From positions 3,753,623 to 3,817,622 of the forward strand of contig OY282444.1 of the NCBI GenBank assembly GCA_958296125.1: 64,000 nucleotides of DNA, written 5' to 3'. The notes beneath the pieces are model-generated. The model saw nothing but the letters and a program-made list of their open reading frames with translations, searched no databases and had not been told where the DNA came from. This document shows, one piece after another, positions 1-64,000 of this stretch (its first letter is position 1; each line of letters opens with the position of its first letter). Position numbers and translations under genes: made by a program. Origin of the DNA: an uncultured Poribacteria bacterium (GTDB lineage Bacteria; Poribacteria; WGA-4E; PCPOR2b).

Positions 1-429
1 ATGTCGTTGGGCGGGTGGTCACCGGATGGGAAACAGGTGCTGTATACGGAAGCGATTAAATCAAACGTAAACACTGCCATCCCGTTCATTGCCCTGCTTG
101 CTCCTCGCGGGCGTGCGGAGGTCATCCAGTGGAAACGGATTAAGTTGCCACAGCTTGCTATTAAGGCTGTTAGCTTCTCCGCTGATGGGAAGTCGATACT
201 CTTTGCTGGGACACAACCTTTTGCAGGAGCTGAAGAAAGGGGTGATTGGAATATCTACCGGTTCGGACTCGTTGGCAAAGAGCTCACGCAGTTGACCAAC
301 AATCAGGGTGATAATAATAGTGGTCCCCGCGAATGGAACTCACGACTGTCCATCTCGCCACAGAGGTTGACTCCAACGCAATGGGGAGAGATAAAAGGAA
401 CCAAATTACCTTTGGAATTAACCAGGTGA
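1..429 (+). CDS. C-terminal part of a TolB/PD40-type beta-propeller protein (5' end outside window)
   Basis: The frame is open from the first base, so the ATG at position 1 need not be the true start. Two PD40/WD40-like strands are visible, WSPDGKQVLYTEA near residue 7 and SFSADGKSILFAG near residue 58, typical of TolB-type propeller repeats. The last 25 residues contain LSISPQRLTPTQWGEIKG. This resembles the C-terminal KLATQWGAIKAR-type ending of the LamG proteins 32-38 kb away, so the protein is probably exported with them. The substrate or partner is unknown. A bidirectional terminator hairpin follows at 585-618. Confidence 0.6.
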   Translation: MSLGGWSPDGKQVLYTEAIKSNVNTAIPFIALLAPRGRAEVIQWKRIKLPQLAIKAVSFSADGKSILFAGTQPFAGAEERGDWNIYRFGLVGKELTQLTNNQGDNNSGPREWNSRLSISPQRLTPTQWGEIKGTKLPLELTR

Positions 430-584
430 TATGTCGGGCGACTCGGGTCACGCATCAGCCGTTGACGAAAATCACAAGTGATGCGGACAGCTTCGTTGTC
501 CAGGGTAAACTCGTAGCGGAGAGCCTTGCCATCCCGCGCGCTCACCCTCAATTAAACGCTCCTATGAAAGTGGTGCTGCCAATA

Positions 585-618
585 AAAAAGGGGAATCGAA
601 AATCTGCTTCCCCTTTTT
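585..618. terminator. Bidirectional intrinsic terminator
   Basis: An 11-bp stem (AAAAAGGGGAA with TTCCCCTTTTT) encloses a 12-base loop. It has a T run on the plus strand and the matching A run for the minus strand. It lies between two convergent genes, the propeller fragment and the PhyH dioxygenase, so it can serve both. Confidence 0.75.
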
Positions 619-638
619 GAATTTTCGGCACACAACTC

Positions 639-1484
639 CTAACGCACATACTCCTCTCCACGATGCGCCATAATCCACTGTTTCAACGGCACATCTTCGT
701 CCGTTGGCTGCCACCAGCCCTTGACATCTACCCCATCCCCAAGTAGCTGCCGACGAATCGGATCGCATTTGGCGAGGAGTTCAGGCGGCATCACATTGTA
801 GTCGAGCCCGCGCAGCCAGCGATAACTGTAGCCGATGAACAACACCTTCCGCGTCACGTCTGAATAATTCCAACCCCGAGAATGCCATAACCGACGGTCA
901 AAGAGCACCGCTGTCCCCGGCTCAACCTGTAGCTCGATTGCACTGTCTGGATTACCATCCGGATCGCTTTGAGGTGGACGACTATCGAGTTTATGGCTAC
1001 CGGGGACGATTCGCATAGCACCTCGATCCGGTCCCCTCACATCACTGAACCAATAACTCACTTTGAGAGAGAGCCGCGGATGCGGACGCTCCATTTCTTG
1101 CACAGGCCTGCCTCCATCCTGATGCCAACCTGCTCCCTTTCGGGTTCGCGGCACATCGGGCCCTTCCGGTGGATAAACGATCAGGTGAGAGATGTAAAGC
1201 TGGATGTTCCAACCGAGGATATCCCACAGCAACGGAAACACCTTCGGACTGTCAAGCAACTCAAGGAACAGATCATCTTCGGCGATGGTACGGAACTTTT
1301 TCATCAGGTCGTATGGTCCAAGTCCCTGCCTTTTTCGTTCCTCCACATCAATTCGATCAATAGCGATGGTCAGTTTGTCAACCATCTCCGGTGATAGGGC
1401 ATCCTCCACGATTAGATAGCCCTCATCGTTAAACGTCTGGAGTTGTTCATCAGTGGCGCAGTATTTTAGCCAACCGTTGTCCAT
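639..1484 (-). CDS. Phytanoyl-CoA dioxygenase (PhyH) family Fe(II)/2-oxoglutarate oxygenase
   Basis: This 281-residue protein has the length and fold signature of the PhyH family. H121 and D123 in GWHQDGG, with distal H201 in LFDRRLWHSRGWN, form the 2-His-1-carboxylate iron site. R212 in the following TRKV segment is a candidate 2-oxoglutarate ligand. The family hydroxylates varied small molecules, and the substrate here cannot be read from the sequence. The ATG start is supported by AAGGAGAG just upstream. The gene is transcribed alone, divergently from the DUF58 gene and convergent with the propeller fragment. Confidence 0.85.
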   Translation of the reverse strand: MDNGWLKYCATDEQLQTFNDEGYLIVEDALSPEMVDKLTIAIDRIDVEERKRQGLGPYDLMKKFRTIAEDDLFLELLDSPKVFPLLWDILGWNIQLYISHLIVYPPEGPDVPRTRKGAGWHQDGGRPVQEMERPHPRLSLKVSYWFSDVRGPDRGAMRIVPGSHKLDSRPPQSDPDGNPDSAIELQVEPGTAVLFDRRLWHSRGWNYSDVTRKVLFIGYSYRWLRGLDYNVMPPELLAKCDPIRRQLLGDGVDVKGWWQPTDEDVPLKQWIMAHRGEEYVR

Positions 1485-1686
1485 GTCCCTCTCCTTTCAA
1501 CTGGACTTTCTGGGAGAGTTCTTTGCGTAACCGCAGATCTCCCAAAATTTTCAAACCTTTGCAAAACTCTTTCGTTAATAAGAATATCAGCAAAGGGACA
1601 AAAATTCAACAAATTTCATTTGATTGTGTAGCATCATCTTGATAAAATGGGGGATAGCACAACGCACGGAGCGTGAGACATTCTTT

Positions 1687-2568
1687 ATGAACACAAAAGA
1701 AATCCTGAAAAAGATCCGCCGAATCGAGATCTCCACCAACCGACTCGTCAACAACATCTTCGCGGGAGAGTACGAAAGCGTATTCAAGGGGCAGGGCATG
1801 GAGTTTGAGGAGGTGCGCGAATACCAGCCCGGCGACGAGATTCGCACGATTGATTGGAACGTGACCGCCCGGATGGGACAACCGTATATCAAAAAGTATG
1901 TCGAGGAACGCGAGTTGGTGATGATGCTGCTCGTTGATACCAGTGCTTCCGCGGACTTTGGGACGCATCAGCAGACGAAGGCAGAGATTGCGGCAGAGAT
2001 TTCCGCACTGCTCGCTTTTTCTGCTATCAAAAACAGCGACAAAGTCGGGCTGATCTGCTTTACGGACGATGTGGAGTTATTTGTTCCACCGCGTAAGGGG
2101 ATAAAGCACGTGCTGCGCGTTGTCCGGGAGATCCTATACTTTGCACCACAGCGGCGAGGGACGAATATCAGTGCTGCGTTGGAGTACGTTGACCGCGTCA
2201 TCCGACGAAAGAGCGTCGTGTTCCTGATTTCCGACTTCAGGGATCAGGGGTACGAAAAGCGGTTGCAAGTGACGAGCAAACGTCATGACCTCATCGCAAT
2301 TACGCTCCAAGATATGCGGGAAGAAACTTTGCCGAATGTGGGGTTGATTGAACTTGAGGATGCAGAAACCGGTGAGGTGATTGTCTTAGACACGCGGGAT
2401 GCCAAGGCTCGAGAGATGTATCGACAACTCAATCTCAGGGGCGTTGAGGCACGTCGAAAGTTCTTCCAATCGAACAAGATTGATAACATCGAAATTCGGA
2501 CGGAGCAGTCTTACGTTGAACCGTTGATCCGTTTCTTTCGACAACGCGCTGTGCGGGAGTCGTTTTGA
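1687..2568 (+). CDS. DUF58 domain protein with von Willebrand A-like fold
   Basis: The 293-residue protein starts at ATG 1687 (MNTKEILKKIRRIE). This is the usual DUF58 N-terminus, so a longer reading frame from 1624 was trimmed. The segment GMEFEEVREYQPGDEIRTID near residues 38-56 is the DUF58 hallmark. A MIDAS-like DTSAS motif at D84-S88 suggests a metal-binding vWA fold. In many genomes DUF58 genes sit with a MoxR AAA+ ATPase and Bat-like vWA proteins. None is visible in the adjacent genes, so this copy is either solitary or separated from its partners. Exact function is unknown. Confidence 0.8.
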   Translation: MNTKEILKKIRRIEISTNRLVNNIFAGEYESVFKGQGMEFEEVREYQPGDEIRTIDWNVTARMGQPYIKKYVEERELVMMLLVDTSASADFGTHQQTKAEIAAEISALLAFSAIKNSDKVGLICFTDDVELFVPPRKGIKHVLRVVREILYFAPQRRGTNISAALEYVDRVIRRKSVVFLISDFRDQGYEKRLQVTSKRHDLIAITLQDMREETLPNVGLIELEDAETGEVIVLDTRDAKAREMYRQLNLRGVEARRKFFQSNKIDNIEIRTEQSYVEPLIRFFRQRAVRESF

Positions 2569-2645
2569 GAAGAGCGTTTCAAACCTCGCTACACAGTTAG
2601 ATTTGACGACTAAGAGTGTAGCAATCAATGGAGGAAGCGACGACT

Positions 2646-3926
2646 ATGCCTAACACACAACAGGCTTCTACCGAAACTGGAAACGCAACAAACAGCGCAG
2701 GCGAACCGCCGGACTACGTCGCCCAAGCGCGATCTCGGGCGGCAGAATGGAAAGACCGAGCGAAAACCCGTCACAAAATTGTGGATATTCGGACTTGGCA
2801 CATTAACCTGAACCCTGCCGCGATGTCATCAATGGCCTATGCACAAGCGGGTCAGCAAGTCCAGCTGCCACCTGAGCCGAAAAATGCTCATGTTGACTGG
2901 CGTGGGCCCTTTGCCACGCAAGCGGGTGCACTGATGGTGGAAATTACAACTGACAAGGGGTTGAAGGGCTATGGACTTGGCGGCGGTGGTCTTGCTGGGG
3001 CACTTATTATTGATCGCCATATTAAGTATTTCACGTTGGATCGCGATCCCCTTGACGTGGAGGAGATCTGGGACACCCTCTATCACATCACGTCAATTTA
3101 TGGACGGCGGGGGGTTGTCATTTATGCCCTCAGTGGTATTGAACTGGCTCTGTGGGATCTCTGCGGCAAAATTTTAGACGCGCCGGTCTATAGCTTAATC
3201 ACGGATGAGCCACAACTCAAGATACCGGCGTATGCCACCGGCGTGGATGTCAGCTATTATGTCACCAAGGGGTTTACCGCCTGTAAGCCGGGGCTCCGAA
3301 ATGGGCTTGCGGAGGGGGAGGAGGGTTTTGTGAAGAACCTCGAGATCATCCGTGAGGCGCGCGAGGCGATTGGACCCGATATTGAACTAATGGCGGACAT
3401 CTATCTCCGATGGGACGTGGATTATACGCTTCGTTTCGCTGAAGCTGCCGCCGATGTCAATCTCAAGTGGATTGAGGAAGCCATCCCATTGGACGATTAT
3501 GCGGGCATGGCGCGGTTGGTTCGAGAAATTGACTCTACTTGGATTGTTTCTGGCGAACACGAATTCACCCGATATGGGTTTCGCGAGCTGCTGCGCTGGA
3601 AAGCCGCTCACATGATTCAGCCCGATATCAGCTGGGCGGGCGGCTTCGGCGAGTGTCTCAAGATAGCCAACGAGGCAGCGGCGCGGGGTGTTCCGACATG
3701 GCCCCATCAGGGGGGCACTCCTTGGGGGCTACACCTGATTGCCTGTCTGCCAATGCTGTGTCGGGCGGAAACCTTCGGTCCCTCACGCAAATCCACGGAG
3801 AATGAGCTCTACCGCTGCTTGCGTCCTACCCCCCGCGATGGCTTCTTTACGCTGGATGACAGCCCTGGATTTGGTGTGGAGATTGATGAAAAACTGCTGG
3901 ATGCCTACACCATGGACCGTCTTTGA
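2646..3926 (+). CDS. Enolase-superfamily sugar-acid dehydratase, L-rhamnonate dehydratase-like
   Basis: The product is 426 residues from ATG 2646. An ATG at 2628 is in frame, but GGAGG at 2630-2634 is better placed for 2646. Enolase-superfamily barrel motifs occur in order: MADIYLR (first metal Asp), KWIEEAIP (Glu), SGEHE (Glu), QPDISWAGG and WPHQG (candidate general-base His). The combination KWIEE, SGEH and MQPD-type strand followed by WAGG resembles L-rhamnonate dehydratases. These convert L-rhamnonate to 2-keto-3-deoxy-L-rhamnonate in the non-phosphorylated rhamnose pathway. Another acid sugar remains possible. A rhamnose mutarotase gene lies at 21322. Confidence 0.75.
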   Translation: MPNTQQASTETGNATNSAGEPPDYVAQARSRAAEWKDRAKTRHKIVDIRTWHINLNPAAMSSMAYAQAGQQVQLPPEPKNAHVDWRGPFATQAGALMVEITTDKGLKGYGLGGGGLAGALIIDRHIKYFTLDRDPLDVEEIWDTLYHITSIYGRRGVVIYALSGIELALWDLCGKILDAPVYSLITDEPQLKIPAYATGVDVSYYVTKGFTACKPGLRNGLAEGEEGFVKNLEIIREAREAIGPDIELMADIYLRWDVDYTLRFAEAAADVNLKWIEEAIPLDDYAGMARLVREIDSTWIVSGEHEFTRYGFRELLRWKAAHMIQPDISWAGGFGECLKIANEAAARGVPTWPHQGGTPWGLHLIACLPMLCRAETFGPSRKSTENELYRCLRPTPRDGFFTLDDSPGFGVEIDEKLLDAYTMDRL

Positions 3927-4010
3927 GATCGACTTCTAATGTAACGCAAGCTGCCACCTATCGCCCCACTAGAGCGAATAATGAAAGTGAGTAGGTGAAA
4001 AAGTGAGAAA

Positions 4011-5036
4011 GTGAATCAAGACCGACTGGGTTATATTATGCTTTCCGATCTTACCGCCGCTATTCAGATATCCATCTGTCAGAACTACAACCTCGCCATT
4101 GAGTCCGCAAGTCCAATCGGCACCGGTGCGATGAGCACAACAATGCGGCTTGCGACCAACCGGGGAACACTGTTCCTGAAAATCTATAAGTCGGCGCGAA
4201 ATCAGAGGACTCCTGCCCAACCCGACCTTCAGCGAATCGCCTTCACGCACGCTGTCCAAGCCTTTCTATATCAGGAAGGTTTTCCCGTTCCTCGGTTGCT
4301 GCCGAATAGCAGCGGGAAAACGTTCAGCGTGTGCGATAGTTCTTTGGAAACAGGGGCGGTGTATGCTCTCTCTGAATTCATCAAGGGATCTGACTACGAC
4401 ATTGCAAATTCAGACCAGCTGCATACATCGGGGGAAATGCTTGGACGTTTACACGAGCGGCTTCGTCAATTTCAATCCCAAATTCAACCTGCCGGGGCAC
4501 CTCTAGAAACTGAGATTTTCATACAATTACAGGAGCGTTTATCCCGCCTCAAACCCGTTGTGGAGAAAGATCCGGTGTCACCGACCCAAATTGATTCATG
4601 GATTCATGAAGTCGAGATGCTAAGGGATTCTATCGGTGCAGCACACGATACGCAATACGAACAGGGGTGGATCATACACGGCGATTACCGCGCCCAAAAT
4701 CTCAAATTCGATGGTGGTGGTATTCGCGCAATCCTAGATCTGGATACCGCCTGCCCTGCGTCACGTTTGTATGACTTAGGATACGCGCTGGTCTTTTTCC
4801 CCGCTGTTTATCAAGCTACCCCCCTGACAAAGCATCAACAATCTATATTTCTACGCGCCTACGAAAGCATCTGTCCTCTGTCTGAAGCCAAAAGAGAGCT
4901 GCTCCCCACCCACCTGCGGCTCGCCTTTATACGCGGGATGACGCTCTGGCTGGATTTGTACTATTTTGCCGGGATGAGCGAGCGAACACGCCCATGGATT
5001 CAAAGTTATCTGCAACACGCACGATCTCTGTTTTAA
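4011..5036 (+). CDS. Aminoglycoside phosphotransferase (APH)/homoserine kinase type II-like kinase
   Basis: This 341-residue protein has a protein-kinase-like APH fold. K57 in LFLKIYK is the likely ATP-binding lysine. H223-G-D225-x4-N230 is the catalytic Brenner-type motif, and D243/D245 in ILDLDT bind metal. The physiological substrate may be a small alcohol or amino compound; resistance to an antibiotic should not be assumed from the fold. The start is uncertain: GTG 4011 or ATG 4038, neither with a strong Shine-Dalgarno. No clear operon partner is seen. Confidence 0.7.
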   Translation: MNQDRLGYIMLSDLTAAIQISICQNYNLAIESASPIGTGAMSTTMRLATNRGTLFLKIYKSARNQRTPAQPDLQRIAFTHAVQAFLYQEGFPVPRLLPNSSGKTFSVCDSSLETGAVYALSEFIKGSDYDIANSDQLHTSGEMLGRLHERLRQFQSQIQPAGAPLETEIFIQLQERLSRLKPVVEKDPVSPTQIDSWIHEVEMLRDSIGAAHDTQYEQGWIIHGDYRAQNLKFDGGGIRAILDLDTACPASRLYDLGYALVFFPAVYQATPLTKHQQSIFLRAYESICPLSEAKRELLPTHLRLAFIRGMTLWLDLYYFAGMSERTRPWIQSYLQHARSLF

Positions 5037-5100
5037 CCCCAATTTCCTCAAAATTCAACAGCAACCTGAAAGAATTTCTGGGGGTCAACAGAGAATTCTA

Positions 5101-5130
5101 TTTACATCCGCTCTACTTTTGGTCTATAAT
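5101..5130 (+). promoter_or_regulatory. Sigma70-type promoter for the VOC gene
   Basis: TTTACA (5101-5106) and a perfect TATAAT (5125-5130) are separated by 18 bases. They lie about 70 bases upstream of the VOC-family start codon. Confidence 0.6.
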
Positions 5131-5200
5131 AATTCCCATGTGAGGTCAAGATACAATCCTCAACCGAGACAACATTTCATTTTTTAGGAGGAATACAATA

Positions 5201-5578
5201 ATGGGATACACATTTCATCACGTCCATGTGCGCTGTGAAGATGTTGAAGCGGCCGTTGCTTACTACGAAAAGATGCTTGATGGCACAGTTACAGAGCGGG
5301 TAGAGGTCCGCGGTTTGCCAATTGTGCGGATGGATATCGGCGGAGAGAAAATTTTCCTCTCACCGAAATTTGGCGATATGGAAGTGGAGTCAACCAGTGG
5401 AAATCCTCGTTGGGGCGTTTATCAACTGGCGTTTGGGGTAGAAGACCTTGATGCCGCCCTTGCGGAGATGGAAGCAAAAGGGGCTGAGATTGAAGACGCT
5501 AAACCGTCTGGCTTACCGATCGCTTTCATCAAGGGACCGGATAACGTGCAAATTGAACTCATTGAGGGAAGAGTCTAG
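5201..5578 (+). CDS. VOC (glyoxalase/bleomycin-resistance fold) family protein
   Basis: This 125-residue single-module VOC protein opens with YTFHHVHVRCEDVEAAVAYY, typical of the first beta-alpha unit with its metal-ligand histidine. It closes with GPDNVQIELIE, which carries the usual terminal glutamate. Such proteins act as metal-dependent lyases, isomerases or dioxygenases, or simply bind ligands; the substrate is not predictable. AGGAGGA precedes the ATG at good spacing, and a promoter lies at 5101-5130. A long hairpin follows at 5618-5669. Confidence 0.8.
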   Translation: MGYTFHHVHVRCEDVEAAVAYYEKMLDGTVTERVEVRGLPIVRMDIGGEKIFLSPKFGDMEVESTSGNPRWGVYQLAFGVEDLDAALAEMEAKGAEIEDAKPSGLPIAFIKGPDNVQIELIEGRV

Positions 5579-5617
5579 CTTTTGTGGACTGATGAACTGT
5601 AGCGGCGGCATCACGCA

Positions 5618-5669
5618 GAAGGCAAACTGTTACACATGAAGGATTTCAAAAGGCGTAAAGTTTGCCTTC
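5618..5669 (+). terminator. Long-stem hairpin downstream of the VOC gene
   Basis: An 11-bp stem, GAAGGCAAACT (5618-5628) with AGTTTGCCTTC (5659-5669), closes a 30-base loop. There is no T tract, so termination is plausible but not secure. Confidence 0.4.
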
Positions 5670-5761
5670 CCCTACTCCCCACTTGAGATATACAAATGAG
5701 CAAATCGCCTTGAGAAACCTGACGCGAAACGGCCAATTTTCTTGAAAGAGGGGGATGGCAG

Positions 5762-6370
5762 ATGAAATTGGAGTTGTACACCGCCGGCGTTTCTCAGCCG
5801 AGTCTCTTGAATTGGAGAGCGCGACTCTCGGAAGATGCACAAGCAGCAGATATAGAGGTAGCACACTCCCCGGTCCAGGAGCCCCCAGAGGTTCTTCGAG
5901 AAAAGCTACCTGTTGTTTTGGATGAACTCTGTTCAATCCCTGAGCAGCGGGTCAAATTTCATGAGGCAGACGAAGATCGACTGTGCACCTTCGCTTATAG
6001 GAATTACCGATCCCGTATGGATCAAGACTGGAATGTCTCCCTCTATTTCCCTGCAAAGGGGGCAATTTTCCTCCCCTTCGATGAAAAATTGCTTTCAAGG
6101 CGGGTTGCACACCTCTACTATCAGGAGGGAACATCGGATAAGGTTTACGATCTTTATCTAACACAATTGTTGACGGACGATTTTTACTCTGTCATCAGCC
6201 GCTACGGTCGTCGTGACGGAGGCCTTCAGCAAGCGAAGAAAGTGTTTAACTCCCACCTTGAGGCAGCTGAGAAAGAGTGGAACCGGCTTCACCACGACAA
6301 GCTCCAGAAGGGGTATCAGGTTGGACACCCAACCCCGCCCCAACAACTTGACTTGGCTTTGTCTTTCTGA
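5762..6370 (+). CDS. WGR-like domain protein encoded just upstream of queE
   Basis: This 202-residue protein ends with a WGR-like region. It runs from HLYYQEGTSDKVYDLYL through SRYGRRDG to EWNRLHHDKLQKGYQ, about residues 119-188. WGR domains occur in PARP-related and other nucleic-acid-associated proteins, where they bind DNA ends or partners. The first 110 residues match nothing I recognise. Only two bases separate its stop codon from the queE start, so the two are almost certainly cotranscribed, although no functional link to queuosine synthesis is known to me. An AGAGGGGG Shine-Dalgarno-like run precedes the ATG. Confidence 0.6.
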   Translation: MKLELYTAGVSQPSLLNWRARLSEDAQAADIEVAHSPVQEPPEVLREKLPVVLDELCSIPEQRVKFHEADEDRLCTFAYRNYRSRMDQDWNVSLYFPAKGAIFLPFDEKLLSRRVAHLYYQEGTSDKVYDLYLTQLLTDDFYSVISRYGRRDGGLQQAKKVFNSHLEAAEKEWNRLHHDKLQKGYQVGHPTPPQQLDLALSF

Positions 6371-6372
6371 CT

Positions 6373-8049
6373 ATGAAGTACAGCGAATTTTTCCATACAA
6401 TTCAGGGCGAAGGCAAACTGATTGGCGTGCCCTCCGTTTTCTTTCGGACTAGCTACTGCAATCTGAGATGTGTGTGGTGCTCTGCAATAGGAACGCGTGT
6501 TTTACGTTCAGACCTTAGATGGACCCCCATTGAAAATCTTAGCCCCGGCAATTGGGTTGTTGGTGCATTACGCCAAGATAAAGGAGGCCATCTGCAACTG
6601 CAGCCAACTCAGGTTGTTGAAACCTCAGTCCGCCAAACCCCCATGGTCCGTTTCTTAACGGAAGATGGAATACAGTTCGCCTGTTCAGCAGATCATTTGT
6701 TATATCAGGTAACAGGTCAAACTCAGGATAGTTCCAAGATTCACGATGGCTGGAGAAAGGCGAGAAACATCAGTGCTGGCGGGGCGGTTCGCTGTATACT
6801 CCCACCCGAAGAGCCACAGTTGGACGTGGAGGCGTATGAAAGAGGCTGGCTGTGTGGAATGGCAGAGGGGGATGGCTGCTTTTGGAGTTTACAAAAAGGG
6901 AATAAAAGTTACCGCCGATTTCGACTTGCTTTATCGAACCCTTCACTATTGGAACAATTCCATCTATTTGCCAAACGCGCGGGTTACCGGCTACATTTTG
7001 CCCCACATCAGCATTGTGGATTCAAAGGATATAGTGTAATGGAGGCGTTATGGCTGACAGAATCCCCAAGTGCCGAATCCTTTGAGCGATGGTTGAAAGC
7101 ACACCCACAAAACCAAAGTTACTATCAGGGGTGGTTAGCAGGTTTTTTTGATGCGGAAGGCAGTTATACTGGTACAATTCGCTTGACTCAGAAGGAGGGG
7201 AGATTCAAACAAAAGGCGGCTGACTTTGCAGCCAAACTCGGATTTCACCCAACGAGTGAATCCCGTGGAATTAAATTGGGCGGAACAACCCCTGAGATTC
7301 TAAGGTTCTATTCATTATGTCAACCGCAATCTCTCAACAAGTGGAATTTTTGGGGCATTTCTAGCCAAGCACGCCAGCATATTATCAGCGTTGAACAAGC
7401 TGCCGTTGAAGAAGTAGTTTCCCTCAAGACCGCGTCCGGCACTTATGTTAGCGAAGGAATACTTTCCCACAACTGTGACACCCCTTTTACATCTTGGAGT
7501 CCTGAAAACAGGGACATCACTCTCGCAGACGCTGTCGAAGCCATCACGAAATACGATTGCAAGCATGTTGTTATCACAGGGGGCGAACCGTTCATCCAAG
7601 TCAAGGAGTTGACCCAACTCTGCCAAGTGCTTGAGCAACAGGGCCATCACATCACCATCGAAACGAACGCGACCATTTTTGCACCTGTCGCGGCGCACCT
7701 CATCTCCATGAGCCCCAAACTGCGAAACTCCAACCCATCCAGTGACAATCGCTACTTTCAAAGACATGAGCGAGGACGTATCCGCCCCGATATCATCCGG
7801 CAATTTCTTGATCGGTACGAGTGCCAGGTCAAGTTTGTCGTCGATCAACCGACAGATATCGAAGAGGTCCAAGCACTACAAGCAGAAATCCCCATCCCCG
7901 CAGAAACAGTTGTGCTGATGCCCCAAGGCATAACCCCCGAAGAGTTGGCACCCAAACGGGAGTGGCTTGTGGAAATCTGTAAGGAACATGGCTATCGCTA
8001 TTCGCCGCGGGTTCACGTTGATATTTGGGGAGACAAGCGGGGGGTGTAA
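6373..8049 (+). CDS. queE: 7-carboxy-7-deazaguanine synthase QueE precursor interrupted by an intein
   Basis: QueE is a radical-SAM enzyme that converts 6-carboxytetrahydropterin to 7-carboxy-7-deazaguanine in queuosine and deazapurine synthesis. The N-terminus (YSEFFHTIQGEGKLIGVPSV, then CNLRCVW) and the downstream extein (CDTPFTSW, VITGGEPF, IETNAT, SPK) are classic QueE. The 558-residue precursor contains a 332-residue intein at residues 36-367. Removing it leaves 226 residues, a normal QueE length, and rebuilds the Cx3Cx2C cluster motif (C29, C33, then C368 as third cysteine). Without splicing the iron-sulfur site cannot form normally. No other queuosine genes are visible nearby. Confidence 0.92.
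   Translation: MKYSEFFHTIQGEGKLIGVPSVFFRTSYCNLRCVWCSAIGTRVLRSDLRWTPIENLSPGNWVVGALRQDKGGHLQLQPTQVVETSVRQTPMVRFLTEDGIQFACSADHLLYQVTGQTQDSSKIHDGWRKARNISAGGAVRCILPPEEPQLDVEAYERGWLCGMAEGDGCFWSLQKGNKSYRRFRLALSNPSLLEQFHLFAKRAGYRLHFAPHQHCGFKGYSVMEALWLTESPSAESFERWLKAHPQNQSYYQGWLAGFFDAEGSYTGTIRLTQKEGRFKQKAADFAAKLGFHPTSESRGIKLGGTTPEILRFYSLCQPQSLNKWNFWGISSQARQHIISVEQAAVEEVVSLKTASGTYVSEGILSHNCDTPFTSWSPENRDITLADAVEAITKYDCKHVVITGGEPFIQVKELTQLCQVLEQQGHHITIETNATIFAPVAAHLISMSPKLRNSNPSSDNRYFQRHERGRIRPDIIRQFLDRYECQVKFVVDQPTDIEEVQALQAEIPIPAETVVLMPQGITPEELAPKREWLVEICKEHGYRYSPRVHVDIWGDKRGV
6478..7473 (+). mobile_element. Intein with LAGLIDADG homing endonuclease inside QueE
   Basis: The intein spans precursor residues 36-367. 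It opens with Cys36 in CSAIGTRVL (block A). It closes with GTYVSEGILSHN followed by the +1 extein Cys368, so penultimate His, terminal Asn and +1 Cys are all present for class 1 splicing. Two LAGLIDADG helices are seen, GWLCGMAEGDG (residues 158-168) and GWLAGFFDAEG (253-263). Both keep their metal-binding acidic residues (D167 and E262), so the endonuclease may still be active. The reading frame is intact. It inserts exactly before the third cluster cysteine of the host enzyme, a highly conserved target. Confidence 0.92.
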
Positions 8050-8175
8050 CACCCGCGGATAGCTACTCTGAGGCCAAAGAGATCTGAAGATAGTGTGGCG
8101 GTATACGATTCTGAAATATAAGAATTTCCTCTGGATTATCCTTGGTGTAGGATAGTGAAAAAATCAGCAGATACG

Positions 8176-8319
8176 ATGATAACTTTCGTGAAGGAATTTC
8201 AATTTTTGGCATCCGATTCATTCCACGGTCAAGAAGCTGCGTTTTCTTTTTGGGTTTTCAATGAAAAGGTGTACCGCCAATTTCAGAAGTATAGCGATCC
8301 GGCGGAAATACAAAAATAA
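8176..8319 (+). CDS. Possible 47-residue small protein (or gene fragment)
   Basis: A short open frame begins MITFVKEFQFLASDSFHG and ends YSDPAEIQK, with an in-frame GTG alternative at 8155. Its composition is protein-like (aromatic and charged residues well mixed), but there is no convincing Shine-Dalgarno and no recognised family. It ends 18 bases before the metallohydrolase start. It could equally be a decayed remnant. Confidence 0.25.
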   Translation: MITFVKEFQFLASDSFHGQEAAFSFWVFNEKVYRQFQKYSDPAEIQK

Positions 8320-8337
8320 CAAGAAGGTGCAATCTGA

Positions 8338-9453
8338 ATGAAATACGACATACTGCTCAAAGGTGGGACCGTTATTGACCCCGCGCAGAAATTACATGAC
8401 CGGCGAGATGTCGCAATTGTTAATGGAAAAATTGCAGCAGTTGAGGGTGATATTTCTGCAAGGGAGGCAACGCAAACTGTTTTCGTTGACGGAAAGTATG
8501 TGACCCCTGGCTTAGTGGACATCCACGCCCACGTCTACGCGGGTGTCACAACATGGGGGATTAAAGCGGATCCGGTCTGCACAACGACTGGTGTTACGAC
8601 AATCGTTGATGCCGGTAGCCCAAGTTGGGCGACATTCCCCGGTTTTCGAGAGTATATTGCACAGCCAGCGCAAACGCACATTTTAACCTATATCCATATC
8701 TCTGGCATCGGTCTCGTTTATGGGCCGGTTGGCGAAATGCACGAACTTGAATACGCCCAACCGGAGAAAGTCGCTGACACGCTAGTGCAGAATCGGAACA
8801 TCACCGTCGGCGTTAAGGTGCGTCAGGGCAAATCCCAAGTCGGTGATAATGGCGTTGAACCGTTGAAGCTGGCAATCAAAGCCGCTGAACTTGCCGACAC
8901 ATCCGTCATGGTGCATATCGGGTCTGGTGTCCCGCTTCCCGATGTTCTAAAACTGATGCGCCCCGGCGATGTCGTTACCCACTGCTTTCAAGGAAATGGT
9001 GACTGTATCGTTGATGATAAAGGCCGGGTTATCCCGGATGCGTGGGCAGCCCGCGACAATGGGGTTATCTTCGATGTCGGGCATGGCGGTGGGAGTTTTA
9101 ATTATGAGGTCGCCCAACGTGCAATGGAGCAGGGGTTCATCTCCGATGTCATCAGTACGGACCTGCACACCGGTAATATCAACGGGCCCGTCTACGACCT
9201 TCCGACAACGTTATCAAAATTCTTAAATCTTGGACTTTCGCTTGAGGAGGTCATTGAGAAATCGACGATTGCCGCGGCAAGGGCAATCGGGCGTGAGGCT
9301 GAACTTGGTCATCTCAAAATCGAGACGGTCGCCGACATCGCTGTTTTTGATGTCATAGAGGGTGAATTTGAGCTTTTCGACACACACGGCACGATGGTTA
9401 TTGCCAGCCGGAAGTTGCAAGCAGATTTAACAATCCGTGAGGGGAAGCTGTGA
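8338..9453 (+). CDS. Amidohydrolase/deacetylase-family metallohydrolase (dihydroorotase-like)
   Basis: The 371-residue amidohydrolase-superfamily enzyme opens with ILLKGGTVIDPAQ. It carries VDIHAH (H63, H65), VGVKVR (K160, the candidate carboxylated bridging lysine), MVHIG (H193), THCFQG (H215) and STDLH (D275). These are the full set expected for a binuclear metal site. It fits the amidohydrolase/deacetylase subgroup related to EF_0837-type proteins acting on N-acylated or cyclic amide compounds, but the substrate is unassigned. The next gene begins three bases after the stop, so the two are cotranscribed. Confidence 0.82.
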   Translation: MKYDILLKGGTVIDPAQKLHDRRDVAIVNGKIAAVEGDISAREATQTVFVDGKYVTPGLVDIHAHVYAGVTTWGIKADPVCTTTGVTTIVDAGSPSWATFPGFREYIAQPAQTHILTYIHISGIGLVYGPVGEMHELEYAQPEKVADTLVQNRNITVGVKVRQGKSQVGDNGVEPLKLAIKAAELADTSVMVHIGSGVPLPDVLKLMRPGDVVTHCFQGNGDCIVDDKGRVIPDAWAARDNGVIFDVGHGGGSFNYEVAQRAMEQGFISDVISTDLHTGNINGPVYDLPTTLSKFLNLGLSLEEVIEKSTIAAARAIGREAELGHLKIETVADIAVFDVIEGEFELFDTHGTMVIASRKLQADLTIREGKL

Positions 9454-9456
9454 TAT

Positions 9457-9870
9457 ATGGCGCAGAGGAAAGGCTGTTATCAACGCGTTGCAACGACCGG
9501 GCTAGTTGTTGCGATCATCCTTGCCGTGGTTGGGGGTTTGCTGTATCAGAGGTTGGGCGGGGTTGAAGGGGCGCGATATTGGATGGCAGAGCAGGCCTTG
9601 AACGCTGTCGAAGCGCATCTATTGATGAAAGCCCCGGATGGCAACTGGCTGCGGAAACCTGATGGCGTTTCCGCCGAGGCAATCCGTTCTCAGTTTGAGC
9701 GTGTCCGAAAAGCTACCGCAGATCTTGGGACAGATCTGATACAACTGAACCAGATTTTCAGAGAATACCAATCCAAGTTTCAGAACACACAGCCAGCGAC
9801 AAGCGAAGTCATTGAATTTCTGAACGCTATTGAGGGAACAATTTTATCCGAAGCGAGCGGGGGTGAGTAA
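9457..9870 (+). CDS. Small single-pass membrane protein, unknown function
   Basis: This 137-residue protein has a hydrophobic segment at about residues 12-31 (TTGLVVAIILAVVGGLLY) after a short basic N-terminus. That predicts an N-in anchor or an uncleaved signal. The rest is soluble, helical and charged (QFERVRKATADLGTDLIQLN). It starts three bases after the metallohydrolase and probably shares its mRNA. No family was recognised. Confidence 0.55.
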   Translation: MAQRKGCYQRVATTGLVVAIILAVVGGLLYQRLGGVEGARYWMAEQALNAVEAHLLMKAPDGNWLRKPDGVSAEAIRSQFERVRKATADLGTDLIQLNQIFREYQSKFQNTQPATSEVIEFLNAIEGTILSEASGGE

Positions 9871-9907
9871 CGGGATAAACTCTAACAGATTGTGCTTCGT
9901 AACCAAT

Positions 9908-10217
9908 TAGGACTTACGCAGTTGAACGCTCAAAGCCAACCCCTCTGATAAGAGAAAGCCCCTTGTCAGGGGAGTTACAGGGGGGTAGTTTGGCGATTTA
10001 TCGTCGTAGGCACGCGATGAATCGGGCAACTATAGTCAATCCCATCAGGATTTAACGATTCAAAGGGACGCTGATAAACGCAGATTGCTTTGAACCCCGA
10101 TCTTATCGGGGAACATAGATTTCTTTCCTTTTTCTATTTTTACTCTGTTCCGAGAGAGCAAGCATCTGCGAAAATCTGCGTCGGTATCTACTTTGAGAAC
10201 TGAACGCGTGAGTCCTA
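9908..10217. mobile_element. MITE-like element (310 bp) with terminal inverted repeats
   Basis: TAGGACTTACGC at the left end and the complement of TAGGACTCACGC at the right end match at 11 of 12 positions. The bases outside both ends read CAAT, as expected of a target duplication; a TA-type duplication within the ends is also consistent. No gene fits inside. A hairpin CCCCGAT-CTT-ATCGGGG lies at 10095-10111, and a second internal inverted pair (AAACGCAGATT near 10077, AAATCTGCGT near 10170) adds foldback potential. It fills almost all of the 352-base gap 9871-10222 and ends five bases from the stop of the neighbouring minus-strand gene. Confidence 0.55.
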
Positions 10218-10222
10218 CAATA

Positions 10223-11515
10223 TTAGCTGGCAGCATGAATATTCGCGCGGGTGCCCTCCACGTCAAAGCAAGCGAACTGATTGTCTCGCATCAGGCGTGT
10301 GGCAATCTGCATCGCCTGTTTTTCCGTCAGATAGCCGTCCGCAATCTCTCCCTCAAGGGCGCGATGAATCTCGTTACGCGCTTGAATCGCGTAAGCCATT
10401 GAGCTGGTAGGCCATCCTGTGTCTCCACCAAAGGCAAAGATCTTATTCGATGGAACTGCGTGTAGGAACCGACGCAGAAAGTCTCGGGAGCTATACGGAT
10501 CTATACTCCACGCCCAACACAAATCGACCCAGATGTTGCGATAATGCTTCGCTAGGGCGACGAGCTCATCGTTGTAGGGGTAGGCGATGTGCATCAGGAC
10601 AAATTTAGCATCTAGGTAGCGGGCAAAAAGTGTGCACATATTCCCAGCAGGAATCCGATGCACCGGCATTCGGTCATTTCCCGCGTAGTAGCCTGTGTGA
10701 ATTTTGAATGGAAGGTTGTGTTCGATCGACAACTCGACTCCACGCGCCCAACACCAATCGCCCAAGCAGAGGTAGGTTTCCACGCTCAGCTCCTCCGCGG
10801 GTTGGTGTAGCACTTGGGTGAGCGCAGCTGATGCGTCGACATCGTTCCGTTCGATCCAATTGAGGGTTCGGTTGTAGGCGTGCTGCGCCTTCACTGCGAT
10901 CGCGCACGGCGCATACTTCTCGAAAATTGCCGCCATCCCCTGTCTCAGCGTCCGGAGATCTTTCACCTCAACGCCCGTCTCGGCGTGGATCTGTTCTGTA
11001 TCGATCTGCCCGTTACAAAATCCAGCCCATGAGAGGTCATAGAGAAAGAAATCCAACCCGGAATGATCGGGTAAACAGGGCCAACTGAAATCGTCAGTCT
11101 GAACATGGTCGAGGTTCGCTACGTGGTGCAGCAGACGATAACGTTCACCGGGTTTGCGTAGCAGTTTAATTTTCTCACCCGCTGATTCTAAGGCTTCTCC
11201 AGTGAGTTCATCAATTCCATAGACATGTTCCGCAATGAGTCGCACCGCCTCGCCGTATCCGGTGAACTGCGTCGCTTCCCACGCTTCCTGAATCCCCTTG
11301 AAACGTCCGGCAATATCTGGGTCCGAAGCATCCATCAAGTGCTGCATTGCGTCGGGTGATGCGCCCGCCGTGTTGAGGTCTGCGGGAACGTAATTCCCAA
11401 ACAGGTCTTGTAAAATGTCGGGGCCGTTTTCCAGCCACTCTGGTTCTTTTCGCAGGTGTTCATGTGTGTCGACTAGGGCGGTCGCTTGGATGTGGTGTGC
11501 AAGATCGGTTGGCAT
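10223..11515 (-). CDS. Amidohydrolase-2/uronate-isomerase-like metal-dependent hydrolase
   Basis: The product is 430 residues from ATG 11515 (MPTDLAHHIQATALVDTHEH). AAAGGA lies upstream; an in-frame ATG at 11536 lacks a ribosome site. TIM-barrel metallohydrolase motifs appear as VDTHEHL near the N-terminus, FKIHTGYYAG, VLMHIAYPY and FAFGGDTGWP near the C-terminus. The overall plan is that of amidohydrolase-2 proteins related to glucuronate isomerase, acting on sugar acids or aromatic acids; specificity is unknown. It is transcribed alone toward the MITE-like element. Confidence 0.75.
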   Translation of the reverse strand: MPTDLAHHIQATALVDTHEHLRKEPEWLENGPDILQDLFGNYVPADLNTAGASPDAMQHLMDASDPDIAGRFKGIQEAWEATQFTGYGEAVRLIAEHVYGIDELTGEALESAGEKIKLLRKPGERYRLLHHVANLDHVQTDDFSWPCLPDHSGLDFFLYDLSWAGFCNGQIDTEQIHAETGVEVKDLRTLRQGMAAIFEKYAPCAIAVKAQHAYNRTLNWIERNDVDASAALTQVLHQPAEELSVETYLCLGDWCWARGVELSIEHNLPFKIHTGYYAGNDRMPVHRIPAGNMCTLFARYLDAKFVLMHIAYPYNDELVALAKHYRNIWVDLCWAWSIDPYSSRDFLRRFLHAVPSNKIFAFGGDTGWPTSSMAYAIQARNEIHRALEGEIADGYLTEKQAMQIATRLMRDNQFACFDVEGTRANIHAAS

Positions 11516-11628
11516 ATTTCTTATCCTTTCTGACATTGAATAGTGATATAATCATTTCGGACTTCGGCATTTATCATTAGTCTAACAGGGTTTAGAATTT
11601 TACTCAAGAACTTTCTAGGAGTGAGGTC

Positions 11629-11670
11629 GGGCTATTTAGTTTTCCGCTTTTTGACCGATTTTGGCGGGTG
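11629..11670. repeat. Dispersed 42-base repeat, copy A
   Basis: Begins GGGCTATTTAGTTTTC and ends CCGATTTTGGCGGGTG. It matches 20985-21026 at 37 of 42 positions by hand alignment. Confidence 0.7.
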
Positions 11671-11677
11671 GAATGTT

Positions 11678-11766
11678 CCCCCGCAGGCGGATAAAGTAAC
11701 CCCCGCAAGGGGGTAAAGTAATCCCCGCAAGCGGATAAAGTAACCCCCCGCAAGCAGGTAAAATAA
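11678..11766. repeat. Tandem repeat, four units of 22-23 bases
   Basis: Each unit is a CCCCGCAAGCGG-like block followed by ATAAAGTAA or GTAAAGTAA. Units fall at 11678, 11700, 11722 and 11744. Third-position drift between units is small, suggesting recent slippage or a regulatory repeat. Confidence 0.75.
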
Positions 11767-11777
11767 CCCCCCTCAAT

Positions 11778-11795
11778 CCCCCCGCAAGCGGGGGG
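11778..11795. repeat. G/C-rich palindrome, copy A
   Basis: CCCCCCGC-AA-GCGGGGGG forms an 8-bp stem. A nearly identical structure preceded by a similar C-rich AAT-containing leader is found at 49012-49031, so this is a dispersed REP-like unit. Confidence 0.7.
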
Positions 11796-11882
11796 AGGGG
11801 GGCCTACATCGTAGGCAGGGCAGGATGCCTCGCCCCTGGTCTCAGCATGGACCGAAGAATTAAATGACTCTAGGAGTGAATT

Positions 11883-12701
11883 ATGGACCATGAAACAACG
11901 CAGACACAGACGGTTACGATGGAGATTGGACTTCTTATCGGGGACCTAGACCAATTGGAGGATGTCGCGGCGTGGGGCTATGACTATGCCGAAATCTCCC
12001 CCGGTCTCCTTGGGGTTGACGAGGACGCTGGCACGGCCGAACAAAAGGCACTCGAACAAATTCAGGCATCGCCGGTGCCTGTTACGGCGATGTGCGGCTT
12101 TTTGGCTCGGTCAAAAGTGGTCGGACCGGAGGTTGACCACACACGAGTGCGCGACTATGTCATACGCCTTTTCGACGCGATGCAGCAGGTTGGAGTCCCA
12201 GTTATCGGCTACGGCAGCGGTGGATCTCGCTTCGTCCCCGACGGGTTTTCTCGTGACCGAGCATTGGAGCAGGTGGGTGACTTCCTCCGAATGTGCGCCG
12301 ACTTGGGTGAGCCACGCGGGGTACAGGTCGCCCTTGAGCCGTATAACTACGACGACGCAAACCTAATCAATACGATTCTAGAGGGGGTTGAGGTAGTTCA
12401 GGCGGTCAACCGCCCCACCATCCAGTTGATGGCGGATTTCTTCCACATGCGGCTGAACGGCGAATCATTCGATACACTTGCGGCGGCGGGTCCACACCTG
12501 ATCCACGCACATATTGCCGAGCCGGGGCGGGGGCATCCGCAGACAACCCCGGCGGAGCACGCAGCATATCTGCGGGTGCTGTGCGAGGCTGGATACTATG
12601 GGCGCGTGACGCAGACAGGTGAACTACCCGCTTACAGTTCGCCCGCAGAAGCCGCAGCAACGCTCAAACGATTCGCTCGTGAAGGAGGAGAGAAAAAATG
12701 A
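11883..12701 (+). CDS. Sugar phosphate isomerase/epimerase family (xylose-isomerase-like TIM barrel)
   Basis: The 272-residue protein has an AP-endonuclease-2 type barrel. YDYAEISPGLLG follows the first strand, LEPYNYDDANLINT carries the first metal-ligand Glu, and QLMADFFHMRLNGE and HLIHAHIAEPGRG carry the Asp/His ligands. Family members isomerise or epimerise keto sugars and inositol derivatives. Its last four bases overlap the start of the cyclase gene (ATGA), so the two are translationally coupled and probably act in one pathway. Confidence 0.8.
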   Translation: MDHETTQTQTVTMEIGLLIGDLDQLEDVAAWGYDYAEISPGLLGVDEDAGTAEQKALEQIQASPVPVTAMCGFLARSKVVGPEVDHTRVRDYVIRLFDAMQQVGVPVIGYGSGGSRFVPDGFSRDRALEQVGDFLRMCADLGEPRGVQVALEPYNYDDANLINTILEGVEVVQAVNRPTIQLMADFFHMRLNGESFDTLAAAGPHLIHAHIAEPGRGHPQTTPAEHAAYLRVLCEAGYYGRVTQTGELPAYSSPAEAAATLKRFAREGGEKK

Positions 12702-13396
12702 CGGCACCGACCTTCCACTACAGCCGTATTGTTGACCTTTCACGTCCATTGGTTGCGAGCGAGGGGCAGCACCCGTGGATTCGGTTCGAGACACGGATTG
12801 ACAGCATCGTCAGCGATCCTGAAACCGCCCCAGCATCAGGTCGCTGGTATGTGGTGACACAGATTGGGATGAGCGGTCATGCGGGAACCCATGTCGAGGC
12901 TCCCCTGCACGCGGTTGAGGATGGAGCCGCGGTCGGCGAACTGCCGGTCGAGCAGTTCTTCGGCGAGGCGATTATCTTAGACCTCAGCGACGTGCCTTGG
13001 TCAATGCCTGTCGAGCGTCCACGTCTTGAGAAAGCAGCGTCACAAGCTGGAGGGATCCGGGCGGGTGACATCGTTTTTATCTATTTCGGTTGGGATCGTC
13101 GTGCTGCGACTGAAGGCGGGGGACCGCCCTATCCTACACCTGATGCGCTCCAATGGCTGGTTGATCCAGGGATAAAGCTACTCGGCATCGACAGTCCTGG
13201 GCTTGAGGTGCCGGGCAGCCGTGAACTGATTAACCACCATATTTTGTTTGACCAAGGAATCCCGTTAATCGAGAGTCTCGTTCACTTGGAGGATCTCCGC
13301 GAGAGCCGTGTGTACGTCTTTGCACAGCCGCTGCCTGTCCTTGGAACGGACGCGATCCCGCTGCGCGTGCTGGCGTTCGAGGGAACATCGGATTGA
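12698..13396 (+). CDS. Cyclase family protein (kynurenine formamidase-like hydrolase)
   Basis: The 232-residue protein carries the signature HAGTHVEAPLH (H61, H65, H71), matching the HxGTHxDxPxH metal motif of the PF04199 cyclase/formamidase fold. The usual Asp is replaced by Glu67. These enzymes hydrolyse or cyclise amides and lactones; kynurenine formamidase is one member, but there is no tryptophan-catabolism context here. It overlaps the upstream isomerase by four bases and converges on a phosphodiesterase gene 25 bases away. Confidence 0.82.
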   Translation: MTAPTFHYSRIVDLSRPLVASEGQHPWIRFETRIDSIVSDPETAPASGRWYVVTQIGMSGHAGTHVEAPLHAVEDGAAVGELPVEQFFGEAIILDLSDVPWSMPVERPRLEKAASQAGGIRAGDIVFIYFGWDRRAATEGGGPPYPTPDALQWLVDPGIKLLGIDSPGLEVPGSRELINHHILFDQGIPLIESLVHLEDLRESRVYVFAQPLPVLGTDAIPLRVLAFEGTSD

Positions 13397-13421
13397 TGAT
13401 AGTGTTATATCACTGCTGTAA

Positions 13422-14231
13422 TCAAAAGATTTGCATAATTGGCTGTCCCTCCCAATCTTCCGACATTGGCAGATTCAGAACGTGAGCGAGCGTCGGCGCG
13501 GTGTCAAAGATACGCACTTGCCCTTTGATTTCGCCGGTCTGCTTGATCTTCGCTCCGGCTGCGATCCACGGAATCGTCAAATCTTCCGGTAAGTCTGTCC
13601 CGTGACTTTTTCCGTGCCCGCCGTGATCACTCTGGACGAGGATAAAGTAACGCCCTAAGAGGTTCGTCTTTTCGAGTTGTTCCAATAGGATTCCGATTGC
13701 TCGGTCTGCAATACCAATCTGTTCAATATATTCTGCTGACATCCATCCATGCCGATGTCCTACAATATCCACCACGCCCAAATAGACGAAGCAGAAATCC
13801 GGTTGTTCGGCAATCAGGTGTTCCGCCGCGATCTGTGCTATCGTCAGATCGCCTTCCGGGTCGTCAAGGTTCTCCCTGAAATAGGAGAAATCTAGTGAAC
13901 CCGGTGCTGCCAGATCTCGAAGCTGTTCCCAGTTAAAGATAAACGCTGTCTTCCGTTTCATTGCGTGTGCAACTTCAGCGATGCTCGGCACCGGGCGCAC
14001 CATCGGAACCCATGTGTTGGTTGTGATACCGTGCCGTGATGGCGTTACGCCGCGAAACATTGAGGTGTGGCACGGTAGCGTAGAGGATGGGACAACGCTC
14101 TGTGCATTGAAAGTGTAAGCCCCACGTGCAATCAGGGTATCGATGTTTGGCGTATCCGCCTGCTGGATACCATCAGGACGGCAACCATCAATGACAATGA
14201 GAATTGTACCGTAGCTTGAAGGATTCTGCAT
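13422..14231 (-). CDS. Type I phosphodiesterase/nucleotide pyrophosphatase family (alkaline phosphatase superfamily)
   Basis: This 269-residue protein has IVIDGCRPD (metal ligand D15) and VVPSSTLPCHTSMFRG, where T51 aligns with the NPP catalytic threonine. GVVDIVGHRHG and QSDHGGHGKSHG carry the remaining Asp/His zinc ligands. It is a compact member without a signal peptide, so it is probably cytoplasmic. Likely substrates are phosphate mono- or diesters, or phosphonates. The start MQNPSSYG is retained. It is divergent from the following oxidoreductase gene and convergent with the cyclase gene. Confidence 0.82.
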   Translation of the reverse strand: MQNPSSYGTILIVIDGCRPDGIQQADTPNIDTLIARGAYTFNAQSVVPSSTLPCHTSMFRGVTPSRHGITTNTWVPMVRPVPSIAEVAHAMKRKTAFIFNWEQLRDLAAPGSLDFSYFRENLDDPEGDLTIAQIAAEHLIAEQPDFCFVYLGVVDIVGHRHGWMSAEYIEQIGIADRAIGILLEQLEKTNLLGRYFILVQSDHGGHGKSHGTDLPEDLTIPWIAAGAKIKQTGEIKGQVRIFDTAPTLAHVLNLPMSEDWEGQPIMQIF

Positions 14232-14491
14232 GACATTTCCTCTTAATCGTGTGAAATGAGTTTAACCTGTACCTAGCGGAATATGAACGAATCTTGATTA
14301 ACATCGTCTATGATACCCTATCATGGTGCCTTGCACAAGTGGGAATTCCCATCACCTGCTCAATTGATTCAAAGCACTTGACACAGCGCAGATTTCCGAG
14401 TATAGTTAGGGCGCATTAACCCTTTGGGGTGAGTGGCTATAAATCCCGATCCGATCGGGACGAACCGCTAACGCAAATTTTGGAGAGAAGA

Positions 14492-15496
14492 ATGGCAAAA
14501 ATACGAATGGCACAGTATGGAACCAAACATGGACACGCCTCCGGCAAATTGCAGGCGATGCAGGTGAATGATGATGTCGAAATCGCAGGGGTTTTTGAAC
14601 CTGACCCGCAACAACGTGCCGCACTTGAAGGATCGGGCGGTGCTTTTACAGGGGTCCACTGGTTCGACGACAAAAACGAGATGTTGGAGGATGAGAGCAT
14701 TGTGGCGATTGCTTCCGAGGGGCTCAACGCGGAAAGTCTCGATCAGACCGAGGAGATTGTCACCGCCGGCAAGCACGTCTGGTACGACAAGCCCGCTGGC
14801 GATAACTGGACGCAGTGGCAACAAGTCGTTGCAATAGCAGAAGAAAAAGGGCTGCTCATTCAGATGGGCTATATGCTCCGCTATCACTCCGCTTTCAAGC
14901 AGGTTGCTAACTGGGCAAAATCTGGCTTTTTGGGCGATGTGTTCGCCGTGCGCGCCCATATGTCCACCTATATAGCTGAAGATGCCCGCACTCGAATCAG
15001 TGACACGCATCAGGGCGGCATCTTTTTTGATTTGGGCGGTCACATGCTCGATCAAGTTGTCTGGATTTTGGGGCGTCCGGTGAAAGTAACTTCGTTTTTA
15101 CGAAACGACACCGGCTCGGTGTCGACGTTTCAGGATAATACCCTAGGGGTCTTTGAGTTTGAGAACGCTCTTGCCTTTATTGACATCGCCGCGATGGAGA
15201 CTCAACCAACGGCGCGCCGCTTTGAAGTGTATGGCAGTCAGGGAAGTGCTATCATCATCGAACCTTTTGAACCCGGCGAACAGATCCGCCTCTGTCTAAC
15301 AGAAGCGAAAGATGGCTACCAAGAAGGCGAGCAGTTTGTGGAGATAAACGGGGAGAGTCGTGGTAGAACCTATGAACTGGAATTGGAAGCTTTTATAGCA
15401 ATCATCGAAGGGAAGCAACCACCGGATCGACCGATGTCCCACGAACTGCTTGTGCAGGAAACCCTGCTGCGCGCAACAGGGGGGATTTCGGGCTAA
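14492..15496 (+). CDS. Gfo/Idh/MocA family NAD(P)-dependent oxidoreductase
   Basis: This is 334 residues from ATG 14492 (MAKIRMAQYGTKHGHASGK), with GGAGAG just upstream; a longer frame from 14429 has no signal. The N-terminal Rossmann segment reads IAGVFEPDP, then VAIASEGLN. The motif GKHVWYDKPAGDNWTQW holds the family lysine in its K-P pair. The C-terminal beta-sheet domain includes GGIFFDLGGHMLDQVVWILG with the candidate catalytic Asp/His. Members oxidise sugars, inositols or their derivatives. A GNAT/glycosidase-like fusion follows 37 bases later and a second Gfo/Idh/MocA gene after that, giving a likely three-gene operon. Confidence 0.85.
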   Translation: MAKIRMAQYGTKHGHASGKLQAMQVNDDVEIAGVFEPDPQQRAALEGSGGAFTGVHWFDDKNEMLEDESIVAIASEGLNAESLDQTEEIVTAGKHVWYDKPAGDNWTQWQQVVAIAEEKGLLIQMGYMLRYHSAFKQVANWAKSGFLGDVFAVRAHMSTYIAEDARTRISDTHQGGIFFDLGGHMLDQVVWILGRPVKVTSFLRNDTGSVSTFQDNTLGVFEFENALAFIDIAAMETQPTARRFEVYGSQGSAIIIEPFEPGEQIRLCLTEAKDGYQEGEQFVEINGESRGRTYELELEAFIAIIEGKQPPDRPMSHELLVQETLLRATGGISG

Positions 15497-15533
15497 ACCG
15501 AAGACGCTTCTCTGTCCAACGCGAGAAGATACT

Positions 15534-17348
15534 ATGGGTGACAACGCAACAAACTTAACCATCCGCTCCCTCGTTGACGCTGATGTTCCGAAGATCTCGG
15601 CTTTCTTTGAGGGACTTTCCGAGGCAAGTCGCTATTTTTATCATCCATACCCCTTTGACCAAGATGCGGTTGCCAAGATTGCGGGAGAACTCCATAACTC
15701 TAGCTACGTCCACATGGGTGCGTTTAGCGACGAAAAGTTGGTCGGGCATGTCTGGTACGCTGGCGGCGGAAGAAACAGTTATCCGAGTTTGGGGGTTGGG
15801 GTCGTTGATGCCTTCCACAACAAGGGTATCGGTCAAAAACTGATAGGACAGATCGAAGGTATTGCCCGCGAGCGTGGAGAGCGGGGCCTCGCGTTGACCT
15901 GTTATCGGGAGAATTATCGGGCGATTCGCGTTTATGCCAAGCAGGGCTATCGTCTCGTCGGAAGGACCGGCGACGATGTCCAGTTTCGGATGGTTCGCAA
16001 CTTTGCTGACGATGACACGCTGTACACAATACGGGGCGTGTACGCTTCAAGCATTCCGTGGAACATCGCGCCCTTGACGACAGATACTTGGAGCCTCGAC
16101 GACTGGAAATGGTACATTGAACTGCTCAATGCAGCGGGTTGCAACTTGTTGAAACTCTATATTTGGCCCACGCAGTATTACCATCCCGACGAGCCAGAGT
16201 TGACTTCCAATGCGTGGCGTTATCAGGTCTGGCATGACGCGCTGGCGTATGCCCGCGTGATGGGAATGGAAACCCATGTCGGATTTTCAAGCGGGACTGT
16301 GCCGCCTTCGACATGGCTGCGCTACCCCGAACTGCGAGCAGAAGATGTTAATTACACCGGCATCACCCTCTGCTGGCAGCGTGGTAAAGCACGCATCACC
16401 CCTTATCAGGAATATCTGGTTGATACCTTCGCGGATGTGGCGGACAGTTTCGTTCTCTGGTTCGCGGATCCGGGGGCCTGCATCTGTTCGGAATGCCGGG
16501 ACTACCTGCGGGTCATGTTGGATAGCCTGTACACTTTGTCCACGGTTATTGATGGCAGAGCAGGAATCACGGCTTGCCCTTGGTGGATCGAACGTATTGA
16601 AGCCGGACAAAGCGGCTTTGCGCCGCACCCAAATTTGCGTCGTCGAATTGCAGCGGAGCTTCCTGAAGGGAGCGCGGTGATCATCAGAAGTATCGAATAT
16701 GAAACGATTGACATCATGCGAGAGGGCGGGTTAATCCCTTTGCCGCTTGCGTTTTTCCTTGACCCGGAAGGTGGATTTGAGTCAAATAACATCTTGCCTG
16801 AACCCAAGTTGCGTCAGATTGATACGTGGCTTGAAAAGGGGCTTGAAGAAAAACACACCGCCTCGCTTGCCTATCGCTTAACGCCTTATACGCAGTATCC
16901 GGGGGATTACTATTTTTTTCGTAGGCAATTAAATCCCACGCAGTCGAGAGAATCTGTCCTCACCGGGCTTGGGGAGTATATTTGCAATCCGCACCGACGA
17001 GAAGAGTTCCGAGATGAGGGAACCCACTTTGCAGCAGCGGTGGAGTCGCTGGACCGGTGGTGGGGCGATCGGCGGGAACAAGATCTGAATGATGCAGTGG
17101 CTGGACTCAACGTCCTCACGAAAAGACACGACTCCGTCAGAAACCTTGCCGATGCGGCGACCCTGCTGCGGCGACTGTCGCGTGGGTTGGGCGGTCAATC
17201 GCTTGAAGGGTTTACCGAAGCCCTGCGCCTTCAGATGAGTCCCATGCCAATTTTTCGAGGTCTAACGCTTGATTATCTCTGGTCAGGCCGGGCACAGGCG
17301 TTTCTTCAACTCCGCGTTCAAAATTGGTTGAAACGGTTGGGACCGTAA
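15534..17348 (+). CDS. Fusion of a GNAT acetyltransferase with a glycoside-hydrolase-like TIM-barrel domain
   Basis: The product is 604 residues from ATG 15534 (MGDNATNLTIRSLVDADV). Residues about 8-155 form a GNAT domain, with VVDAFHNKGIGQKLIGQI as the acetyl-CoA loop. From about 165, GVYASSIPWN, WKWYIELLNAAGCNLLKLY, VWHDALAYARVMGMETHVGF and LWFADPGACICSECRDY resemble GH20/GH67-like sugar-acting barrels that carry a CxC..C cysteine cluster. Neither half shows a signal peptide, so it should be cytoplasmic. It may acetylate and cleave an amino-sugar or uronic compound handled by the flanking Gfo/Idh/MocA enzymes. The barrel family assignment is tentative. Confidence 0.65.
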   Translation: MGDNATNLTIRSLVDADVPKISAFFEGLSEASRYFYHPYPFDQDAVAKIAGELHNSSYVHMGAFSDEKLVGHVWYAGGGRNSYPSLGVGVVDAFHNKGIGQKLIGQIEGIARERGERGLALTCYRENYRAIRVYAKQGYRLVGRTGDDVQFRMVRNFADDDTLYTIRGVYASSIPWNIAPLTTDTWSLDDWKWYIELLNAAGCNLLKLYIWPTQYYHPDEPELTSNAWRYQVWHDALAYARVMGMETHVGFSSGTVPPSTWLRYPELRAEDVNYTGITLCWQRGKARITPYQEYLVDTFADVADSFVLWFADPGACICSECRDYLRVMLDSLYTLSTVIDGRAGITACPWWIERIEAGQSGFAPHPNLRRRIAAELPEGSAVIIRSIEYETIDIMREGGLIPLPLAFFLDPEGGFESNNILPEPKLRQIDTWLEKGLEEKHTASLAYRLTPYTQYPGDYYFFRRQLNPTQSRESVLTGLGEYICNPHRREEFRDEGTHFAAAVESLDRWWGDRREQDLNDAVAGLNVLTKRHDSVRNLADAATLLRRLSRGLGGQSLEGFTEALRLQMSPMPIFRGLTLDYLWSGRAQAFLQLRVQNWLKRLGP

Positions 17349-17403
17349 GGATTCATTGGAGGGGAATGAGCAGCTGGATCGTTTAATTTATGAAGGGGGA
17401 GAT

Positions 17404-18390
17404 ATGGTATTACTACGATGGGGAATACTCGGTTGTGGGGATGTGGCGGAGTACAAAGGTGGTCCCCCGCTCTATACGGTTGAAGATTCTGAGCTAATTT
17501 CGGTAATGCGCCGTGATAGAGAGAAGGCGGAGGGGTTTGCAGCGAGACATGGTGCAAAACGCGCTTATCACACGGTCGAAGGGCTGCTAGCGGATGACGA
17601 GATTAACGCGGTCTATATCGCAACACCGCCGTACCTGCATTGCGAGCAGACGATTCTTGCCGCAGCGGCAGGAAAGCATATCCTCTGTGAAAAGCCAATG
17701 GGGATGAACGTCGCGGAGTGCCAGCAGATGGTCGATGCCTGCCGTGAGAACAACGTCACGCTCACAATCGCTTACTACCGCCCCTTTTTTCCAAATATCA
17801 TAAAAATGAAGGAATTAATGCAGACGGGCGCAATCGGGGAGGTTGTGTTGGCACGAATCAATCACACCGCTTCTTATGACCCAGGTCATCACGAGTGGGG
17901 AGCGTGGCGCACCGATCCGAAGATTAGCGGTGGGGGGGTCTTGATGGATCTGGGAAGCCACCGGATTGATCTGCTGATGTACCTGTTGGGGGATGTGGTG
18001 TCTGTGTGCGGGTACGCAGAAAATGTCTGCTTGCCCCAACAGGTTGACGATTCTGCTGTCTTCACCTTACGCTTTGAAAACGGAACGCATGCCGTTGCAA
18101 ATATCAACTGGAATGTCGGTGTTTCCGTTGACGAAGTTGAAGTCTGCGGTACGGAAGGGAGTTTACGCTGCAATCCGCTTAACAGCGGCAACCTGACGCT
18201 TCACACGAAGGACAAAAGCGAGTCGTTCGATCAACCTCCATTGCCGTATATGCACACAGGGCTGATTGAAGCCCTCGTCGATCAGATGCGTACCGGTGTG
18301 CCGATCCGATGTACGGGGGAGGTGGGGTTAAAGACAAATGCGATTATCGCTGACATCTACGCGAATAGTATGAAACGTGAACAGACCTAA
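17404..18390 (+). CDS. Gfo/Idh/MocA family NAD(P)-dependent oxidoreductase
   Basis: The product is 328 residues from ATG 17404 (MVLLRWGILGCGDVAEYKGG), preceded by AAGGGGGA; an upstream TTG-initiated frame is unlikely. The Rossmann motif GILGCGDVAEYKG, VYIATPPYLHCEQT and the EKPMGMNVAEC lysine motif are textbook. GGVLMDLGSHRIDLLMYLLG provides the Asp/His pair of the substrate domain. It is the last gene of the probable operon that starts at 14492. The two oxidoreductases are distinct in sequence, so they likely act on different intermediates rather than being a recent duplication. Confidence 0.85.
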   Translation: MVLLRWGILGCGDVAEYKGGPPLYTVEDSELISVMRRDREKAEGFAARHGAKRAYHTVEGLLADDEINAVYIATPPYLHCEQTILAAAAGKHILCEKPMGMNVAECQQMVDACRENNVTLTIAYYRPFFPNIIKMKELMQTGAIGEVVLARINHTASYDPGHHEWGAWRTDPKISGGGVLMDLGSHRIDLLMYLLGDVVSVCGYAENVCLPQQVDDSAVFTLRFENGTHAVANINWNVGVSVDEVEVCGTEGSLRCNPLNSGNLTLHTKDKSESFDQPPLPYMHTGLIEALVDQMRTGVPIRCTGEVGLKTNAIIADIYANSMKREQT

Positions 18391-19395
18391 TTACTCTGGA
18401 GCGTTCCACATATAAATGAGTTCTCCATTTTGGTTTTCTTCCGCGGAGATCCAAGGAAAATTGCACTCCTCCATCTTTTCAATCAAACGATTCATCATAG
18501 GTATCGGATTGGAAATACGGCACACATCTCTCAGCTGCGATTCGGTGACTATTTGTTGGTTAATCATGTATTCAATTGCAGACTGCTCGTCTGAATTGAG
18601 TAGTATTTCTTTTTGTTGGTTGTTTGCTGTTGCCGGTAGGTTTGAAGCGGCTTCCTCGATTTCCCCTATTTCCCCTATTTCCTCAACTTCCGTAGGGTCC
18701 ACCGCAGCTTGTTCTAAACTCGTCGCTACCTGCTGCTCTAAACTTTGGCAAGCGGGAACCACTGCTTCTGCAATCCTATCTTTGATCCGGTCCAGCTCCC
18801 CTTGTAGTTCCCGAATTTCCTCGTGTAACTGAGTGATGAGTTCAAGTGGGTCGGTGTTGTTGATGGGCGAGTCCAACTGCTCGTCGCTAGGGGAGGCACG
18901 GGATTCCCCCAAATCCGAGCCTATCTCCCCCACAAAAGGAGGGTAGAGGTTATCGATGCTCGGTGCAGCGGAAGGCAGCACCGCGTTCTCTGATTCGGCT
19001 GAGTCACGGCAAGTATGATGCAACTCACGAGGTGGGGTATCAATGAGTTCAATGTTGTACTTATAGGGACTGATACCCCCTCTACTATCAATGTATGAAA
19101 TCTTGACGTAGCAACAATCGCCGACTTCCGATTGATCCATTTGTTCCTGAATCTGTCTGAGAACCCGTGCGTGATAATCTCGAAGCATCTCTGGCATACC
19201 TTTGACTAGCTGCCGCAAATAGACTATTGGGTCGCAGTCGGACTGAAAGTATGGTGCTTGGGTAAGCGGTTGTGTCAAATTTGGAAACCGTACAATTTTG
19301 GCTGGTACTGGATTGTCTAACGCCTCAAGTTCAATCCCCCACTGGAGCGGTGCCTCTTTTATACAGGTTGCGACGTAAGTATGACATTTGGACAT
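18391..19395 (-). CDS. Coiled-coil protein of unknown function
   Basis: The product is 334 residues from ATG 19395 (MSKCHTYVATCIKEAPLQWG), chosen because AAGGAGAG sits eight bases upstream; the frame is open to 19515. The first 150 residues are globular. Residues about 200-245 (LITQLHEEIRELQGELDRIK) predict a coiled coil, followed by an acidic EEIGEIGEIEEA repeat. The C-terminal 80 residues (LNSDEQSAIEYMINQQIVTE) look like a small helical, possibly winged-helix, domain. No family was recognised. Upstream sequence is AT-rich and probably carries its promoter. It is convergent with the upstream oxidoreductase gene, with no gap. Confidence 0.6.
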   Translation of the reverse strand: MSKCHTYVATCIKEAPLQWGIELEALDNPVPAKIVRFPNLTQPLTQAPYFQSDCDPIVYLRQLVKGMPEMLRDYHARVLRQIQEQMDQSEVGDCCYVKISYIDSRGGISPYKYNIELIDTPPRELHHTCRDSAESENAVLPSAAPSIDNLYPPFVGEIGSDLGESRASPSDEQLDSPINNTDPLELITQLHEEIRELQGELDRIKDRIAEAVVPACQSLEQQVATSLEQAAVDPTEVEEIGEIGEIEEAASNLPATANNQQKEILLNSDEQSAIEYMINQQIVTESQLRDVCRISNPIPMMNRLIEKMEECNFPWISAEENQNGELIYMWNAPE

Positions 19396-19718
19396 TTGAA
19401 AGCTCTCCTTAGCAATAAATCGGTGCGGCAAAACAGATAGATATTCATATTTAGTAAGTCCGTCATACGAAACGTGAGTACCCGCACAAAAGTTACAAAA
19501 AATCGAGATTTCCACAATATATAGTGTTTTTTTATCAGCGATCGACTATATGTAGTATACAAAACATATGTTAAGTAAATATTTATACAGACTAAGACAC
19601 AGAGGGAAGCACTCCTTATCTAGGCACCTTCAACCTGTGCTATGAGGACAATGCTACTGTGCTCGTCCGAAAATCGGACTGGACTACACCCTAGTGACTG
19701 GATCAGGGTCTTACAGGC
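19396..19718. other. Intergenic region between two minus-strand genes
   Basis: This 323-base stretch contains the AT-rich upstream region of the coiled-coil gene (about 19510-19600) and a short hairpin GTCCGA-AAA-TCGGAC at 19665-19679, downstream of the PPK2 gene, that might aid termination. I see no gene in it. Confidence 0.5.
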
Positions 19719-20603
19719 TTAGGGGTACACTTCCGGCACAAAGGTTTGGTCTGTGATAGGGGTCCGGACATATCCGATATCTTCTTGGAGTGGCGGCAAT
19801 TTTATTGTGGAATGGGGTAAGGTCTCATACGGAATCTGACTCAACAGATGGTGAATGCAATTCAGGCGCGCCCGCTTTTTGTCATGGGCATCAACGACAT
19901 ACCAGGGGGCTTGTTTGATATCCGTATACTTAAACATTTCATCTTTGGCGCGGGAATAATCCACCCATCTGTTGCGAGATTCCAGATCTATCTTGCTGAG
20001 TTTCCAACGCTTGGTTGGGTTGTCGATCCGTTTCTTGAAGCGACGTGCCTGCTCTTCGGCATCTACGGATAACCAATATTTGATCAGCAGAATCCCGGAG
20101 CGTACCAGCATGCGCTCAAATTCTGGGCAGGAACGCAAAAACTCATAGTATTCTTCCTCAGTGCAAAAGTTCATGACCCTCTCGACACCGGCGCGATTGT
20201 ACCAACTCCGGTCAAAAATCGCCATCTCACCGGCGGCCGGCAGATGGGGCACGTAGCGTTGAAAATACCATTGTGTTTGCTCACGTTCAGTCGGGGTGCT
20301 CAACGCAACGACCCGGCAGATACGTGGATTCAGTGGTTCCGTAATTCGTTGGATGGTTCCCCCTTTGCCTGCGGTGTCCCGACCTTCAAAAACCACGACA
20401 ACCTTCAAACGCTTGCTCTGGATGTGTTCTTGAAACTTGATTAATTCTAGCTGAAGTCGGGCAAGCTCTTTGTTATAGAACTTTCGCTTCAATTTCTCTT
20501 GTTTTTCTCCGGTGCCATCCGTCGGTTGACTCTTGATGACATCAGTTCCAGTCTGTCGGGCTTGCCGCTTTTTGGTCGCTTTATCCTTCTGCTTTTTCGA
20601 CAT
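19719..20603 (-). CDS. ppk2: Polyphosphate kinase 2 (PPK2) family protein
   Basis: The 294-residue protein matches single-domain PPK2 in length. VVVVFEGRDTAGKGGTIQR holds the Walker A, FDRSWYNRAGVERVM the Walker B with catalytic Asp, and RWKLSKIDLESRNRWVDYSRA the lid region. PPK2 enzymes interconvert nucleoside mono- or diphosphates and polyphosphate in the cytosol. ATG 20603 is preferred over GTG 20615 because AAAGG precedes it at workable spacing. The first 45 residues are lysine-rich and low in complexity. It is transcribed alone. Confidence 0.9.
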   Translation of the reverse strand: MSKKQKDKATKKRQARQTGTDVIKSQPTDGTGEKQEKLKRKFYNKELARLQLELIKFQEHIQSKRLKVVVVFEGRDTAGKGGTIQRITEPLNPRICRVVALSTPTEREQTQWYFQRYVPHLPAAGEMAIFDRSWYNRAGVERVMNFCTEEEYYEFLRSCPEFERMLVRSGILLIKYWLSVDAEEQARRFKKRIDNPTKRWKLSKIDLESRNRWVDYSRAKDEMFKYTDIKQAPWYVVDAHDKKRARLNCIHHLLSQIPYETLPHSTIKLPPLQEDIGYVRTPITDQTFVPEVYP

Positions 20604-20984
20604 AGTTATCTGCACCTTTCAACCTGAACAACCTTATACAGAAACGTATAAAGCGTTCGGTTTGCATTGAGCTCTGTTGAGCTCGCTGGAAGTACCCTTG
20701 AAGCATTGGCGACATTCTTGATGAAGATCCCAGTCCGTTCCGAGACCAGGGTTGGCACAGTCGTTCGCAGCGGCTTTGGGATTCATACAGCTTTTCATGC
20801 CAAAATCGTAATATATCATGCACGCCTTTGTCAAGGTTTATCTCAAATTATATGGTGATTCACGGTTTAGGAAACTACTCCTTGTCAATGCCGGTTGGTA
20901 AACTTGCAGTGCCGTTTCCCTGACGATCCACTGAATTATACTTACCACGGGATCACATGTCAACAGGAATTCTGGATCGTGATA

Positions 20985-21026
20985 GGGCTATTTAGTTTTC
21001 GGTTTTTTGGCCGATTTTGGCAGGTA
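20985..21026. repeat. Dispersed 42-base repeat, copy B
   Basis: Partner of 11629-11670. It lies about 65 bases upstream of the transposase remnant, which hints that the repeat belongs to a decayed insertion element. Confidence 0.7.
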
Positions 21027-21092
21027 GTTATGGCTATGCCCCCGGAGCGAATGTGCCCGGGGCTTGATAGCGGCGCGGCTGAACAATCCGTT

Positions 21093-21191
21093 GATTGTAA
21101 TCCCGTTGAACACGATTTTGCCAACCTGAAACGGCTATGGTCATACAATGCTGATAAGCCCCTTGAGGATAGCATCAATATGTATACTTAA
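21093..21191 (+). pseudogene. IS630-like transposase remnant (C-terminal end only)
   Basis: The translated end DCNPVEHDFANLKRLWSY followed by NADKPLEDSINMYT and a stop resembles the NPIEHDFANLKR catalytic-Glu end of IS630-type (DDE) transposases. The upstream part of the same open frame does not look like transposase, so only about 33 codons survive. Confidence 0.55.
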
Positions 21192-21237
21192 TTGCAGGAT
21201 CCACTATAAATGACCCTATGGCTCGTGAAATTTGCTA

Positions 21238-21266
21238 TTGACAGATCGCGACAATTCAGTGATAAT
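21238..21266 (+). promoter_or_regulatory. Sigma70-type promoter for rhaM
   Basis: A perfect TTGACA (21238-21243) and GATAAT (21261-21266) are spaced by 17 bases, about 55 bases before the rhaM start codon. Confidence 0.7.
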
Positions 21267-21321
21267 TATGTCGAGACTTCGCTTAACGACAGAGCCATTT
21301 CCATAATGAAGGAGAAAAAAA

Positions 21322-21654
21322 ATGAAGCATTTCGGTCTGGCAATCAATCTAAAAGATGATCCGGAGATTATCGAAAAATACAAAGTATATCACAGCAACG
21401 TTTGGCCCGAAGTCCTAGATAGCCTGCACGCGATTGGCATCACGAAGATGAATATCTACCTGCTTGGTCGTCGGATGTTCATGGCGATGGAGACAGTGGA
21501 TGAGTTCGACGTTGAACGGGATTTCCCACGATATCTGGAACAGCATCCGCGCTGCCGGGAGTGGGATGAACTGATGCGGACCTATCAAGAGCCGGTCCCT
21601 GAGAGAAAGCCGGAGGAATGGTGGGCGTTGATGGAATGCGTCTTTGAGTTTTGA
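21322..21654 (+). CDS. rhaM: L-rhamnose mutarotase
   Basis: This 110-residue protein has the full length and landmarks of RhaM/RhaU. YKVYHSNVWPEVLDSLHAIG contains the catalytic His, INIYLLGRRMFM-like strands follow, and the terminus is WWALMECVFEF. It interconverts the alpha and beta anomers of L-rhamnose in the cytosol, feeding rhamnose catabolism. AAGGAG lies upstream and a promoter is at 21238-21266. No rhamnose isomerase or kinase is adjacent. The rhamnonate-dehydratase-like gene at 2646 would fit an oxidative rhamnose route instead. panB follows 72 bases downstream. Confidence 0.88.
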   Translation: MKHFGLAINLKDDPEIIEKYKVYHSNVWPEVLDSLHAIGITKMNIYLLGRRMFMAMETVDEFDVERDFPRYLEQHPRCREWDELMRTYQEPVPERKPEEWWALMECVFEF

Positions 21655-21726
21655 CCATAAGACGACAACTGACGCTAATCTGACAAACAGAGTTGGAACA
21701 ACAAAAGGACAAAAGAAAGACGTGAA

Positions 21727-22509
21727 ATGAAAATGAAGAAAACAATCGATTTCATTCAGTCCATGAAACAAAATGGACAAAAGATTGCGATGTTGACGGC
21801 GTATGACTACCCGACAGCCCGTATCCTCAACGATGCTGAGATCGACATCATCCTCGTCGGAGATTCGCTCGGCATGGTAGTTTTAGGATACGAAGATACG
21901 CGGTCGGTTACGATGGCGGATATGCTCCACCACACCCGAATCGTGGCACGAGCCAACACAGAGTGCTTACTTGTCGCCGATCTTCCGCATCAAGCTTATG
22001 AAACTCCGGAGCAGGCGGTCAAAAACGCACGCACCCTTTGTGATGTCGGTGCCGATGCGGTCAAACCTGAGGGTAACAAACCGGAGATTGTGAAAGCCAT
22101 TGTCAGTGATGGCATTCCGGTGATAGGGCATGTTGGGCTATTGCCGCAGACGAGTGAAAAATTTCGGGTGCATGGACGCAAGCGGTCCGAAGCCTTGCTC
22201 ATTGCTGATGACGCAAAGGCCCTCGAAGCTGCTGGGTGCTTTGCAATCGTCCTTGAATCTATCCCGGAGAAACTGGGTAGAACAATCGCGCAATCGTTGC
22301 GGATTCCGACAATCGGCATCGGGGCGGGAGCTGACTGCGATGGACAGGTGTTGGTCCTGCATGATATACTTGGGCTCTTTGACCGCTTCACACCGACATT
22401 TGTCAAGCAGTATGCAAACATGCGGAAAGAAATCCACCGAGCTGTGGCGCACTATAAACTAGAAGTTCAGCAGGGACTTTTCCCCGATGGAGAGCATTCA
22501 TACCATTGA
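21727..22509 (+). CDS. panB: 3-methyl-2-oxobutanoate hydroxymethyltransferase
   Basis: This 260-residue PanB makes ketopantoate from 2-oxoisovalerate and methylene-tetrahydrofolate, the first step of pantothenate synthesis. The sequence has MLTAYDYPTARI, ILVGDSLGMVVLGYEDT (metal Asp), DAVKPEGNK (Lys) and FAIVLESIPEKL (catalytic Glu), then IGIGAGADCDGQVLVLHD. Length is standard. panC and panD are not in the adjacent genes. A weak hairpin at 22533-22567 follows the stop. Confidence 0.95.
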   Translation: MKMKKTIDFIQSMKQNGQKIAMLTAYDYPTARILNDAEIDIILVGDSLGMVVLGYEDTRSVTMADMLHHTRIVARANTECLLVADLPHQAYETPEQAVKNARTLCDVGADAVKPEGNKPEIVKAIVSDGIPVIGHVGLLPQTSEKFRVHGRKRSEALLIADDAKALEAAGCFAIVLESIPEKLGRTIAQSLRIPTIGIGAGADCDGQVLVLHDILGLFDRFTPTFVKQYANMRKEIHRAVAHYKLEVQQGLFPDGEHSYH

Positions 22510-22838
22510 GCACAGCTTGACATACTCTTAAACCTAAAGGATTGGGATTTTCACTTATTCCTTTAGGAGTTGAATTGTTCAATCAACAAGGTTAGCCGAT
22601 CGAAACTGGTCTGATGGCCTCTCCCTGATAGATCGTCCCCCGTTCCGAGGGCCCCGCGAACGGGCCTGTCCCCGTTCCGAGGGCCCCGCGAACGGGACAG
22701 GCAGGCCCGATGCAATCGGGGACAGGCAGGCGTGCCGAGACCAGGGGGCTGGAACGGACAATGCTTGGGCTGGCCGGGCTAAAGCCCCTTTTTGTAAATG
22801 TTAAAAATTCACCGCACTTTGCACGTAAGGAGAAGACA
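22510..22838. other. Intergenic region with hairpins and tandem palindromes
   Basis: The 329-base gap holds a weak hairpin after panB (CCTAAAGGA 22533-22541 with TCCTTTAGG 22559-22567), the two-unit palindrome repeat at 22637-22696, a CCCGAT-GCA-ATCGGG palindrome at 22706-22720 and a duplicated GGACAGGCAGGC motif. No gene is visible. Confidence 0.6.
22637..22696. repeat. Two-unit tandem of a GC-rich palindrome
   Basis: Each unit folds as CCCGTTC, a 12-base loop, then GAACGGG. The units (22637-22664 and 22670-22696) are essentially identical over 27 bases. They look like REP-type repeats rather than CRISPR, since there are only two units and no spacer. Confidence 0.7.
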
Positions 22839-23711
22839 ATGTTTAAGATAGGCGTTATTGGTGATGAGGTTTCACAGGATTTTCAAACGGTCGTCGATGT
22901 CGCAAAGGAGTTGAACCTTGATTCCATCGAGATCCGATCCGTGTGGGATAAGCCGCCGCAGGAATTAACAGAAGACGCTATCGATGAAATGAAACGAATC
23001 CTTGATGGAACGGGAATTCAAATCGTCGGAATCGCCTCGCCGTTTTTCAAGTGTGATATTGACAATACGGAGGAACGGCAGGAACATCTTGGAATCCTCA
23101 AGCGGTGCATCAAGGTGGCGCATGCGTTTGATATCAACCTCATCCGCACTTTCGTCTTTTGGAAAACGGACAACGTCGAGGAACGGTGGGACGAGATTCT
23201 CGCTGCTTATGACGAGCCGCTACGGATGGCAAATGGAGAGGGAATAATTTTGGGGATGGAAAACGAAGCCTCGACATCCCTCTCAACCGCAAAGTTGACA
23301 GAGCGATTTATCCGCGAAATTGATTCTCCCAACGTCCGTGCTATCTGGGATCCGGCGAACGAAGCTCACGCGGCAGGCGGTGAATCGCCCTATCCCAACG
23401 CCTATGACAGGCTCAAGCCTCTGATGGTGCACGCTCACCTGAAGGATGCCGGCAGAAATCCTAAAACGAGCGAGATGGAATCGGTCCCGGTCGGTGAAGG
23501 CGTGATCGATTGGCAAGGGCAGCTTCAAGCGTTCGTTGACGATGCCTACGAAGGACACCTCTGCTTAGAAACGCACTGGCGACCAACCTTAAAGATCGAG
23601 GATGACCTGCTTAACCGCCCGGGGGGGACTGCATTCTCCGAAGCGGGGGAGGAAGCGTCTCGGATCTGCCTTCAAAACCTGTTTGGGATGATTGACAAAT
23701 TGCAAAAGTGA
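22839..23711 (+). CDS. Sugar phosphate isomerase/epimerase family (xylose-isomerase-like TIM barrel)
   Basis: The product is 290 residues from ATG 22839 (MFKIGVIGDEVSQDFQTV), with TAAGGAGA upstream; an in-frame start at 22710 lies inside the repeat region and is rejected. LGMENEAS supplies the first metal Glu, AIWDPANEAHAGG-type sequence the Asp/His, VHAHLKDAG the His, and LCLETHWRP the last Glu. Hydroxypyruvate isomerase or inosose-dehydratase-like chemistry is typical, though the substrate is open. It is followed 14 bases later by the YidD-like gene, so it may be cotranscribed with envelope genes only by position. Confidence 0.82.
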   Translation: MFKIGVIGDEVSQDFQTVVDVAKELNLDSIEIRSVWDKPPQELTEDAIDEMKRILDGTGIQIVGIASPFFKCDIDNTEERQEHLGILKRCIKVAHAFDINLIRTFVFWKTDNVEERWDEILAAYDEPLRMANGEGIILGMENEASTSLSTAKLTERFIREIDSPNVRAIWDPANEAHAAGGESPYPNAYDRLKPLMVHAHLKDAGRNPKTSEMESVPVGEGVIDWQGQLQAFVDDAYEGHLCLETHWRPTLKIEDDLLNRPGGTAFSEAGEEASRICLQNLFGMIDKLQK

Positions 23712-23725
23712 CAGGAGAGAAAATC

Positions 23726-24172
23726 GTGATTCGTCGAATCGGCATCCGGATCCTTCTGGTTCTGTGTGTTTCGTCGTGGGGATGGGCATCTGTACCAGAG
23801 GAGGCTGCTGACCTTACCTTCATCTTGCGTGCCAATCCGATCCAGATTTCACATCAAAAGCACGCGGGCGTATTTCCGTTCAATCCAAGAGAATCTACGC
23901 CGATCCGCCTATTTTCGACCGGGCTTATTCGTCTTTACCAAAAGTACATTTCGACACAAGACCGACCTGCCTGTAACTTTTCTCCAAGTTGCTCCCGATT
24001 CGGGATGGGGGCAATCCAAAGATACGGTTTCTTTCGTGGTATACTGTTGACCGCGGACCGTCTGCTGCGCGATAACGGAATCATGCTGCATACGCACTAC
24101 CACTTTGATGAAGCGAGTGGCACGTATATCGATCCGGTTGAGGTATATTCACGGGAGGCGTTGACAAAATGA
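23726..24172 (+). CDS. Secreted YidD-like (membrane protein insertion efficiency factor) domain protein
   Basis: The product is 148 residues from GTG 23726, seven bases after AGGAGA. Residues 1-22 (MIRRIGIRILLVLCVSSWGWAS) form a signal peptide or anchor. The central LIRLYQKYISTQDRPACNFS with PSCSRFGMGAIQRYGFFRG is the YidD core with its two conserved cysteines. Canonical YidD is about 80 residues, cytosolic-face and without a signal, so this is a diverged, exported relative. Its stop overlaps the start of the TPR gene (ATGA), indicating tight coupling. Confidence 0.75.
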   Translation: MIRRIGIRILLVLCVSSWGWASVPEEAADLTFILRANPIQISHQKHAGVFPFNPRESTPIRLFSTGLIRLYQKYISTQDRPACNFSPSCSRFGMGAIQRYGFFRGILLTADRLLRDNGIMLHTHYHFDEASGTYIDPVEVYSREALTK

Positions 24173-25032
24173 TTCATCGTCACGCCATTTTTCTCACTGT
24201 GCTCTGCTGCGCTTTTCCCGCATTGATGGCAGTTGCAGACCGCCCGCCAATCGATTATTATCAACCTGAAAACATCCGCAAGTTTGCGGATTATCTCTAC
24301 ACTCAAGGCGACTATCTCCGCGCAGCGGGTGAGTATCAGCGTTACCTCTTTTCTCAACCAACCCCTTTGGAGGACGACATTTTACGCCGAATAGCTGATA
24401 GTTATCGTTTGGGCGGTCAACCTGACCGTGCCGTTCAATTCCTCGAAACGCAACCCGATTCCAATTTGGCACGATATGAGCTAGGCGCAACCTACTTTTT
24501 GATGAAACGGTACGACGAGTCCATCCGCTTTCTCAAGGAATCACAGGATCTGTTTCAGGGAGGAGAGTATCGCTGGAAGTCACAGCTGCTGATTGGCGTG
24601 AATCAGCTGATGCAGAAGCGGTGGGAAAATGCGGTTCAACACTTCGACCAGTTTGATTTGAGGGGGAGGCCAGAGGCTGCTGGTCGGCGTGTGTCAATGT
24701 ACAAAAAGTACGCCGAAGCTGGGAGAAACCTTCCGTCTAAAAGTCCACTGTTGGCAGGATTCCTGTCCACTGTCCTCCCCGGCAGCGGCAGGGTCTATGT
24801 TGGACGCTCCAACGATGCACTGCTCACTGTGTTCCTTCTGGGCATATTGGGGTGGGGGGCTTACGACGGATTTTCTGAAAATAGCGTTTCATCTCGCAAG
24901 GGTTGGGTGCTCGGGACGATTGGGGGTATCCTCTATCTGGGCAATATCTACGGCTCTGTCGTCGCGGCACAGACGCATAACCGACGAATGGAAGCGGCGT
25001 TTTTGGCGACCATCCCACTTGAAATCCCGTAG
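24169..25032 (+). CDS. TPR protein with C-terminal hydrophobic DUF5683-like region
   Basis: The 287-residue product starts with a signal peptide (about 1-24, MIHRHAIFLTVLCCAFPAL). Tetratricopeptide-like repeats follow (YTQGDYLRAAGEYQRYL, RIADSYRLGGQPDRAVQFL, YFLMKRYDESIRFLKES). Residues about 195-270 contain GFLSTVLPGSGRVYVGR and two hydrophobic stretches, as in small DUF5683-type envelope proteins. It probably works in the envelope with the overlapping YidD-like protein. Its 3' end lies 16 bases from the convergent ABC ATPase gene. Confidence 0.65.
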   Translation: MIHRHAIFLTVLCCAFPALMAVADRPPIDYYQPENIRKFADYLYTQGDYLRAAGEYQRYLFSQPTPLEDDILRRIADSYRLGGQPDRAVQFLETQPDSNLARYELGATYFLMKRYDESIRFLKESQDLFQGGEYRWKSQLLIGVNQLMQKRWENAVQHFDQFDLRGRPEAAGRRVSMYKKYAEAGRNLPSKSPLLAGFLSTVLPGSGRVYVGRSNDALLTVFLLGILGWGAYDGFSENSVSSRKGWVLGTIGGILYLGNIYGSVVAAQTHNRRMEAAFLATIPLEIP

Positions 25033-25048
25033 ACCGCTCCCGGTTGTT

Positions 25049-26149
25049 TTATTGCTTGGGCTCGAGCAGCGTTATCCCTGTGGTTCGGTTGAACAGATGG
25101 ACCTTGGTTGGCTTAAAGCGAATTGGTACCCGGTCGCCGCGGTCAATACGTGCGTCTGGCTGCGTTCTCGCCTTAAAAGTCACCCCCTCCAATTCCAATG
25201 TGAGAAACAGGTCGCTCCCCAACGGTTCTCGGACCACAACGGTGGCGTGGGCGGTGGGTGATTCGCTCGGCAATACCTCAATATCTTCTGGACGGACCCC
25301 GAGCTGTACCTCCGCCGAGGCGTTCGCAACTAGGCATTGTGTCGGTGCCGGCCTAAATTCACAGGCATATCCTTCTCCCTTTACCAGCCAATGATCGTCC
25401 CCGCCGTTTTGTAACTGACCGTCGAAGAAATTCATCGGTGGACTTCCAACAAAGCCGGCGATGAAGGCATTGGCAGGCTGATTGTAGATTTCTTCGGGCA
25501 TCCCTAGTTGTTGGAGTTTGCCCTCATTGAGTACCACAATCCGATCCGACATAATGAGCGATTCCGCTTGATCGTGCGTGACATAGACAAACGTTTTTTC
25601 CAATTCAGCGTGCAGCCGCTTGAGTTCGGTGCGCATCGTCACACGCAATTTGGCATCAAGATTCGAGAGAGGTTCGTCAAGTAGGAACACATGGGCATTT
25701 CGGACAATGGCGCGCGCTAATGCCACTCGCTGCCGCTGTCCTCCACTGAGTTCACGCGGCTTCCTTTTGAGCAGATGGTCAATTTCCATTGCCTTCGCCG
25801 CCTCCTGCACGAGCCGTTCAATCTCGTCAGTCGGTGTGCGGCGCATCCGCAAGCCAAAGGCGATGTTATCGTAAACCCGCATGTGTGGGTATAACGCGTA
25901 GGTTTGGAAAACCATTGCGATATCGCGGCGTTCCGGTGGAACATTCGTTACGTCGTTGTTGTCGAAAAACACCCGTCCGCTTGTCGGATCTTCCAATCCT
26001 GCGATGATGTTCAATGTCGTGGTCTTGCCGCAGCCCGACGGGCCTAACAGTGTCAAAAATTCGCGATCGACAATTTCTAGGGAGAGGTTGTCTACCGCAA
26101 CAACGTCTCCAAAGTTTTTCGTGAGATGCTCAATAACAACTTTTGCCAA
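25049..26149 (-). CDS. Sugar ABC transporter ATP-binding protein (MalK/UgpC type)
   Basis: The 366-residue protein has Walker A GPSGCGKTTT near residue 36, the Q-loop in MVFQTYALYPHM, signature LSGGQRQRVALARAI, Walker B VFLLDEPLSNLD and the H-loop TH. From about residue 240 a TOBE domain follows, typical of MalK/UgpC carbohydrate importers, where it binds regulatory or substrate signals. It energises the two permeases encoded just upstream at 26184 and 27054, and is the last gene of the five-gene importer cluster. Confidence 0.92.
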   Translation of the reverse strand: MAKVVIEHLTKNFGDVVAVDNLSLEIVDREFLTLLGPSGCGKTTTLNIIAGLEDPTSGRVFFDNNDVTNVPPERRDIAMVFQTYALYPHMRVYDNIAFGLRMRRTPTDEIERLVQEAAKAMEIDHLLKRKPRELSGGQRQRVALARAIVRNAHVFLLDEPLSNLDAKLRVTMRTELKRLHAELEKTFVYVTHDQAESLIMSDRIVVLNEGKLQQLGMPEEIYNQPANAFIAGFVGSPPMNFFDGQLQNGGDDHWLVKGEGYACEFRPAPTQCLVANASAEVQLGVRPEDIEVLPSESPTAHATVVVREPLGSDLFLTLELEGVTFKARTQPDARIDRGDRVPIRFKPTKVHLFNRTTGITLLEPKQ

Positions 26150-26183
26150 AGAATCTTTCCTCTCTTGAACTCAGTTTGCAAGA

Positions 26184-27041
26184 CTAGCCCGTCACCGCGC
26201 CGCCGATGCCGTGAATGATGAATCGTTGGAAGATGAACGCGAGGATAATGGGAAGTAGCACCACCAAAACTCCACCGGCGGCGATGATTGTGAAGTCGAT
26301 TTGCAACTCCTGTGCAAAGTCTGATGCCACCACAGTCACAGGCTTTGAGAATATTGTAGAGGTGAATAAGAGGGCAAAGAAAAATTCCCCCCACGACGAA
26401 ATGAAGGAGAAAATGCCCACCGCAATCATGCCGGGTGTCGTTACTGGCAGGAATATACGAAACAGTGCACCGAGACGGGAACATCCATCAACCCGCGCCG
26501 CCCGCTCCAAATCAAGCGGCACAGTCTGGAAATAGCCCTTGAGAATCCAGATGGTGAACGGTAGCGTAAAGGTGACATGGGCGAGAATGACTGCAATGTG
26601 GGTATCCAACAAGCCGTAACTACGCATGACGAGATACATCGGTATCATAATCGCCACACCCGGCACACTGCGTGAACCGAGATAGAACAACAGCAGTGCA
26701 AGGTTGCCACCAAAATTCATCCGCGCCAGCGCATACGCTGCGAGCGATCCGAAAAACAGATTGATGAACATCACCGTGCCCCCGATGATGAAGCTATTGA
26801 CAATGGCGCGCGGAAACTGCCGTGCGGTCGCCGCCCCGATTTCCGCACTGTCCCCGTATACACGGAAGTACATCAAGTAATTTTCCATCGTCGGCTCACG
26901 TGGAATCCAATGCAGTTGCGTCGCTTCGCGCTCTTGCATGAAGCTGACGCACACAACCCACAAATACGGTATTACGATATACAACGCTGCAATCACCACA
27001 AGCACATATAAAATAGTTCGTTTGACAACTTCTCTATTCAC
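26184..27041 (-). CDS. Carbohydrate ABC transporter permease (MalG/UgpE type)
   Basis: This 285-residue inner-membrane protein has six hydrophobic segments, the first at about residues 9-30 (TILYVLVVIAALYIVIPYLW). The cytoplasmic EAA loop ERAARVDGCSRLGALFRIFLP docks on the ATPase. The start is GTG 27041 with AAAGGA upstream. It lies 12 bases after the partner permease gene, so translation is probably coupled. Confidence 0.9.
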   Translation of the reverse strand: MNREVVKRTILYVLVVIAALYIVIPYLWVVCVSFMQEREATQLHWIPREPTMENYLMYFRVYGDSAEIGAATARQFPRAIVNSFIIGGTVMFINLFFGSLAAYALARMNFGGNLALLLFYLGSRSVPGVAIMIPMYLVMRSYGLLDTHIAVILAHVTFTLPFTIWILKGYFQTVPLDLERAARVDGCSRLGALFRIFLPVTTPGMIAVGIFSFISSWGEFFFALLFTSTIFSKPVTVVASDFAQELQIDFTIIAAGGVLVVLLPIILAFIFQRFIIHGIGGAVTG

Positions 27042-27053
27042 AAGATTCCTTTC

Positions 27054-28025
27054 TTATCCTTGGACGGTGCCTCGACGATACAGCACCCGAATATAAATAA
27101 TTGCTAGTCCCATCGTGATGAGCGTAATCAGGTAGGAGTAGGCATTTGAGCCACCGAAGTTGAGTCGTCCGAAGGCTTCCTTGTAAGTCTGCCATGCGAT
27201 GACATAGGTTGCATCGCCAGGGCCGCCGGCGGTCAGCGCGTAGATGATATCGAAGCCGCCGCGGAAAGCGTTCATCGTTTCAATGATAGCGACGATCATA
27301 ATCGGGTGCAGCAGCCACGGTAGCGTGATGTGTTGGAAGCGCTGCCATGCGTTCGCGCCATCCACTTGCGCCGCGCGGTATTGCTCGCCGGGAATTGCCT
27401 GTAACGCGGCTAAAAAGATAATACATGCAAATGGCACACTCCGCCAGACATGTGCGGCGATGGCGGCGTTGAGCGCGACAAACGGGGAAGCCATGCCTAG
27501 ATATTCAATCTCGGCACCTGTCAAGCTATTGAACAACCCGACGAAATCGCCTATCATCTGGTTAAATGCGCCGTGCTCACCGAATAGCCCCGCCCACATC
27601 AAGCCGTTGACGATACCCGGCACCGCCCACGGAATCAATAACAGCGCGCGCGCCAGCCCTCGCCCTTTGAATTGCTCGTTGAACAGTATGGCAATACCTA
27701 TAGCGACAACGATAACCAACGCTACGGACATACTTCCAAAATAGAGGGTAACACGCAGCGAATGCCAAAAATCGTAACTGGTTAATACTTCAATATAGTT
27801 GCCCAGACCGACGAAGGCGTACTCTTCTGGACGCCGCAGATTGTAACGGTGTAGACTGGTCCACAATGACACAACAACCGGATATGCAATCAGCGCAAGG
27901 ATGAGAATGACGCTCGGCACGTTGAGTAGATAGGCGAAAATGCGGTCGCCACGTTCTTTCGTCGTCAAGCCCGAAACGGTTTGGGATTCTGCAACGGTTT
28001 CATCTGCCGAAGTATTTTCACTCAC
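27054..28025 (-). CDS. Carbohydrate ABC transporter permease (MalF/UgpA type)
   Basis: This 323-residue inner-membrane permease has a hydrophilic N-terminal 30 residues followed by six membrane segments. The EAA loop reads YRAAQVDGANAWQRFQHITLP. The GTG start at 28025 has GAGGAAAT upstream. It forms the heterodimeric channel with the 26184 product and receives substrate from one or both adjacent binding proteins. Confidence 0.9.
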   Translation of the reverse strand: MSENTSADETVAESQTVSGLTTKERGDRIFAYLLNVPSVILILALIAYPVVVSLWTSLHRYNLRRPEEYAFVGLGNYIEVLTSYDFWHSLRVTLYFGSMSVALVIVVAIGIAILFNEQFKGRGLARALLLIPWAVPGIVNGLMWAGLFGEHGAFNQMIGDFVGLFNSLTGAEIEYLGMASPFVALNAAIAAHVWRSVPFACIIFLAALQAIPGEQYRAAQVDGANAWQRFQHITLPWLLHPIMIVAIIETMNAFRGGFDIIYALTAGGPGDATYVIAWQTYKEAFGRLNFGGSNAYSYLITLITMGLAIIYIRVLYRRGTVQG

Positions 28026-28046
28026 AGTTAAATTTCCTCGTCAATT

Positions 28047-29420
28047 TTATGTCCACTCCTGTTTCAATTCTCGGCACCGTTTCGCAATCCGCGCTAGCCC
28101 ATCGCGTGGAGACAGTTGACGGATAAGGATTTTTTGGATTTCGGGCTGCGAATAGAAGTTGAAATCGGGATACCATGGGGCTCTGATATTTTCACGAATG
28201 CGTGCCACTGCCGACAGTGCCCTTACCATCTCGATGTCGCCCCATAGCTCGGTCAGGTCAATAATTTCAGGGTCGTCGAGCAAGGACTTGAATGCGAAGC
28301 CCAAGCCACGCACGCGATACCAATGCCGCGCTGTGTAATAGTCGCCTAGCGCATCTTTGCCCCCCAGAAACTGCATTAACTGCCAAGCGTCTAATAGGTA
28401 CTCCTCACGGCAGTGGGTTGTTAAGCAGTACATCCGCGTCCAACCGAGCGTGCCATTTTGCCCCGGTTCAAGGGATGGAATGTATGTCATTTTAAGGGGT
28501 TTCGCATAGTGGGTCTCAGATTCTCGGAGCCCCTGCGCCCGAAGATACGCTTCGGCTACAGCACTATTCTCGCGGTTATTGACCCATTCCAAATTGTGTC
28601 GGGTAATCATCGCAAACGCTTGTCGCCCTGCTGCCAAATTTTCCAGGATTAGTGGCGAAGTCAGGGAGTTAATGTCGATAATACGGTGCTTGTAGATACC
28701 GTCGACAATCCACTGAAGGATTTTCTCCGCCCCTCGTCCATCATCATCAGGAAAAATTGGATTGAGGTCGTCATCAAACAAATCAATCTCAGAGGCGTAG
28801 TTCAAGGTCCACCAATCCGTGAAACCGGTAACGGTCTGCCGAAAACCCAGCATGATTGGATACTCGACTAAATCGCCGTCAGGGCTGCGGACCCTCGCCT
28901 CCTTTATTTTTCTCGCTTGTTCCGTCAATTCGTCCAGCGTTCGTGCTGCTTTCTCATACCCCGCTGCCTGCACCATCGACTCATTGTATGCCCATATCAT
29001 AAAATCCGCGTAATAGGGCAACCCGTAGCGTTCCCCTTTGTAACTCATCGCCTCTAGGTTATAGTCGAAGATGTCGTCGCCGTATTCATCCGCTCCGGGC
29101 ATACCTTCGTATGGACGGATCCAGCCCGCCTCAATCCATTCAACAAAGTCATCATCGCGCACGTAGCAGCAATCCATCGGTGTTTTGCCGACGAATAACG
29201 CGACCATTTTATCGTGGTAGTTACCCGACACGGCCTCGTAGGCGACATCGATGTTTGACTGCTGCTCGAAATATTCAATGTTCTTACGCACAAGGTCGGG
29301 CTCGTAGGGCCAGCCTTTGAAAATGACACCTTGGGGCGCGTTCTGCGAGCAGCCTGCCATCAAGCCAACACCTGCCAACGCCGATGTTTTGAGAAAATGA
29401 CGCCGCGTTATACCTGCCAC
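28047..29420 (-). CDS. Extracellular solute-binding protein (family 1), Tat-exported lipoprotein, paralogue 1
   Basis: The 457-residue protein starts at GTG 29420 with GGGAAGGGA upstream. The N-terminus TRRHFLKTSALAGVGLMAGC combines a twin-arginine motif with a lipobox, so it is folded before export and lipid-anchored at the Cys. The mature part is a family-1 binding protein for sugars or oligosaccharides (GWPYEPDLVRKNIEYFE, PMDCCYVRDDDF, PYYADFMIWAYNES). It is closely similar to the 29523 product and sits between it and the permeases. Confidence 0.88.
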   Translation of the reverse strand: MAGITRRHFLKTSALAGVGLMAGCSQNAPQGVIFKGWPYEPDLVRKNIEYFEQQSNIDVAYEAVSGNYHDKMVALFVGKTPMDCCYVRDDDFVEWIEAGWIRPYEGMPGADEYGDDIFDYNLEAMSYKGERYGLPYYADFMIWAYNESMVQAAGYEKAARTLDELTEQARKIKEARVRSPDGDLVEYPIMLGFRQTVTGFTDWWTLNYASEIDLFDDDLNPIFPDDDGRGAEKILQWIVDGIYKHRIIDINSLTSPLILENLAAGRQAFAMITRHNLEWVNNRENSAVAEAYLRAQGLRESETHYAKPLKMTYIPSLEPGQNGTLGWTRMYCLTTHCREEYLLDAWQLMQFLGGKDALGDYYTARHWYRVRGLGFAFKSLLDDPEIIDLTELWGDIEMVRALSAVARIRENIRAPWYPDFNFYSQPEIQKILIRQLSPRDGLARIAKRCRELKQEWT

Positions 29421-29522
29421 TTCTTCCCTTCCCGATCATAGTTTGTCAGACGCAAATTGACGGCTGCTCGAATTAATCTGTTCCGTATTGGTGCCAGCAA
29501 AATATCAACACGCCCTAGTGTG

Positions 29523-30896
29523 CTAGGTCCACTCCCGCTTGAATTCCTGACACCGTTTTGCCATCCGCCCTAGCCCATCGCGGGGAGATTGTTGACGCAG
29601 CAAGATTTTCTGGATCTCCGGCTGATAGTAAACGTTGAAGTCGGGAAACCATGGGGCTTTGATATTTTCCCGGATTCGGGCAACCTGTGATAATTCCTTA
29701 ACCAGCTGGATGTCTCCCCACTTCTCCGTCAGCGCAACGATTTCGGGGTCATCCATCAGGGATATGAACGCGAATCCTAAGCCCCGGAGCTGGAACCAAC
29801 GCCGCGCTGTGTAATAGTCACCAGTCGCATCCTTGCCTCCGAGGAATTGCATCAGCTTCCATGCTTCCAACAGATAATCTTCTTGACAGTGAGCTGTCAA
29901 GCTATACATCCGTGTCCATCCGAGCGTCCCGTGCTGTCCGGGCTCAAGCGAAGGGAGACGCGCCATCTTGATTACCTTTGCATGAAGGGTTTCCGTTTCG
30001 GGGATGCCGCGTTGGCTCAGATATGTTTCAGAGACAGCGGAGTTTTCGCGGTTGTTTATCCATTCTACGTCATATTTACTCATCAGGCAAAACGTCTGTC
30101 TACCCGCTGCAATGTTCTCCCGAATATCCGGCATCGTCAATGAATTGATGTCGATAATACGGTGCTTGTGGATGCCATCGACAATCCACTGAAGGATTTT
30201 CTCCGCCTGTCGCCCCTCATCGTCAGGAAAAATTGGGTTGAAATCGTCGTCAAACAGATCGACCTCGCTCGCGTAATTCAACGACCACCAGTCGCCAAAG
30301 CCGGTGACGTTCTGACGAAAGCCAAGCACAATGGGATATTCGACAACATCTCCGTCGGGGGACTTGACCTGCGCCTCTTTGATTTTGATCGCTTGTTCGG
30401 TCAACTCTTCCAGTGTCTGCGCTGGTGCATCAAAGCCTGCAGCCTCAAGCATCTGCTCGTTATAGAGCCAGACTGTAAAGTCGGTATAATAGGGTAGACC
30501 GTAGCGTCTACCCGCGTAGATCATGGCATCGGAATTATAATCGAAGATATCTTCTAGATACTGGTCGGCACCGGGTAGGTCGTCACAAGGACGCAGCCAT
30601 CCCGCCTCGACCCATTCCGCTAAATCATCATCGCGAACATAGCAGCAATCCATCGGTGTTTTGCCGACGAATAACGCGACCATTTTATCGTGGTAGTTGC
30701 CGGATAGTGCCTCGTAGGCAACTTCGACATTAGATTGCCGCTCGAAATATTCGATATTTTCGCGCACGAGGTCCGGCTCATAGGGCCAGCCTTTGAAAAT
30801 GACCCCTTCGGGCTTTTTCCGCAGGCAGCCTGTCATTAAGCCGGCACCTGCCAACGCGGATGTTTTGAGAAAATCGCGCCGCGTGATTCCTTTCAC
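29523..30896 (-). CDS. Extracellular solute-binding protein (family 1), Tat-exported lipoprotein, paralogue 2
   Basis: GTG 30896 follows GGAGG at six bases and gives exactly 457 residues, the same as its neighbour; the longer frame from 30962 is rejected. TRRDFLKTSALAGAGLMTGC provides the Tat motif and lipobox. Long identical runs with paralogue 1 (PMDCCYVRDDD, KILQWIVDGI, KHRIIDINSLT) indicate a tandem duplication that has since diverged. It is the first gene of the importer cluster. Substrate specificity may differ between the two copies. Confidence 0.88.
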   Translation of the reverse strand: MKGITRRDFLKTSALAGAGLMTGCLRKKPEGVIFKGWPYEPDLVRENIEYFERQSNVEVAYEALSGNYHDKMVALFVGKTPMDCCYVRDDDLAEWVEAGWLRPCDDLPGADQYLEDIFDYNSDAMIYAGRRYGLPYYTDFTVWLYNEQMLEAAGFDAPAQTLEELTEQAIKIKEAQVKSPDGDVVEYPIVLGFRQNVTGFGDWWSLNYASEVDLFDDDFNPIFPDDEGRQAEKILQWIVDGIHKHRIIDINSLTMPDIRENIAAGRQTFCLMSKYDVEWINNRENSAVSETYLSQRGIPETETLHAKVIKMARLPSLEPGQHGTLGWTRMYSLTAHCQEDYLLEAWKLMQFLGGKDATGDYYTARRWFQLRGLGFAFISLMDDPEIVALTEKWGDIQLVKELSQVARIRENIKAPWFPDFNVYYQPEIQKILLRQQSPRDGLGRMAKRCQEFKREWT

Positions 30897-31392
30897 CGCT
30901 GTCCTCCAATTGTTGATTCGCTTTCCGCGTGCAATTTTAGCCGATCTCTCGTTTCGTGTCAAGGATTGTCTTCTGATTTATAGGGCAATCGGATGTAAAT
31001 GTTTTGTAAGACTTACGCACTCCGATTGACAAAGGGATTGGTTGGGTTGTTGATGTCACCTGAATAGATTGCCATTTGGATTCCGTGAGTCGATTTGCGA
31101 AGGTTTCAGTTCTACCGATCTCCCATTTGATTGCGTTGTGAATCTAGGACGTAATTTTACATTTCCTTAATATTTTTAACAAATTTGTATTTTTTTCGAT
31201 CGACAAGCACTTGCATTTTTGATAAATTAAATTATATAAGAGGTGAGGTATTGTAATGAGCAATACTACACCCACTCAGGAAACTGAGAATGATTACCAA
31301 ACCTATCCCAAAAGTCAAATGGGATACCCAACGTAACATCTAGGCAACTCCCTCGGATTTTTTGGATAGACACTTACATGGAGGATAAGACA
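30897..31392. other. Intergenic region between the importer and the LamG array
   Basis: The 496-base region separates divergent genes. It carries a TAAGACTTACGCA sequence at 31007-31019 resembling one end of the MITE-like element, an AT-rich block at 31160-31245 likely to contain the array's promoter, and a 26-codon open frame at 31256. No other gene is visible. Confidence 0.55.
31256..31336 (+). CDS. Possible 26-residue leader peptide upstream of the ThuA/LamG array
   Basis: A short frame begins MSNTTPTQETENDYQTYPKS and ends QMGYPT. AGAGGTGAG lies about nine bases upstream, a fair ribosome site. It is hydrophilic and unlike known leaders. It could be a regulatory uORF or chance. Confidence 0.3.
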   Translation: MSNTTPTQETENDYQTYPKSQMGYPT

Positions 31393-32319
31393 ATGTTACG
31401 GATAAAAGTATCTTTAATCCTTATAACGCTCCTTGCTATTGGAGCCATTTGGAGCTTACCCTCAAGCGTTGAGGCCCGTGATGTCACATTCTTAGTGTTT
31501 AACAACTCGCCCGATGCCTGGGGCGTTTGGGGACCACCCGCCCGAGATCCCGCTACGTTTGATGGCGGAAAAATTGAAACCCAATTTCAAGGTTTGTGGT
31601 ACGAGGCAATCTTCAAGCAGTTTGGCTTCACAGAAGGTCAGGACTATTTCGAGGTCGTTGGTAACGATGTCCCAAAATTTGACAAGGAAATTTGGAGTGG
31701 CAAGTGGGATGTTATCGTATTCAGCTACCATATTTGGCGGGATAGCCCTGAGTTACAGGCGTGGATTCAGGACAATGGCAAAAAACTCAAGGAGTTCATG
31801 GACGAGGGCCATGGTGTCATCAGCACCGGCGGCCGGGATCCCGAGGATAGGCCATTGGTAGCTCTTTGGGACGATATGGACAAGGCACTGGCTGGGTTTC
31901 CTGTGGCGGATAAGTGCTGTCTCGCGTATGTCCCGGATACTCCATTGACCAAAGACATGGTGGGTGGCATTATCGATACGTCCAAGTCCCCAGATCCGAC
32001 CTTCGTGGGTGATGGGGATTTCCCCGGTTATGATAGAAGTAAGCTGCCCGGGCACGCTAATGTGGCAGCCGAAGATATCGGCGATCCCAATATTGCCATT
32101 ATTGTCTATGGAAGAGTTCAGAGAGGGGCCTACGTGCTTAGCGGCAGTGCCGAAATTACCAATATGAACATGGGGTTTGGGCAAAAGGAGCTTGGCGAAG
32201 GAAATTCATGGCTCCTTTGGCGGAATATGATCGATTGGTTTGAAGATGCGAACCTTCGGGCGGTGAACCCGAAGTCAAAGCTGCCCATGACTTGGGCGCG
32301 GATTAAGACTGGTCGATAA
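31393..32319 (+). CDS. Secreted ThuA-like (class I glutamine amidotransferase-like fold) protein
   Basis: The product is 308 residues from ATG 31393, with GGAGGAT upstream. A signal peptide ends near SSVEA at about residue 28. VTFLVFNNSPDAWG, KWDVIVFSYHIWRD, FMDEGHGVISTGGRDPE and WLLWRNMIDWFED follow the pattern of ThuA/DUF4350-type domains, but no catalytic triad is evident, so a binding role is possible. The C-terminus NPKSKLPMTWARIKTGR matches the ending of the six LamG proteins that follow. This links it to them as a secreted set. Family assignment is moderate. Confidence 0.6.
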   Translation: MLRIKVSLILITLLAIGAIWSLPSSVEARDVTFLVFNNSPDAWGVWGPPARDPATFDGGKIETQFQGLWYEAIFKQFGFTEGQDYFEVVGNDVPKFDKEIWSGKWDVIVFSYHIWRDSPELQAWIQDNGKKLKEFMDEGHGVISTGGRDPEDRPLVALWDDMDKALAGFPVADKCCLAYVPDTPLTKDMVGGIIDTSKSPDPTFVGDGDFPGYDRSKLPGHANVAAEDIGDPNIAIIVYGRVQRGAYVLSGSAEITNMNMGFGQKELGEGNSWLLWRNMIDWFEDANLRAVNPKSKLPMTWARIKTGR

Positions 32320-32434
32320 ACAATAGATGTCAACCTGATACTTGGGGCAAGCTGGCCTTGCCCCCTTTCCCCAATTCTCATAATTTTTATAAGGGTTAAA
32401 GGAGGATAGCTAAGAATATTAGGGAGGAATTATT

Positions 32435-33301
32435 ATGTCTCGCATCATCTTATTACTCCTATTTGGCATCTCATTATTTTATCTATGCCCAATAGATGCG
32501 GATGCCAAAGTCCTCGGCTATTGGACTTTTGACGACCAAAAGAAGGTCGGGGAGGATTTGTCAAATTTCGGCAACGATGGAGAGTTGAAGGCAGGGGCTT
32601 GGACACGACAGGGAAAGGTCGGCGGTGCCTTGAACCTAACAGGTGGAGGCGACCAAGCACCGCACTATTTTGAGGTGCCCCATGACAATAGCCTGAATGT
32701 CAATGACCAATTGACCTTAATGTGTTGGATCAGTTTTAGTGGTCCTGGGGAAGAACAGAGTTTAATCTACAAAAACGGACCTTTTATACTGGAAGGCGAT
32801 AAGAAAGACCGGACGTTTTGGTCATCTTATGGATTAGTCAAGTGGCGTGATAGATGTGCATGCGGCACTTTTGGGTTTGATGCGAACACAGAAGGGGGCC
32901 GATCGGCGGTGCTCCCCGGGGATCCACTGATTCCCGAAGTAAATGCTTGGCACCACGTTGCGGCGGTGGCAGACGGCACCGAAATTAAAATCTACCGAGA
33001 CGGTAAAGAGAGGGCAAAAGGGGCGCAACGAGGTCCGTTTCGGAATTCCGAGCAGGTTTTGACAGTTGGCTACGATCACCGCGTGCCGGTGGATCGTGTC
33101 GGCGGTGCGAGACGGCATCTGCGGGGCACCATAGATGAGGTGATGATTCTCGATGTGGCACTGACCCCGGATCAGGTTCAAGAGGCATTTAATCTCGGCG
33201 AAAAAGGAAAGTCCCTCACCGACATGCAGGAGATTTTTTCGGTCGAGGCCGAGGGCAAATTAGCTACGCAGTGGGGCGCGCTTAAATCGAGAAGACAGTA
33301 A
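32435..33301 (+). CDS. Secreted LamG-domain protein, array copy 1
   Basis: This is 288 residues with a signal peptide cleaved after DADA (residue 24), leaving KVLGYWTFDD as mature N-terminus. A single LamG/concanavalin-like jelly roll fills the rest: FEVPHDNSLNVNDQLTLMCW, SLIYKNGPF, WHHVAAVADGTEIKIY and GTIDEVMILDVALT. Such domains usually bind carbohydrates or matrix proteins. The end EGKLATQWGALKSRRQ is the shared C-terminal motif. Unlike the other copies it has an insertion with two extra cysteines (DRCACGTF). Confidence 0.85.
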   Translation: MSRIILLLLFGISLFYLCPIDADAKVLGYWTFDDQKKVGEDLSNFGNDGELKAGAWTRQGKVGGALNLTGGGDQAPHYFEVPHDNSLNVNDQLTLMCWISFSGPGEEQSLIYKNGPFILEGDKKDRTFWSSYGLVKWRDRCACGTFGFDANTEGGRSAVLPGDPLIPEVNAWHHVAAVADGTEIKIYRDGKERAKGAQRGPFRNSEQVLTVGYDHRVPVDRVGGARRHLRGTIDEVMILDVALTPDQVQEAFNLGEKGKSLTDMQEIFSVEAEGKLATQWGALKSRRQ

Positions 33302-33333
33302 GCGGTTTGCGTGCTGTGTAAGGGCGAATATGG

Positions 33334-33373
33334 ACCCACTATCTAACCTGTATTGAGATGGATAGTGGGTTTT
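33334..33373 (+). terminator. Hairpin between LamG copies 1 and 2
   Basis: ACCCACTATC (33334-33343) pairs with GATAGTGGGT (33361-33370), followed by TTT. The short T run suggests a partial terminator or mRNA-processing/stability element inside the array. Confidence 0.5.
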
Positions 33374-33394
33374 GTCACAAAAGGAGGGCTATCC

Positions 33395-34261
33395 ATGTCT
33401 CGCATCGTATCAATTCTTGTGATTCTGTGCATCTATTTTCTCAGTGTGTTTTCTAACCACGTTGATGCCAAAGTGCTCGGTTACTGGAGATTTGATGACA
33501 AAAATGAATTAGGGAAAGACTCTTCGGGGTTTGACAATCATGGCGAGCCGAAAAAGGCTGCCGCCCATGACCTGAAGGGGAAAGTCGGCGGTGCCTTGAA
33601 ATTGGATGGCACCTCATGGCTTGAAGTCCCGCATGATGACAGTCTCAACGCCAAGGATCAGATTACCTTGATGTGTTGGGCAAATTTTGATGCCGGTGCC
33701 TTAGGGGAATCCAGCGAGGTGTCGTTGATTTACAAGAACGGACCCTTTATATTAGAGGGAGATAAGAAAGACCGGCGATTTTGGACCTCCTATTCGTTAG
33801 CAAAACTTCGTCCAAGAAAGAAGTTGGGAAGTTTTATATTTGAAGCCCAAATGACTGAGGGGCGTGTGTTTACAGCCCCCGGGGATAAAGACCACCCCGA
33901 AGTAAACGAGTGGTATCACGTTGCGGCTTCCGCCGATGGCACAAAGATTAGACTGTATACCAACGGGGTAGAAAAAGCCGCCGCCGACCAGAGGGGTGAG
34001 TTTAAGCCTTCGGAGCAAGTGTTAACGATTGGCTTTGATTTACGCATTCCGCCTGACCGCGATGGTTCCAAGGCCTATCATTTTGGTCTTCTTGATGAAG
34101 TGATTATTCTCGATAGGGCAATAACCCAAGCCCAAGTCAAAGAAGCGATGGAGTTAGGTGAAAAAGGGAAGTCGCTCGACAATTTTCAACTGCTCTTTGA
34201 CGTTGCCCCCCAAGGCAAACTGGCTGTCAAATGGGGGGAACTTAAAGCAAGAAACAGGTGA
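33395..34261 (+). CDS. Secreted LamG-domain protein, array copy 2
   Basis: This is 288 residues from ATG 33395 (MSRIVSILVILCIYFLS), with AAGGAGGG upstream. A frame from 33353 is longer but lacks a site and would bury the signal peptide. Cleavage after HVDA gives KVLGYWRFDDKNELG. LamG landmarks: LEVPHDDSLNAKDQITLMCW, WYHVAASADGTKIRLYTNG and GLLDEVIILDRAIT. The terminus is VAPQGKLAVKWGELKARNR. It most resembles copy 1 in the SLIYKNGPF and LEGDKKDRRFWTSY stretch. Confidence 0.85.
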   Translation: MSRIVSILVILCIYFLSVFSNHVDAKVLGYWRFDDKNELGKDSSGFDNHGEPKKAAAHDLKGKVGGALKLDGTSWLEVPHDDSLNAKDQITLMCWANFDAGALGESSEVSLIYKNGPFILEGDKKDRRFWTSYSLAKLRPRKKLGSFIFEAQMTEGRVFTAPGDKDHPEVNEWYHVAASADGTKIRLYTNGVEKAAADQRGEFKPSEQVLTIGFDLRIPPDRDGSKAYHFGLLDEVIILDRAITQAQVKEAMELGEKGKSLDNFQLLFDVAPQGKLAVKWGELKARNR

Positions 34262-34352
34262 AACGGACCAATAAATAACACGATCTGATGCTACCTATCT
34301 CCCTAGAGCAAAGACGGGCAGATAGATTGTTTCGATGAAAGGAGTGTTATCA

Positions 34353-35210
34353 ATGTCTCGACGATTGATCGTTTTGAGCGGTGCCATCATTTACTGTCTT
34401 TGCTTCCCCCTGATGGTTGTTGATGCCAAGGTTCTCGGCTATTGGGCTTTCAATAGCAAAAACGAACTTGGCGAGGATTCGGGTCCATTCCGCAACGATG
34501 GAGAGGTGAAAGGCGAAGGAACTGCCGAATGGATTGCAAAAGGTAAGGTGGGTGGCGGATTGAAGCTAAGTAACGGTTGGCTTGAAGTGCCTCACGATGA
34601 TAGCCTCAACGTGAAGGACCAGATTACGCTGATGTGTTGGGCTCAATTTAGCGGCGATGGCGATCCATTTGGCGGCACAGGCCGGGATCAGTCCCTCGTT
34701 TGGAAGAATGGCCCATTTGCCGTAAACAAGCGATTCTGGACTTCTTATGCCTTGCGGGTATGGCGCAGGCATACCAATTTTGGTAGCTTCGGGTTTGATG
34801 CTAACTTGGTAGGTGGTCGGAGTGCAGTAGCAGATCCGGACTTTCCTGACCCAGGGGATGCGGGCAAAACGTGGTATCACATTGCGGGTGTCGCTGATGG
34901 GACAGAAATCCGGATCTATACCGATGGAGAAGAAAAGAAAGCTGTTGCACAAAGAGGGGAGTTTCAATCTACAGACCTCCCCTTAACGATTGGCTACGAT
35001 TTACGCCCCGATCTGCTAGCCGGGCGCGAGTTTTTTCTGGGAATCATTGATGAGGTTGTAATCGTTGATAAGGCACTGACGGAGGCTCAAATCAAGGGGG
35101 CGAAGGATTTAGGCGAAAAAGGGAAGTCGCTTGAAGGGTACAATCCCATCTTCGCCGTTGAGTCCGAGGGTAAATTAGCCACTCAATGGGGTGTGATTAA
35201 AGCACGGTAG
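34353..35210 (+). CDS. Secreted LamG-domain protein, array copy 3
   Basis: This is 285 residues from ATG 34353, with AAAGGAG upstream. Signal peptide to MVVDA, then KVLGYWAFNSKNELG. LEVPHDDSLNVKDQITLMCW, RDQSLVWKNGPF, WYHIAGVADGTEIRIYTDG and GIIDEVVIVDKALT define the LamG fold. It shares FNSKN and AEWIAKGKVGGG with copy 4, implying that copies 3 and 4 come from a more recent duplication. It ends SEGKLATQWGVIKAR. A hairpin overlaps the stop codon. Confidence 0.85.
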   Translation: MSRRLIVLSGAIIYCLCFPLMVVDAKVLGYWAFNSKNELGEDSGPFRNDGEVKGEGTAEWIAKGKVGGGLKLSNGWLEVPHDDSLNVKDQITLMCWAQFSGDGDPFGGTGRDQSLVWKNGPFAVNKRFWTSYALRVWRRHTNFGSFGFDANLVGGRSAVADPDFPDPGDAGKTWYHIAGVADGTEIRIYTDGEEKKAVAQRGEFQSTDLPLTIGYDLRPDLLAGREFFLGIIDEVVIVDKALTEAQIKGAKDLGEKGKSLEGYNPIFAVESEGKLATQWGVIKAR

Positions 35211-35237
35211 GGGCGGGGTGACTCCACTCCTACCGTG
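35203..35237 (+). terminator. Hairpin overlapping the stop of LamG copy 3
   Basis: CACGGTAGG (35203-35211) pairs with CCTACCGTG (35229-35237). There is no strong T tract, so it may protect or attenuate the transcript rather than end it. A less perfect version follows copy 4. Confidence 0.45.
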
Positions 35238-35305
35238 TTGTGTGTGTCTGAAACCAAACATGCGTTCACTACCCAATCTGTCTCTAAAAGAAAGGAGAAT
35301 TTCCA

Positions 35306-36169
35306 ATGTTTCGTACTGTTTTAGGTGCTTGGGGTTTGTTAATCTGCTTTTTATTTTTATGTTGTTTGACGATGAATGCTGATGCGAAGGTCCGTGGTTA
35401 TTGGGCTTTCAATAGCAAAAACGACGTTGGCAAGGATTCCTCTCCAAACCGCAATCATGGCGAACTCAAGGGCGAAGGTTCAGCGGAATGGAATGCCAAG
35501 GGCAAAGTAGGCGGAGGGATAAAATTTGATGGCAACTCTTGGCTTGAAATCCCTCATGATGACAGTCTTAACCTGAGGGATCAGGTGACTCTGATGTGTT
35601 GGGTCAAATTTGCCAACCCCGGCGATTTTGCCGAGGGCGGCGGTCGGGAGCAGTCCTTGATCTGGAAGTATGGACCATTTGAAACAAACAAGCAATTTTG
35701 GGCATCTTATGCCTTGCGGGTGTGGCGGCCCAAATCGAACTTCGGTAGTTTCGGGTTTGATGCCAATATGACAAAGGGACGCAGCGCGGCCGTTGATCCA
35801 AAATTTCCGGAGCAAGGCGATGTTGAAAAAACATGGTATCACATTGCAGCGGTCGCTGATGGCACGGAAATCCGAGTCTATACCAACGGTAAAGAAACGG
35901 GGAATGGCCCTCAAAGGGGAGAGTTTCAGGCTTCAGATCTCCCCCTAACGATTGGCCATGATTTGCGTCCCATATTGGTACATCATGCGTTTGTGAACGG
36001 TATTATGGATGAAGTTGTGGTTGCGGACCGAGCACTGACCACTGCTGAAATCAAAACGGCAATGGAATTGGGCGAAAAAGGGAAATCAATTGAGGGGTTC
36101 AATCCCATCTTTGCCGTTGAGCCCGCGGACAAATTAGCCACGCAATGGGGCGCGATTAAAGCTCGGTAG
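35306..36169 (+). CDS. Secreted LamG-domain protein, array copy 4
   Basis: This is 287 residues, ATG preceded by AAAGGAGA. Signal peptide ends MNADA (residue 27), then KVRGYWAFNSKNDVG. The LamG core has LEIPHDDSLNLRDQVTLMCW, REQSLIWKYGPF, WYHIAAVADGTEIRVYTNG and GIMDEVVVADRALT. It is closest to copy 3. It ends PADKLATQWGAIKAR. Ninety-five bases separate it from copy 3. Confidence 0.85.
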   Translation: MFRTVLGAWGLLICFLFLCCLTMNADAKVRGYWAFNSKNDVGKDSSPNRNHGELKGEGSAEWNAKGKVGGGIKFDGNSWLEIPHDDSLNLRDQVTLMCWVKFANPGDFAEGGGREQSLIWKYGPFETNKQFWASYALRVWRPKSNFGSFGFDANMTKGRSAAVDPKFPEQGDVEKTWYHIAAVADGTEIRVYTNGKETGNGPQRGEFQASDLPLTIGHDLRPILVHHAFVNGIMDEVVVADRALTTAEIKTAMELGEKGKSIEGFNPIFAVEPADKLATQWGAIKAR

Positions 36170-36292
36170 GGGCAGGGTCACTCCGCCCGTCCAGTGTTGT
36201 CCGGGTCGGTTGTTCCCTGATCCGCCGCGAGGTTCGGCAAACTCCCGGCATTCTCACGAATTCGGTCGCGCCTACAGATAGGAGGGTAATCA

Positions 36293-37168
36293 ATGTTTCG
36301 GATTATGTTAGTTTTTGGCGTGCTGTTAATCTATCTTTTCTGCTGCTCCTTGACTAACACTGATGCTAAACTCCTCGGTTATTGGGCTTTTGATGATAAA
36401 AATAAATTGGGGGAGGATTCCTCTCCAAACCGCAATCATGGGGAAACGAAAACACTCGTCGGTGAAGTCAAATGGACGGAGGCGGGCAAGGTGCGGGGAG
36501 GGATGCAATTACCGAATGGTCAAGAGACTTGGCTTGAGGTCCCTCATCATGAAAGCTTGAATGTGAAGACGGGGCAAATCACCATGATGTGTTGGGTCAA
36601 ATTTACGGATCCCGGTGCGTTTACAGGTTTTGGTGAGGATGGTTCCTTGATTTGGAAAAATGCCCCTTACGCGGAAAACAAGCGATTCTGGACTTCGTAC
36701 GCCTTGCGGCTGTATCGACCTGGAATTAATCGAGGGTCCTTCTCGTTTGACGCGAATATGACGGAAGCACGAGCGGCGGCAATCGATCCGGATTTTCCAC
36801 TCGTCGTGGATGAATGGTATCACGTTGCAGGGATTGCTGATGGCACAAAAGTAAAGGTTTACACCAATGGACAAGAGAAAGCAGCTGGAGACCAGAGGGG
36901 GGAGTTCCAACCTTCTGACGACCCGTTGACAATTGGGTTCGATCTACGCGATCCGAACGAACCTGTTGCTCGCCACTTTCTGGGATTTGTTCGGGGCATC
37001 ATGGATGAGGTAGTGATTTTAGACCATGCGCTGACCGCGGGTCAAGTCAAAGAAGCGATGGAGTTGGGCGAAAAAGGGAAGTCGCTTGAGAGCTTTCAGC
37101 CTGTCTTCGGAGTCGAACCTCAAGGCAAATTAGCGATTAAATGGGGCGAGATCAAAGGGGTAAGGTAA
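36293..37168 (+). CDS. Secreted LamG-domain protein, array copy 5
   Basis: This is 291 residues, ATG with AGGAGGG upstream. Signal peptide ends TNTDA (residue 25), then KLLGYWAFDDKNKLG. LEVPHHESLNVKTGQITMMC, SLIWKNAPYAENKRFWTSYA, WYHVAGIADGTKVKVYTNG and GIMDEVVILDHALT mark the LamG domain. The end is EPQGKLAIKWGEIKGVR. It has the longest upstream gap of the array (123 bases), which contains no clear promoter. Confidence 0.85.
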   Translation: MFRIMLVFGVLLIYLFCCSLTNTDAKLLGYWAFDDKNKLGEDSSPNRNHGETKTLVGEVKWTEAGKVRGGMQLPNGQETWLEVPHHESLNVKTGQITMMCWVKFTDPGAFTGFGEDGSLIWKNAPYAENKRFWTSYALRLYRPGINRGSFSFDANMTEARAAAIDPDFPLVVDEWYHVAGIADGTKVKVYTNGQEKAAGDQRGEFQPSDDPLTIGFDLRDPNEPVARHFLGFVRGIMDEVVILDHALTAGQVKEAMELGEKGKSLESFQPVFGVEPQGKLAIKWGEIKGVR

Positions 37169-37231
37169 TTTATCTTTGTTAGGATTTTAACACGATAGGG
37201 CGGTTAATTCGACTAACAGGAGGTATGACCA

Positions 37232-38086
37232 ATGTCTCGACGATTTATCATTTTTGGGGGAGTGCTCATCTGGCTTCTCGGTTCTTTTCTGATGGATGTT
37301 GATGCCAAGCTCCTCGGTTACTGGACATTTGATGTCAAAGCAAATGCACAAAGGGATTCTTCTCCGAATAACAACCACGGTGAATTCAAAGGGGGTGCTG
37401 CATGGACACCAAAGGGACGGGTCGCCGGCGGCGTTATATTTGATGAGGGGGCAGATTCCTACTTTGAGGTGCCTCATGACGACAGTCTCAATGCAAAAGA
37501 TCAGGTAACGTTGATGTGTTGGGTCAGATTTACGGCAAACCATTTTGGCAGAGATCAGTCCTTGGTTTGGAAAAACGCACCTTTTAAGGAGACGAACAAG
37601 CGATTTTGGGCTTCCTATTCCCTGCGAACGTTTCGCGAGGGGTTTAAGCTGGGTGGGTTCGCATTTGATGCCAATACGGAAGATGGCCGAACGGCTGCGG
37701 TAGATCCAGATTTTCTCGAAGTGAATACTTGGTATCATGTTGCCGCGGTCGCCGATGGCAAAGAGGTCAGCGTCTATACCAACGCAAAAGCAAAAGTCGT
37801 TGAGCAACAGAGAGGGGCATTTCGACCCACTGAATTCCCGTTGACCATCGGCTTCGATTTGCGGGATCCGGGAGCTGGCCAAGTACGCCGGGATCAGTTG
37901 GGGTATGTTCAAGGAATCGTGGATGAAGTGGTGGTCCTCAGCCACGCGTTGACCGCTGCTGAGGTCAAGGAGGTCAAAGAGCTAGGGGACCGGGGGAAGT
38001 CTCTCGACAACTATGTTCCAGTCGCTGCGGTTGAATCCTCTGGCAAGTTAGCCGTTAAATGGGGGGCGATCAAAGCGCGAAGGTGA
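37232..38086 (+). CDS. Secreted LamG-domain protein, array copy 6
   Basis: This is 284 residues, ATG with AGGAGG upstream. Signal peptide ends MDVDA (residue 25), then KLLGYWTFDVKANAQ. FEVPHDDSLNAKDQVTLMCW, RDQSLVWKNAPF, WYHVAAVADGKEVSVYTNA and GIVDEVVVLSHALT define the fold. It is the most divergent at the N-terminal part of the LamG domain and ends SSGKLAVKWGAIKARR. It is the last of the array, followed by the tRNA-Leu. Confidence 0.85.
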   Translation: MSRRFIIFGGVLIWLLGSFLMDVDAKLLGYWTFDVKANAQRDSSPNNNHGEFKGGAAWTPKGRVAGGVIFDEGADSYFEVPHDDSLNAKDQVTLMCWVRFTANHFGRDQSLVWKNAPFKETNKRFWASYSLRTFREGFKLGGFAFDANTEDGRTAAVDPDFLEVNTWYHVAAVADGKEVSVYTNAKAKVVEQQRGAFRPTEFPLTIGFDLRDPGAGQVRRDQLGYVQGIVDEVVVLSHALTAAEVKEVKELGDRGKSLDNYVPVAAVESSGKLAVKWGAIKARR

Positions 38087-38174
38087 ACGTTGTCTGCTCC
38101 CTTTTTGCCTGCTGGCGTATGCTGCAAAACAAGCGGGCGTAATCGGGGCTAGGTTGTTGGGAAGTGGAAATTCC

Positions 38175-38204
38175 TTGACAAGTCAACTGTGTTTGATGTA
38201 GACT
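38175..38204 (+). promoter_or_regulatory. Promoter of tRNA-Leu
   Basis: TTGACA (38175-38180), an 18-base spacer, then TAGACT (38199-38204), ending 34 bases before the mature tRNA. Confidence 0.6.
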
Positions 38205-38238
38205 GTAATGGTTGTTCAACCGGCGGCAAAAAGATTGC

Positions 38239-38324
38239 GCCGGGATGTTGGAATTGGTAGACAAGCTAGATTCAGGATCTAGTGGGCCCTTTTGCCCGTA
38301 GGGGTTCAAATCCCCTTCCCGGCA
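38239..38324 (+). tRNA. tRNA-Leu (anticodon CAG)
   Basis: The acceptor arms GCCGGGA and TCCCGGC pair fully, with discriminator A at 38324. The anticodon stem CTAGA/TCTAG holds the loop TTCAGGA, giving CAG. A long variable arm (TGGGC...GCCCG) identifies the class II leucine type, and the T arm is AGGGG-TTCAAAT-CCCCT. The 3' CCA is not encoded. It has its own promoter and terminator. Confidence 0.95.
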
Positions 38325-38334
38325 TTCATCGCCA

Positions 38335-38371
38335 AAGGCGACGCACATATCATGTGGTGTCGCCTTTTTTT
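38335..38371 (+). terminator. Intrinsic terminator of tRNA-Leu
   Basis: AAAGGCGAC (38335-38343) pairs with GTCGCCTTT (38359-38367), with seven consecutive T from 38365. It may also serve the convergent minus-strand gene ending at 38389. Confidence 0.8.
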
Positions 38372-38388
38372 GTTTGGCGTATTCTCTG

Positions 38389-40236
38389 TTACCGGATCAC
38401 CGCGAACTTTCCACTCACCGAATTCTTTCCCTTCTGACCGTATCTCAAGGTTTCAATGTGATACACGTAGATACCGGCAGCGATCCGTTTCCCTTCCTCA
38501 TTCCGTCCATCCCAACGTTGAATTGAGGTATTGTTGCGGTGATCAATCTGTTTAATGAGATCTCCGGTGCTGTTGTAGATCCGGATCGTCGCGCGGTGGG
38601 GTAGATTGCGAAACGCCATTGGATTCGCTCCCCCATTCAGACGGTATGGATTTGGGACAAAGATCACTTTATCTAGGTTCGATTCGGGAGATGCAATGGA
38701 CTCTTCAGGGATGGTGACCTCCACGATCTGGGAGAGTTTACCCTCTCCGCTGGATGGATTTGTCGCAGTGATCGCGTAGAAATACTGCAAACCCGGATGC
38801 ACATTCCGATCAACAAAAGTGGGAGTTTCCGATGGAACCGATGCAATCTGCGTCCATGGGGCGCGTCCGGTGTGGTTGCGATAGATAAGATATCGACCGA
38901 TATGGCGCGTAGATTTTGTCCAATCCAGGATAATCTGGTCCCCATTGCGTGTCGCTGTTAAGCCTAGCGGCGCATCCGGGACATGACTTGGAGCAATACG
39001 AACTTCTGAGGAATCAAATTCAAGCAGCTGCCCGCTAGAATGGACAGGACGGATCTTGTAGGTGTACTCCACGCCGGCCCGAATCTCTGTGTCTTCAAAG
39101 GTAGTTCCTTTGATAATTTGCCCAATTTGCCGGAATTCACTCTGATCCGTCTTTTGCCTCAAGACAGCATACCCCCCCACGCCTAGATTGATTGCTGGCT
39201 CCCATTTTAATCGGACAGTTCCCCTTACAACTTCAGCGGTCAACCGTTGCGGCGTAAAGGTAACGGTTCTCGCCACATTGATATTCTGCTGTAGGTCTGC
39301 CAAGTTTTCACCTGCGACGAGGGCAAAAGTAACAACGATAAACTGCTTGGCTGGTATGTCATAAGGGCCTGCTGAGATAATGGATGCATAATCCCAAGGC
39401 GGGAGGTTAAGTGCCTCTAAATCGGCCCGACTCGTAGCAAAAGCTGTCGGATCGGTCATGAAAGCGGATCGGCTTTCATCTAAAAACAGGTTAGCAGTTG
39501 GTCGCCCTTCGGGATCGAAAAACAGGAAAATCTGGCGGGTGCTTAACTTTCCATCGAGCAAGGTGAGTCCAGTATGAACTCGATTGAGTCCATCGCTATC
39601 ATCCCCATCGTAGGTAAATAACGTTTGATGTGCTTCATCCCAATCCACCCAATCCCGGCTTAATTCCCCAGCTGCTAAATCTGTTCCATCAACATCCCAA
39701 TTTGCCATCGTTGCGACGTAAATCCCTTTAAGCTCTCCATCGCTATTGTTAGTGACAACCAGCCTTATCACAACGAAATCGTCTGCATTGGGCTGATTAT
39801 TGGTGTTCCAAGAAAAGCTCTGCTGGTCAACTGAAATATTGAGCGGGAAGCCATCGGTCCCGGAGGAATCGTATTGTGCGATAATTGTCTGTCGCTCATC
39901 AGGATCTATTTTTTCGATATTCGTTGATGTGGGCTCCCACTCCCCAATTTTGAGGGGACCGGGTTCAGCGGGATCTAAATCCCACGCACTCGCCACATTT
40001 CCATTCGCATCACCGATCCAAATCTCCGACAACTCGTGGAGATAGTAGGTATCTCCGGATTTGGGAAATCTAAAGTTGGCAGCGAGCGCATCTTCCCGGA
40101 CCGCGCCGAGTGAACCGGAACCGACTATGTGAACTTCGACATTTCCTGATGTGTGGACTTGAGCAGAACCGATATTTGGGTTGATCAGGCTAATGAAAAG
40201 CCAAATCGCACCTAGAAGGGTTTTCTGAGTTTTCAT
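38389..40236 (-). CDS. Secreted protein with FN3 domains and a FlgD/T9SS-like C-terminal domain
   Basis: This 615-residue product has a signal peptide (about 1-25, MKTQKTLLGAIWLFISLINP). A beta-rich N-terminal region of about 300 residues is unassigned. Two fibronectin type III domains follow (about 335-420, with RLKWEPAINLGVGGYAVLRQ, and about 425-515, with ILDWTKSTRHIGRYLIYRN). The last 90 residues (VIFVPNPYRLNG, IRIYNSTGDLI, WDGRNEEGKRIAAGIYVYHI) match the FlgD Ig-like or type-A sorting domain. It is predicted extracellular or outer-surface, with adhesion or glycan binding likely. Function is not established. Confidence 0.75.
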   Translation of the reverse strand: MKTQKTLLGAIWLFISLINPNIGSAQVHTSGNVEVHIVGSGSLGAVREDALAANFRFPKSGDTYYLHELSEIWIGDANGNVASAWDLDPAEPGPLKIGEWEPTSTNIEKIDPDERQTIIAQYDSSGTDGFPLNISVDQQSFSWNTNNQPNADDFVVIRLVVTNNSDGELKGIYVATMANWDVDGTDLAAGELSRDWVDWDEAHQTLFTYDGDDSDGLNRVHTGLTLLDGKLSTRQIFLFFDPEGRPTANLFLDESRSAFMTDPTAFATSRADLEALNLPPWDYASIISAGPYDIPAKQFIVVTFALVAGENLADLQQNINVARTVTFTPQRLTAEVVRGTVRLKWEPAINLGVGGYAVLRQKTDQSEFRQIGQIIKGTTFEDTEIRAGVEYTYKIRPVHSSGQLLEFDSSEVRIAPSHVPDAPLGLTATRNGDQIILDWTKSTRHIGRYLIYRNHTGRAPWTQIASVPSETPTFVDRNVHPGLQYFYAITATNPSSGEGKLSQIVEVTIPEESIASPESNLDKVIFVPNPYRLNGGANPMAFRNLPHRATIRIYNSTGDLIKQIDHRNNTSIQRWDGRNEEGKRIAAGIYVYHIETLRYGQKGKNSVSGKFAVIR

Positions 40237-40395
40237 TTCTCCTCTAACTTTGATGACATTTTTAATAAATCATTGGAATATCATAGCAGCAGTGGCAGGG
40301 GGTGTCAAGTTCAGAAAACACTTGCGGAATGTTTTGAAATAAACTACAATCTACGGTATGCAGTAAACATCTACGCGCTCAACTTGGAAAGGGCT

Positions 40396-41346
40396 ATGAC
40401 TTCTCAAAAAAAAACAGGTTTTGTATACCACACCGATTATCTCAAGCACGATACTGGAGAACAGAATCCCGAGCGGCCAGAACGTCTACAGGCGAGCCTC
40501 AAGGCGTTGCAAGCCTCTGATTTTTGGGGGGATCTGCACCCGATCGAAGCCACCCCTACGACGTTTGAGCAGCTCTGTTATACGCACGCTCAAGCGCATG
40601 TTGATCGGGTCAAACAACACTGTGAAAATGGGCTTCCTCTTGATTACGATACACCGACTTCGCCCGCGTCCTATCACATTGCGCGCCTTTCGGCCGGCGG
40701 AGTGTTGAGAACGGCAGATGCTGTCATGGCGGGTGGTGTAAGCAACGCCTTTGCCCTTGTCCGTCCGCCCGGACATCACGCAACCCCAAATCGCTCAATG
40801 GGTTTCTGCCTATTCAATAACGTTGCGATCGCCGCACGATACATACAGCGTGAACATGGGGTGGGTCGCGTCGCAGTTGTCGATTGGGATGTCCATCATG
40901 GCAACGGGACGCAGGATAGCTTTTATGAGGACCCCTCCGTTTTCTTTTTTTCAATCCATCAGGTGCCTCTCTATCCTGGCACCGGTATGGCAAATGAGAC
41001 CGGTGCGGGTGACGCTGTTGGCACAACTTTGAACATACCGATGCGTCCGGGCAGTGAACCCAGCGACTACATTGAAGCCTTCCAAAAAACACTTAAACCG
41101 ATGCTACTCGATTTTTCTCCCGATTTTCTGATAATCTCGGCTGGGTTTGACGCACACCGTTTAGACCCGCTGGCGGCAATCAATATGACCGCGGAGGGTT
41201 TTGCCAGTCTGACCGACATCCTTTGCGAAATTGCAGCGGAAACTTGTGAGGGACGGTTGATCTCGGCGTTGGAGGGGGGATATGATCTGAAAGGGTTGTC
41301 TGAGTCGGTTGTCGCTCATGTTGGGCGGTTGATGGCGCATGCGTGA
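40396..41346 (+). CDS. Histone deacetylase family (AcuC/acetylpolyamine amidohydrolase-like) deacetylase
   Basis: The product is 316 residues from ATG 40396 (MTSQKKTGFVYHTDYL), with AAAGGG upstream; the frame is open to 40273. RPPGHHATPNRSMGFCLFNN carries the His-His charge relay, VDWDVHHGNGTQD the zinc Asp and His, and SAGFDAHRLDPL the second zinc Asp. The EGGYDL loop is also present. Bacterial members deacetylate acetylpolyamines, acetyl-CoA synthetase or other acyl-amides. It stands alone, convergent with leuB. Confidence 0.9.
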   Translation: MTSQKKTGFVYHTDYLKHDTGEQNPERPERLQASLKALQASDFWGDLHPIEATPTTFEQLCYTHAQAHVDRVKQHCENGLPLDYDTPTSPASYHIARLSAGGVLRTADAVMAGGVSNAFALVRPPGHHATPNRSMGFCLFNNVAIAARYIQREHGVGRVAVVDWDVHHGNGTQDSFYEDPSVFFFSIHQVPLYPGTGMANETGAGDAVGTTLNIPMRPGSEPSDYIEAFQKTLKPMLLDFSPDFLIISAGFDAHRLDPLAAINMTAEGFASLTDILCEIAAETCEGRLISALEGGYDLKGLSESVVAHVGRLMAHA

Positions 41347-41481
41347 GTTAGATTTTCGGTGTTCCGATTTCATTGAGACTCAAAGCAATTTGCACGCTCC
41401 AACAAACTCCGATGAGGTCAAGGGATACCCGATGATATGTTCAAAACCGTTAGCACCGGATATGAAAGCCAGAAATACGCG

Positions 41482-42567
41482 TCACGAGTCGGATCGAATT
41501 TCGGCAATAATGGCATCTGTCATTTCGACGGTGCCGACCGTTTTCAGTCCCGGCTGTTGGATATCGATTGTGCGGAATCCTTTGTCAATTGCACGGTCAA
41601 CAGCGTTTTCAATATCCGTAGCTTCCGTATCCAGATTGAAGGAGTGTCGAAGCAAAAGGGCTGCGGACAAAATCTCCCCAATTGGGTTGGCGACCCCTTG
41701 CCCGGTGATGTCTGGTGCAGTGCCGTGAATTGGCTCGTAGAAGCCTTGCTTGGTGTAGCCGTAGCTCGCCGATGGACACATGCCGAGTGAGCCAACCAAC
41801 ACGCCTGCTTCGTCGGTGAGAATGTCTCCGAAGATATTCCCCGTCACCATGACATCAAATTGGCTCGGGTTTCGGATGAGATGATAGGCACACGCATCAA
41901 CTAGGATATGATTCAATTCGACATCGGGATAATCCTGACTGACCTTTGTCGCAACTTCCCGCCACAGCTTTGAGCTTTCCAGCATGTTTTCCTTCGCCAC
42001 AGAGGTGAGTTTTTTAGAGCGCCTTCGTGCGAGCTCAAAGCCAGCGCGCACCACACGGTCAATCTCCCGCGTCGTGTAAGCAAGCGTATTGCATCCGCGT
42101 TCTCCATCTGCGTGCTTCTCGATGCCGCGCGGCTCACCGTAATATAAACCGCCAGCCAACTCACGAATCACGATAAAGTCCAACCCCTCACCGATGATTT
42201 CGTCCTTCACCGGCATGACGGGTGCCAACGCCTTTCTCCCACGAATCGGGCGCAGGTTCACAAAAAGGTCAAGTTCTTTGCGAACTGTTCCGACAGCGCG
42301 TTCAGGACGTTCTGCGCTCGGTACCTCCTCCCACTCGGGGCCTCCCGCAGCGCCGAATAAGATTGCGTCAGATCTTTTGCAGAGGTCTAACGTTTCTTGG
42401 GGCAGGGCTGTGCCTTTTTCATCAATTGCACAGCCCCCGAGAAGCCCATATTCGTAGTCAAAGCGATGCCCATATCTATCTTGGATAGTATCTAATACTC
42501 GAATCGCTTCGGTTGTGACCTCTTGACCGATTCCATCTCCGGGTATTACGGTAATTTTTGCGTTCAT
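41482..42567 (-). CDS. leuB: 3-isopropylmalate dehydrogenase
   Basis: The product is 361 residues from ATG 42567 (MNAKITVIPGDGIGQEVTTE), with AAGGAGAA upstream; the longer frame to 42654 would run into the htpG stop region. RELAGGLYYGEPRG is the leuB signature. DACAYHLIRNPSQFDVMVTG with NIFGDILTDEAG and HGTAPDITGQGVANP hold the metal Asp residues and NAD-binding segment. It oxidatively decarboxylates 3-isopropylmalate in leucine synthesis. leuC and leuD are not adjacent. It lies downstream of htpG, separated by a strong hairpin. Confidence 0.95.
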   Translation of the reverse strand: MNAKITVIPGDGIGQEVTTEAIRVLDTIQDRYGHRFDYEYGLLGGCAIDEKGTALPQETLDLCKRSDAILFGAAGGPEWEEVPSAERPERAVGTVRKELDLFVNLRPIRGRKALAPVMPVKDEIIGEGLDFIVIRELAGGLYYGEPRGIEKHADGERGCNTLAYTTREIDRVVRAGFELARRRSKKLTSVAKENMLESSKLWREVATKVSQDYPDVELNHILVDACAYHLIRNPSQFDVMVTGNIFGDILTDEAGVLVGSLGMCPSASYGYTKQGFYEPIHGTAPDITGQGVANPIGEILSAALLLRHSFNLDTEATDIENAVDRAIDKGFRTIDIQQPGLKTVGTVEMTDAIIAEIRSDS

Positions 42568-42599
42568 TAATTTTTTCTCCTTCAAAACCTCCCACAAAT

Positions 42600-42632
42600 A
42601 AGCCGTGCCCCAATGAGTTTGGGGCACGGCTT
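42600..42632 (-). terminator. Strong hairpin between htpG and leuB
   Basis: AAGCCGTGCCCCAA (42600-42613) and TTGGGGCACGGCTT (42619-42632) form a perfect 14-bp stem with a five-base loop. On the minus strand the stem is followed by ATTTG, a weak T run. It lies 18 bases beyond the htpG stop codon. Confidence 0.65.
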
Positions 42633-42650
42633 GCCAAATTAGAATCCGCA

Positions 42651-44510
42651 TCAACTTGTTGCTCGTTCCATAATCTCCGTCATCCGAGCGACAAACGCGG
42701 GTGGGTCTACCACATTCCCGTCAACCAGCAACGTGCCTTCGTAAAGTTGTAAAATGCAGTTCTTGATAAGGGGTTCATCGCCTTGACTCTGGTTGAGTTG
42801 TGTGAGATTTCTTATCAACGGATGGGAAAAGTTGATTTCCAAGATGCGTTTGGATCCAGTAAAATCCTGATTCATCATTTTCATCATCCGCTCCATGTGG
42901 GTGTCCATACCATCTGCCCCGACAACCAAGGTTGCCGCTGAATCAACCAACCTTTTGGAGGCGACTACATCCTCCACTCTATCACCGAGGGTCTCCTTGA
43001 AAACAGAAATCAGTTTGACATCTTCAGTTAAGGTGTCATTTCGGTTTTCTTCGTCTGTCTTGAGTTCTATATCCGCTTTTTCGATACTTTTCAGCGGTTT
43101 CCCGTCATATTCGAGCAGGTGGGGTATATTGAACAGGTCAGTGGGATCGATGAAGAACAACACCTCAACCCCACCCTTCTTAAAATATTCCAAATTTGGA
43201 TTCCGTTCCACCGCATCTCTGTTATCACCTGAGAGGTAATAAATTTCCTTCTGATCTTCCGGCATCCCGGCGGCATAATCCTTTAGGGAAGTAAACTTGC
43301 CCCTTTCGGTTTTGGTCGATTCAAATCGTAAGAGGTCAAGCAGTCGATCTCTGTTGACGGCATCAGAACTGAGTCCTGTCTTGAAGAGCAAACCGAAATT
43401 TCTGAAGAATTTCTCATACTTCTCCGAGTCATTCTTCGCCCAGTCTTCCAGCAGAGAGAGCGTCCGTCCCGTTAAGGTTTCCCGGATACGTGCCATGACC
43501 GGACTCGATTGTGTCACCTCGCGGGAAACATTCAAGGGCAGATCTTCGGTATCCACCACCCCTGATATAAATCGGAGGTATTCGGGAAGGAGTTCCTTGC
43601 AATCGTCCTGAATAAAAATCTTGCTTGAATACAGGTGCAACGAGTTCAGGTCTTCCTCCCTGAAAAATCTGAGCAGCGGCGTTTCCGGTATAAACATCAA
43701 CGTTTTGAAATTCACGCGCCCTTCGAGAGATAGGTGTAGGTGCCCGAGCGGCGGATTGAGGTCGTTAGATATAAATTTATAGAATTCATCTCGCTCCTCC
43801 TTTGTCACTTCGTTCCTGTTTTTATGCCATAAGGCACTGACGGTGTTCACCTGCCTCCCATTGACCGAAACCGGAAAATCAACAAAATTGGAGTATTTCT
43901 TGATGACCTGCTCAATGCGATACGATTCGCTAAATTCCTTGGATCCGTCTTTCAACTTAAAGGTGATTTGGGTGCCTCTTTGTGGGCGTTCAATCTCCTT
44001 GATGGTGAATTTGCCTTCACCCGTTGACTGCCACCGGAATCCCTTGGATGCAGCATCTGCGTGGCGCGTTTCAATTGTAATTTCATTCGTGAGCATGAAC
44101 ACCGAATAAAAACCGATACCGAACTGACCGATCAGATTGGCATCGAAAGGTTTATCTCCTTCCTTCATTTGCTCCAAAAACGCTAACGTTCCCGAACTGG
44201 CAACGGTGCCGATTCTTTCGGTCAAATCGTCCTTGGTCATGCCAACGCCCGTGTCCGTAATCGAAAATGTCTGTGCATTGGAATCGACGGCGATGTCGAT
44301 TCTTAAAGGGGCTTCAGGATTCAGGATATTTTTATCCGTCAACTGCCTGAAGCGGATTTTATGCAACGCATCGGATGCGTTGGAGATGAGTTCGCGGATG
44401 GCGACTTCGGGATAAGTATAAAGCGAGTGAACAATGAGATGCAAAAGTTGTTTCATCTCTGCTTTATACTCAAATTCTTGAATTTCTTCGGTGTTGTGGC
44501 TATCAGCCAT
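42651..44510 (-). CDS. htpG: Molecular chaperone HtpG (Hsp90)
   Basis: This 619-residue protein has the normal HtpG length. The GHKL ATPase domain shows ELISNASDALHKIRF, DTGVGMTKDDL, and GQFGIGFYSVFML. The middle domain has PLNVSREVTQSSP and the C-terminal dimerisation region follows. It is an ATP-dependent cytosolic chaperone for late-stage client folding. It is followed by leuB and preceded by a methyltransferase gene 50 bases away. Confidence 0.96.
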   Translation of the reverse strand: MADSHNTEEIQEFEYKAEMKQLLHLIVHSLYTYPEVAIRELISNASDALHKIRFRQLTDKNILNPEAPLRIDIAVDSNAQTFSITDTGVGMTKDDLTERIGTVASSGTLAFLEQMKEGDKPFDANLIGQFGIGFYSVFMLTNEITIETRHADAASKGFRWQSTGEGKFTIKEIERPQRGTQITFKLKDGSKEFSESYRIEQVIKKYSNFVDFPVSVNGRQVNTVSALWHKNRNEVTKEERDEFYKFISNDLNPPLGHLHLSLEGRVNFKTLMFIPETPLLRFFREEDLNSLHLYSSKIFIQDDCKELLPEYLRFISGVVDTEDLPLNVSREVTQSSPVMARIRETLTGRTLSLLEDWAKNDSEKYEKFFRNFGLLFKTGLSSDAVNRDRLLDLLRFESTKTERGKFTSLKDYAAGMPEDQKEIYYLSGDNRDAVERNPNLEYFKKGGVEVLFFIDPTDLFNIPHLLEYDGKPLKSIEKADIELKTDEENRNDTLTEDVKLISVFKETLGDRVEDVVASKRLVDSAATLVVGADGMDTHMERMMKMMNQDFTGSKRILEINFSHPLIRNLTQLNQSQGDEPLIKNCILQLYEGTLLVDGNVVDPPAFVARMTEIMERATS

Positions 44511-44560
44511 GATTCAAAATTCTCCTTTCGCTGTAGCTTTGTCAGATTGTTGTTTGCTGT

Positions 44561-45208
44561 CTAAGATTCTTCACACTTTTTCGCCATAACGATATACACC
44601 GGATCTGTGTATCCATCGGTCTGCGGAGTGCAATCCAAAAACGTGATTTCCGTATAGCCGCCCGCCAAACGGAAGTAATGCTGCACCAATTCGGCGTGCT
44701 CAGCGTCAGAGGTTGCACGCCAGATGTACACCGCTTTCGTTGGGAACAGACGATTGGAGAAAATGACGATGAACGGACTATCTGGCTGAAGCGTGCGATG
44801 AACCTCACGAAAAACCGCAACCGGCTTTGTCAGGTACTGCATCGAAACAGTCATGATTACCGCTGCAAATTCCCCATCATCAAAAGGGAGGGTTGGATTG
44901 GCATTGAGGTCATGAATGACGTATTCGTCAAGAACAGGATTGACATGGAGCTCTACCGCGTTTAAGCCTAATCCGACGACACGTTGCGCGGGAAATCCTT
45001 CGGGAAGGTGGGAGAAAGCACTGCTCATCAGGTCTAATATGGCGGCATTTTTCGGTAAGGTTTGATCGAAAAATTCCTTGATTGCGGCGATTGCGTTGTC
45101 ATCAATGTGGGTGACGATACGGGGTTCGGCGTAAAACAGGCGATCATCGGTTTCGTCAATTCGTGCACAGGCTGCAGGGGGTAGGGGTGTTTTCATTTGG
45201 AAAATCAT
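44561..45208 (-). CDS. SAM-dependent methyltransferase (class I)
   Basis: This 215-residue protein has a Rossmann-type methyltransferase core. AAILDLMSSAFSHLPEGF corresponds to motif I without the usual GxGxG, ELHVNPVLDEYVIHDLNANP to the SAM-binding acidic region, and FDDGEFAAVIMTVSMQYLTK to motif IV. Substrate is unknown. The atypical glycine-poor motif I lowers certainty that it is catalytically normal. ATG 45208 or 45196 could be the start; neither has a clear ribosome site. Confidence 0.72.
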   Translation of the reverse strand: MIFQMKTPLPPAACARIDETDDRLFYAEPRIVTHIDDNAIAAIKEFFDQTLPKNAAILDLMSSAFSHLPEGFPAQRVVGLGLNAVELHVNPVLDEYVIHDLNANPTLPFDDGEFAAVIMTVSMQYLTKPVAVFREVHRTLQPDSPFIVIFSNRLFPTKAVYIWRATSDAEHAELVQHYFRLAGGYTEITFLDCTPQTDGYTDPVYIVMAKKCEES

Positions 45209-45256
45209 CAGAAAATTTGGTGCATATTGGACAATAACTTTAACAGTTCCCTAGTC

Positions 45257-45985
45257 TTACCGCATACTCAACCGTATTTTCAGCAGCCGACGCAGCTCTT
45301 TAATTGGCTGCTTATGGTCATCAACCCGCAGATTGATATACCGATCATTAAAATCATCCGCTCCATCGCCCTCACCTACAACAAGTAACGCTGCCGCCTG
45401 CTGTCCACGCCGATCTCCCCCTTTTTTCTGCCCCGCGATGAGTGCCGCCATCAGTTTTTCCGCAAGTTCTCCCTCTGTTTTCTCAAACGCTATCCCCATC
45501 GCTTCCACGACCGCTTCGCCCGTCAGCAAGTTGCCTTGTGCTGTGTAATTTTTTCCGCGGCGTGCCCCTGCCCATTCGAGACATTCATCGCCGGTGTAGT
45601 TAGCAATGTTACCGCTTGCATCAATAATGCCGACCTGACGTTCCGATCTGCCATCATCGTTGGCAATTAGCTGATCCAACGCTTGCTGGGCGGTGAGTCC
45701 GTTTTCCAGGAGTTCCAAGCCCTTTGGCCCATAGGTTGTGTTTGTCCACGCCTGGGTAGCGACTGCGCCGACACCTGCCTTCGCCCAAGGAACAACAGCT
45801 CCAACGGCGAAGAATTTGGATTGAACGGCAACCCCAAGATCGCCATTCTCCGGGTCACGTCCAACGATTGAAAAAGTGGTGACAGGACGGTCATGTATTT
45901 TAGAACTAGGTTGGTGCGATTCTGTGCTGGCGAGAGCAAGGACACTGGTGTAGATTGTCGCACAGACAAACCGGAGGGGTGACAT
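45257..45985 (-). CDS. DUF1028 family secreted protein (Ntn-hydrolase-like)
   Basis: ATG 45985 gives 242 residues starting MSPLRFVCATIYTSVLALAS, a good signal peptide, with AAAGGAGAT upstream. An earlier ATG at 46033 also has AAGGAGAGGG, so dual starts are possible. TTFSIVGRDPENGDLGVAVQ, SKFFAVGAVVPWAKAGVGA and YGPKGLELLENGLTAQQAL are the conserved DUF1028 segments; the Thr-Thr after RPV may be the Ntn-type nucleophile after processing. The family is thought to be hydrolytic but uncharacterised. Confidence 0.82.
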   Translation of the reverse strand: MSPLRFVCATIYTSVLALASTESHQPSSKIHDRPVTTFSIVGRDPENGDLGVAVQSKFFAVGAVVPWAKAGVGAVATQAWTNTTYGPKGLELLENGLTAQQALDQLIANDDGRSERQVGIIDASGNIANYTGDECLEWAGARRGKNYTAQGNLLTGEAVVEAMGIAFEKTEGELAEKLMAALIAGQKKGGDRRGQQAAALLVVGEGDGADDFNDRYINLRVDDHKQPIKELRRLLKIRLSMR

Positions 45986-46075
45986 GCAGGTAAATCTCCT
46001 TTGCGTGAAACGGGAATTGGAGGGTTTCTTCATTCCCTCTCCTTCCAATCGTTAGTGTTTGACGTTGAGCCCGTT

Positions 46076-47374
46076 CTAATGTTTATCAGACCGTATCTTC
46101 ATCGCTTCCGCATGTCCTTGAAGCCCTTCAATCTGAGCGAGTTTGACCACAGCCGGTGTGACCTTTTCCAACGCGGTTTTGGTATAGGAGATAATACTTG
46201 TCTTTTTCAAGAAATCATCAACGCTCAACGGCGATGCGTACTTCGCCGCCCCACCCGTAGGCAGGATGTGATTGGGACCGGCGATGTAGTCGCCGACGGA
46301 TTCCGGGGTGTAAGGTCCCAACATAATCGCTCCCGCATTACGGATGGCACCGACCCACTCGATTGGATTTTCTATCTCCAACTCGACATGTTCAGGTGCG
46401 ATTTCGTTGGCGAGGCCTACCGCTTCGGTTAAATCTGCGACGATGAATACCACACCGTAGTTTTCAAAAGCACCAGTCAGTTCAGATTGACGGGGTAGCT
46501 TTCGCGCCTGTCGTTCAATCTCTGTGCACACCTGCTCTGCAATTTCTCCTGATGTTGTGATGAGAATGGCAGAACATTCCGCGCTATGTTCTGCCTGCGA
46601 GATAAGGTCCGCTGCAACGTAGGCGGGATTTGCGGTGTGATCAGCGATAATAAGGACTTCGCTCGGGCCCGCTAGCTTGTCGATATCGACGGGCCCGTAG
46701 ACCTCCTTCTTCGCAAGTTGGACATACAGATTGCCCGGACCGACAATTTTATCCACTTTCGGGATGGTGCTGGTCCCATAAGCCATCGCACCGACCGCCT
46801 GTGCACCGCCACATTTGTAAATTTCGCGGACACCACATGCTGCTGCGGCGACAAGCATGTGCGGATTAATCTTTCGATTTCGCATCGGTCCCATGAAGAC
46901 CGCGATTTCCTCAACACCCGCAACCTTCGCAGGAACAAGATTCATTATCAGTGAAGAAACCAACAACTGACTGACGGACGGGACACATACACCGACACGG
47001 TTTAACGGACGGATGAGGTGTCCTAAAACAACGCCATCTGCTTCGGTGGACACCCACGAATTCCGTAGCTGCTTCTGGTGAAACCGCTCAATGTTCGTCC
47101 GCGCAAGCCGGATTGCGTCGTGGAATTCTGAATCGACCTGTGCAGAGGCATCGTCAATCTCTGCATCTGTGACGCGAATCTCTTTGACAGAGATTCGCGG
47201 AGCGTCAAGCTTGCGCGTATATTTAATGACGGCTCTGTCGCCATCTCTTTGGATATCTTGCAAAATGCGACGGACAGTCCTCAGAATATTTGGATCTTCT
47301 AATCCCCCCCGCAGATTAAGCTTTTCGATGAAAGCTGCCGCTTCGTGCGAATGGGCATCAAGAATGGCGATCAC
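46076..47374 (-). CDS. hisD: Histidinol dehydrogenase
   Basis: The product is 432 residues from GTG 47374, seven bases after GGAGA; a TTG at 47398 is less likely. NRVGVCVPS, AQAVGAMAYGT, KIVGPGNLYVQLAKKEVYG, AGPSEVLIIADHTA and SQAEHSAEC (the zinc-binding Gln/His region) are diagnostic. It oxidises L-histidinol to L-histidine in the last two steps of histidine synthesis. It follows murA by about 40 bases, and no other his genes are adjacent. Confidence 0.95.
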   Translation of the reverse strand: MIAILDAHSHEAAAFIEKLNLRGGLEDPNILRTVRRILQDIQRDGDRAVIKYTRKLDAPRISVKEIRVTDAEIDDASAQVDSEFHDAIRLARTNIERFHQKQLRNSWVSTEADGVVLGHLIRPLNRVGVCVPSVSQLLVSSLIMNLVPAKVAGVEEIAVFMGPMRNRKINPHMLVAAAACGVREIYKCGGAQAVGAMAYGTSTIPKVDKIVGPGNLYVQLAKKEVYGPVDIDKLAGPSEVLIIADHTANPAYVAADLISQAEHSAECSAILITTSGEIAEQVCTEIERQARKLPRQSELTGAFENYGVVFIVADLTEAVGLANEIAPEHVELEIENPIEWVGAIRNAGAIMLGPYTPESVGDYIAGPNHILPTGGAAKYASPLSVDDFLKKTSIISYTKTALEKVTPAVVKLAQIEGLQGHAEAMKIRSDKH

Positions 47375-47414
47375 AGAAAATTCTCCGTTTCTCGTCAAAG
47401 TTCGTAAGGATTTT

Positions 47415-48680
47415 TTAGTCTCTCACGCGGATAATATCCCCGCCAATACCCGCCAGTTTCTGCTCAATGCCTTCATACCCGCGGTCGATATGATAGATGC
47501 GGGACAGGACTGTTTCACCCCCTGCTGCCATGCCTGCAAGAACAAGGACCGCGCCCGCACGGAGGTCTGATGCCATGACAGGGGCACCACTGAGCCTAGA
47601 TTTGCCACGCACTACCGCTCGGTTTCCTTCGACACGAATATCTGCGCCCATTCGATTGAGTTCGCTGGCGTGCATGAAGCGATCTAGGTAGATGCCTTCC
47701 GTAATAGTGCTAATACCCGGCGTGGTGCTGAGGAGTCCCATCATCTGCGCCTGCATATCCGTGGGAAAGCCCGGATATGTATCGGTGACGATATCGACCG
47801 CTTGGAGTTCCCGTGGTGTCCTCACACGGACTCCATCATCCGCCCAATCCAACTGAACACCTGCCTCAACTAATTTTTCGGAGGTAGCACCGAGGTGTTG
47901 AACGGGGGCATGTTTCACAAAAACGTCTCCCCTCGTAATAGCACCCGCAATCATGAATGTGCCTGCTTCGATACGGTCTGGAATGACAGTATGTTCCGTG
48001 CCGTGAAGCTGTTTGACACCATGTATAGTCAAGGTGGAGGTGCCAACCCCCTTGATGTCCGCCCCCATATCATTGAGGAAATTCGCTAGGCCAGCGACCT
48101 CTGGTTCGCAGGCAGCTCCACGAATAATCGTCGTACCCTCCGCCAACGTTGCAGCCATCATGACGTTAGCAGTTGCACCGACACTTGAGCCGTGCGGTCC
48201 TCTCAGATACATCTCTGCACCAGTCAACCGATTCGCTCGTGCGATGATGTAGCCACTATCAATCTCAACCTCCGCCCCAAGTTGCTGCAACCCTTTCAGG
48301 TGCAAGTCTACCGGGCGCGGACCAATGGCACAGCCGCCGGGGAAAGAGACTTTTGCCATACCTAAACGGGCAACGAGGGGGCCAAGCACATAAATTGACG
48401 CTCGCATTTTTCGGACGAGGTCGTAGGGTGCTTCGTAAGCAATTCGGTTCCCCGGTTCGATATAGAGCGTTGAATTTTTGAACTTTGTCGTTGCCCCTAG
48501 CACCTCAAGCACTGCACATAGGCTATCAATATCTTTCAGATTGGGAACGTTGTGAATAACGCTGGAACTGTCTGCCAGAATCGCGGCTGCGACAGCGATG
48601 GGAAGCGTCGCATTTTTAGAGCCACTGACTGAAATGGTCCCCTCAAGCTGCTTGCCACCGTTGATGATTAGTTTATCCAT
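47415..48680 (-). CDS. murA: UDP-N-acetylglucosamine 1-carboxyvinyltransferase
   Basis: This 421-residue protein is full-length MurA. SGSKNATLP holds catalytic K22 and N23, and FPGGCAIGPRPVDLHLKGL holds nucleophile C117, the fosfomycin target residue. DTYPGFPTDMQAQ and the repeated inside-out barrel pattern complete it. It transfers enolpyruvate to UDP-GlcNAc in the first committed step of peptidoglycan synthesis, so the cell has a peptidoglycan pathway. An AAGGAGAA ribosome site precedes the ATG. It is probably cotranscribed with hisD. Confidence 0.96.
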   Translation of the reverse strand: MDKLIINGGKQLEGTISVSGSKNATLPIAVAAAILADSSSVIHNVPNLKDIDSLCAVLEVLGATTKFKNSTLYIEPGNRIAYEAPYDLVRKMRASIYVLGPLVARLGMAKVSFPGGCAIGPRPVDLHLKGLQQLGAEVEIDSGYIIARANRLTGAEMYLRGPHGSSVGATANVMMAATLAEGTTIIRGAACEPEVAGLANFLNDMGADIKGVGTSTLTIHGVKQLHGTEHTVIPDRIEAGTFMIAGAITRGDVFVKHAPVQHLGATSEKLVEAGVQLDWADDGVRVRTPRELQAVDIVTDTYPGFPTDMQAQMMGLLSTTPGISTITEGIYLDRFMHASELNRMGADIRVEGNRAVVRGKSRLSGAPVMASDLRAGAVLVLAGMAAGGETVLSRIYHIDRGYEGIEQKLAGIGGDIIRVRD

Positions 48681-48964
48681 AATGAATTCTCCTTAGCGTA
48701 GGAATCTGTTTTTCAATTCGGCTTGGGTTGGGAAGGTCGGGCTCACGTGCTCGGATTACATCAAGAGCGAGCTTCTCAATCCCAGCTAGCGGCGTGTTAC
48801 TCGGACGGTCGGAGAGCTTCGTTCTCCCGTTTAACCTTATACCGAATACCGACTTGTAAAATAAATTACTCAGAATAGATTTAGGATGCCTATATGCACC
48901 AACGATGCCAAGCCACAAATCGTTTCGTTGCAGGCGTTGTGCCGCAACTTACCTCAGAATTGGT

Positions 48965-48995
48965 GTGTTGGGATAACCACATGTCGTAGCGTTAC
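48965..48995. repeat. 31-base direct repeat, copy 1
   Basis: Begins GTGTTGGGATAACCACATG and ends GTAGCGTTAC. It is identical to 49031-49061 except for one base. Confidence 0.85.
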
Positions 48996-49011
48996 TCTAC
49001 CCCCCCTTAAT

Positions 49012-49031
49012 CCCCCCCGCAGGCGGGGGGG
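49012..49031. repeat. G/C-rich palindrome, copy B
   Basis: CCCCCCCGC-AG-GCGGGGGGG forms a 9-bp stem with a two-base loop. The upstream leader CCCCCCTTAATC parallels the one before 11778, marking a dispersed unit. Confidence 0.75.
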
Positions 49032-49061
49032 TGTTGGGATAACCACATGTCATAGCGTTAC
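49031..49061. repeat. 31-base direct repeat, copy 2
   Basis: One-base variant (CATAGC instead of CGTAGC) of 48965-48995. Its first base is also the last base of the palindrome. Confidence 0.85.
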
Positions 49062-49066
49062 CCCGA

Positions 49067-50020
49067 TCACCTCAAGTGTATATTTCTAGCTGCGCTGCCT
49101 TCTTCATCCTGCTGTTCGGATTTCCGCCATAATTGCCATTCCTCCCTTACCTCGACAAGTTGTTCTGCTGACACATCTCGGACCTCCAAGACGGTTAGGG
49201 TATCCGGTGGAATCTGTGCCAGAATCTCCTTGAAGTCAAGGTCCCCAAATCCGGGAGGATGATACGCCTCAAGGTCTTTGAGGTCGTGCAGGTTTACGCC
49301 GATGAGGTCCGCTGTGTACTTCTCCAGCCAACGCTGTGACCAACAGAGTCCCACCCGTTCCTGAAGCATAGCATGTCCTACATCGTGCCAATACCGCATG
49401 TTGCTTCCCTTGAACTGATCTAACAACAGCCCAACCTCGTCAAAATTGGGGATTTGATAGTAACGCGGGCGGTTCTCAATCGCCAAGTAGACCTCCATTC
49501 GCAAAGCCATTTCGTTCAATGTATCAAGGCTGAACAGCACAGCGTCCTGATGCTTCGCCTCCTTGCGTTTACGCCACTCAGTCGCTTCCTCCACCTTCGC
49601 TCCGAACGCCTCAAATTCCCGCTCACCGTATTCGTAGAAATCATACATCAGGTAGGAGCGATCATAGGTGTCCACCTCACCTAGGTGAAGCACAACGATT
49701 GGGACCTCGATCTCAACTGCCAACTCTATCGTCCGAATCGTCTGTTTAACAGCTTCGTTCCGCGCATCCGCATCAAGACTTGCCAAGTGAATTGGATCAT
49801 GCTCCGCCTCCGATTGCGGGCGACTGTGCAGAACAGGACAAAAGTTGTGGATAGAGCAAATGTGTGTCTTCGCTAGGTGAGGCTTAATCTGCTCTACCTG
49901 CTCCCGCGTCAGGTGTCGGCTGAGTTCAATGGCATCAAATCCCAGCTCTTTGAGTTCGTCAAGCAGTGCTGCTCCATCAGGTTGTCTCAAAGCGTTCCAC
50001 ATCGTCGAAATCGCTATCAT
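49067..50020 (-). CDS. Sugar phosphate isomerase/epimerase family TIM-barrel protein
   Basis: The 317-residue product starts MIAISTMWNALRQPDG. ELGFDAIELSRHLT, VVLHLGEVDTYDR, YLAIENRPRYYQIPNFDE (Glu ligand), RYWHDVGHAMLQERVG (Asp/His ligands), IGVNLHDLKDLEAYHPPGFG and TLTVLEVRD mark the AP-endonuclease-2/xylose-isomerase fold. Substrate is unknown. AAGGAG lies upstream, overlapping the end of purN by position; only one base separates the two genes, so they are cotranscribed. Confidence 0.8.
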   Translation of the reverse strand: MIAISTMWNALRQPDGAALLDELKELGFDAIELSRHLTREQVEQIKPHLAKTHICSIHNFCPVLHSRPQSEAEHDPIHLASLDADARNEAVKQTIRTIELAVEIEVPIVVLHLGEVDTYDRSYLMYDFYEYGEREFEAFGAKVEEATEWRKRKEAKHQDAVLFSLDTLNEMALRMEVYLAIENRPRYYQIPNFDEVGLLLDQFKGSNMRYWHDVGHAMLQERVGLCWSQRWLEKYTADLIGVNLHDLKDLEAYHPPGFGDLDFKEILAQIPPDTLTVLEVRDVSAEQLVEVREEWQLWRKSEQQDEEGSAARNIHLR

Positions 50021-50021
50021 C

Positions 50022-50630
50022 TCACGACTCCTTCACAAGTACCTTTCTGCCAACAATTTCGAGCATCCCCGCCGCATACCGCCGAATGACCTGTGGATAC
50101 AGTTTATGTTCTTCAATATGAATCCGCTTGAGCAGGCTTTCTTCGTCGTCATCGTCGAATACGGGCACCGAAACCTGCGCGATGATGGGACCAGCATCAA
50201 TTCCCTCATCCACAAAAAAAACGGTTACGCCGCTGACTTTAACACCATACGCTAGCGTATCGGGCACAGGGTGCGCTCCCGGGAATGCGGGCAGTAGCGA
50301 TGGATGAATATTGATGATACGGTTGCGATACTTCCGCACAAACGCTGGTTGGAATAACTTCATAAAGCCGGCTAGAATAATTAGCTCCACTTCGCACCTG
50401 TCAAGGATTTTTGAAATTTCGGCATCAAACGCATCTCGATCCGGAAAATTCCGGACTCTCACTACGTAGGTGGGAATACCTGCTTTCTTGGCACGAGTGA
50501 GCGCGTAAGCCTTTCTTCGATCACTAATCACCACAGCGATTTCAACCCCACTCGTTTCGTCTTGGTGAAGCTGATCAATTAATGCCTGTAGATTGGTTCC
50601 GCTGCCGGAGGCTAGAACTGCAATTTTCAT
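50022..50630 (-). CDS. purN: Phosphoribosylglycinamide formyltransferase
   Basis: The product is 202 residues from ATG 50630 (MKIAVLASGSGTNLQALIDQ), the canonical PurN N-terminus, replacing a longer frame from 50666. INIHPSLLPAFPGAHP contains the catalytic Asn and His, and VFFVDEGIDAGPII the catalytic Asp. It formylates GAR in purine synthesis using 10-formyl-tetrahydrofolate. It is followed immediately by a TIM-barrel gene and preceded by the PD-(D/E)XK-like gene, whose stop lies 28 bases before its start. Confidence 0.95.
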   Translation of the reverse strand: MKIAVLASGSGTNLQALIDQLHQDETSGVEIAVVISDRRKAYALTRAKKAGIPTYVVRVRNFPDRDAFDAEISKILDRCEVELIILAGFMKLFQPAFVRKYRNRIINIHPSLLPAFPGAHPVPDTLAYGVKVSGVTVFFVDEGIDAGPIIAQVSVPVFDDDDEESLLKRIHIEEHKLYPQVIRRYAAGMLEIVGRKVLVKES

Positions 50631-50658
50631 GTTCGCTGATTGATGCCTTAATCGGGAT

Positions 50659-51270
50659 TTACGCAAATTCTGATGAGTGAATCATACACAACAGAATGCC
50701 CAGAATTTTACCAATGTTATTGATATGGTATTCGTCTAAATCGATGTAGACGGTTTGTCCTTCTAACTTTAGAAATTTCCAAACGCTTCCCGTTGTGATT
50801 GCCCCGTAGATTGTGGTAATATGGTTCTCCTCGCGCGCGTTAAACAACTTGGCGGCAACCATTTCCGCAACACATTGACCGATACCGTTCATGAGGTTAT
50901 CATTTTTGGCTTCGACGATCGCGATGACAGGAGCGGTAATAAAGAGTTGCTCCGTAGAGAGGCTAATGATAAAATCGCACGCGCCGCTCAACCCCCTTTT
51001 TCTGTCCACATTGAACGCTTTACCTGAAAACAGGCTAATCTGACGGTGTGCCTGTTCCAGAAGTTCAACCAAAACTGGTGCGACAATCAGTTCCGATCGT
51101 GCCTTTTCGGTATTTATGGCGAGCCCTAAAGACAGATTTCTGTCTAACGTCTGGCGAAGAAAATCGCTGATTTCGACCTCCGCCGCTCTGGAAAAGAGAT
51201 CTCTTGATTCATCAGTAATCAGTTGAAATTCCTTTTTGGCTGCACTCAATGTGAAACGATTGTAAGCCAT
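50659..51270 (-). CDS. PD-(D/E)XK nuclease-fold-like protein
   Basis: The product is 203 residues from ATG 51270 (MAYNRFTLSAAKKEFQLITD). GACDFIISLSTEQLFITAP supplies the Asp and IAIVEAKNDN the E-A-K of a PD-(D/E)XK core, and GIGQCVAEMVAAKLFN and IYGAITTGSVWKFLKLE complete the pattern. I recall similar short stand-alone proteins as common in cyanobacterial genomes, where function is unknown. It may be a solitary restriction-like or house-cleaning nuclease. No methyltransferase or toxin partner is adjacent. Confidence 0.6.
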   Translation of the reverse strand: MAYNRFTLSAAKKEFQLITDESRDLFSRAAEVEISDFLRQTLDRNLSLGLAINTEKARSELIVAPVLVELLEQAHRQISLFSGKAFNVDRKRGLSGACDFIISLSTEQLFITAPVIAIVEAKNDNLMNGIGQCVAEMVAAKLFNAREENHITTIYGAITTGSVWKFLKLEGQTVYIDLDEYHINNIGKILGILLCMIHSSEFA

Positions 51271-51348
51271 CTTCCAATTTCCCTTCACGGGTTGACCGAT
51301 GCAGGCGTTAACGCCAGATAGCTAACTTCTGTTACGATAACAAGGCCG

Positions 51349-52368
51349 TCAGTAAATCTTTAACTGTGTCATGATTTCACGATCTATCGCCCACGCACCA
51401 GCCGATGTATTGGAAATCACGGTTATAACCGAATCCTTTGCAGGGTATGTGCTTCTGAAAGAAACACCAGCATCCCAACCTATGAGATAATGAACTGGGG
51501 CTTTGCCTTCCTCATGGTAAATCCAAATACCGTGACCATAAAATCTATTATCTTTGTCTTTGACTGCCTTTTTGAAAAATAGCTTTGTCAACCGTTTAGA
51601 AAGAATCTTTTCCTCAAAAAAGGCTGTCCACAACTTGTCCACATCTTTTACCGTTGTGAAAGCCCCTGCATCAGGTGATCCGACAGTTGGCAAGTTAAAA
51701 ATGTTGGTTCTCCATCCTTCTTCCTCGTCAATATATCCGAAAGCTGTGCGTTCTGGCAAACGGTCCATAGCAAAAAAACCCGAATCGCTCATGTCGCATA
51801 ATTCAAAGATGTTTTCTTCTATAAAGTGGGCATAGGGGGTTCCTGAGGTTTCTTCAATGACAATTCCTAATAGAATAAACCCCCCGTTTGAGTAGGAGAA
51901 CCTTTCCCCTGGGTTAAACTTCATTTTCCCATCGTGAAATAGTGGTATGTAATCCTTGGGACCCTTTAGTTTGAAACAGGGGATATCCAATTGAAAATTA
52001 TCAACATCCTCAATAAGTTCCTCATCATAATAGTCATAAACCCCAGAAGTATGGGTTAAGAGATGGTGGATAGTGACATCTTCTGATATATGCGGAAAAT
52101 CAATATCGACACAGTCACACAGTTTTGAACCTAAAGAGAGTTCACCACGGTCAATCAGTTTTCCGATTCCAAGCGCAGTTAAAAACTTTGTTCCTGATGC
52201 TATTCCAAAACGGGTGTCAACCGTGTTCTGAATTTTATTGCTCCTATCTGAATAGCCGTAGGCATTTTCCAATACTACGCGTCCATCGATCTTAACGAAA
52301 ATCACGCCTGAAAAACTGGTTTCACTGACGGCCTGATCTATGACCTGATTTAATCGGTTCATCCTCAT
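51349..52368 (-). CDS. Serine hydrolase of the beta-lactamase/penicillin-binding (class C) fold
   Basis: This 339-residue protein has RFGIASGTKFLTALG, where S-G-T-K is the SxxK nucleophile motif, and GERFSYSNGGFILLG, where YSN is the second motif. The third KTG-like motif may be the later HYLIGWDAG. No signal peptide is seen, so it is probably cytoplasmic: an esterase or D-aminopeptidase-like member rather than a periplasmic resistance enzyme. ATG 52368 and 52362 are both possible, with GAAGG upstream. Confidence 0.82.
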   Translation of the reverse strand: MRMNRLNQVIDQAVSETSFSGVIFVKIDGRVVLENAYGYSDRSNKIQNTVDTRFGIASGTKFLTALGIGKLIDRGELSLGSKLCDCVDIDFPHISEDVTIHHLLTHTSGVYDYYDEELIEDVDNFQLDIPCFKLKGPKDYIPLFHDGKMKFNPGERFSYSNGGFILLGIVIEETSGTPYAHFIEENIFELCDMSDSGFFAMDRLPERTAFGYIDEEEGWRTNIFNLPTVGSPDAGAFTTVKDVDKLWTAFFEEKILSKRLTKLFFKKAVKDKDNRFYGHGIWIYHEEGKAPVHYLIGWDAGVSFRSTYPAKDSVITVISNTSAGAWAIDREIMTQLKIY

Positions 52369-52771
52369 GCCTTCGCAAGGTTGGCGTATACAGTGCTGTC
52401 AGGTGCTTTGACGTGTTGAATTGCTTGCGGGCTCGTTTCCCGATCCGGCGGCAGCAGCACCTTCTCGACCGAAACTTCGCTCAACTTGCCACCACAAGCA
52501 TGAAAAATGTAGGAACTGTGGGGCATCGGTGTTTCTCGCATTCTGCGTGCGCGGGAATTGTGGAAATCAATAAAAATATATCACGCCCCCTAAACTGCGT
52601 CAAGGTTAAAATACCCGATGAAGTTTATGTGCTGTGAGCGTGTATTTCTGCTTGCAGAGGTTGTAGTTTTCGTTTATCATATTAGAAGCTACACACTAGC
52701 AAGGTTCAACGATCATTGAACCCTACCTTGTAACTCGTTAACAATCAGTTTTCAAAACAGAGAACAACATA
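52369..52771. other. Intergenic region between divergent genes
   Basis: The 403-base gap contains an inverted repeat GGTTCAA (52703-52709) with TTGAACC (52716-52722), about 50 bases before the WD40 gene, a possible operator or hairpin. Around 52490-52575 a short frame reads cysteine-rich (TCHHKHEKCRNCG) but has no start and is not convincing as a gene. Confidence 0.5.
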
Positions 52772-54535
52772 ATGAAAACAATACTTTCTTGGATGCTTAC
52801 ACTTATTTTTGTGCCGTTTACGTTTCTACCAAACACCTTCGCCCAAGATTCCCCACAATGGCACCTACCCGAAGGTGCCAAAGCGCGCCTGGGCAAAGGG
52901 CGGCTATCTGGCAATATCGCGTATTCTCCCGATGGCACTCGGCTCGCGGTGGCGAGCACCATCGGTATTTGGCTCTACGATACCGCCACAGGTCAAGAGG
53001 TCGCTCTGTTGACCGGGCATACGGGGTATGTCAATAGCGTAGCGTTCAGCCCCGATGGAAACACACTGGCCAGTGGGAGCGGCGACCAGACGGTGCGGCT
53101 GTGGGATATGAACAGGGGGGCGCACAAGCGCACCCTCACCGGGCATACGGGTTGGGTCAATAGCGTAGCGTTCAGTCCCGATGGAAATACACTGGCCAGT
53201 GGGAGTGGGGACGAGACGGTGCGGCTGTGGAAGGTGAACACGGGGGCGCACAAACGCACCCTCACCGGGCATACGGGTTGGGTCAATAGCGTAGCATTCA
53301 GTCCCGATGGGAGGGCACTGGCTAGTGGGAGTTGGAGAGAGATTCGGCTGTGGGAGATGAACAGGGGGGCGCACAAACGCACCCTCACCGGGCATACGGG
53401 GGTTGATAGCGTAGCGTTCAGCCCCGATGGAAACACACTGGCCAGTGGGAGTTGGAGAGAGATTCGGCTGTGGGAGATGAACACGGGAGCGCACAAGCGC
53501 ACCCTCACCGGGCATACAAGTGCGGTCAGGAGCGTAGCGTTCAGTCCTGATAGAAACACACTCGCCACTGGGAGTTGGAGAGAGATTCGACTGTGGGATG
53601 CGAACACGGGCGCGCACAAACGCACCCTCACCGGGCATACGGGTTGGGTCTTAAGCGTAGCGTTCAGTCCCGATGGAAACACACTCGCCAGTGGGAGTTC
53701 GGACGCTACGGTTCGGCTGTGGGATGTGAACACGGGCGCGCACCAACGCACCCTCACCGGGCATACAAGGGTGGTCAATAGCGTAGCGTTCAGTCCCGAT
53801 GGGAGGGCACTCGCCAGTGGGGGTGGGGACGGCACAATCCTCCTGTGGGAGCTCACTCCCACAACGGAACCATCACGACTCGGAGATGTCAATCGCGATG
53901 GTGTGGTGAACATTTTGGATTTGGTGTTCGTTGGATCAAACTTGGGACAGACGGGACCGAATGATGCCGACATCAACGGGGATGGCATTATTGATATTCG
54001 GGATCTCGTTCAGGTTGCTAGTGCACTTAGTGAAACGATAACCCCCGCCGCCCCGATTGCATACTTGTCCCCTGAAAATGGTAAGAAAGGCGGTTTGTTG
54101 AATCTCAACCGAGGTATGATTCAGGCATGGCTTGATATGGCGCACGTGGCAGATGACGGTTCGATCACCTATCGCCGCGGTATTGCTAACCTCAAACGAT
54201 TGCTCTTGACCGTAGAGAACACAGATCTGCGTTCCTTACCTGACAAAACTGCCCTACTCCCCAACTACCCCAACCCGTTCAATCCGGAGACGTGGATACC
54301 GTATCAACTCGCCCACGCCGCTGATGTCGAAGTCACCATTTATGATATAAAGGGGGCGGTCGTGCGTCAATTAGCACTCGGACATCAGGCGGTGGGGGAT
54401 TATACGGGACGGTCAAAGGCGGCGTATTGGGATGGACGCAATGAAACTGGCGAATCGGTCGCAAGCGGCATCTATTTCTACCAACTCCGGGCGGGTGATT
54501 ATGCCGCCACGAAGCGGATGGTCATCCTCAAGTAG
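52772..54535 (+). CDS. Secreted WD40 propeller protein with dockerin-like and FlgD/T9SS-like C-terminal domains
   Basis: This 587-residue product starts with a signal peptide (about 1-24, to NTFA). About residues 45-371 contain eight WD40 blades; the last seven share LTGHTGWVNSVAFSPDG and GAHKRT with almost identical codons. GDVNRDGVVNILDLV and DADINGDGIIDIRDLVQ (about 375-425) are paired dockerin-type calcium loops. The C-terminal 95 residues carry LLPNYPNPFNPETWIPYQL, VTIYDIKG, WDGRNETG and SGIYFYQL, a FlgD-like/type-A sorting domain. It is probably an exported protein-interaction scaffold. Two hairpins follow. Confidence 0.8.
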   Translation: MKTILSWMLTLIFVPFTFLPNTFAQDSPQWHLPEGAKARLGKGRLSGNIAYSPDGTRLAVASTIGIWLYDTATGQEVALLTGHTGYVNSVAFSPDGNTLASGSGDQTVRLWDMNRGAHKRTLTGHTGWVNSVAFSPDGNTLASGSGDETVRLWKVNTGAHKRTLTGHTGWVNSVAFSPDGRALASGSWREIRLWEMNRGAHKRTLTGHTGVDSVAFSPDGNTLASGSWREIRLWEMNTGAHKRTLTGHTSAVRSVAFSPDRNTLATGSWREIRLWDANTGAHKRTLTGHTGWVLSVAFSPDGNTLASGSSDATVRLWDVNTGAHQRTLTGHTRVVNSVAFSPDGRALASGGGDGTILLWELTPTTEPSRLGDVNRDGVVNILDLVFVGSNLGQTGPNDADINGDGIIDIRDLVQVASALSETITPAAPIAYLSPENGKKGGLLNLNRGMIQAWLDMAHVADDGSITYRRGIANLKRLLLTVENTDLRSLPDKTALLPNYPNPFNPETWIPYQLAHAADVEVTIYDIKGAVVRQLALGHQAVGDYTGRSKAAYWDGRNETGESVASGIYFYQLRAGDYAATKRMVILK

Positions 54536-54542
54536 CCCATCT

Positions 54543-54578
54543 CTAAAGGGCTTGGAACCCCCAATCCAAGCCCTTTAG
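54543..54578 (+). terminator. Hairpin after the WD40 gene, first
   Basis: CTAAAGGGCTTGG (54543-54555) pairs with CCAAGCCCTTTAG (54566-54578), a perfect 13-bp stem with a ten-base loop. There is no T run, so termination is uncertain. Confidence 0.55.
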
Positions 54579-54597
54579 CCTGAGAAGCCGTGTTTAA

Positions 54598-54646
54598 GAG
54601 TTCATGGGTTCAGCAGGTCATTCACGAACCCATGAACTCATTGTTT
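54598..54646 (+). terminator. Hairpin after the WD40 gene, second
   Basis: GAGTTCATGGGTTC (54598-54611) pairs with GAACCCATGAACTC (54626-54639), a perfect 14-bp stem followed by ATTGTTTT. Confidence 0.6.
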
Positions 54647-54824
54647 TCACATTTCACGTTTCACGCTCGGTCGTTTGACCAGAGAACGTATCAACAGGCC
54701 CCCTTCCACCCTTCCAAACCAAAAGATATATGCGTGAGCAATCCGAAAGATTCTCAACGGTTAAATGATAGCATACCAGTCCGTCGTATTGTGCGGAATT
54801 CTTGTATAGTAGGAGGTGGGGAAT

Positions 54825-55493
54825 ATGAAAAATTTCACTGAAATACTTAGATCGCAAGCCGCCTCGATCTGGGAGGCAGAGCTCAAGCACCCGTTTGTGC
54901 TTGGTCTTGCAGATGGGAGCCTGCCAAAGGAAAAGTTCAAATACTATCTCTGTCAGGACTATCTCTTCTTGTTAGATTATAGCAAAGTCTTTGCTTATGG
55001 TGCGATTAAGTCATCGGACGAAGCGACGATGGCAAAGTTTGCCGAACTCCTGAACGAAACGCTGAACACCGAAATGGATTTGCATCGTGGCTACAGCGAA
55101 AAATTTGGCATATCTCCTGCCGAGATGGAAGCGACACCGATGGCACCAACAACGCACGCTTACACACGACATCTCCTTCACGTTGCACAGGTCGGCACTC
55201 TCACGGAGCTCGTCGCAGGTGTGTTGCCGTGTCAGTGGGGCTATTGGGAGGTCGCTACCAATTTGGCAGCGCGCGGTAAGTCACCGGAGCCGCTCTATCA
55301 GGAATGGATTGAGATGTATGCCTCCGATGCGTTTGGCGCATTAGGGGAGTGGCTGCGCGACCTCCTGAATAATCTGACAGCGGGGAGCTCCAATGATGAA
55401 AAACAGCGATTGGGGGAGTATTTCCTGACAAGTAGCCGCTACGAATACCTCTTTTGGGAGATGTCGTATCGTCAGGAGGGGTGGGAGATCTGA
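54825..55493 (+). CDS. tenA: TenA family thiaminase II/aminopyrimidine aminohydrolase
   Basis: The product is 222 residues from ATG 54825, eight bases after AGGAGGT. HPFVLGLADGSLPKEKFKYY with LCQDYLFLLDYSKVFAYG (Asp and Tyr of the pyrimidine pocket), LPCQWGYWEVA (catalytic Cys) and YEYLFWEMSY (Glu) are the TenA signatures. It salvages thiamine breakdown products by hydrolysing aminopyrimidines. No TPP riboswitch elements were found upstream. fusA follows about 100 bases later. Confidence 0.9.
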   Translation: MKNFTEILRSQAASIWEAELKHPFVLGLADGSLPKEKFKYYLCQDYLFLLDYSKVFAYGAIKSSDEATMAKFAELLNETLNTEMDLHRGYSEKFGISPAEMEATPMAPTTHAYTRHLLHVAQVGTLTELVAGVLPCQWGYWEVATNLAARGKSPEPLYQEWIEMYASDAFGALGEWLRDLLNNLTAGSSNDEKQRLGEYFLTSSRYEYLFWEMSYRQEGWEI

Positions 55494-55591
55494 TTGCGTG
55501 GACAAATTGCCGGCGCATGGGCACCTACTAGCGAGCAAACGCATCATACAAATATCAACCTGACCTTGAGAGAATGGATACGGAGAGATAT

Positions 55592-57670
55592 ATGGCACGG
55601 AAATATGGGATTGAACGGGTACGAAACATCGGCATCATGGCGCACATCGATGCCGGTAAAACAACGACCACTGAACGCATTTTATTCTATACCGGCAAGA
55701 AGCATAAGATTGGTGATATCGACGATGGCACCACGGACATGGATTGGATGGTTCAGGAGCGGGAGCGGGGTGTGACCATCACAGCGGCGGCGACAACCTG
55801 CTTTTGGCGTGACCACGCGATTCATCTGATCGACACACCGGGGCATGTTGATTTCACTGTCGAAGTCGAACGCTCCCTGCGTGTACTTGATGGGGCAGTC
55901 GCCCTATTTTGTGCTGTCGGTGGCGTTGAGCCCCAATCCGAAACGGTATGGCATCAAGCAGAGCGTTACCATATCCCCCGAATCGCTTTCGTGAACAAGA
56001 TGGATCGGATGGGTGCAAATTTTTCGCGCGTTATCGAAATGATGAGAGCACGACTGGGAATCAATCCGTTACTCCTCCAACTGCCAGTTGGTGCCGAAAA
56101 TCAGTTTTCAGGTGTCGTGGATCTTATCCGCATGAAAGTCCTCCGTTGGCATGAAGAGGACCAGGGGCAGACCTTTGATTTGACGCACATCCCTGCGGAA
56201 TTACGAGCAGAAGCGGAGGAAGCACGTGAGGGGTTGCTTGAAGCCGTTGCGAGCGAAGATGACACCCTCTTGGAAAAGTATGTTGAGGGAGAGGAGATTA
56301 CGGAGGCAGAACTTCTGGGTGGGATTCGTCTGGCGACCTTAAAAAACAGGCTTGTCCCGGTGTTATGTGGAACGGCTCTAAAGAACCAAGGTATCCAACC
56401 GTTGCTCGACGCTGTTATCGATTTCCTTCCGTCGCCGATTGACGTGCCACCGATTGAGGGCATTGTCCCGGGCAAAGACCGTGAGGAAGGGCGTGAGTCG
56501 AACGATGATGCGCCGTTTGCCGCGTTAGCGTTCAAGATTGCTAGAGACCCGAATGTAGCTAAAATTGTTTACTGCCGCATCTACTCTGGGACGCTCCAGC
56601 GTGGGGATGTTGTTTACAATGTAACGAAAGATACAAAAGAGCGGGTGACGCGGATCTTGCAGATGCACGCCAACAAACGGGAAGCTTGTGATGAAGCCCA
56701 CGCCGGGGATATTGTTGCACTCGTTGGGTTGAAAAACACCACCACCGGGGATACGTTGACAGCTGCCTCGCATCCGATTCTGCTGGAATCAATGGTATTT
56801 CCGGATCCGGTCATCTCTGTTGCTATTGAGCCGAGGTCTGAAAGGGATAAAGATGCACTGGAAGAAACGCTTGACTTCATGATGGAAGAGGACCCAACTT
56901 TTACCGTGCAGATCGACGATGAAACCGGGCAGCGGGTGATTTCGGGCATGGGAGAGCTTCATCTGGAGATTTTGACAGATCGGATGCTGCGGGAGTTCCA
57001 AGTCAATGCGCGTGTGAGCAAATTGCAGGTTGCCTATCGTGAGACAATCAGCCAAATCGCCGAAGCCCAAGGCAAATATATTCACAAAATTGATGACGAG
57101 GGTATTTACGGAGATATTAGACTCAGACTAGAACCACTACCGAGGGGGATGGAGTTTGAATTTGCGGATGAGAGCGACGAAGTAGATATCCCTCGTCAAT
57201 ACGTTGCCGCCATTGAACGCGGGGCGCGAGGCACGATGTCGAACGGGGTGTTAAGTGGCTTCCCCATGCAAGACATCAAAGTGGTTCTTATCGGCGGTTC
57301 ATACCATGAGACAGATTCATCGGAAACCGCCTTTGAAGCCGCCACCGTCGTTGCTTTTGAGAACGCTGCCCAAAAGGCATCACCTGTCCTGTTAGAGCCG
57401 ATTATGAAAATTCAAGTGATTGCACCAAATGAGCATATTGGGAAGGTGATTGGCGATCTCAATTCGCGCCGTGCACAGATCCACGAAACCGAGACTGTGG
57501 GAACAGCGGAATCTATTGACGCTTATGTTCCATTAGCGCGGATGTTCCAATATACAACGGAGTTGCGCTCGTTGACGCAGGGACGCGGGATGTTCACGAT
57601 GGAGTTCTCTCATTACGATGTTGCCCCCGCCAGCACACGAGATGCCGTTGTGAATCGGCCACTGTTTTAG
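55592..57670 (+). CDS. fusA: Translation elongation factor G
   Basis: The product is 692 residues from ATG 55592, six bases after GGAGAG; an ATG at 55574 is also in frame. [15 protein letters not shown] is the P-loop, [13 protein letters not shown] switch [10 protein letters not shown]3 and NKMDRMGA G4. Domains II to V follow with GMGELHLEI and RGMFTMEF. It drives ribosomal translocation. It is not next to rpsL/rpsG or tuf, the usual str operon, so it may be a relocated or second EF-G; the [11 protein letters not shown] sequence recalls the EF-G paralogues of spirochaetes and planctomycetes. Confidence 0.93.
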
Positions 57671-57703
57671 CACCAGAGCACCAAATCAATGAAAGGAGCA
57701 CCG

Positions 57704-58720
57704 ATGAACAAACCTAAAATCTTATACCTGCCCACATCGGGGCATACTGAAGAGGTTTTCCTACCAGAAGTTTTCACGCGATTTCAAGAACAATTTGATG
57801 TAACGCTGAATGAAACCGGATCCAGCTATACAAGTGATCAGATCGCCGATCATGTTGCCGGGTTCGAGGGGGTAGTTACTGGTTGGGGTGTGTCACCAAT
57901 AACCGAAAAGGTGATGGCTAACGCAGATGCACTCCGAATCATCGCCCATTCAGCGGGTTCGGTGAAACGCCTTATCGGTGAAGTCCTTGATAAATACATT
58001 TTGCCGCGCCAGATTTGTGTATTCAGTGCCAACGAAGCAATCGCCTACAATGTCGCCGAATACACAGTTGGGGCAATGATTATGACCACCCGCCGATGGG
58101 TTGACTTTATCTTGCATACCCGATCGGGGAGGTGGAACCGTAGTGAAGTGGCTTCCAGAGCTCCCTCTTTACGCGGAAGTGTCGTCGGTATCGTCTCAGC
58201 AAGCAAAGTTGGACGACAGGTAATTAAGCTTTTGCAATCTTTCGAGGTCAGGAAACTGATCTACGATCCGCACCTTTCAGATTGGGAGGCGGGTAATCTG
58301 GGTGTGGAGAAAGTTTCGCTCAACGATCTGTTTGCCACAGCTGATATTGTAACGGTTCACACGCCAAGTATCCCCCAAACGAATAAGATGATTGGTGGAG
58401 AACAGCTAAAACTACTTCGGGACGGAGCCACGCTGGTCAACACCTCGCGGGGCAGCATTATCGACCATGATGCCTTGCTGACTGAAGCGCGGACCGGTCG
58501 TATTTTCATCACACTTGATGTCACAACCCCGGAGCCGCTGCCGCCGGATAGCCCATTTTTAGGGTTGCCAAACGTTTTTGTCACGCCGCATGTCTCTGGG
58601 ACGGGTGTTTACGGTTACGCCAAAATCGGTGAGATGACACTTGCAGCGTTGGAGGATTTTTTCGCGGATAAACCCGTTGTTGGTGCGGTCGATTTCAACC
58701 GCTTCGATTTATTGGGGTAA
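57704..58720 (+). CDS. D-isomer-specific 2-hydroxyacid dehydrogenase family protein
   Basis: The product is 338 residues from ATG 57704 (MNKPKILYLPTSGH), with AAGGAG upstream. The cofactor domain has GSVVGIVSASKVGRQVIKL, where the usual GxGxxG is altered to GIVSASKVG. TLVNTSRGSIIDHDALL carries the catalytic Arg, LDVTTPEPLPPDSP the Glu, and FVTPHVSGTG the His. It reduces 2-ketoacids or oxidises 2-hydroxyacids with NAD(P). The changed glycine motif could shift cofactor use. A hairpin follows at 58754. Confidence 0.82.
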   Translation: MNKPKILYLPTSGHTEEVFLPEVFTRFQEQFDVTLNETGSSYTSDQIADHVAGFEGVVTGWGVSPITEKVMANADALRIIAHSAGSVKRLIGEVLDKYILPRQICVFSANEAIAYNVAEYTVGAMIMTTRRWVDFILHTRSGRWNRSEVASRAPSLRGSVVGIVSASKVGRQVIKLLQSFEVRKLIYDPHLSDWEAGNLGVEKVSLNDLFATADIVTVHTPSIPQTNKMIGGEQLKLLRDGATLVNTSRGSIIDHDALLTEARTGRIFITLDVTTPEPLPPDSPFLGLPNVFVTPHVSGTGVYGYAKIGEMTLAALEDFFADKPVVGAVDFNRFDLLG

Positions 58721-58753
58721 TTCTTCCCAACGCTGTTAATCTCACAGGAAAAT

Positions 58754-58802
58754 TGCCCCAAATGGTGCAATTCCAAACATTCATCCTACCCCATTTGGGG
58801 CA
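58754..58802 (+). terminator. Hairpin after the hydroxyacid dehydrogenase gene
   Basis: TGCCCCAAATGG (58754-58765) pairs with CCATTTGGGGCA (58791-58802), a perfect 12-bp stem with a 25-base loop and no T tract. A shorter AACCC/GGGTT pairing follows about 20 bases on. Confidence 0.45.
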
Positions 58803-58995
58803 TTATCCCGATCAACCTACGACAGAACCCCCCGTTTTCTGCGGGTTTCCCTAGTTACAAGGCAATGGCACATTAATTGCTATTTATTGTCGATAGGTTA
58901 CGATGTAAACTTTTGTATCATAAATGATGCGAGGGACTGTTCAAACTCTTTAAACGCTACTTTAAACACAAACAACAAATTTTTGGAGGACAAAC

Positions 58996-60474
58996 ATGAG
59001 TGCCAAGAAAACCTCAGGGGCTTTGATGACCTCGTTGATCTTTCACGGAGTCGCCTTTCTTATCGCAGGTATCTATCTCGTTACCCAAACCCAGCAGTTC
59101 AAAGATTTAGTCGGTGCCGAAGTCCTGCAGGCAAAAGAACCCCCCAAACCACAAGTTCGTAAACCGGTTATCAAACCAATTGTCAAGCCAACGGTTCCAA
59201 CCACAAACACAGTGGTCGTTGAGCAAGTTAAAGTTCAACCCAGAGTCACGACCGCTGCTGTCGTGCGTCCGACCTCGGTGCAGCCGCAAACCGTTTTAGA
59301 ATTTTCCAATAAAGTGGTCAAGCTGGATGCCCCCATCAATCCTAACGTACCCAAAGTGGTCAGTGCCAATACTCCAGTGCCGCAAGTTGTGACACATGCC
59401 GACTTGCCCGTCTCTGATGCGCCTGGTGCGTTGGCGTTTAGCGCGCCGGTGGCAACTGCCCCAAGTGCTGCGCCCGCGAGCATTGGTCGTGGGATTGGCG
59501 GCATCGTGCAGGTGAAGGTCGCCTTTGAGCGTCCGGCTGGGCTGGCTATGGTTGAGCATGTTGGTGCGACTCGTGATGCCTTGGGTGATATTGTTGAGAA
59601 CATAACCTTAGGCAACGTGGAAGTGCCACCGCTGCCCCGTGGTGAGCCAGGGGGTCGTGTCATTGGTCGCGGTGCCGATATTCGAGGCGTGTTCCGCTTT
59701 ACTCGTGTCCGTCACAGTCTCTCCGACTGGTGGGCTGATGCCTCTTCGCTAAACGCGTGGACAAAGTGGATGAACGAACGGACGAAGATTAAAACCGACA
59801 TGAATGTCGAAGGTGGGGCGCTCAAGTTCACCGATGCGAACCTACATAAAGCCCCTCTACTTTTCATGACGGGCCACGATCCGTCACTGACCCGTTCCAA
59901 AAACCTGATGAGTCGTCAGTATGGCGGCGGTAAATTGGACAATCGCCTGTCTGAAACCGAAGCAGCGGCATTGCGTCGGTATCTAGTCGAAAAGGGCGGT
60001 GTCCTTGCCTTTGATGACTGTGGTGTGAACGCACCGGCTCAAGCAATGATTCGCCTGTTCTTGGCTCAGATGCGTTTTGTTATGCCTGAATATCAGGTAA
60101 CGCGAATTCCGAATGACCATGAGATGTATAGCAACTTCTACGAGATGGGCGGTCCACCAGTTGGATTCGACCTATGGTGGTGGGGAACTCACCCGCCGAA
60201 GCGGAACTATCTTGAAGGAGTTATGGTTGGTGACCATATTTCCGTGTTAGTATTCCGTCGTGATTATATGTGTGCGATGGAGTCCGTGAGTTTGCCAACT
60301 CGCAGTGTCCATTATTCACCAGGCGTTTATCGTTTCATGACCAACGTTGCAGTTTACGCACTGACGCACGGCTCGATTTCTGATTACTCCGGTTATGTGC
60401 CAGAAGATACAATGGCAAAGAAGAGACTGCCGACCAGTGCTCCTGAAGCTGCGAAGATTGGTGCCGTTGAATAA
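58996..60474 (+). CDS. Membrane-anchored DUF4159 protein with TonB-like N-terminus
   Basis: This 492-residue protein starts with a single membrane helix (about residues 9-31, ALMTSLIFHGVAFLIAGIYL). A proline- and valine-rich periplasmic stalk follows (KPQVRKPVIKPIVKPTVP), the layout of TonB/energy-transducing proteins. From about residue 225, FRFTRVRHSLSDWWADASSL, LLFMTGHDPSLT, LRRYLVEKGGVLAFDDCG and MYSNFYEMGGPPVGF define a DUF4159 domain. DUF4159 often accompanies gliding or envelope systems, and its function is unknown. GGAGG precedes the ATG. A strong terminator follows. Confidence 0.8.
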   Translation: MSAKKTSGALMTSLIFHGVAFLIAGIYLVTQTQQFKDLVGAEVLQAKEPPKPQVRKPVIKPIVKPTVPTTNTVVVEQVKVQPRVTTAAVVRPTSVQPQTVLEFSNKVVKLDAPINPNVPKVVSANTPVPQVVTHADLPVSDAPGALAFSAPVATAPSAAPASIGRGIGGIVQVKVAFERPAGLAMVEHVGATRDALGDIVENITLGNVEVPPLPRGEPGGRVIGRGADIRGVFRFTRVRHSLSDWWADASSLNAWTKWMNERTKIKTDMNVEGGALKFTDANLHKAPLLFMTGHDPSLTRSKNLMSRQYGGGKLDNRLSETEAAALRRYLVEKGGVLAFDDCGVNAPAQAMIRLFLAQMRFVMPEYQVTRIPNDHEMYSNFYEMGGPPVGFDLWWWGTHPPKRNYLEGVMVGDHISVLVFRRDYMCAMESVSLPTRSVHYSPGVYRFMTNVAVYALTHGSISDYSGYVPEDTMAKKRLPTSAPEAAKIGAVE

Positions 60475-60515
60475 AGCCTACAGATTTGGATAGAACCTCA
60501 TATTATGTCGTATCG

Positions 60516-60549
60516 AGCAGCCAAGCCATTCGCTTGGCTGCTTTTTTTT
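60516..60549 (+). terminator. Intrinsic terminator of the DUF4159 gene
   Basis: AGCAGCCAAG pairs with CTTGGCTGCT across a seven-base loop, followed by eight T. Confidence 0.9.
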
Positions 60550-60633
60550 GTCTTATTTTGGGGTGGCTGGAATTGAAAGGATTGGAATAACTTAGACTCC
60601 AGAATGGCGGTGAGCTGTGAAACTTTTATGAGC

Positions 60634-60666
60634 GGACTGAGATTTTTCGTCTCAGTCCATTTTTTT
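60634..60666 (+). terminator. Second intrinsic terminator, no matching gene
   Basis: GGACTGAGA (60634-60642) pairs with TCTCAGTCC (60650-60658), followed by A and seven T. It lies 84 bases after the first terminator with no open frame between. Confidence 0.8.
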
Positions 60667-60934
60667 ACGAACAAAAGTTGAGTTTATCGTCCTAAAAAAT
60701 ATAGTGAACAGTAGAATTCTCGATTCACAAAGTTAAATCAATAAAACACGAGTCCCCAATTCAGAACCCAATTTCTAATTTGAATTGTACCAAATCTTGG
60801 GAACGTCAACAGAATAAGTCTAACTTGAAACGCGCTGTTAGCTATTTCCTCGATCCCGATAAGATTGGGAGAAACGAAAAAGGTCGAGAGGCGACAGGAT
60901 GGAAACACTCAAAATATGCCTCAGGAGGACATCA

Positions 60935-63900
60935 ATGAAACAGATCTTTCAACGTATCTATCAAGTCCTGACAATCAGTTTCGCGTTCGTTTTCGTTATG
61001 TTATTCATCGGCTGTAGGCAGGAGGTTACCCGCAAAGCTGATTGGGAAACTCATTTCACGGACCTCTACTTCGCCGACCCCCAATACGGCTGGATTGTTG
61101 GAGAAAAAGGGGTCATCGTTCACACAAACAATGGTGGTAAAACATGGAACCGCCAAGAAGTTGGAACAGGGGAGGATTTCAAAGCGGTCTACTTTACGAA
61201 CTTAAAATACGGTTGGGCAGTGGGAGACAACGGTGTCATCGCCTCGACCGATGATGGCGGCAGACACTGGTATCTCCAGGACAGCAATACATCCGGCATG
61301 CTTAGAGATGTCGTCTTTGCTGACTCCGACGAGGGCTGGGTTGTAGGAGAAGATAACTATGTAATCGCTACAAAGAACGGTGGAAAGACGTGGAAACGCC
61401 AGAGCTATGTAAGTGACTTTTCCCTCAACGGTGTCTGGTTCGTCAATGATCAGCGAGGTTGGGTCGTCGGCGAATATGAGCGTATCCTTCGCACGGACGA
61501 TGGCGGGGAGACATGGCGAGAGCAGACTACCCGACACCAATTCGCACGCACCCGATTGGTCAATGACAACCGGCGTGTCGTTTTCGTGAATGAGAATGAA
61601 GGTTGGATGGCGGGTACGGATGGTTCAATTTCCCGTACACAGAACGGTGGTGCCAAGTGGGATATGCAAGATAGTCGTATTCCGAATATCAACGGTCACG
61701 TCAAGGAAACCATCAATGGCATCCACTTCGCGGACAACAAGCGTGGCTTAGCGGTCGCCGATATCGGGTTTATCACGTTCACGGAAGATGGCGGCAATAA
61801 CTGGCGGCTGCTGGACAGCATCACGGAAAACAATCTGATGGGTGTTCAGTTTACTAGTCAGACCGAGGCATGGGCGGTCGGTTGGCACGGCACAATTATA
61901 CACTCGACAGATGGTGGGGGCACGTGGACGATGAGGAGCGGCACCACGGCAAACGACTTAGAAAACATCCAGTTCGCCTCAGAGAACCGTGCAATTGCTG
62001 TCGGACAACGCGGTGCCATTGTGGTCTCCGAAGATGGTGGACAGACATGGGAAGAGATTGATACCGATATCTGGGATAATATCCGCAACATCTTTTTTAT
62101 CTCTGACAAAGAGGGGTGGTTGATTGGAGAACGGAACATGATTGCCCATACCACCGATGGCGGACGAACATGGGAGCAGCAATATGCTGGCATGGGACAC
62201 ATGCTCAATGGTGTCTACTTTGTAACCTCGAAGAAGGGATGGGTGGTCGGTGAACTCGGCACAGTCCTGCATACCGCTGATGGCGGTGCCTCCTGGGTGC
62301 CCCAGACACCAACGGAATTTCACTCGCTCAAAGGTGCCTTCTTCCTGAATGAAAAAGAAGGGTGGGTCGTCGGTTGGCCAGGGGTCGTCTATCACACAAC
62401 TAACGGCGGACTGTCATGGACTTCACAGACCTCCGGAACCTTCAACGAACTGTATGCGGTCCACTTTACAGACAGCAACAATGGTTGGGTTGTCGGTCAG
62501 TTCGGTGAGATTCTGCACACAAAGGATGGCGGTCAAACATGGAGGTTTCAGCCGAGCGGCATCGAGGAGAATCTCAACAAGGTCTACCTCGCCGACACTT
62601 CCCACGGCATCATCGTTGGGGACAAGGGGGTGATTCTGACTACGACCAACGGCGGCGCAAAATGGGAGAAACAGGAGAGTGGGACGGAGAACGATCTCTT
62701 GGGATTCTCACTCTCACCGGAAGGGATGGTCGCCGTGGGACGTAACGGGGTGGCGATGCGATATTCGATTGATACAGAAGAACTCCCTGTGACTTTGCCG
62801 CCTGTGGTGGCAATCGTTGAAGAGCCCGAAATCCCTGAAGATGTGGTAACAGTTGAGGAGGTGACCTACTATTGGGATATTATCCGTCGCGCCACATGGC
62901 AGACTGATTTTTCAGATACCTACTTCCTTGATGAGCGTACCGGCTGGACGGTTGGGAGGGCCGGTGTTATCGCTCATACGACCGATGGCGGAAAGACGTG
63001 GATGCCGCAACATAGCAGTGTCGAGACAGACCTGCATCAGGTTATGTTTGTTGATAAATCGCATGGCTGGATTACGGGCAGTCGTATGCTGCTCCGGACC
63101 GAGGATGGCGGGAGCACATGGCAGGTAGTGAAGGGGATTCTGCAAAACTTCCGTCGCGTCAACACGCTGCAGTTTATCAACCCCAAAGAGGGCTGGCTAG
63201 GGGTCGGTGCCGCGGAGATACTGCACACTAGCGATGGAGGGGTGACGTGGAAGCGGCAGCAGACCGGACTGAACGAGCAACCCATTGTTGACCTCCATTT
63301 CATCAACAGTCTCGAAGGGTGGGCGGTCCTGCGGGAACGTCTTGATGGTGGATCGAGGGAAGGCGGTGTCATTCTGCATACCACCGATGGGGGCGATTAC
63401 TGGAAGGTCCTTGACAACACTAACCAACCCGCCATCGCTGTTCACTTCATGGACTCAAAGTCAGGGTGGGTCGTGCTGACGAACGGCGCATCAATCGTAA
63501 CCCGTGACGGCGGCGTAACTTGGAAGCGCGTTTTATCTGATTCAGATAGTGGATGGCCTCCCCGGCGAATTGGTCGGATAACCTTCCAAACTCATACAGC
63601 GGCGTGGGCTCGCGGAGGGGATGGGACACTCTTCATCACACACAACGGCGGTCAAACGTGGAGAAGCGCAAACGTTCCACAACATGAGGGTTCAAGCGAA
63701 CTTGAGATTGCCGGCGGAGAGGATATCGATTGGCTTTCGCTCTGGGTTGGTGAAGCAGGAGAATCAAGCGATGACACCAACGAGCGATCCAGTGGCACCG
63801 ACAATCCGGGATTGGATGAGGCCTTCGCAGAACAGTTCCAAACGCAGATGAGCGATAGGCATCAACGCGCCGGACGCTTCACGCCAGAAGGCGATCTCGG

Positions 63901-64000
63901 CGGGGAAAATGGGGAACTTTCCAACGAAGCGGAAAGACAGCAGCGAGCTGCCCAACGAAACCGTCCGCGGCCACGACGCGGCAGAAGCCCTGGGAACCGT
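60935..64000 (+). CDS. Very large Ycf48/BNR-type beta-propeller lipoprotein (3' end outside window)
   Basis: The frame is open from ATG 60935, with AGGAGG upstream, to the window edge: 1022 codons and no stop. Residues 1-28 (TISFAFVFVMLFIGC) look like a lipoprotein signal. About 19 repeats of the form GWVVGE..GVI.HTTDGGKTW follow. Thirteen lie before residue about 610; after a Pro/Val/Glu-rich linker, six more start near residue 665. These are YCF48-like photosystem-assembly-type repeats (Ycf48 itself has seven), giving two or more stacked propellers. The last 80 residues are charged and low in complexity. It is probably a surface or periplasmic scaffold. Confidence 0.85.
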   Translation, partial: MKQIFQRIYQVLTISFAFVFVMLFIGCRQEVTRKADWETHFTDLYFADPQYGWIVGEKGVIVHTNNGGKTWNRQEVGTGEDFKAVYFTNLKYGWAVGDNGVIASTDDGGRHWYLQDSNTSGMLRDVVFADSDEGWVVGEDNYVIATKNGGKTWKRQSYVSDFSLNGVWFVNDQRGWVVGEYERILRTDDGGETWREQTTRHQFARTRLVNDNRRVVFVNENEGWMAGTDGSISRTQNGGAKWDMQDSRIPNINGHVKETINGIHFADNKRGLAVADIGFITFTEDGGNNWRLLDSITENNLMGVQFTSQTEAWAVGWHGTIIHSTDGGGTWTMRSGTTANDLENIQFASENRAIAVGQRGAIVVSEDGGQTWEEIDTDIWDNIRNIFFISDKEGWLIGERNMIAHTTDGGRTWEQQYAGMGHMLNGVYFVTSKKGWVVGELGTVLHTADGGASWVPQTPTEFHSLKGAFFLNEKEGWVVGWPGVVYHTTNGGLSWTSQTSGTFNELYAVHFTDSNNGWVVGQFGEILHTKDGGQTWRFQPSGIEENLNKVYLADTSHGIIVGDKGVILTTTNGGAKWEKQESGTENDLLGFSLSPEGMVAVGRNGVAMRYSIDTEELPVTLPPVVAIVEEPEIPEDVVTVEEVTYYWDIIRRATWQTDFSDTYFLDERTGWTVGRAGVIAHTTDGGKTWMPQHSSVETDLHQVMFVDKSHGWITGSRMLLRTEDGGSTWQVVKGILQNFRRVNTLQFINPKEGWLGVGAAEILHTSDGGVTWKRQQTGLNEQPIVDLHFINSLEGWAVLRERLDGGSREGGVILHTTDGGDYWKVLDNTNQPAIAVHFMDSKSGWVVLTNGASIVTRDGGVTWKRVLSDSDSGWPPRRIGRITFQTHTAAWARGGDGTLFITHNGGQTWRSANVPQHEGSSELEIAGGEDIDWLSLWVGEAGESSDDTNERSSGTDNPGLDEAFAEQFQTQMSDRHQRAGRFTPEGDLGGENGELSNEAERQQRAAQRNRPRPRRGRSPGNR

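Follow-up and report, generated by a model that had tools for sequence, protein, structure and literature searches.

A phylum-wide C-terminal tag on secreted proteins of Poribacteria

Several bacterial lineages mark exported proteins with a shared C-terminal region. In Myxococcota, the MYXO-CTERM tag of the MYXO-CTERM/myxosortase system is found phylum-wide on dozens of proteins per genome that have unrelated upstream domains, signal peptides and a basic C-terminal end, and it combines an invariant Cys with a transmembrane helix and a CPBP protease (PMC11980579). PEP-CTERM/exosortase and GlyGly-CTERM/rhombosortase likewise involve a short C-terminal homology region shared by many unrelated exported proteins (PMC1569441, PMC3237569). 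These two systems rely on a C-terminal transmembrane helix followed by basic residues. Sec-exported substrates of type IX secretion carry C-terminal domains (CTDs) of types A, B and C (TIGR04183, TIGR04131; PMC10202324), of which types A and B are folded domains of roughly 70-100 residues. Finally, short C-terminal docking peptides, such as the encapsulin or microcompartment cargo peptides, consist of a disordered linker plus a few invariant residues and, in the known cases, act mostly in the cytoplasm, whereas the tag described here is found on exported proteins.

Here we analysed a window of 64,000 nucleotides from an uncultured Poribacteria bacterium, a member of a sponge-associated phylum (GCA_958296125.1, contig OY282444.1, positions 3,753,623 to 3,817,622 of the forward strand). 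An earlier note, made from the sequence alone, had claimed that six LamG proteins, a ThuA-like protein and a propeller fragment in this window share a short C-terminal motif, and had proposed a recognition signal for export, anchoring or processing. The shared motif was confirmed and proved to be far more widespread than the note had reported. A search of the six-frame translation of the window with the pattern [KR]Lx(2-4)W[GA]x[ILV]K gave eight strict hits, all in the proteins named by the note and all 2-10 residues before their stops, while the only additional loose hit was internal (63311-63334). The relevant features, including two untagged proteins for contrast, are as follows.

352..426 (+), tag of a divergent PD40 subtype (ISPQRLTPTQWGEIKG plus 9 residues) on a PD40 propeller whose gene (3' part 1-429) starts upstream of the window
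31378..32319 (+), tagged secreted protein, not LamG, without a family match ("ThuA-like" by eye)
32263..32316 (+), tag VNPKSKLPMTWARIKTGR
32435..33301 (+), tagged LamG protein 1 (PF13385), tag VEAEGKLATQWGALKSRRQ at 33242-33298
33353..34261 (+), tagged LamG protein 2 (PF13385), tag VAPQGKLAVKWGELKARNR at 34202-34258
34335..35210 (+), tagged LamG protein 3 (PF13385), tag VESEGKLATQWGVIKAR at 35157-35207
35306..36169 (+), tagged LamG protein 4 (PF13385), modelled by AlphaFold, tag VEPADKLATQWGAIKAR at 36116-36166
36293..37168 (+), tagged LamG protein 5 (PF13385), tag VEPQGKLAIKWGEIKGVR at 37112-37165
37232..38086 (+), tagged LamG protein 6 (PF13385), tag VESSGKLAVKWGAIKARR at 38030-38083
38389..40236 (-), untagged secreted protein ending in a type IX CTD-like domain (CHU_C just over its cut-off, FlgD_ig just under it, TIGR04183 below cut-off)
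52772..54535 (+), untagged WD40 protein ending in a type A type IX CTD (TIGR04183, 33.6 bits, over its cut-off of 23)

Some details of the note required correction. The protein called ThuA-like matches no Pfam or NCBIfam family and no PDB sequence; it is not LamG by any profile, but its assignment to ThuA rests on inspection by eye. The propeller at 1-429 is the 3' end of a gene whose full frame begins with a signal peptide upstream of the window, and its tag belongs to a divergent subtype (SPQ-x-LTPxxWGEIK) shared by other PD40 paralogues. The motif is also more precise than had been stated, namely V-x-[PAS]-x-x-K-L-[AT]-T-T-W-[GA]-x-[IL]-K followed by 1-12 residues, usually 3, as in the tag peptide VEPGGKLTTTWGSLKAR. 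Moreover, it is not local to this window. Genome-wide, 33 pattern matches were found against 0 for the reversed pattern, and a profile of the tail finds about 59 tagged proteins in this genome. All 85 Poribacteria genomes searched carry 14-137 matches each, compared with 0-2 per strand in the control, such that chance can be rejected. In the other genomes, 126 of 129 strict matches end 1-12 residues before a stop.

In a partial scan of GTDB species genomes, 111 of 117 hits were from Poribacteria. Of the six remaining hits, three are internal chance matches and three are single C-terminal copies in MAGs, which are most easily read as mis-binned contigs, although this is not proven; for the part of the collection scanned, a spread to other phyla was rejected. 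A search of the open-access literature on Poribacteria in connection with sorting, type IX secretion, laminin G and C-terminal regions returned no description of the tag.

The possibility that the motif is a normal final strand of LamG, absent from non-LamG secreted proteins, had been named beforehand as the reading that would overturn the idea of a tag, and this reading, with spread of the motif by gene duplication and annotation chance, is contradicted by our data. It is true that most tagged proteins from the other genomes scanned are LamG (55 of 79) and that many are paralogues, such that some of the conservation reflects common descent. However, in this genome only 23 of 57 scanned tagged proteins match LamG, the rest being PD40 and Kelch propellers, 3-keto-disaccharide-hydrolase-like, CBM9, ankyrin and other proteins. 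Among 29 LamG proteins the tail is on average 62% identical compared with 26% for the body. The AlphaFold model of LamG protein 4 ends the LamG sandwich about 35 residues before the tag and places the tail outside the fold with a pLDDT below 50, and the tail likewise lies outside the fold in a model of a Kelch protein. Both tails are of low confidence, and we claim no conformation for the tag: an amphipathic helix was rejected, as the helix in the AlphaFold model is below confidence and the helical hydrophobic moment is not raised, whereas the moment at a strand-like angle of 160 degrees is (5 of 500 permutations).

A DNA or RNA element overlapping gene ends, such as a repeat, recombination site or terminator that happens to be translated, was likewise considered because the motif nearly always abuts the stop codon. 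This reading is contradicted by the codon pattern. Third codon positions are near-random at invariant residues (1.8-2.0 bits), conservation ends at the last lysine, and all matches near gene ends are in the frame of the upstream gene. Thus, selection acts on the protein.

Tagged proteins are strongly associated with signal peptides. Using the strict rule of an in-house signal-peptide caller, 44 of 59 tagged proteins scored positive compared with 17 of 166 untagged neighbours. Only 6 of 136 carry a lipobox. None of the tags contains a Cys, and the maximum 15-residue mean hydropathy in the last 40 residues is 1.5, with a mean of 0.4-0.5. The tag thus differs from MYXO-CTERM in having neither the invariant cysteine nor the transmembrane helix and no known protease, and from PEP-CTERM and GlyGly-CTERM in lacking the helix.

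Taken together, the proposal of the earlier note is supported in part, as a recognition signal remains the best class of explanation, but our data do not distinguish between export, anchoring and processing. In our view, the tail is a transferable C-terminal recognition tag, consisting of a flexible linker, then V-x-P-x-x-K-L-x-T-T-W-G-x-[IL]-K and a short basic end, on small (about 230-410 aa) Sec-exported, mostly non-lipoprotein proteins of many folds. Our analysis demonstrates the tag itself, its C-terminal position, its independence of the upstream fold, its association with signal peptides, its occurrence throughout the phylum and its near-absence elsewhere in the part of the collection scanned. 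From sequence alone we infer that, after Sec export and signal peptidase I cleavage, a Poribacteria-wide partner in the periplasm or outer membrane would bind the tag as a linear peptide and deliver or tether these carbohydrate-binding-like and propeller proteins to the outer membrane or cell surface, in parallel with the type IX CTD that the same genome puts on its larger proteins. We give this reading a probability of roughly 0.62. No receptor, protease or translocon could be tied to the tag, including beside the tagged genes, whose neighbours were not scanned systematically, and a complex-assembly or envelope-binding peptide without a role in sorting would look the same. If it is a sorting tag, the about 6,000 pattern matches in the 83 genomes tallied (median 74 per genome) give a sequence-level list of likely envelope or surface proteins of an uncultured sponge-symbiont phylum, many of them lectin-like, and imply an undescribed receptor.

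It is possible, though less likely, that the tag acts as a retention or assembly peptide, which does not drive translocation but docks secreted proteins onto a scaffold protein, membrane face, peptidoglycan or envelope polysaccharide. The flexible linker, the short basic end and the invariant Trp fit a docking peptide, and many carriers are lectin-like or propellers. In addition, the residues after the motif vary in number, suggesting that the carboxylate itself is probably not read. However, no scaffold was identified, and K, W and K are nearly invariant, more than general membrane or polymer affinity needs, which argues for a protein partner; the helical hydrophobic moment, as noted, is not raised.

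Marking of proteins for the GspD-like (type II) secretin appears unlikely. A secretin is present in 40 of 40 genomes, and in this genome it is GspD over cut-off, with GspK-like and PilM-like neighbours. MYXO-CTERM proteins are predicted to reach the surface by type II secretion (PMC11980579). Nevertheless, type II substrates are not known to share a linear C-terminal signal, secretins are widespread while the tag is essentially confined to one phylum, and nothing found here links the secretin to the tag.

A more specific version of our model, which we regard as possible but less likely, is that the tag is a new, minimal type IX secretion signal, recognized instead of a folded CTD by the Poribacterial SprA-like translocon and one of its many PorV-family barrels. 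A SprA-like gene was found in 82 of 83 genomes, although it scores below its cut-off in all but one, and C25 peptidases were found in 82 of 83. PorU is over cut-off with a PorV-family neighbour, itself over cut-off, and there are 5-19 PorV-family matches per genome. The motor protein GldM was not found in a search that lacked a positive control. In Bacteroidota, different CTD types use different PorV-like barrels (PMC10202324). PorV-family and tag counts correlate only weakly after removing genome size (partial rho 0.23, p 0.03), in a comparison that ignores phylogeny, and nothing found here ties these type IX components to the tag. The broader speculation that Poribacteria possess a dedicated envelope-sorting route, with a roughly 15-residue linear address (VxPxxKLxTTWGx[IL]K) free of transmembrane helix, cysteine or folded CTD and read by a lineage-specific receptor that may be one of the expanded PorV-family barrels of a divergent type IX system, is likewise tentative.

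A truncated type IX CTD was rejected. The tag, at about 15 residues, is far shorter than any known CTD, the tail is unstructured in the two AlphaFold models, and comparison with 30 CTDs of this genome gave an hhalign probability of 0.2% and no hmmsearch hit. The tagged sets gave no CTD family among those listed by Pfam. Type A CTDs do coexist with the tag in this genome, where forty-eight larger proteins carry type IX CTDs. Tagged proteins are 233-365 aa, whereas the CTD proteins have frames of 469-3199 aa, and PD40 propellers can carry either end.

A six-frame scan of the window for [KR]Lx(2-4)W[GA]x[ILV]K returned eight strict hits, all located 2-10 residues before a stop and in exactly the proteins listed in the earlier note, so that its observation of a C-terminal motif shared by eight secreted proteins held. 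Six of these are LamG proteins (PF13385), one is a PD40 propeller whose gene starts upstream of the window with a signal peptide (seen in L259, a retrieved stretch of the same genome), and one is a secreted protein that was not recognised by any library searched and for which the label 'ThuA-like', given in the earlier note, rests on inspection by eye. Directly upstream of the tagged LamG cluster, on the opposite strand, lie two near-duplicate solute-binding proteins of an apparent sugar ABC transporter:
28047-29420, minus strand: solute-binding protein
29523-30962, minus strand: solute-binding protein, near-duplicate of the former

Across the genome, a single contig (C1) of 5.16 Mb, the DNA pattern for K-L-x3-W-[GA]-x-[IL]-K matched 33 times and its reversal 0 times, and in all 30 cases retrieved the motif is in frame and 2-9 residues from the stop. 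A profile of the tail gave 63 hits, of which the 59 with E below about 0.3 are nearly all C-terminal where checked, the clearest exceptions lying 24 and 40 residues before the stop. Of 57 tagged proteins scanned with Pfam, 23 matched LamG, 11 PD40, 7 Kelch, 5 3-keto-disaccharide hydrolase, 2 CBM9 and 1 ankyrin, in addition to others. By coordinates, 25 of 27 LamG matches lie in tagged proteins, while the two exceptions are an RHS-like frame without a recognisable signal peptide and a protein with an acidic end. The PD40 family uses a distinct subtype of the tag (VSPQGLTPKHWGEIK), in which the usual K-L pair is shifted or lost, at C1:612693-615712, 2693807, 2879514, 3354967-3356574 and 3870012, and at 352-426 of the window.

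A stricter pattern (K-L-x-T-T-W-G-x-[ILM]-K) was scanned against GTDB species genomes and yielded at least 117 stretches, a sample rather than a census, of which 111 are Poribacteria according to their record titles. Of 129 matches, 126 are within 12 residues of a stop, most often three residues before it, and 105 of 106 long frames have a signal peptide according to a lenient caller. The looser pattern is present in 85 of 85 Poribacteria genomes (22 genera, 10 families) at 14-137 matches per genome, against 0-2 per strand for the reversed control, with a total of 5,935 in the 83 genomes tallied. Six hits fall outside Poribacteria. Three of them are internal chance matches, and the other three are single C-terminal copies in contigs (L083, L109 and L142) filed as Pseudomonadota, Deltaproteobacteria and Thermoprotei MAGs, which are probably mis-binned Poribacterial contigs, or otherwise the result of rare transfer.

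Several lines of evidence show that the signal resides in the protein. At residues that never vary, fourfold third codon positions carry 1.8-2.0 bits of entropy, and conservation ends with the last lysine. Among 29 LamG proteins, the tail is 62% identical on average and the body 26%, with the tail above the body in 402 of 406 pairs. AlphaFold gave confident LamG and Kelch folds with the tag outside the predicted fold, at pLDDT around or below 50, and the Kelch fold was confirmed by Foldseek. The tags contain no cysteine and no transmembrane-like stretch and have a net positive end, and only 6 of 136 tagged proteins have a lipobox-like N-terminus. With a strict signal-peptide rule of our own, which underestimates, 44 of 59 tagged and 17 of 166 untagged neighbouring frames qualify (odds ratio 25.7).

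The same genome uses a second, different C-terminal signal. Forty-eight proteins (frames of 469-3199 aa) end in type A type IX CTDs, and about ten genes with frames of 2,210-2,378 aa (in the retrieved stretches L220, L222-L224, L227, L229-L232 and L236) have nearly identical C-terminal CTDs, a recently expanded family of giant CTD proteins. One of the forty-eight proteins, and a second protein with a weaker end of this kind, are found in the window:
52772-54535: protein ending in a type A type IX CTD
38389-40236, minus strand: protein with a weaker CTD-like end

The type IX machinery is at least partly present, as a PorU homologue scores over its NCBIfam cut-off with a PorV-family gene next to it, C25 peptidases occur in 82/83 and divergent SprA in 82/83 genomes, and PorV-family genes occur in 83/83 genomes at 5-19 matches each. 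PorU-like, PorV-family and SprA-like genes are carried across the phylum, and in this genome they lie in three retrieved stretches:
L209:6851-14313, C1 near 2.06 Mb
L208:7892-14404, C1 near 1.48 Mb
L210:7181-13564, C1 near 4.14 Mb

By contrast, a 2014 study of Poribacteria reported CTDs but no structural genes (PMC3909097), and a 2016 survey and a 2023 review restrict type IX secretion to Bacteroidetes/Bacteroidota (PMC4793230; PMC10202324). Given that the SprA match is below its cut-off and that GldM was not detected in a search without a positive control, we call this a partial or divergent type IX system. PD40 propellers carry either the short tag or a CTD. Tag and CTD show no homology. A GspD-like secretin also exists.

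Taken together, our analysis establishes a Sec signal, a folded domain, a flexible linker and an invariant C-terminal linear motif used throughout the phylum, alongside a different C-terminal signal on large proteins. What we infer is that, after export, the tag is read by a receptor common to Poribacteria that would place the cargo at the outer membrane or surface. The proposal of the earlier note, that the motif is a recognition signal for export, anchoring or processing, is partly supported, and we assign a probability of roughly 0.62 to a recognition tag for the envelope. As specific versions of this model, reading of the tag by the type IX system, in which it might drive translocation, and a role purely in retention or assembly seem possible but doubtful, and equally so, while a type II route through the secretin seems unlikely. 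The tag lacks defining features of PEP-CTERM-like and MYXO-CTERM tags, having no transmembrane helix and no cysteine, and it shows neither the fold of, nor homology with, type IX CTDs, and we therefore do not assign it to these groups. It behaves like a C-terminal sorting tag in the general sense, with a putative receptor and function, and matches MYXO-CTERM in being phylum-wide. No description of it was found in the open-access literature searched, which largely excluded subscription papers and preprints.

In addition, a QueE-like radical SAM protein at 6373-8049 (plus strand) of the window appears, from reading by eye only, to be interrupted inside its CxxxCxxC motif by a long insert that looks like an intein (CVWC...SHNCDTPF).
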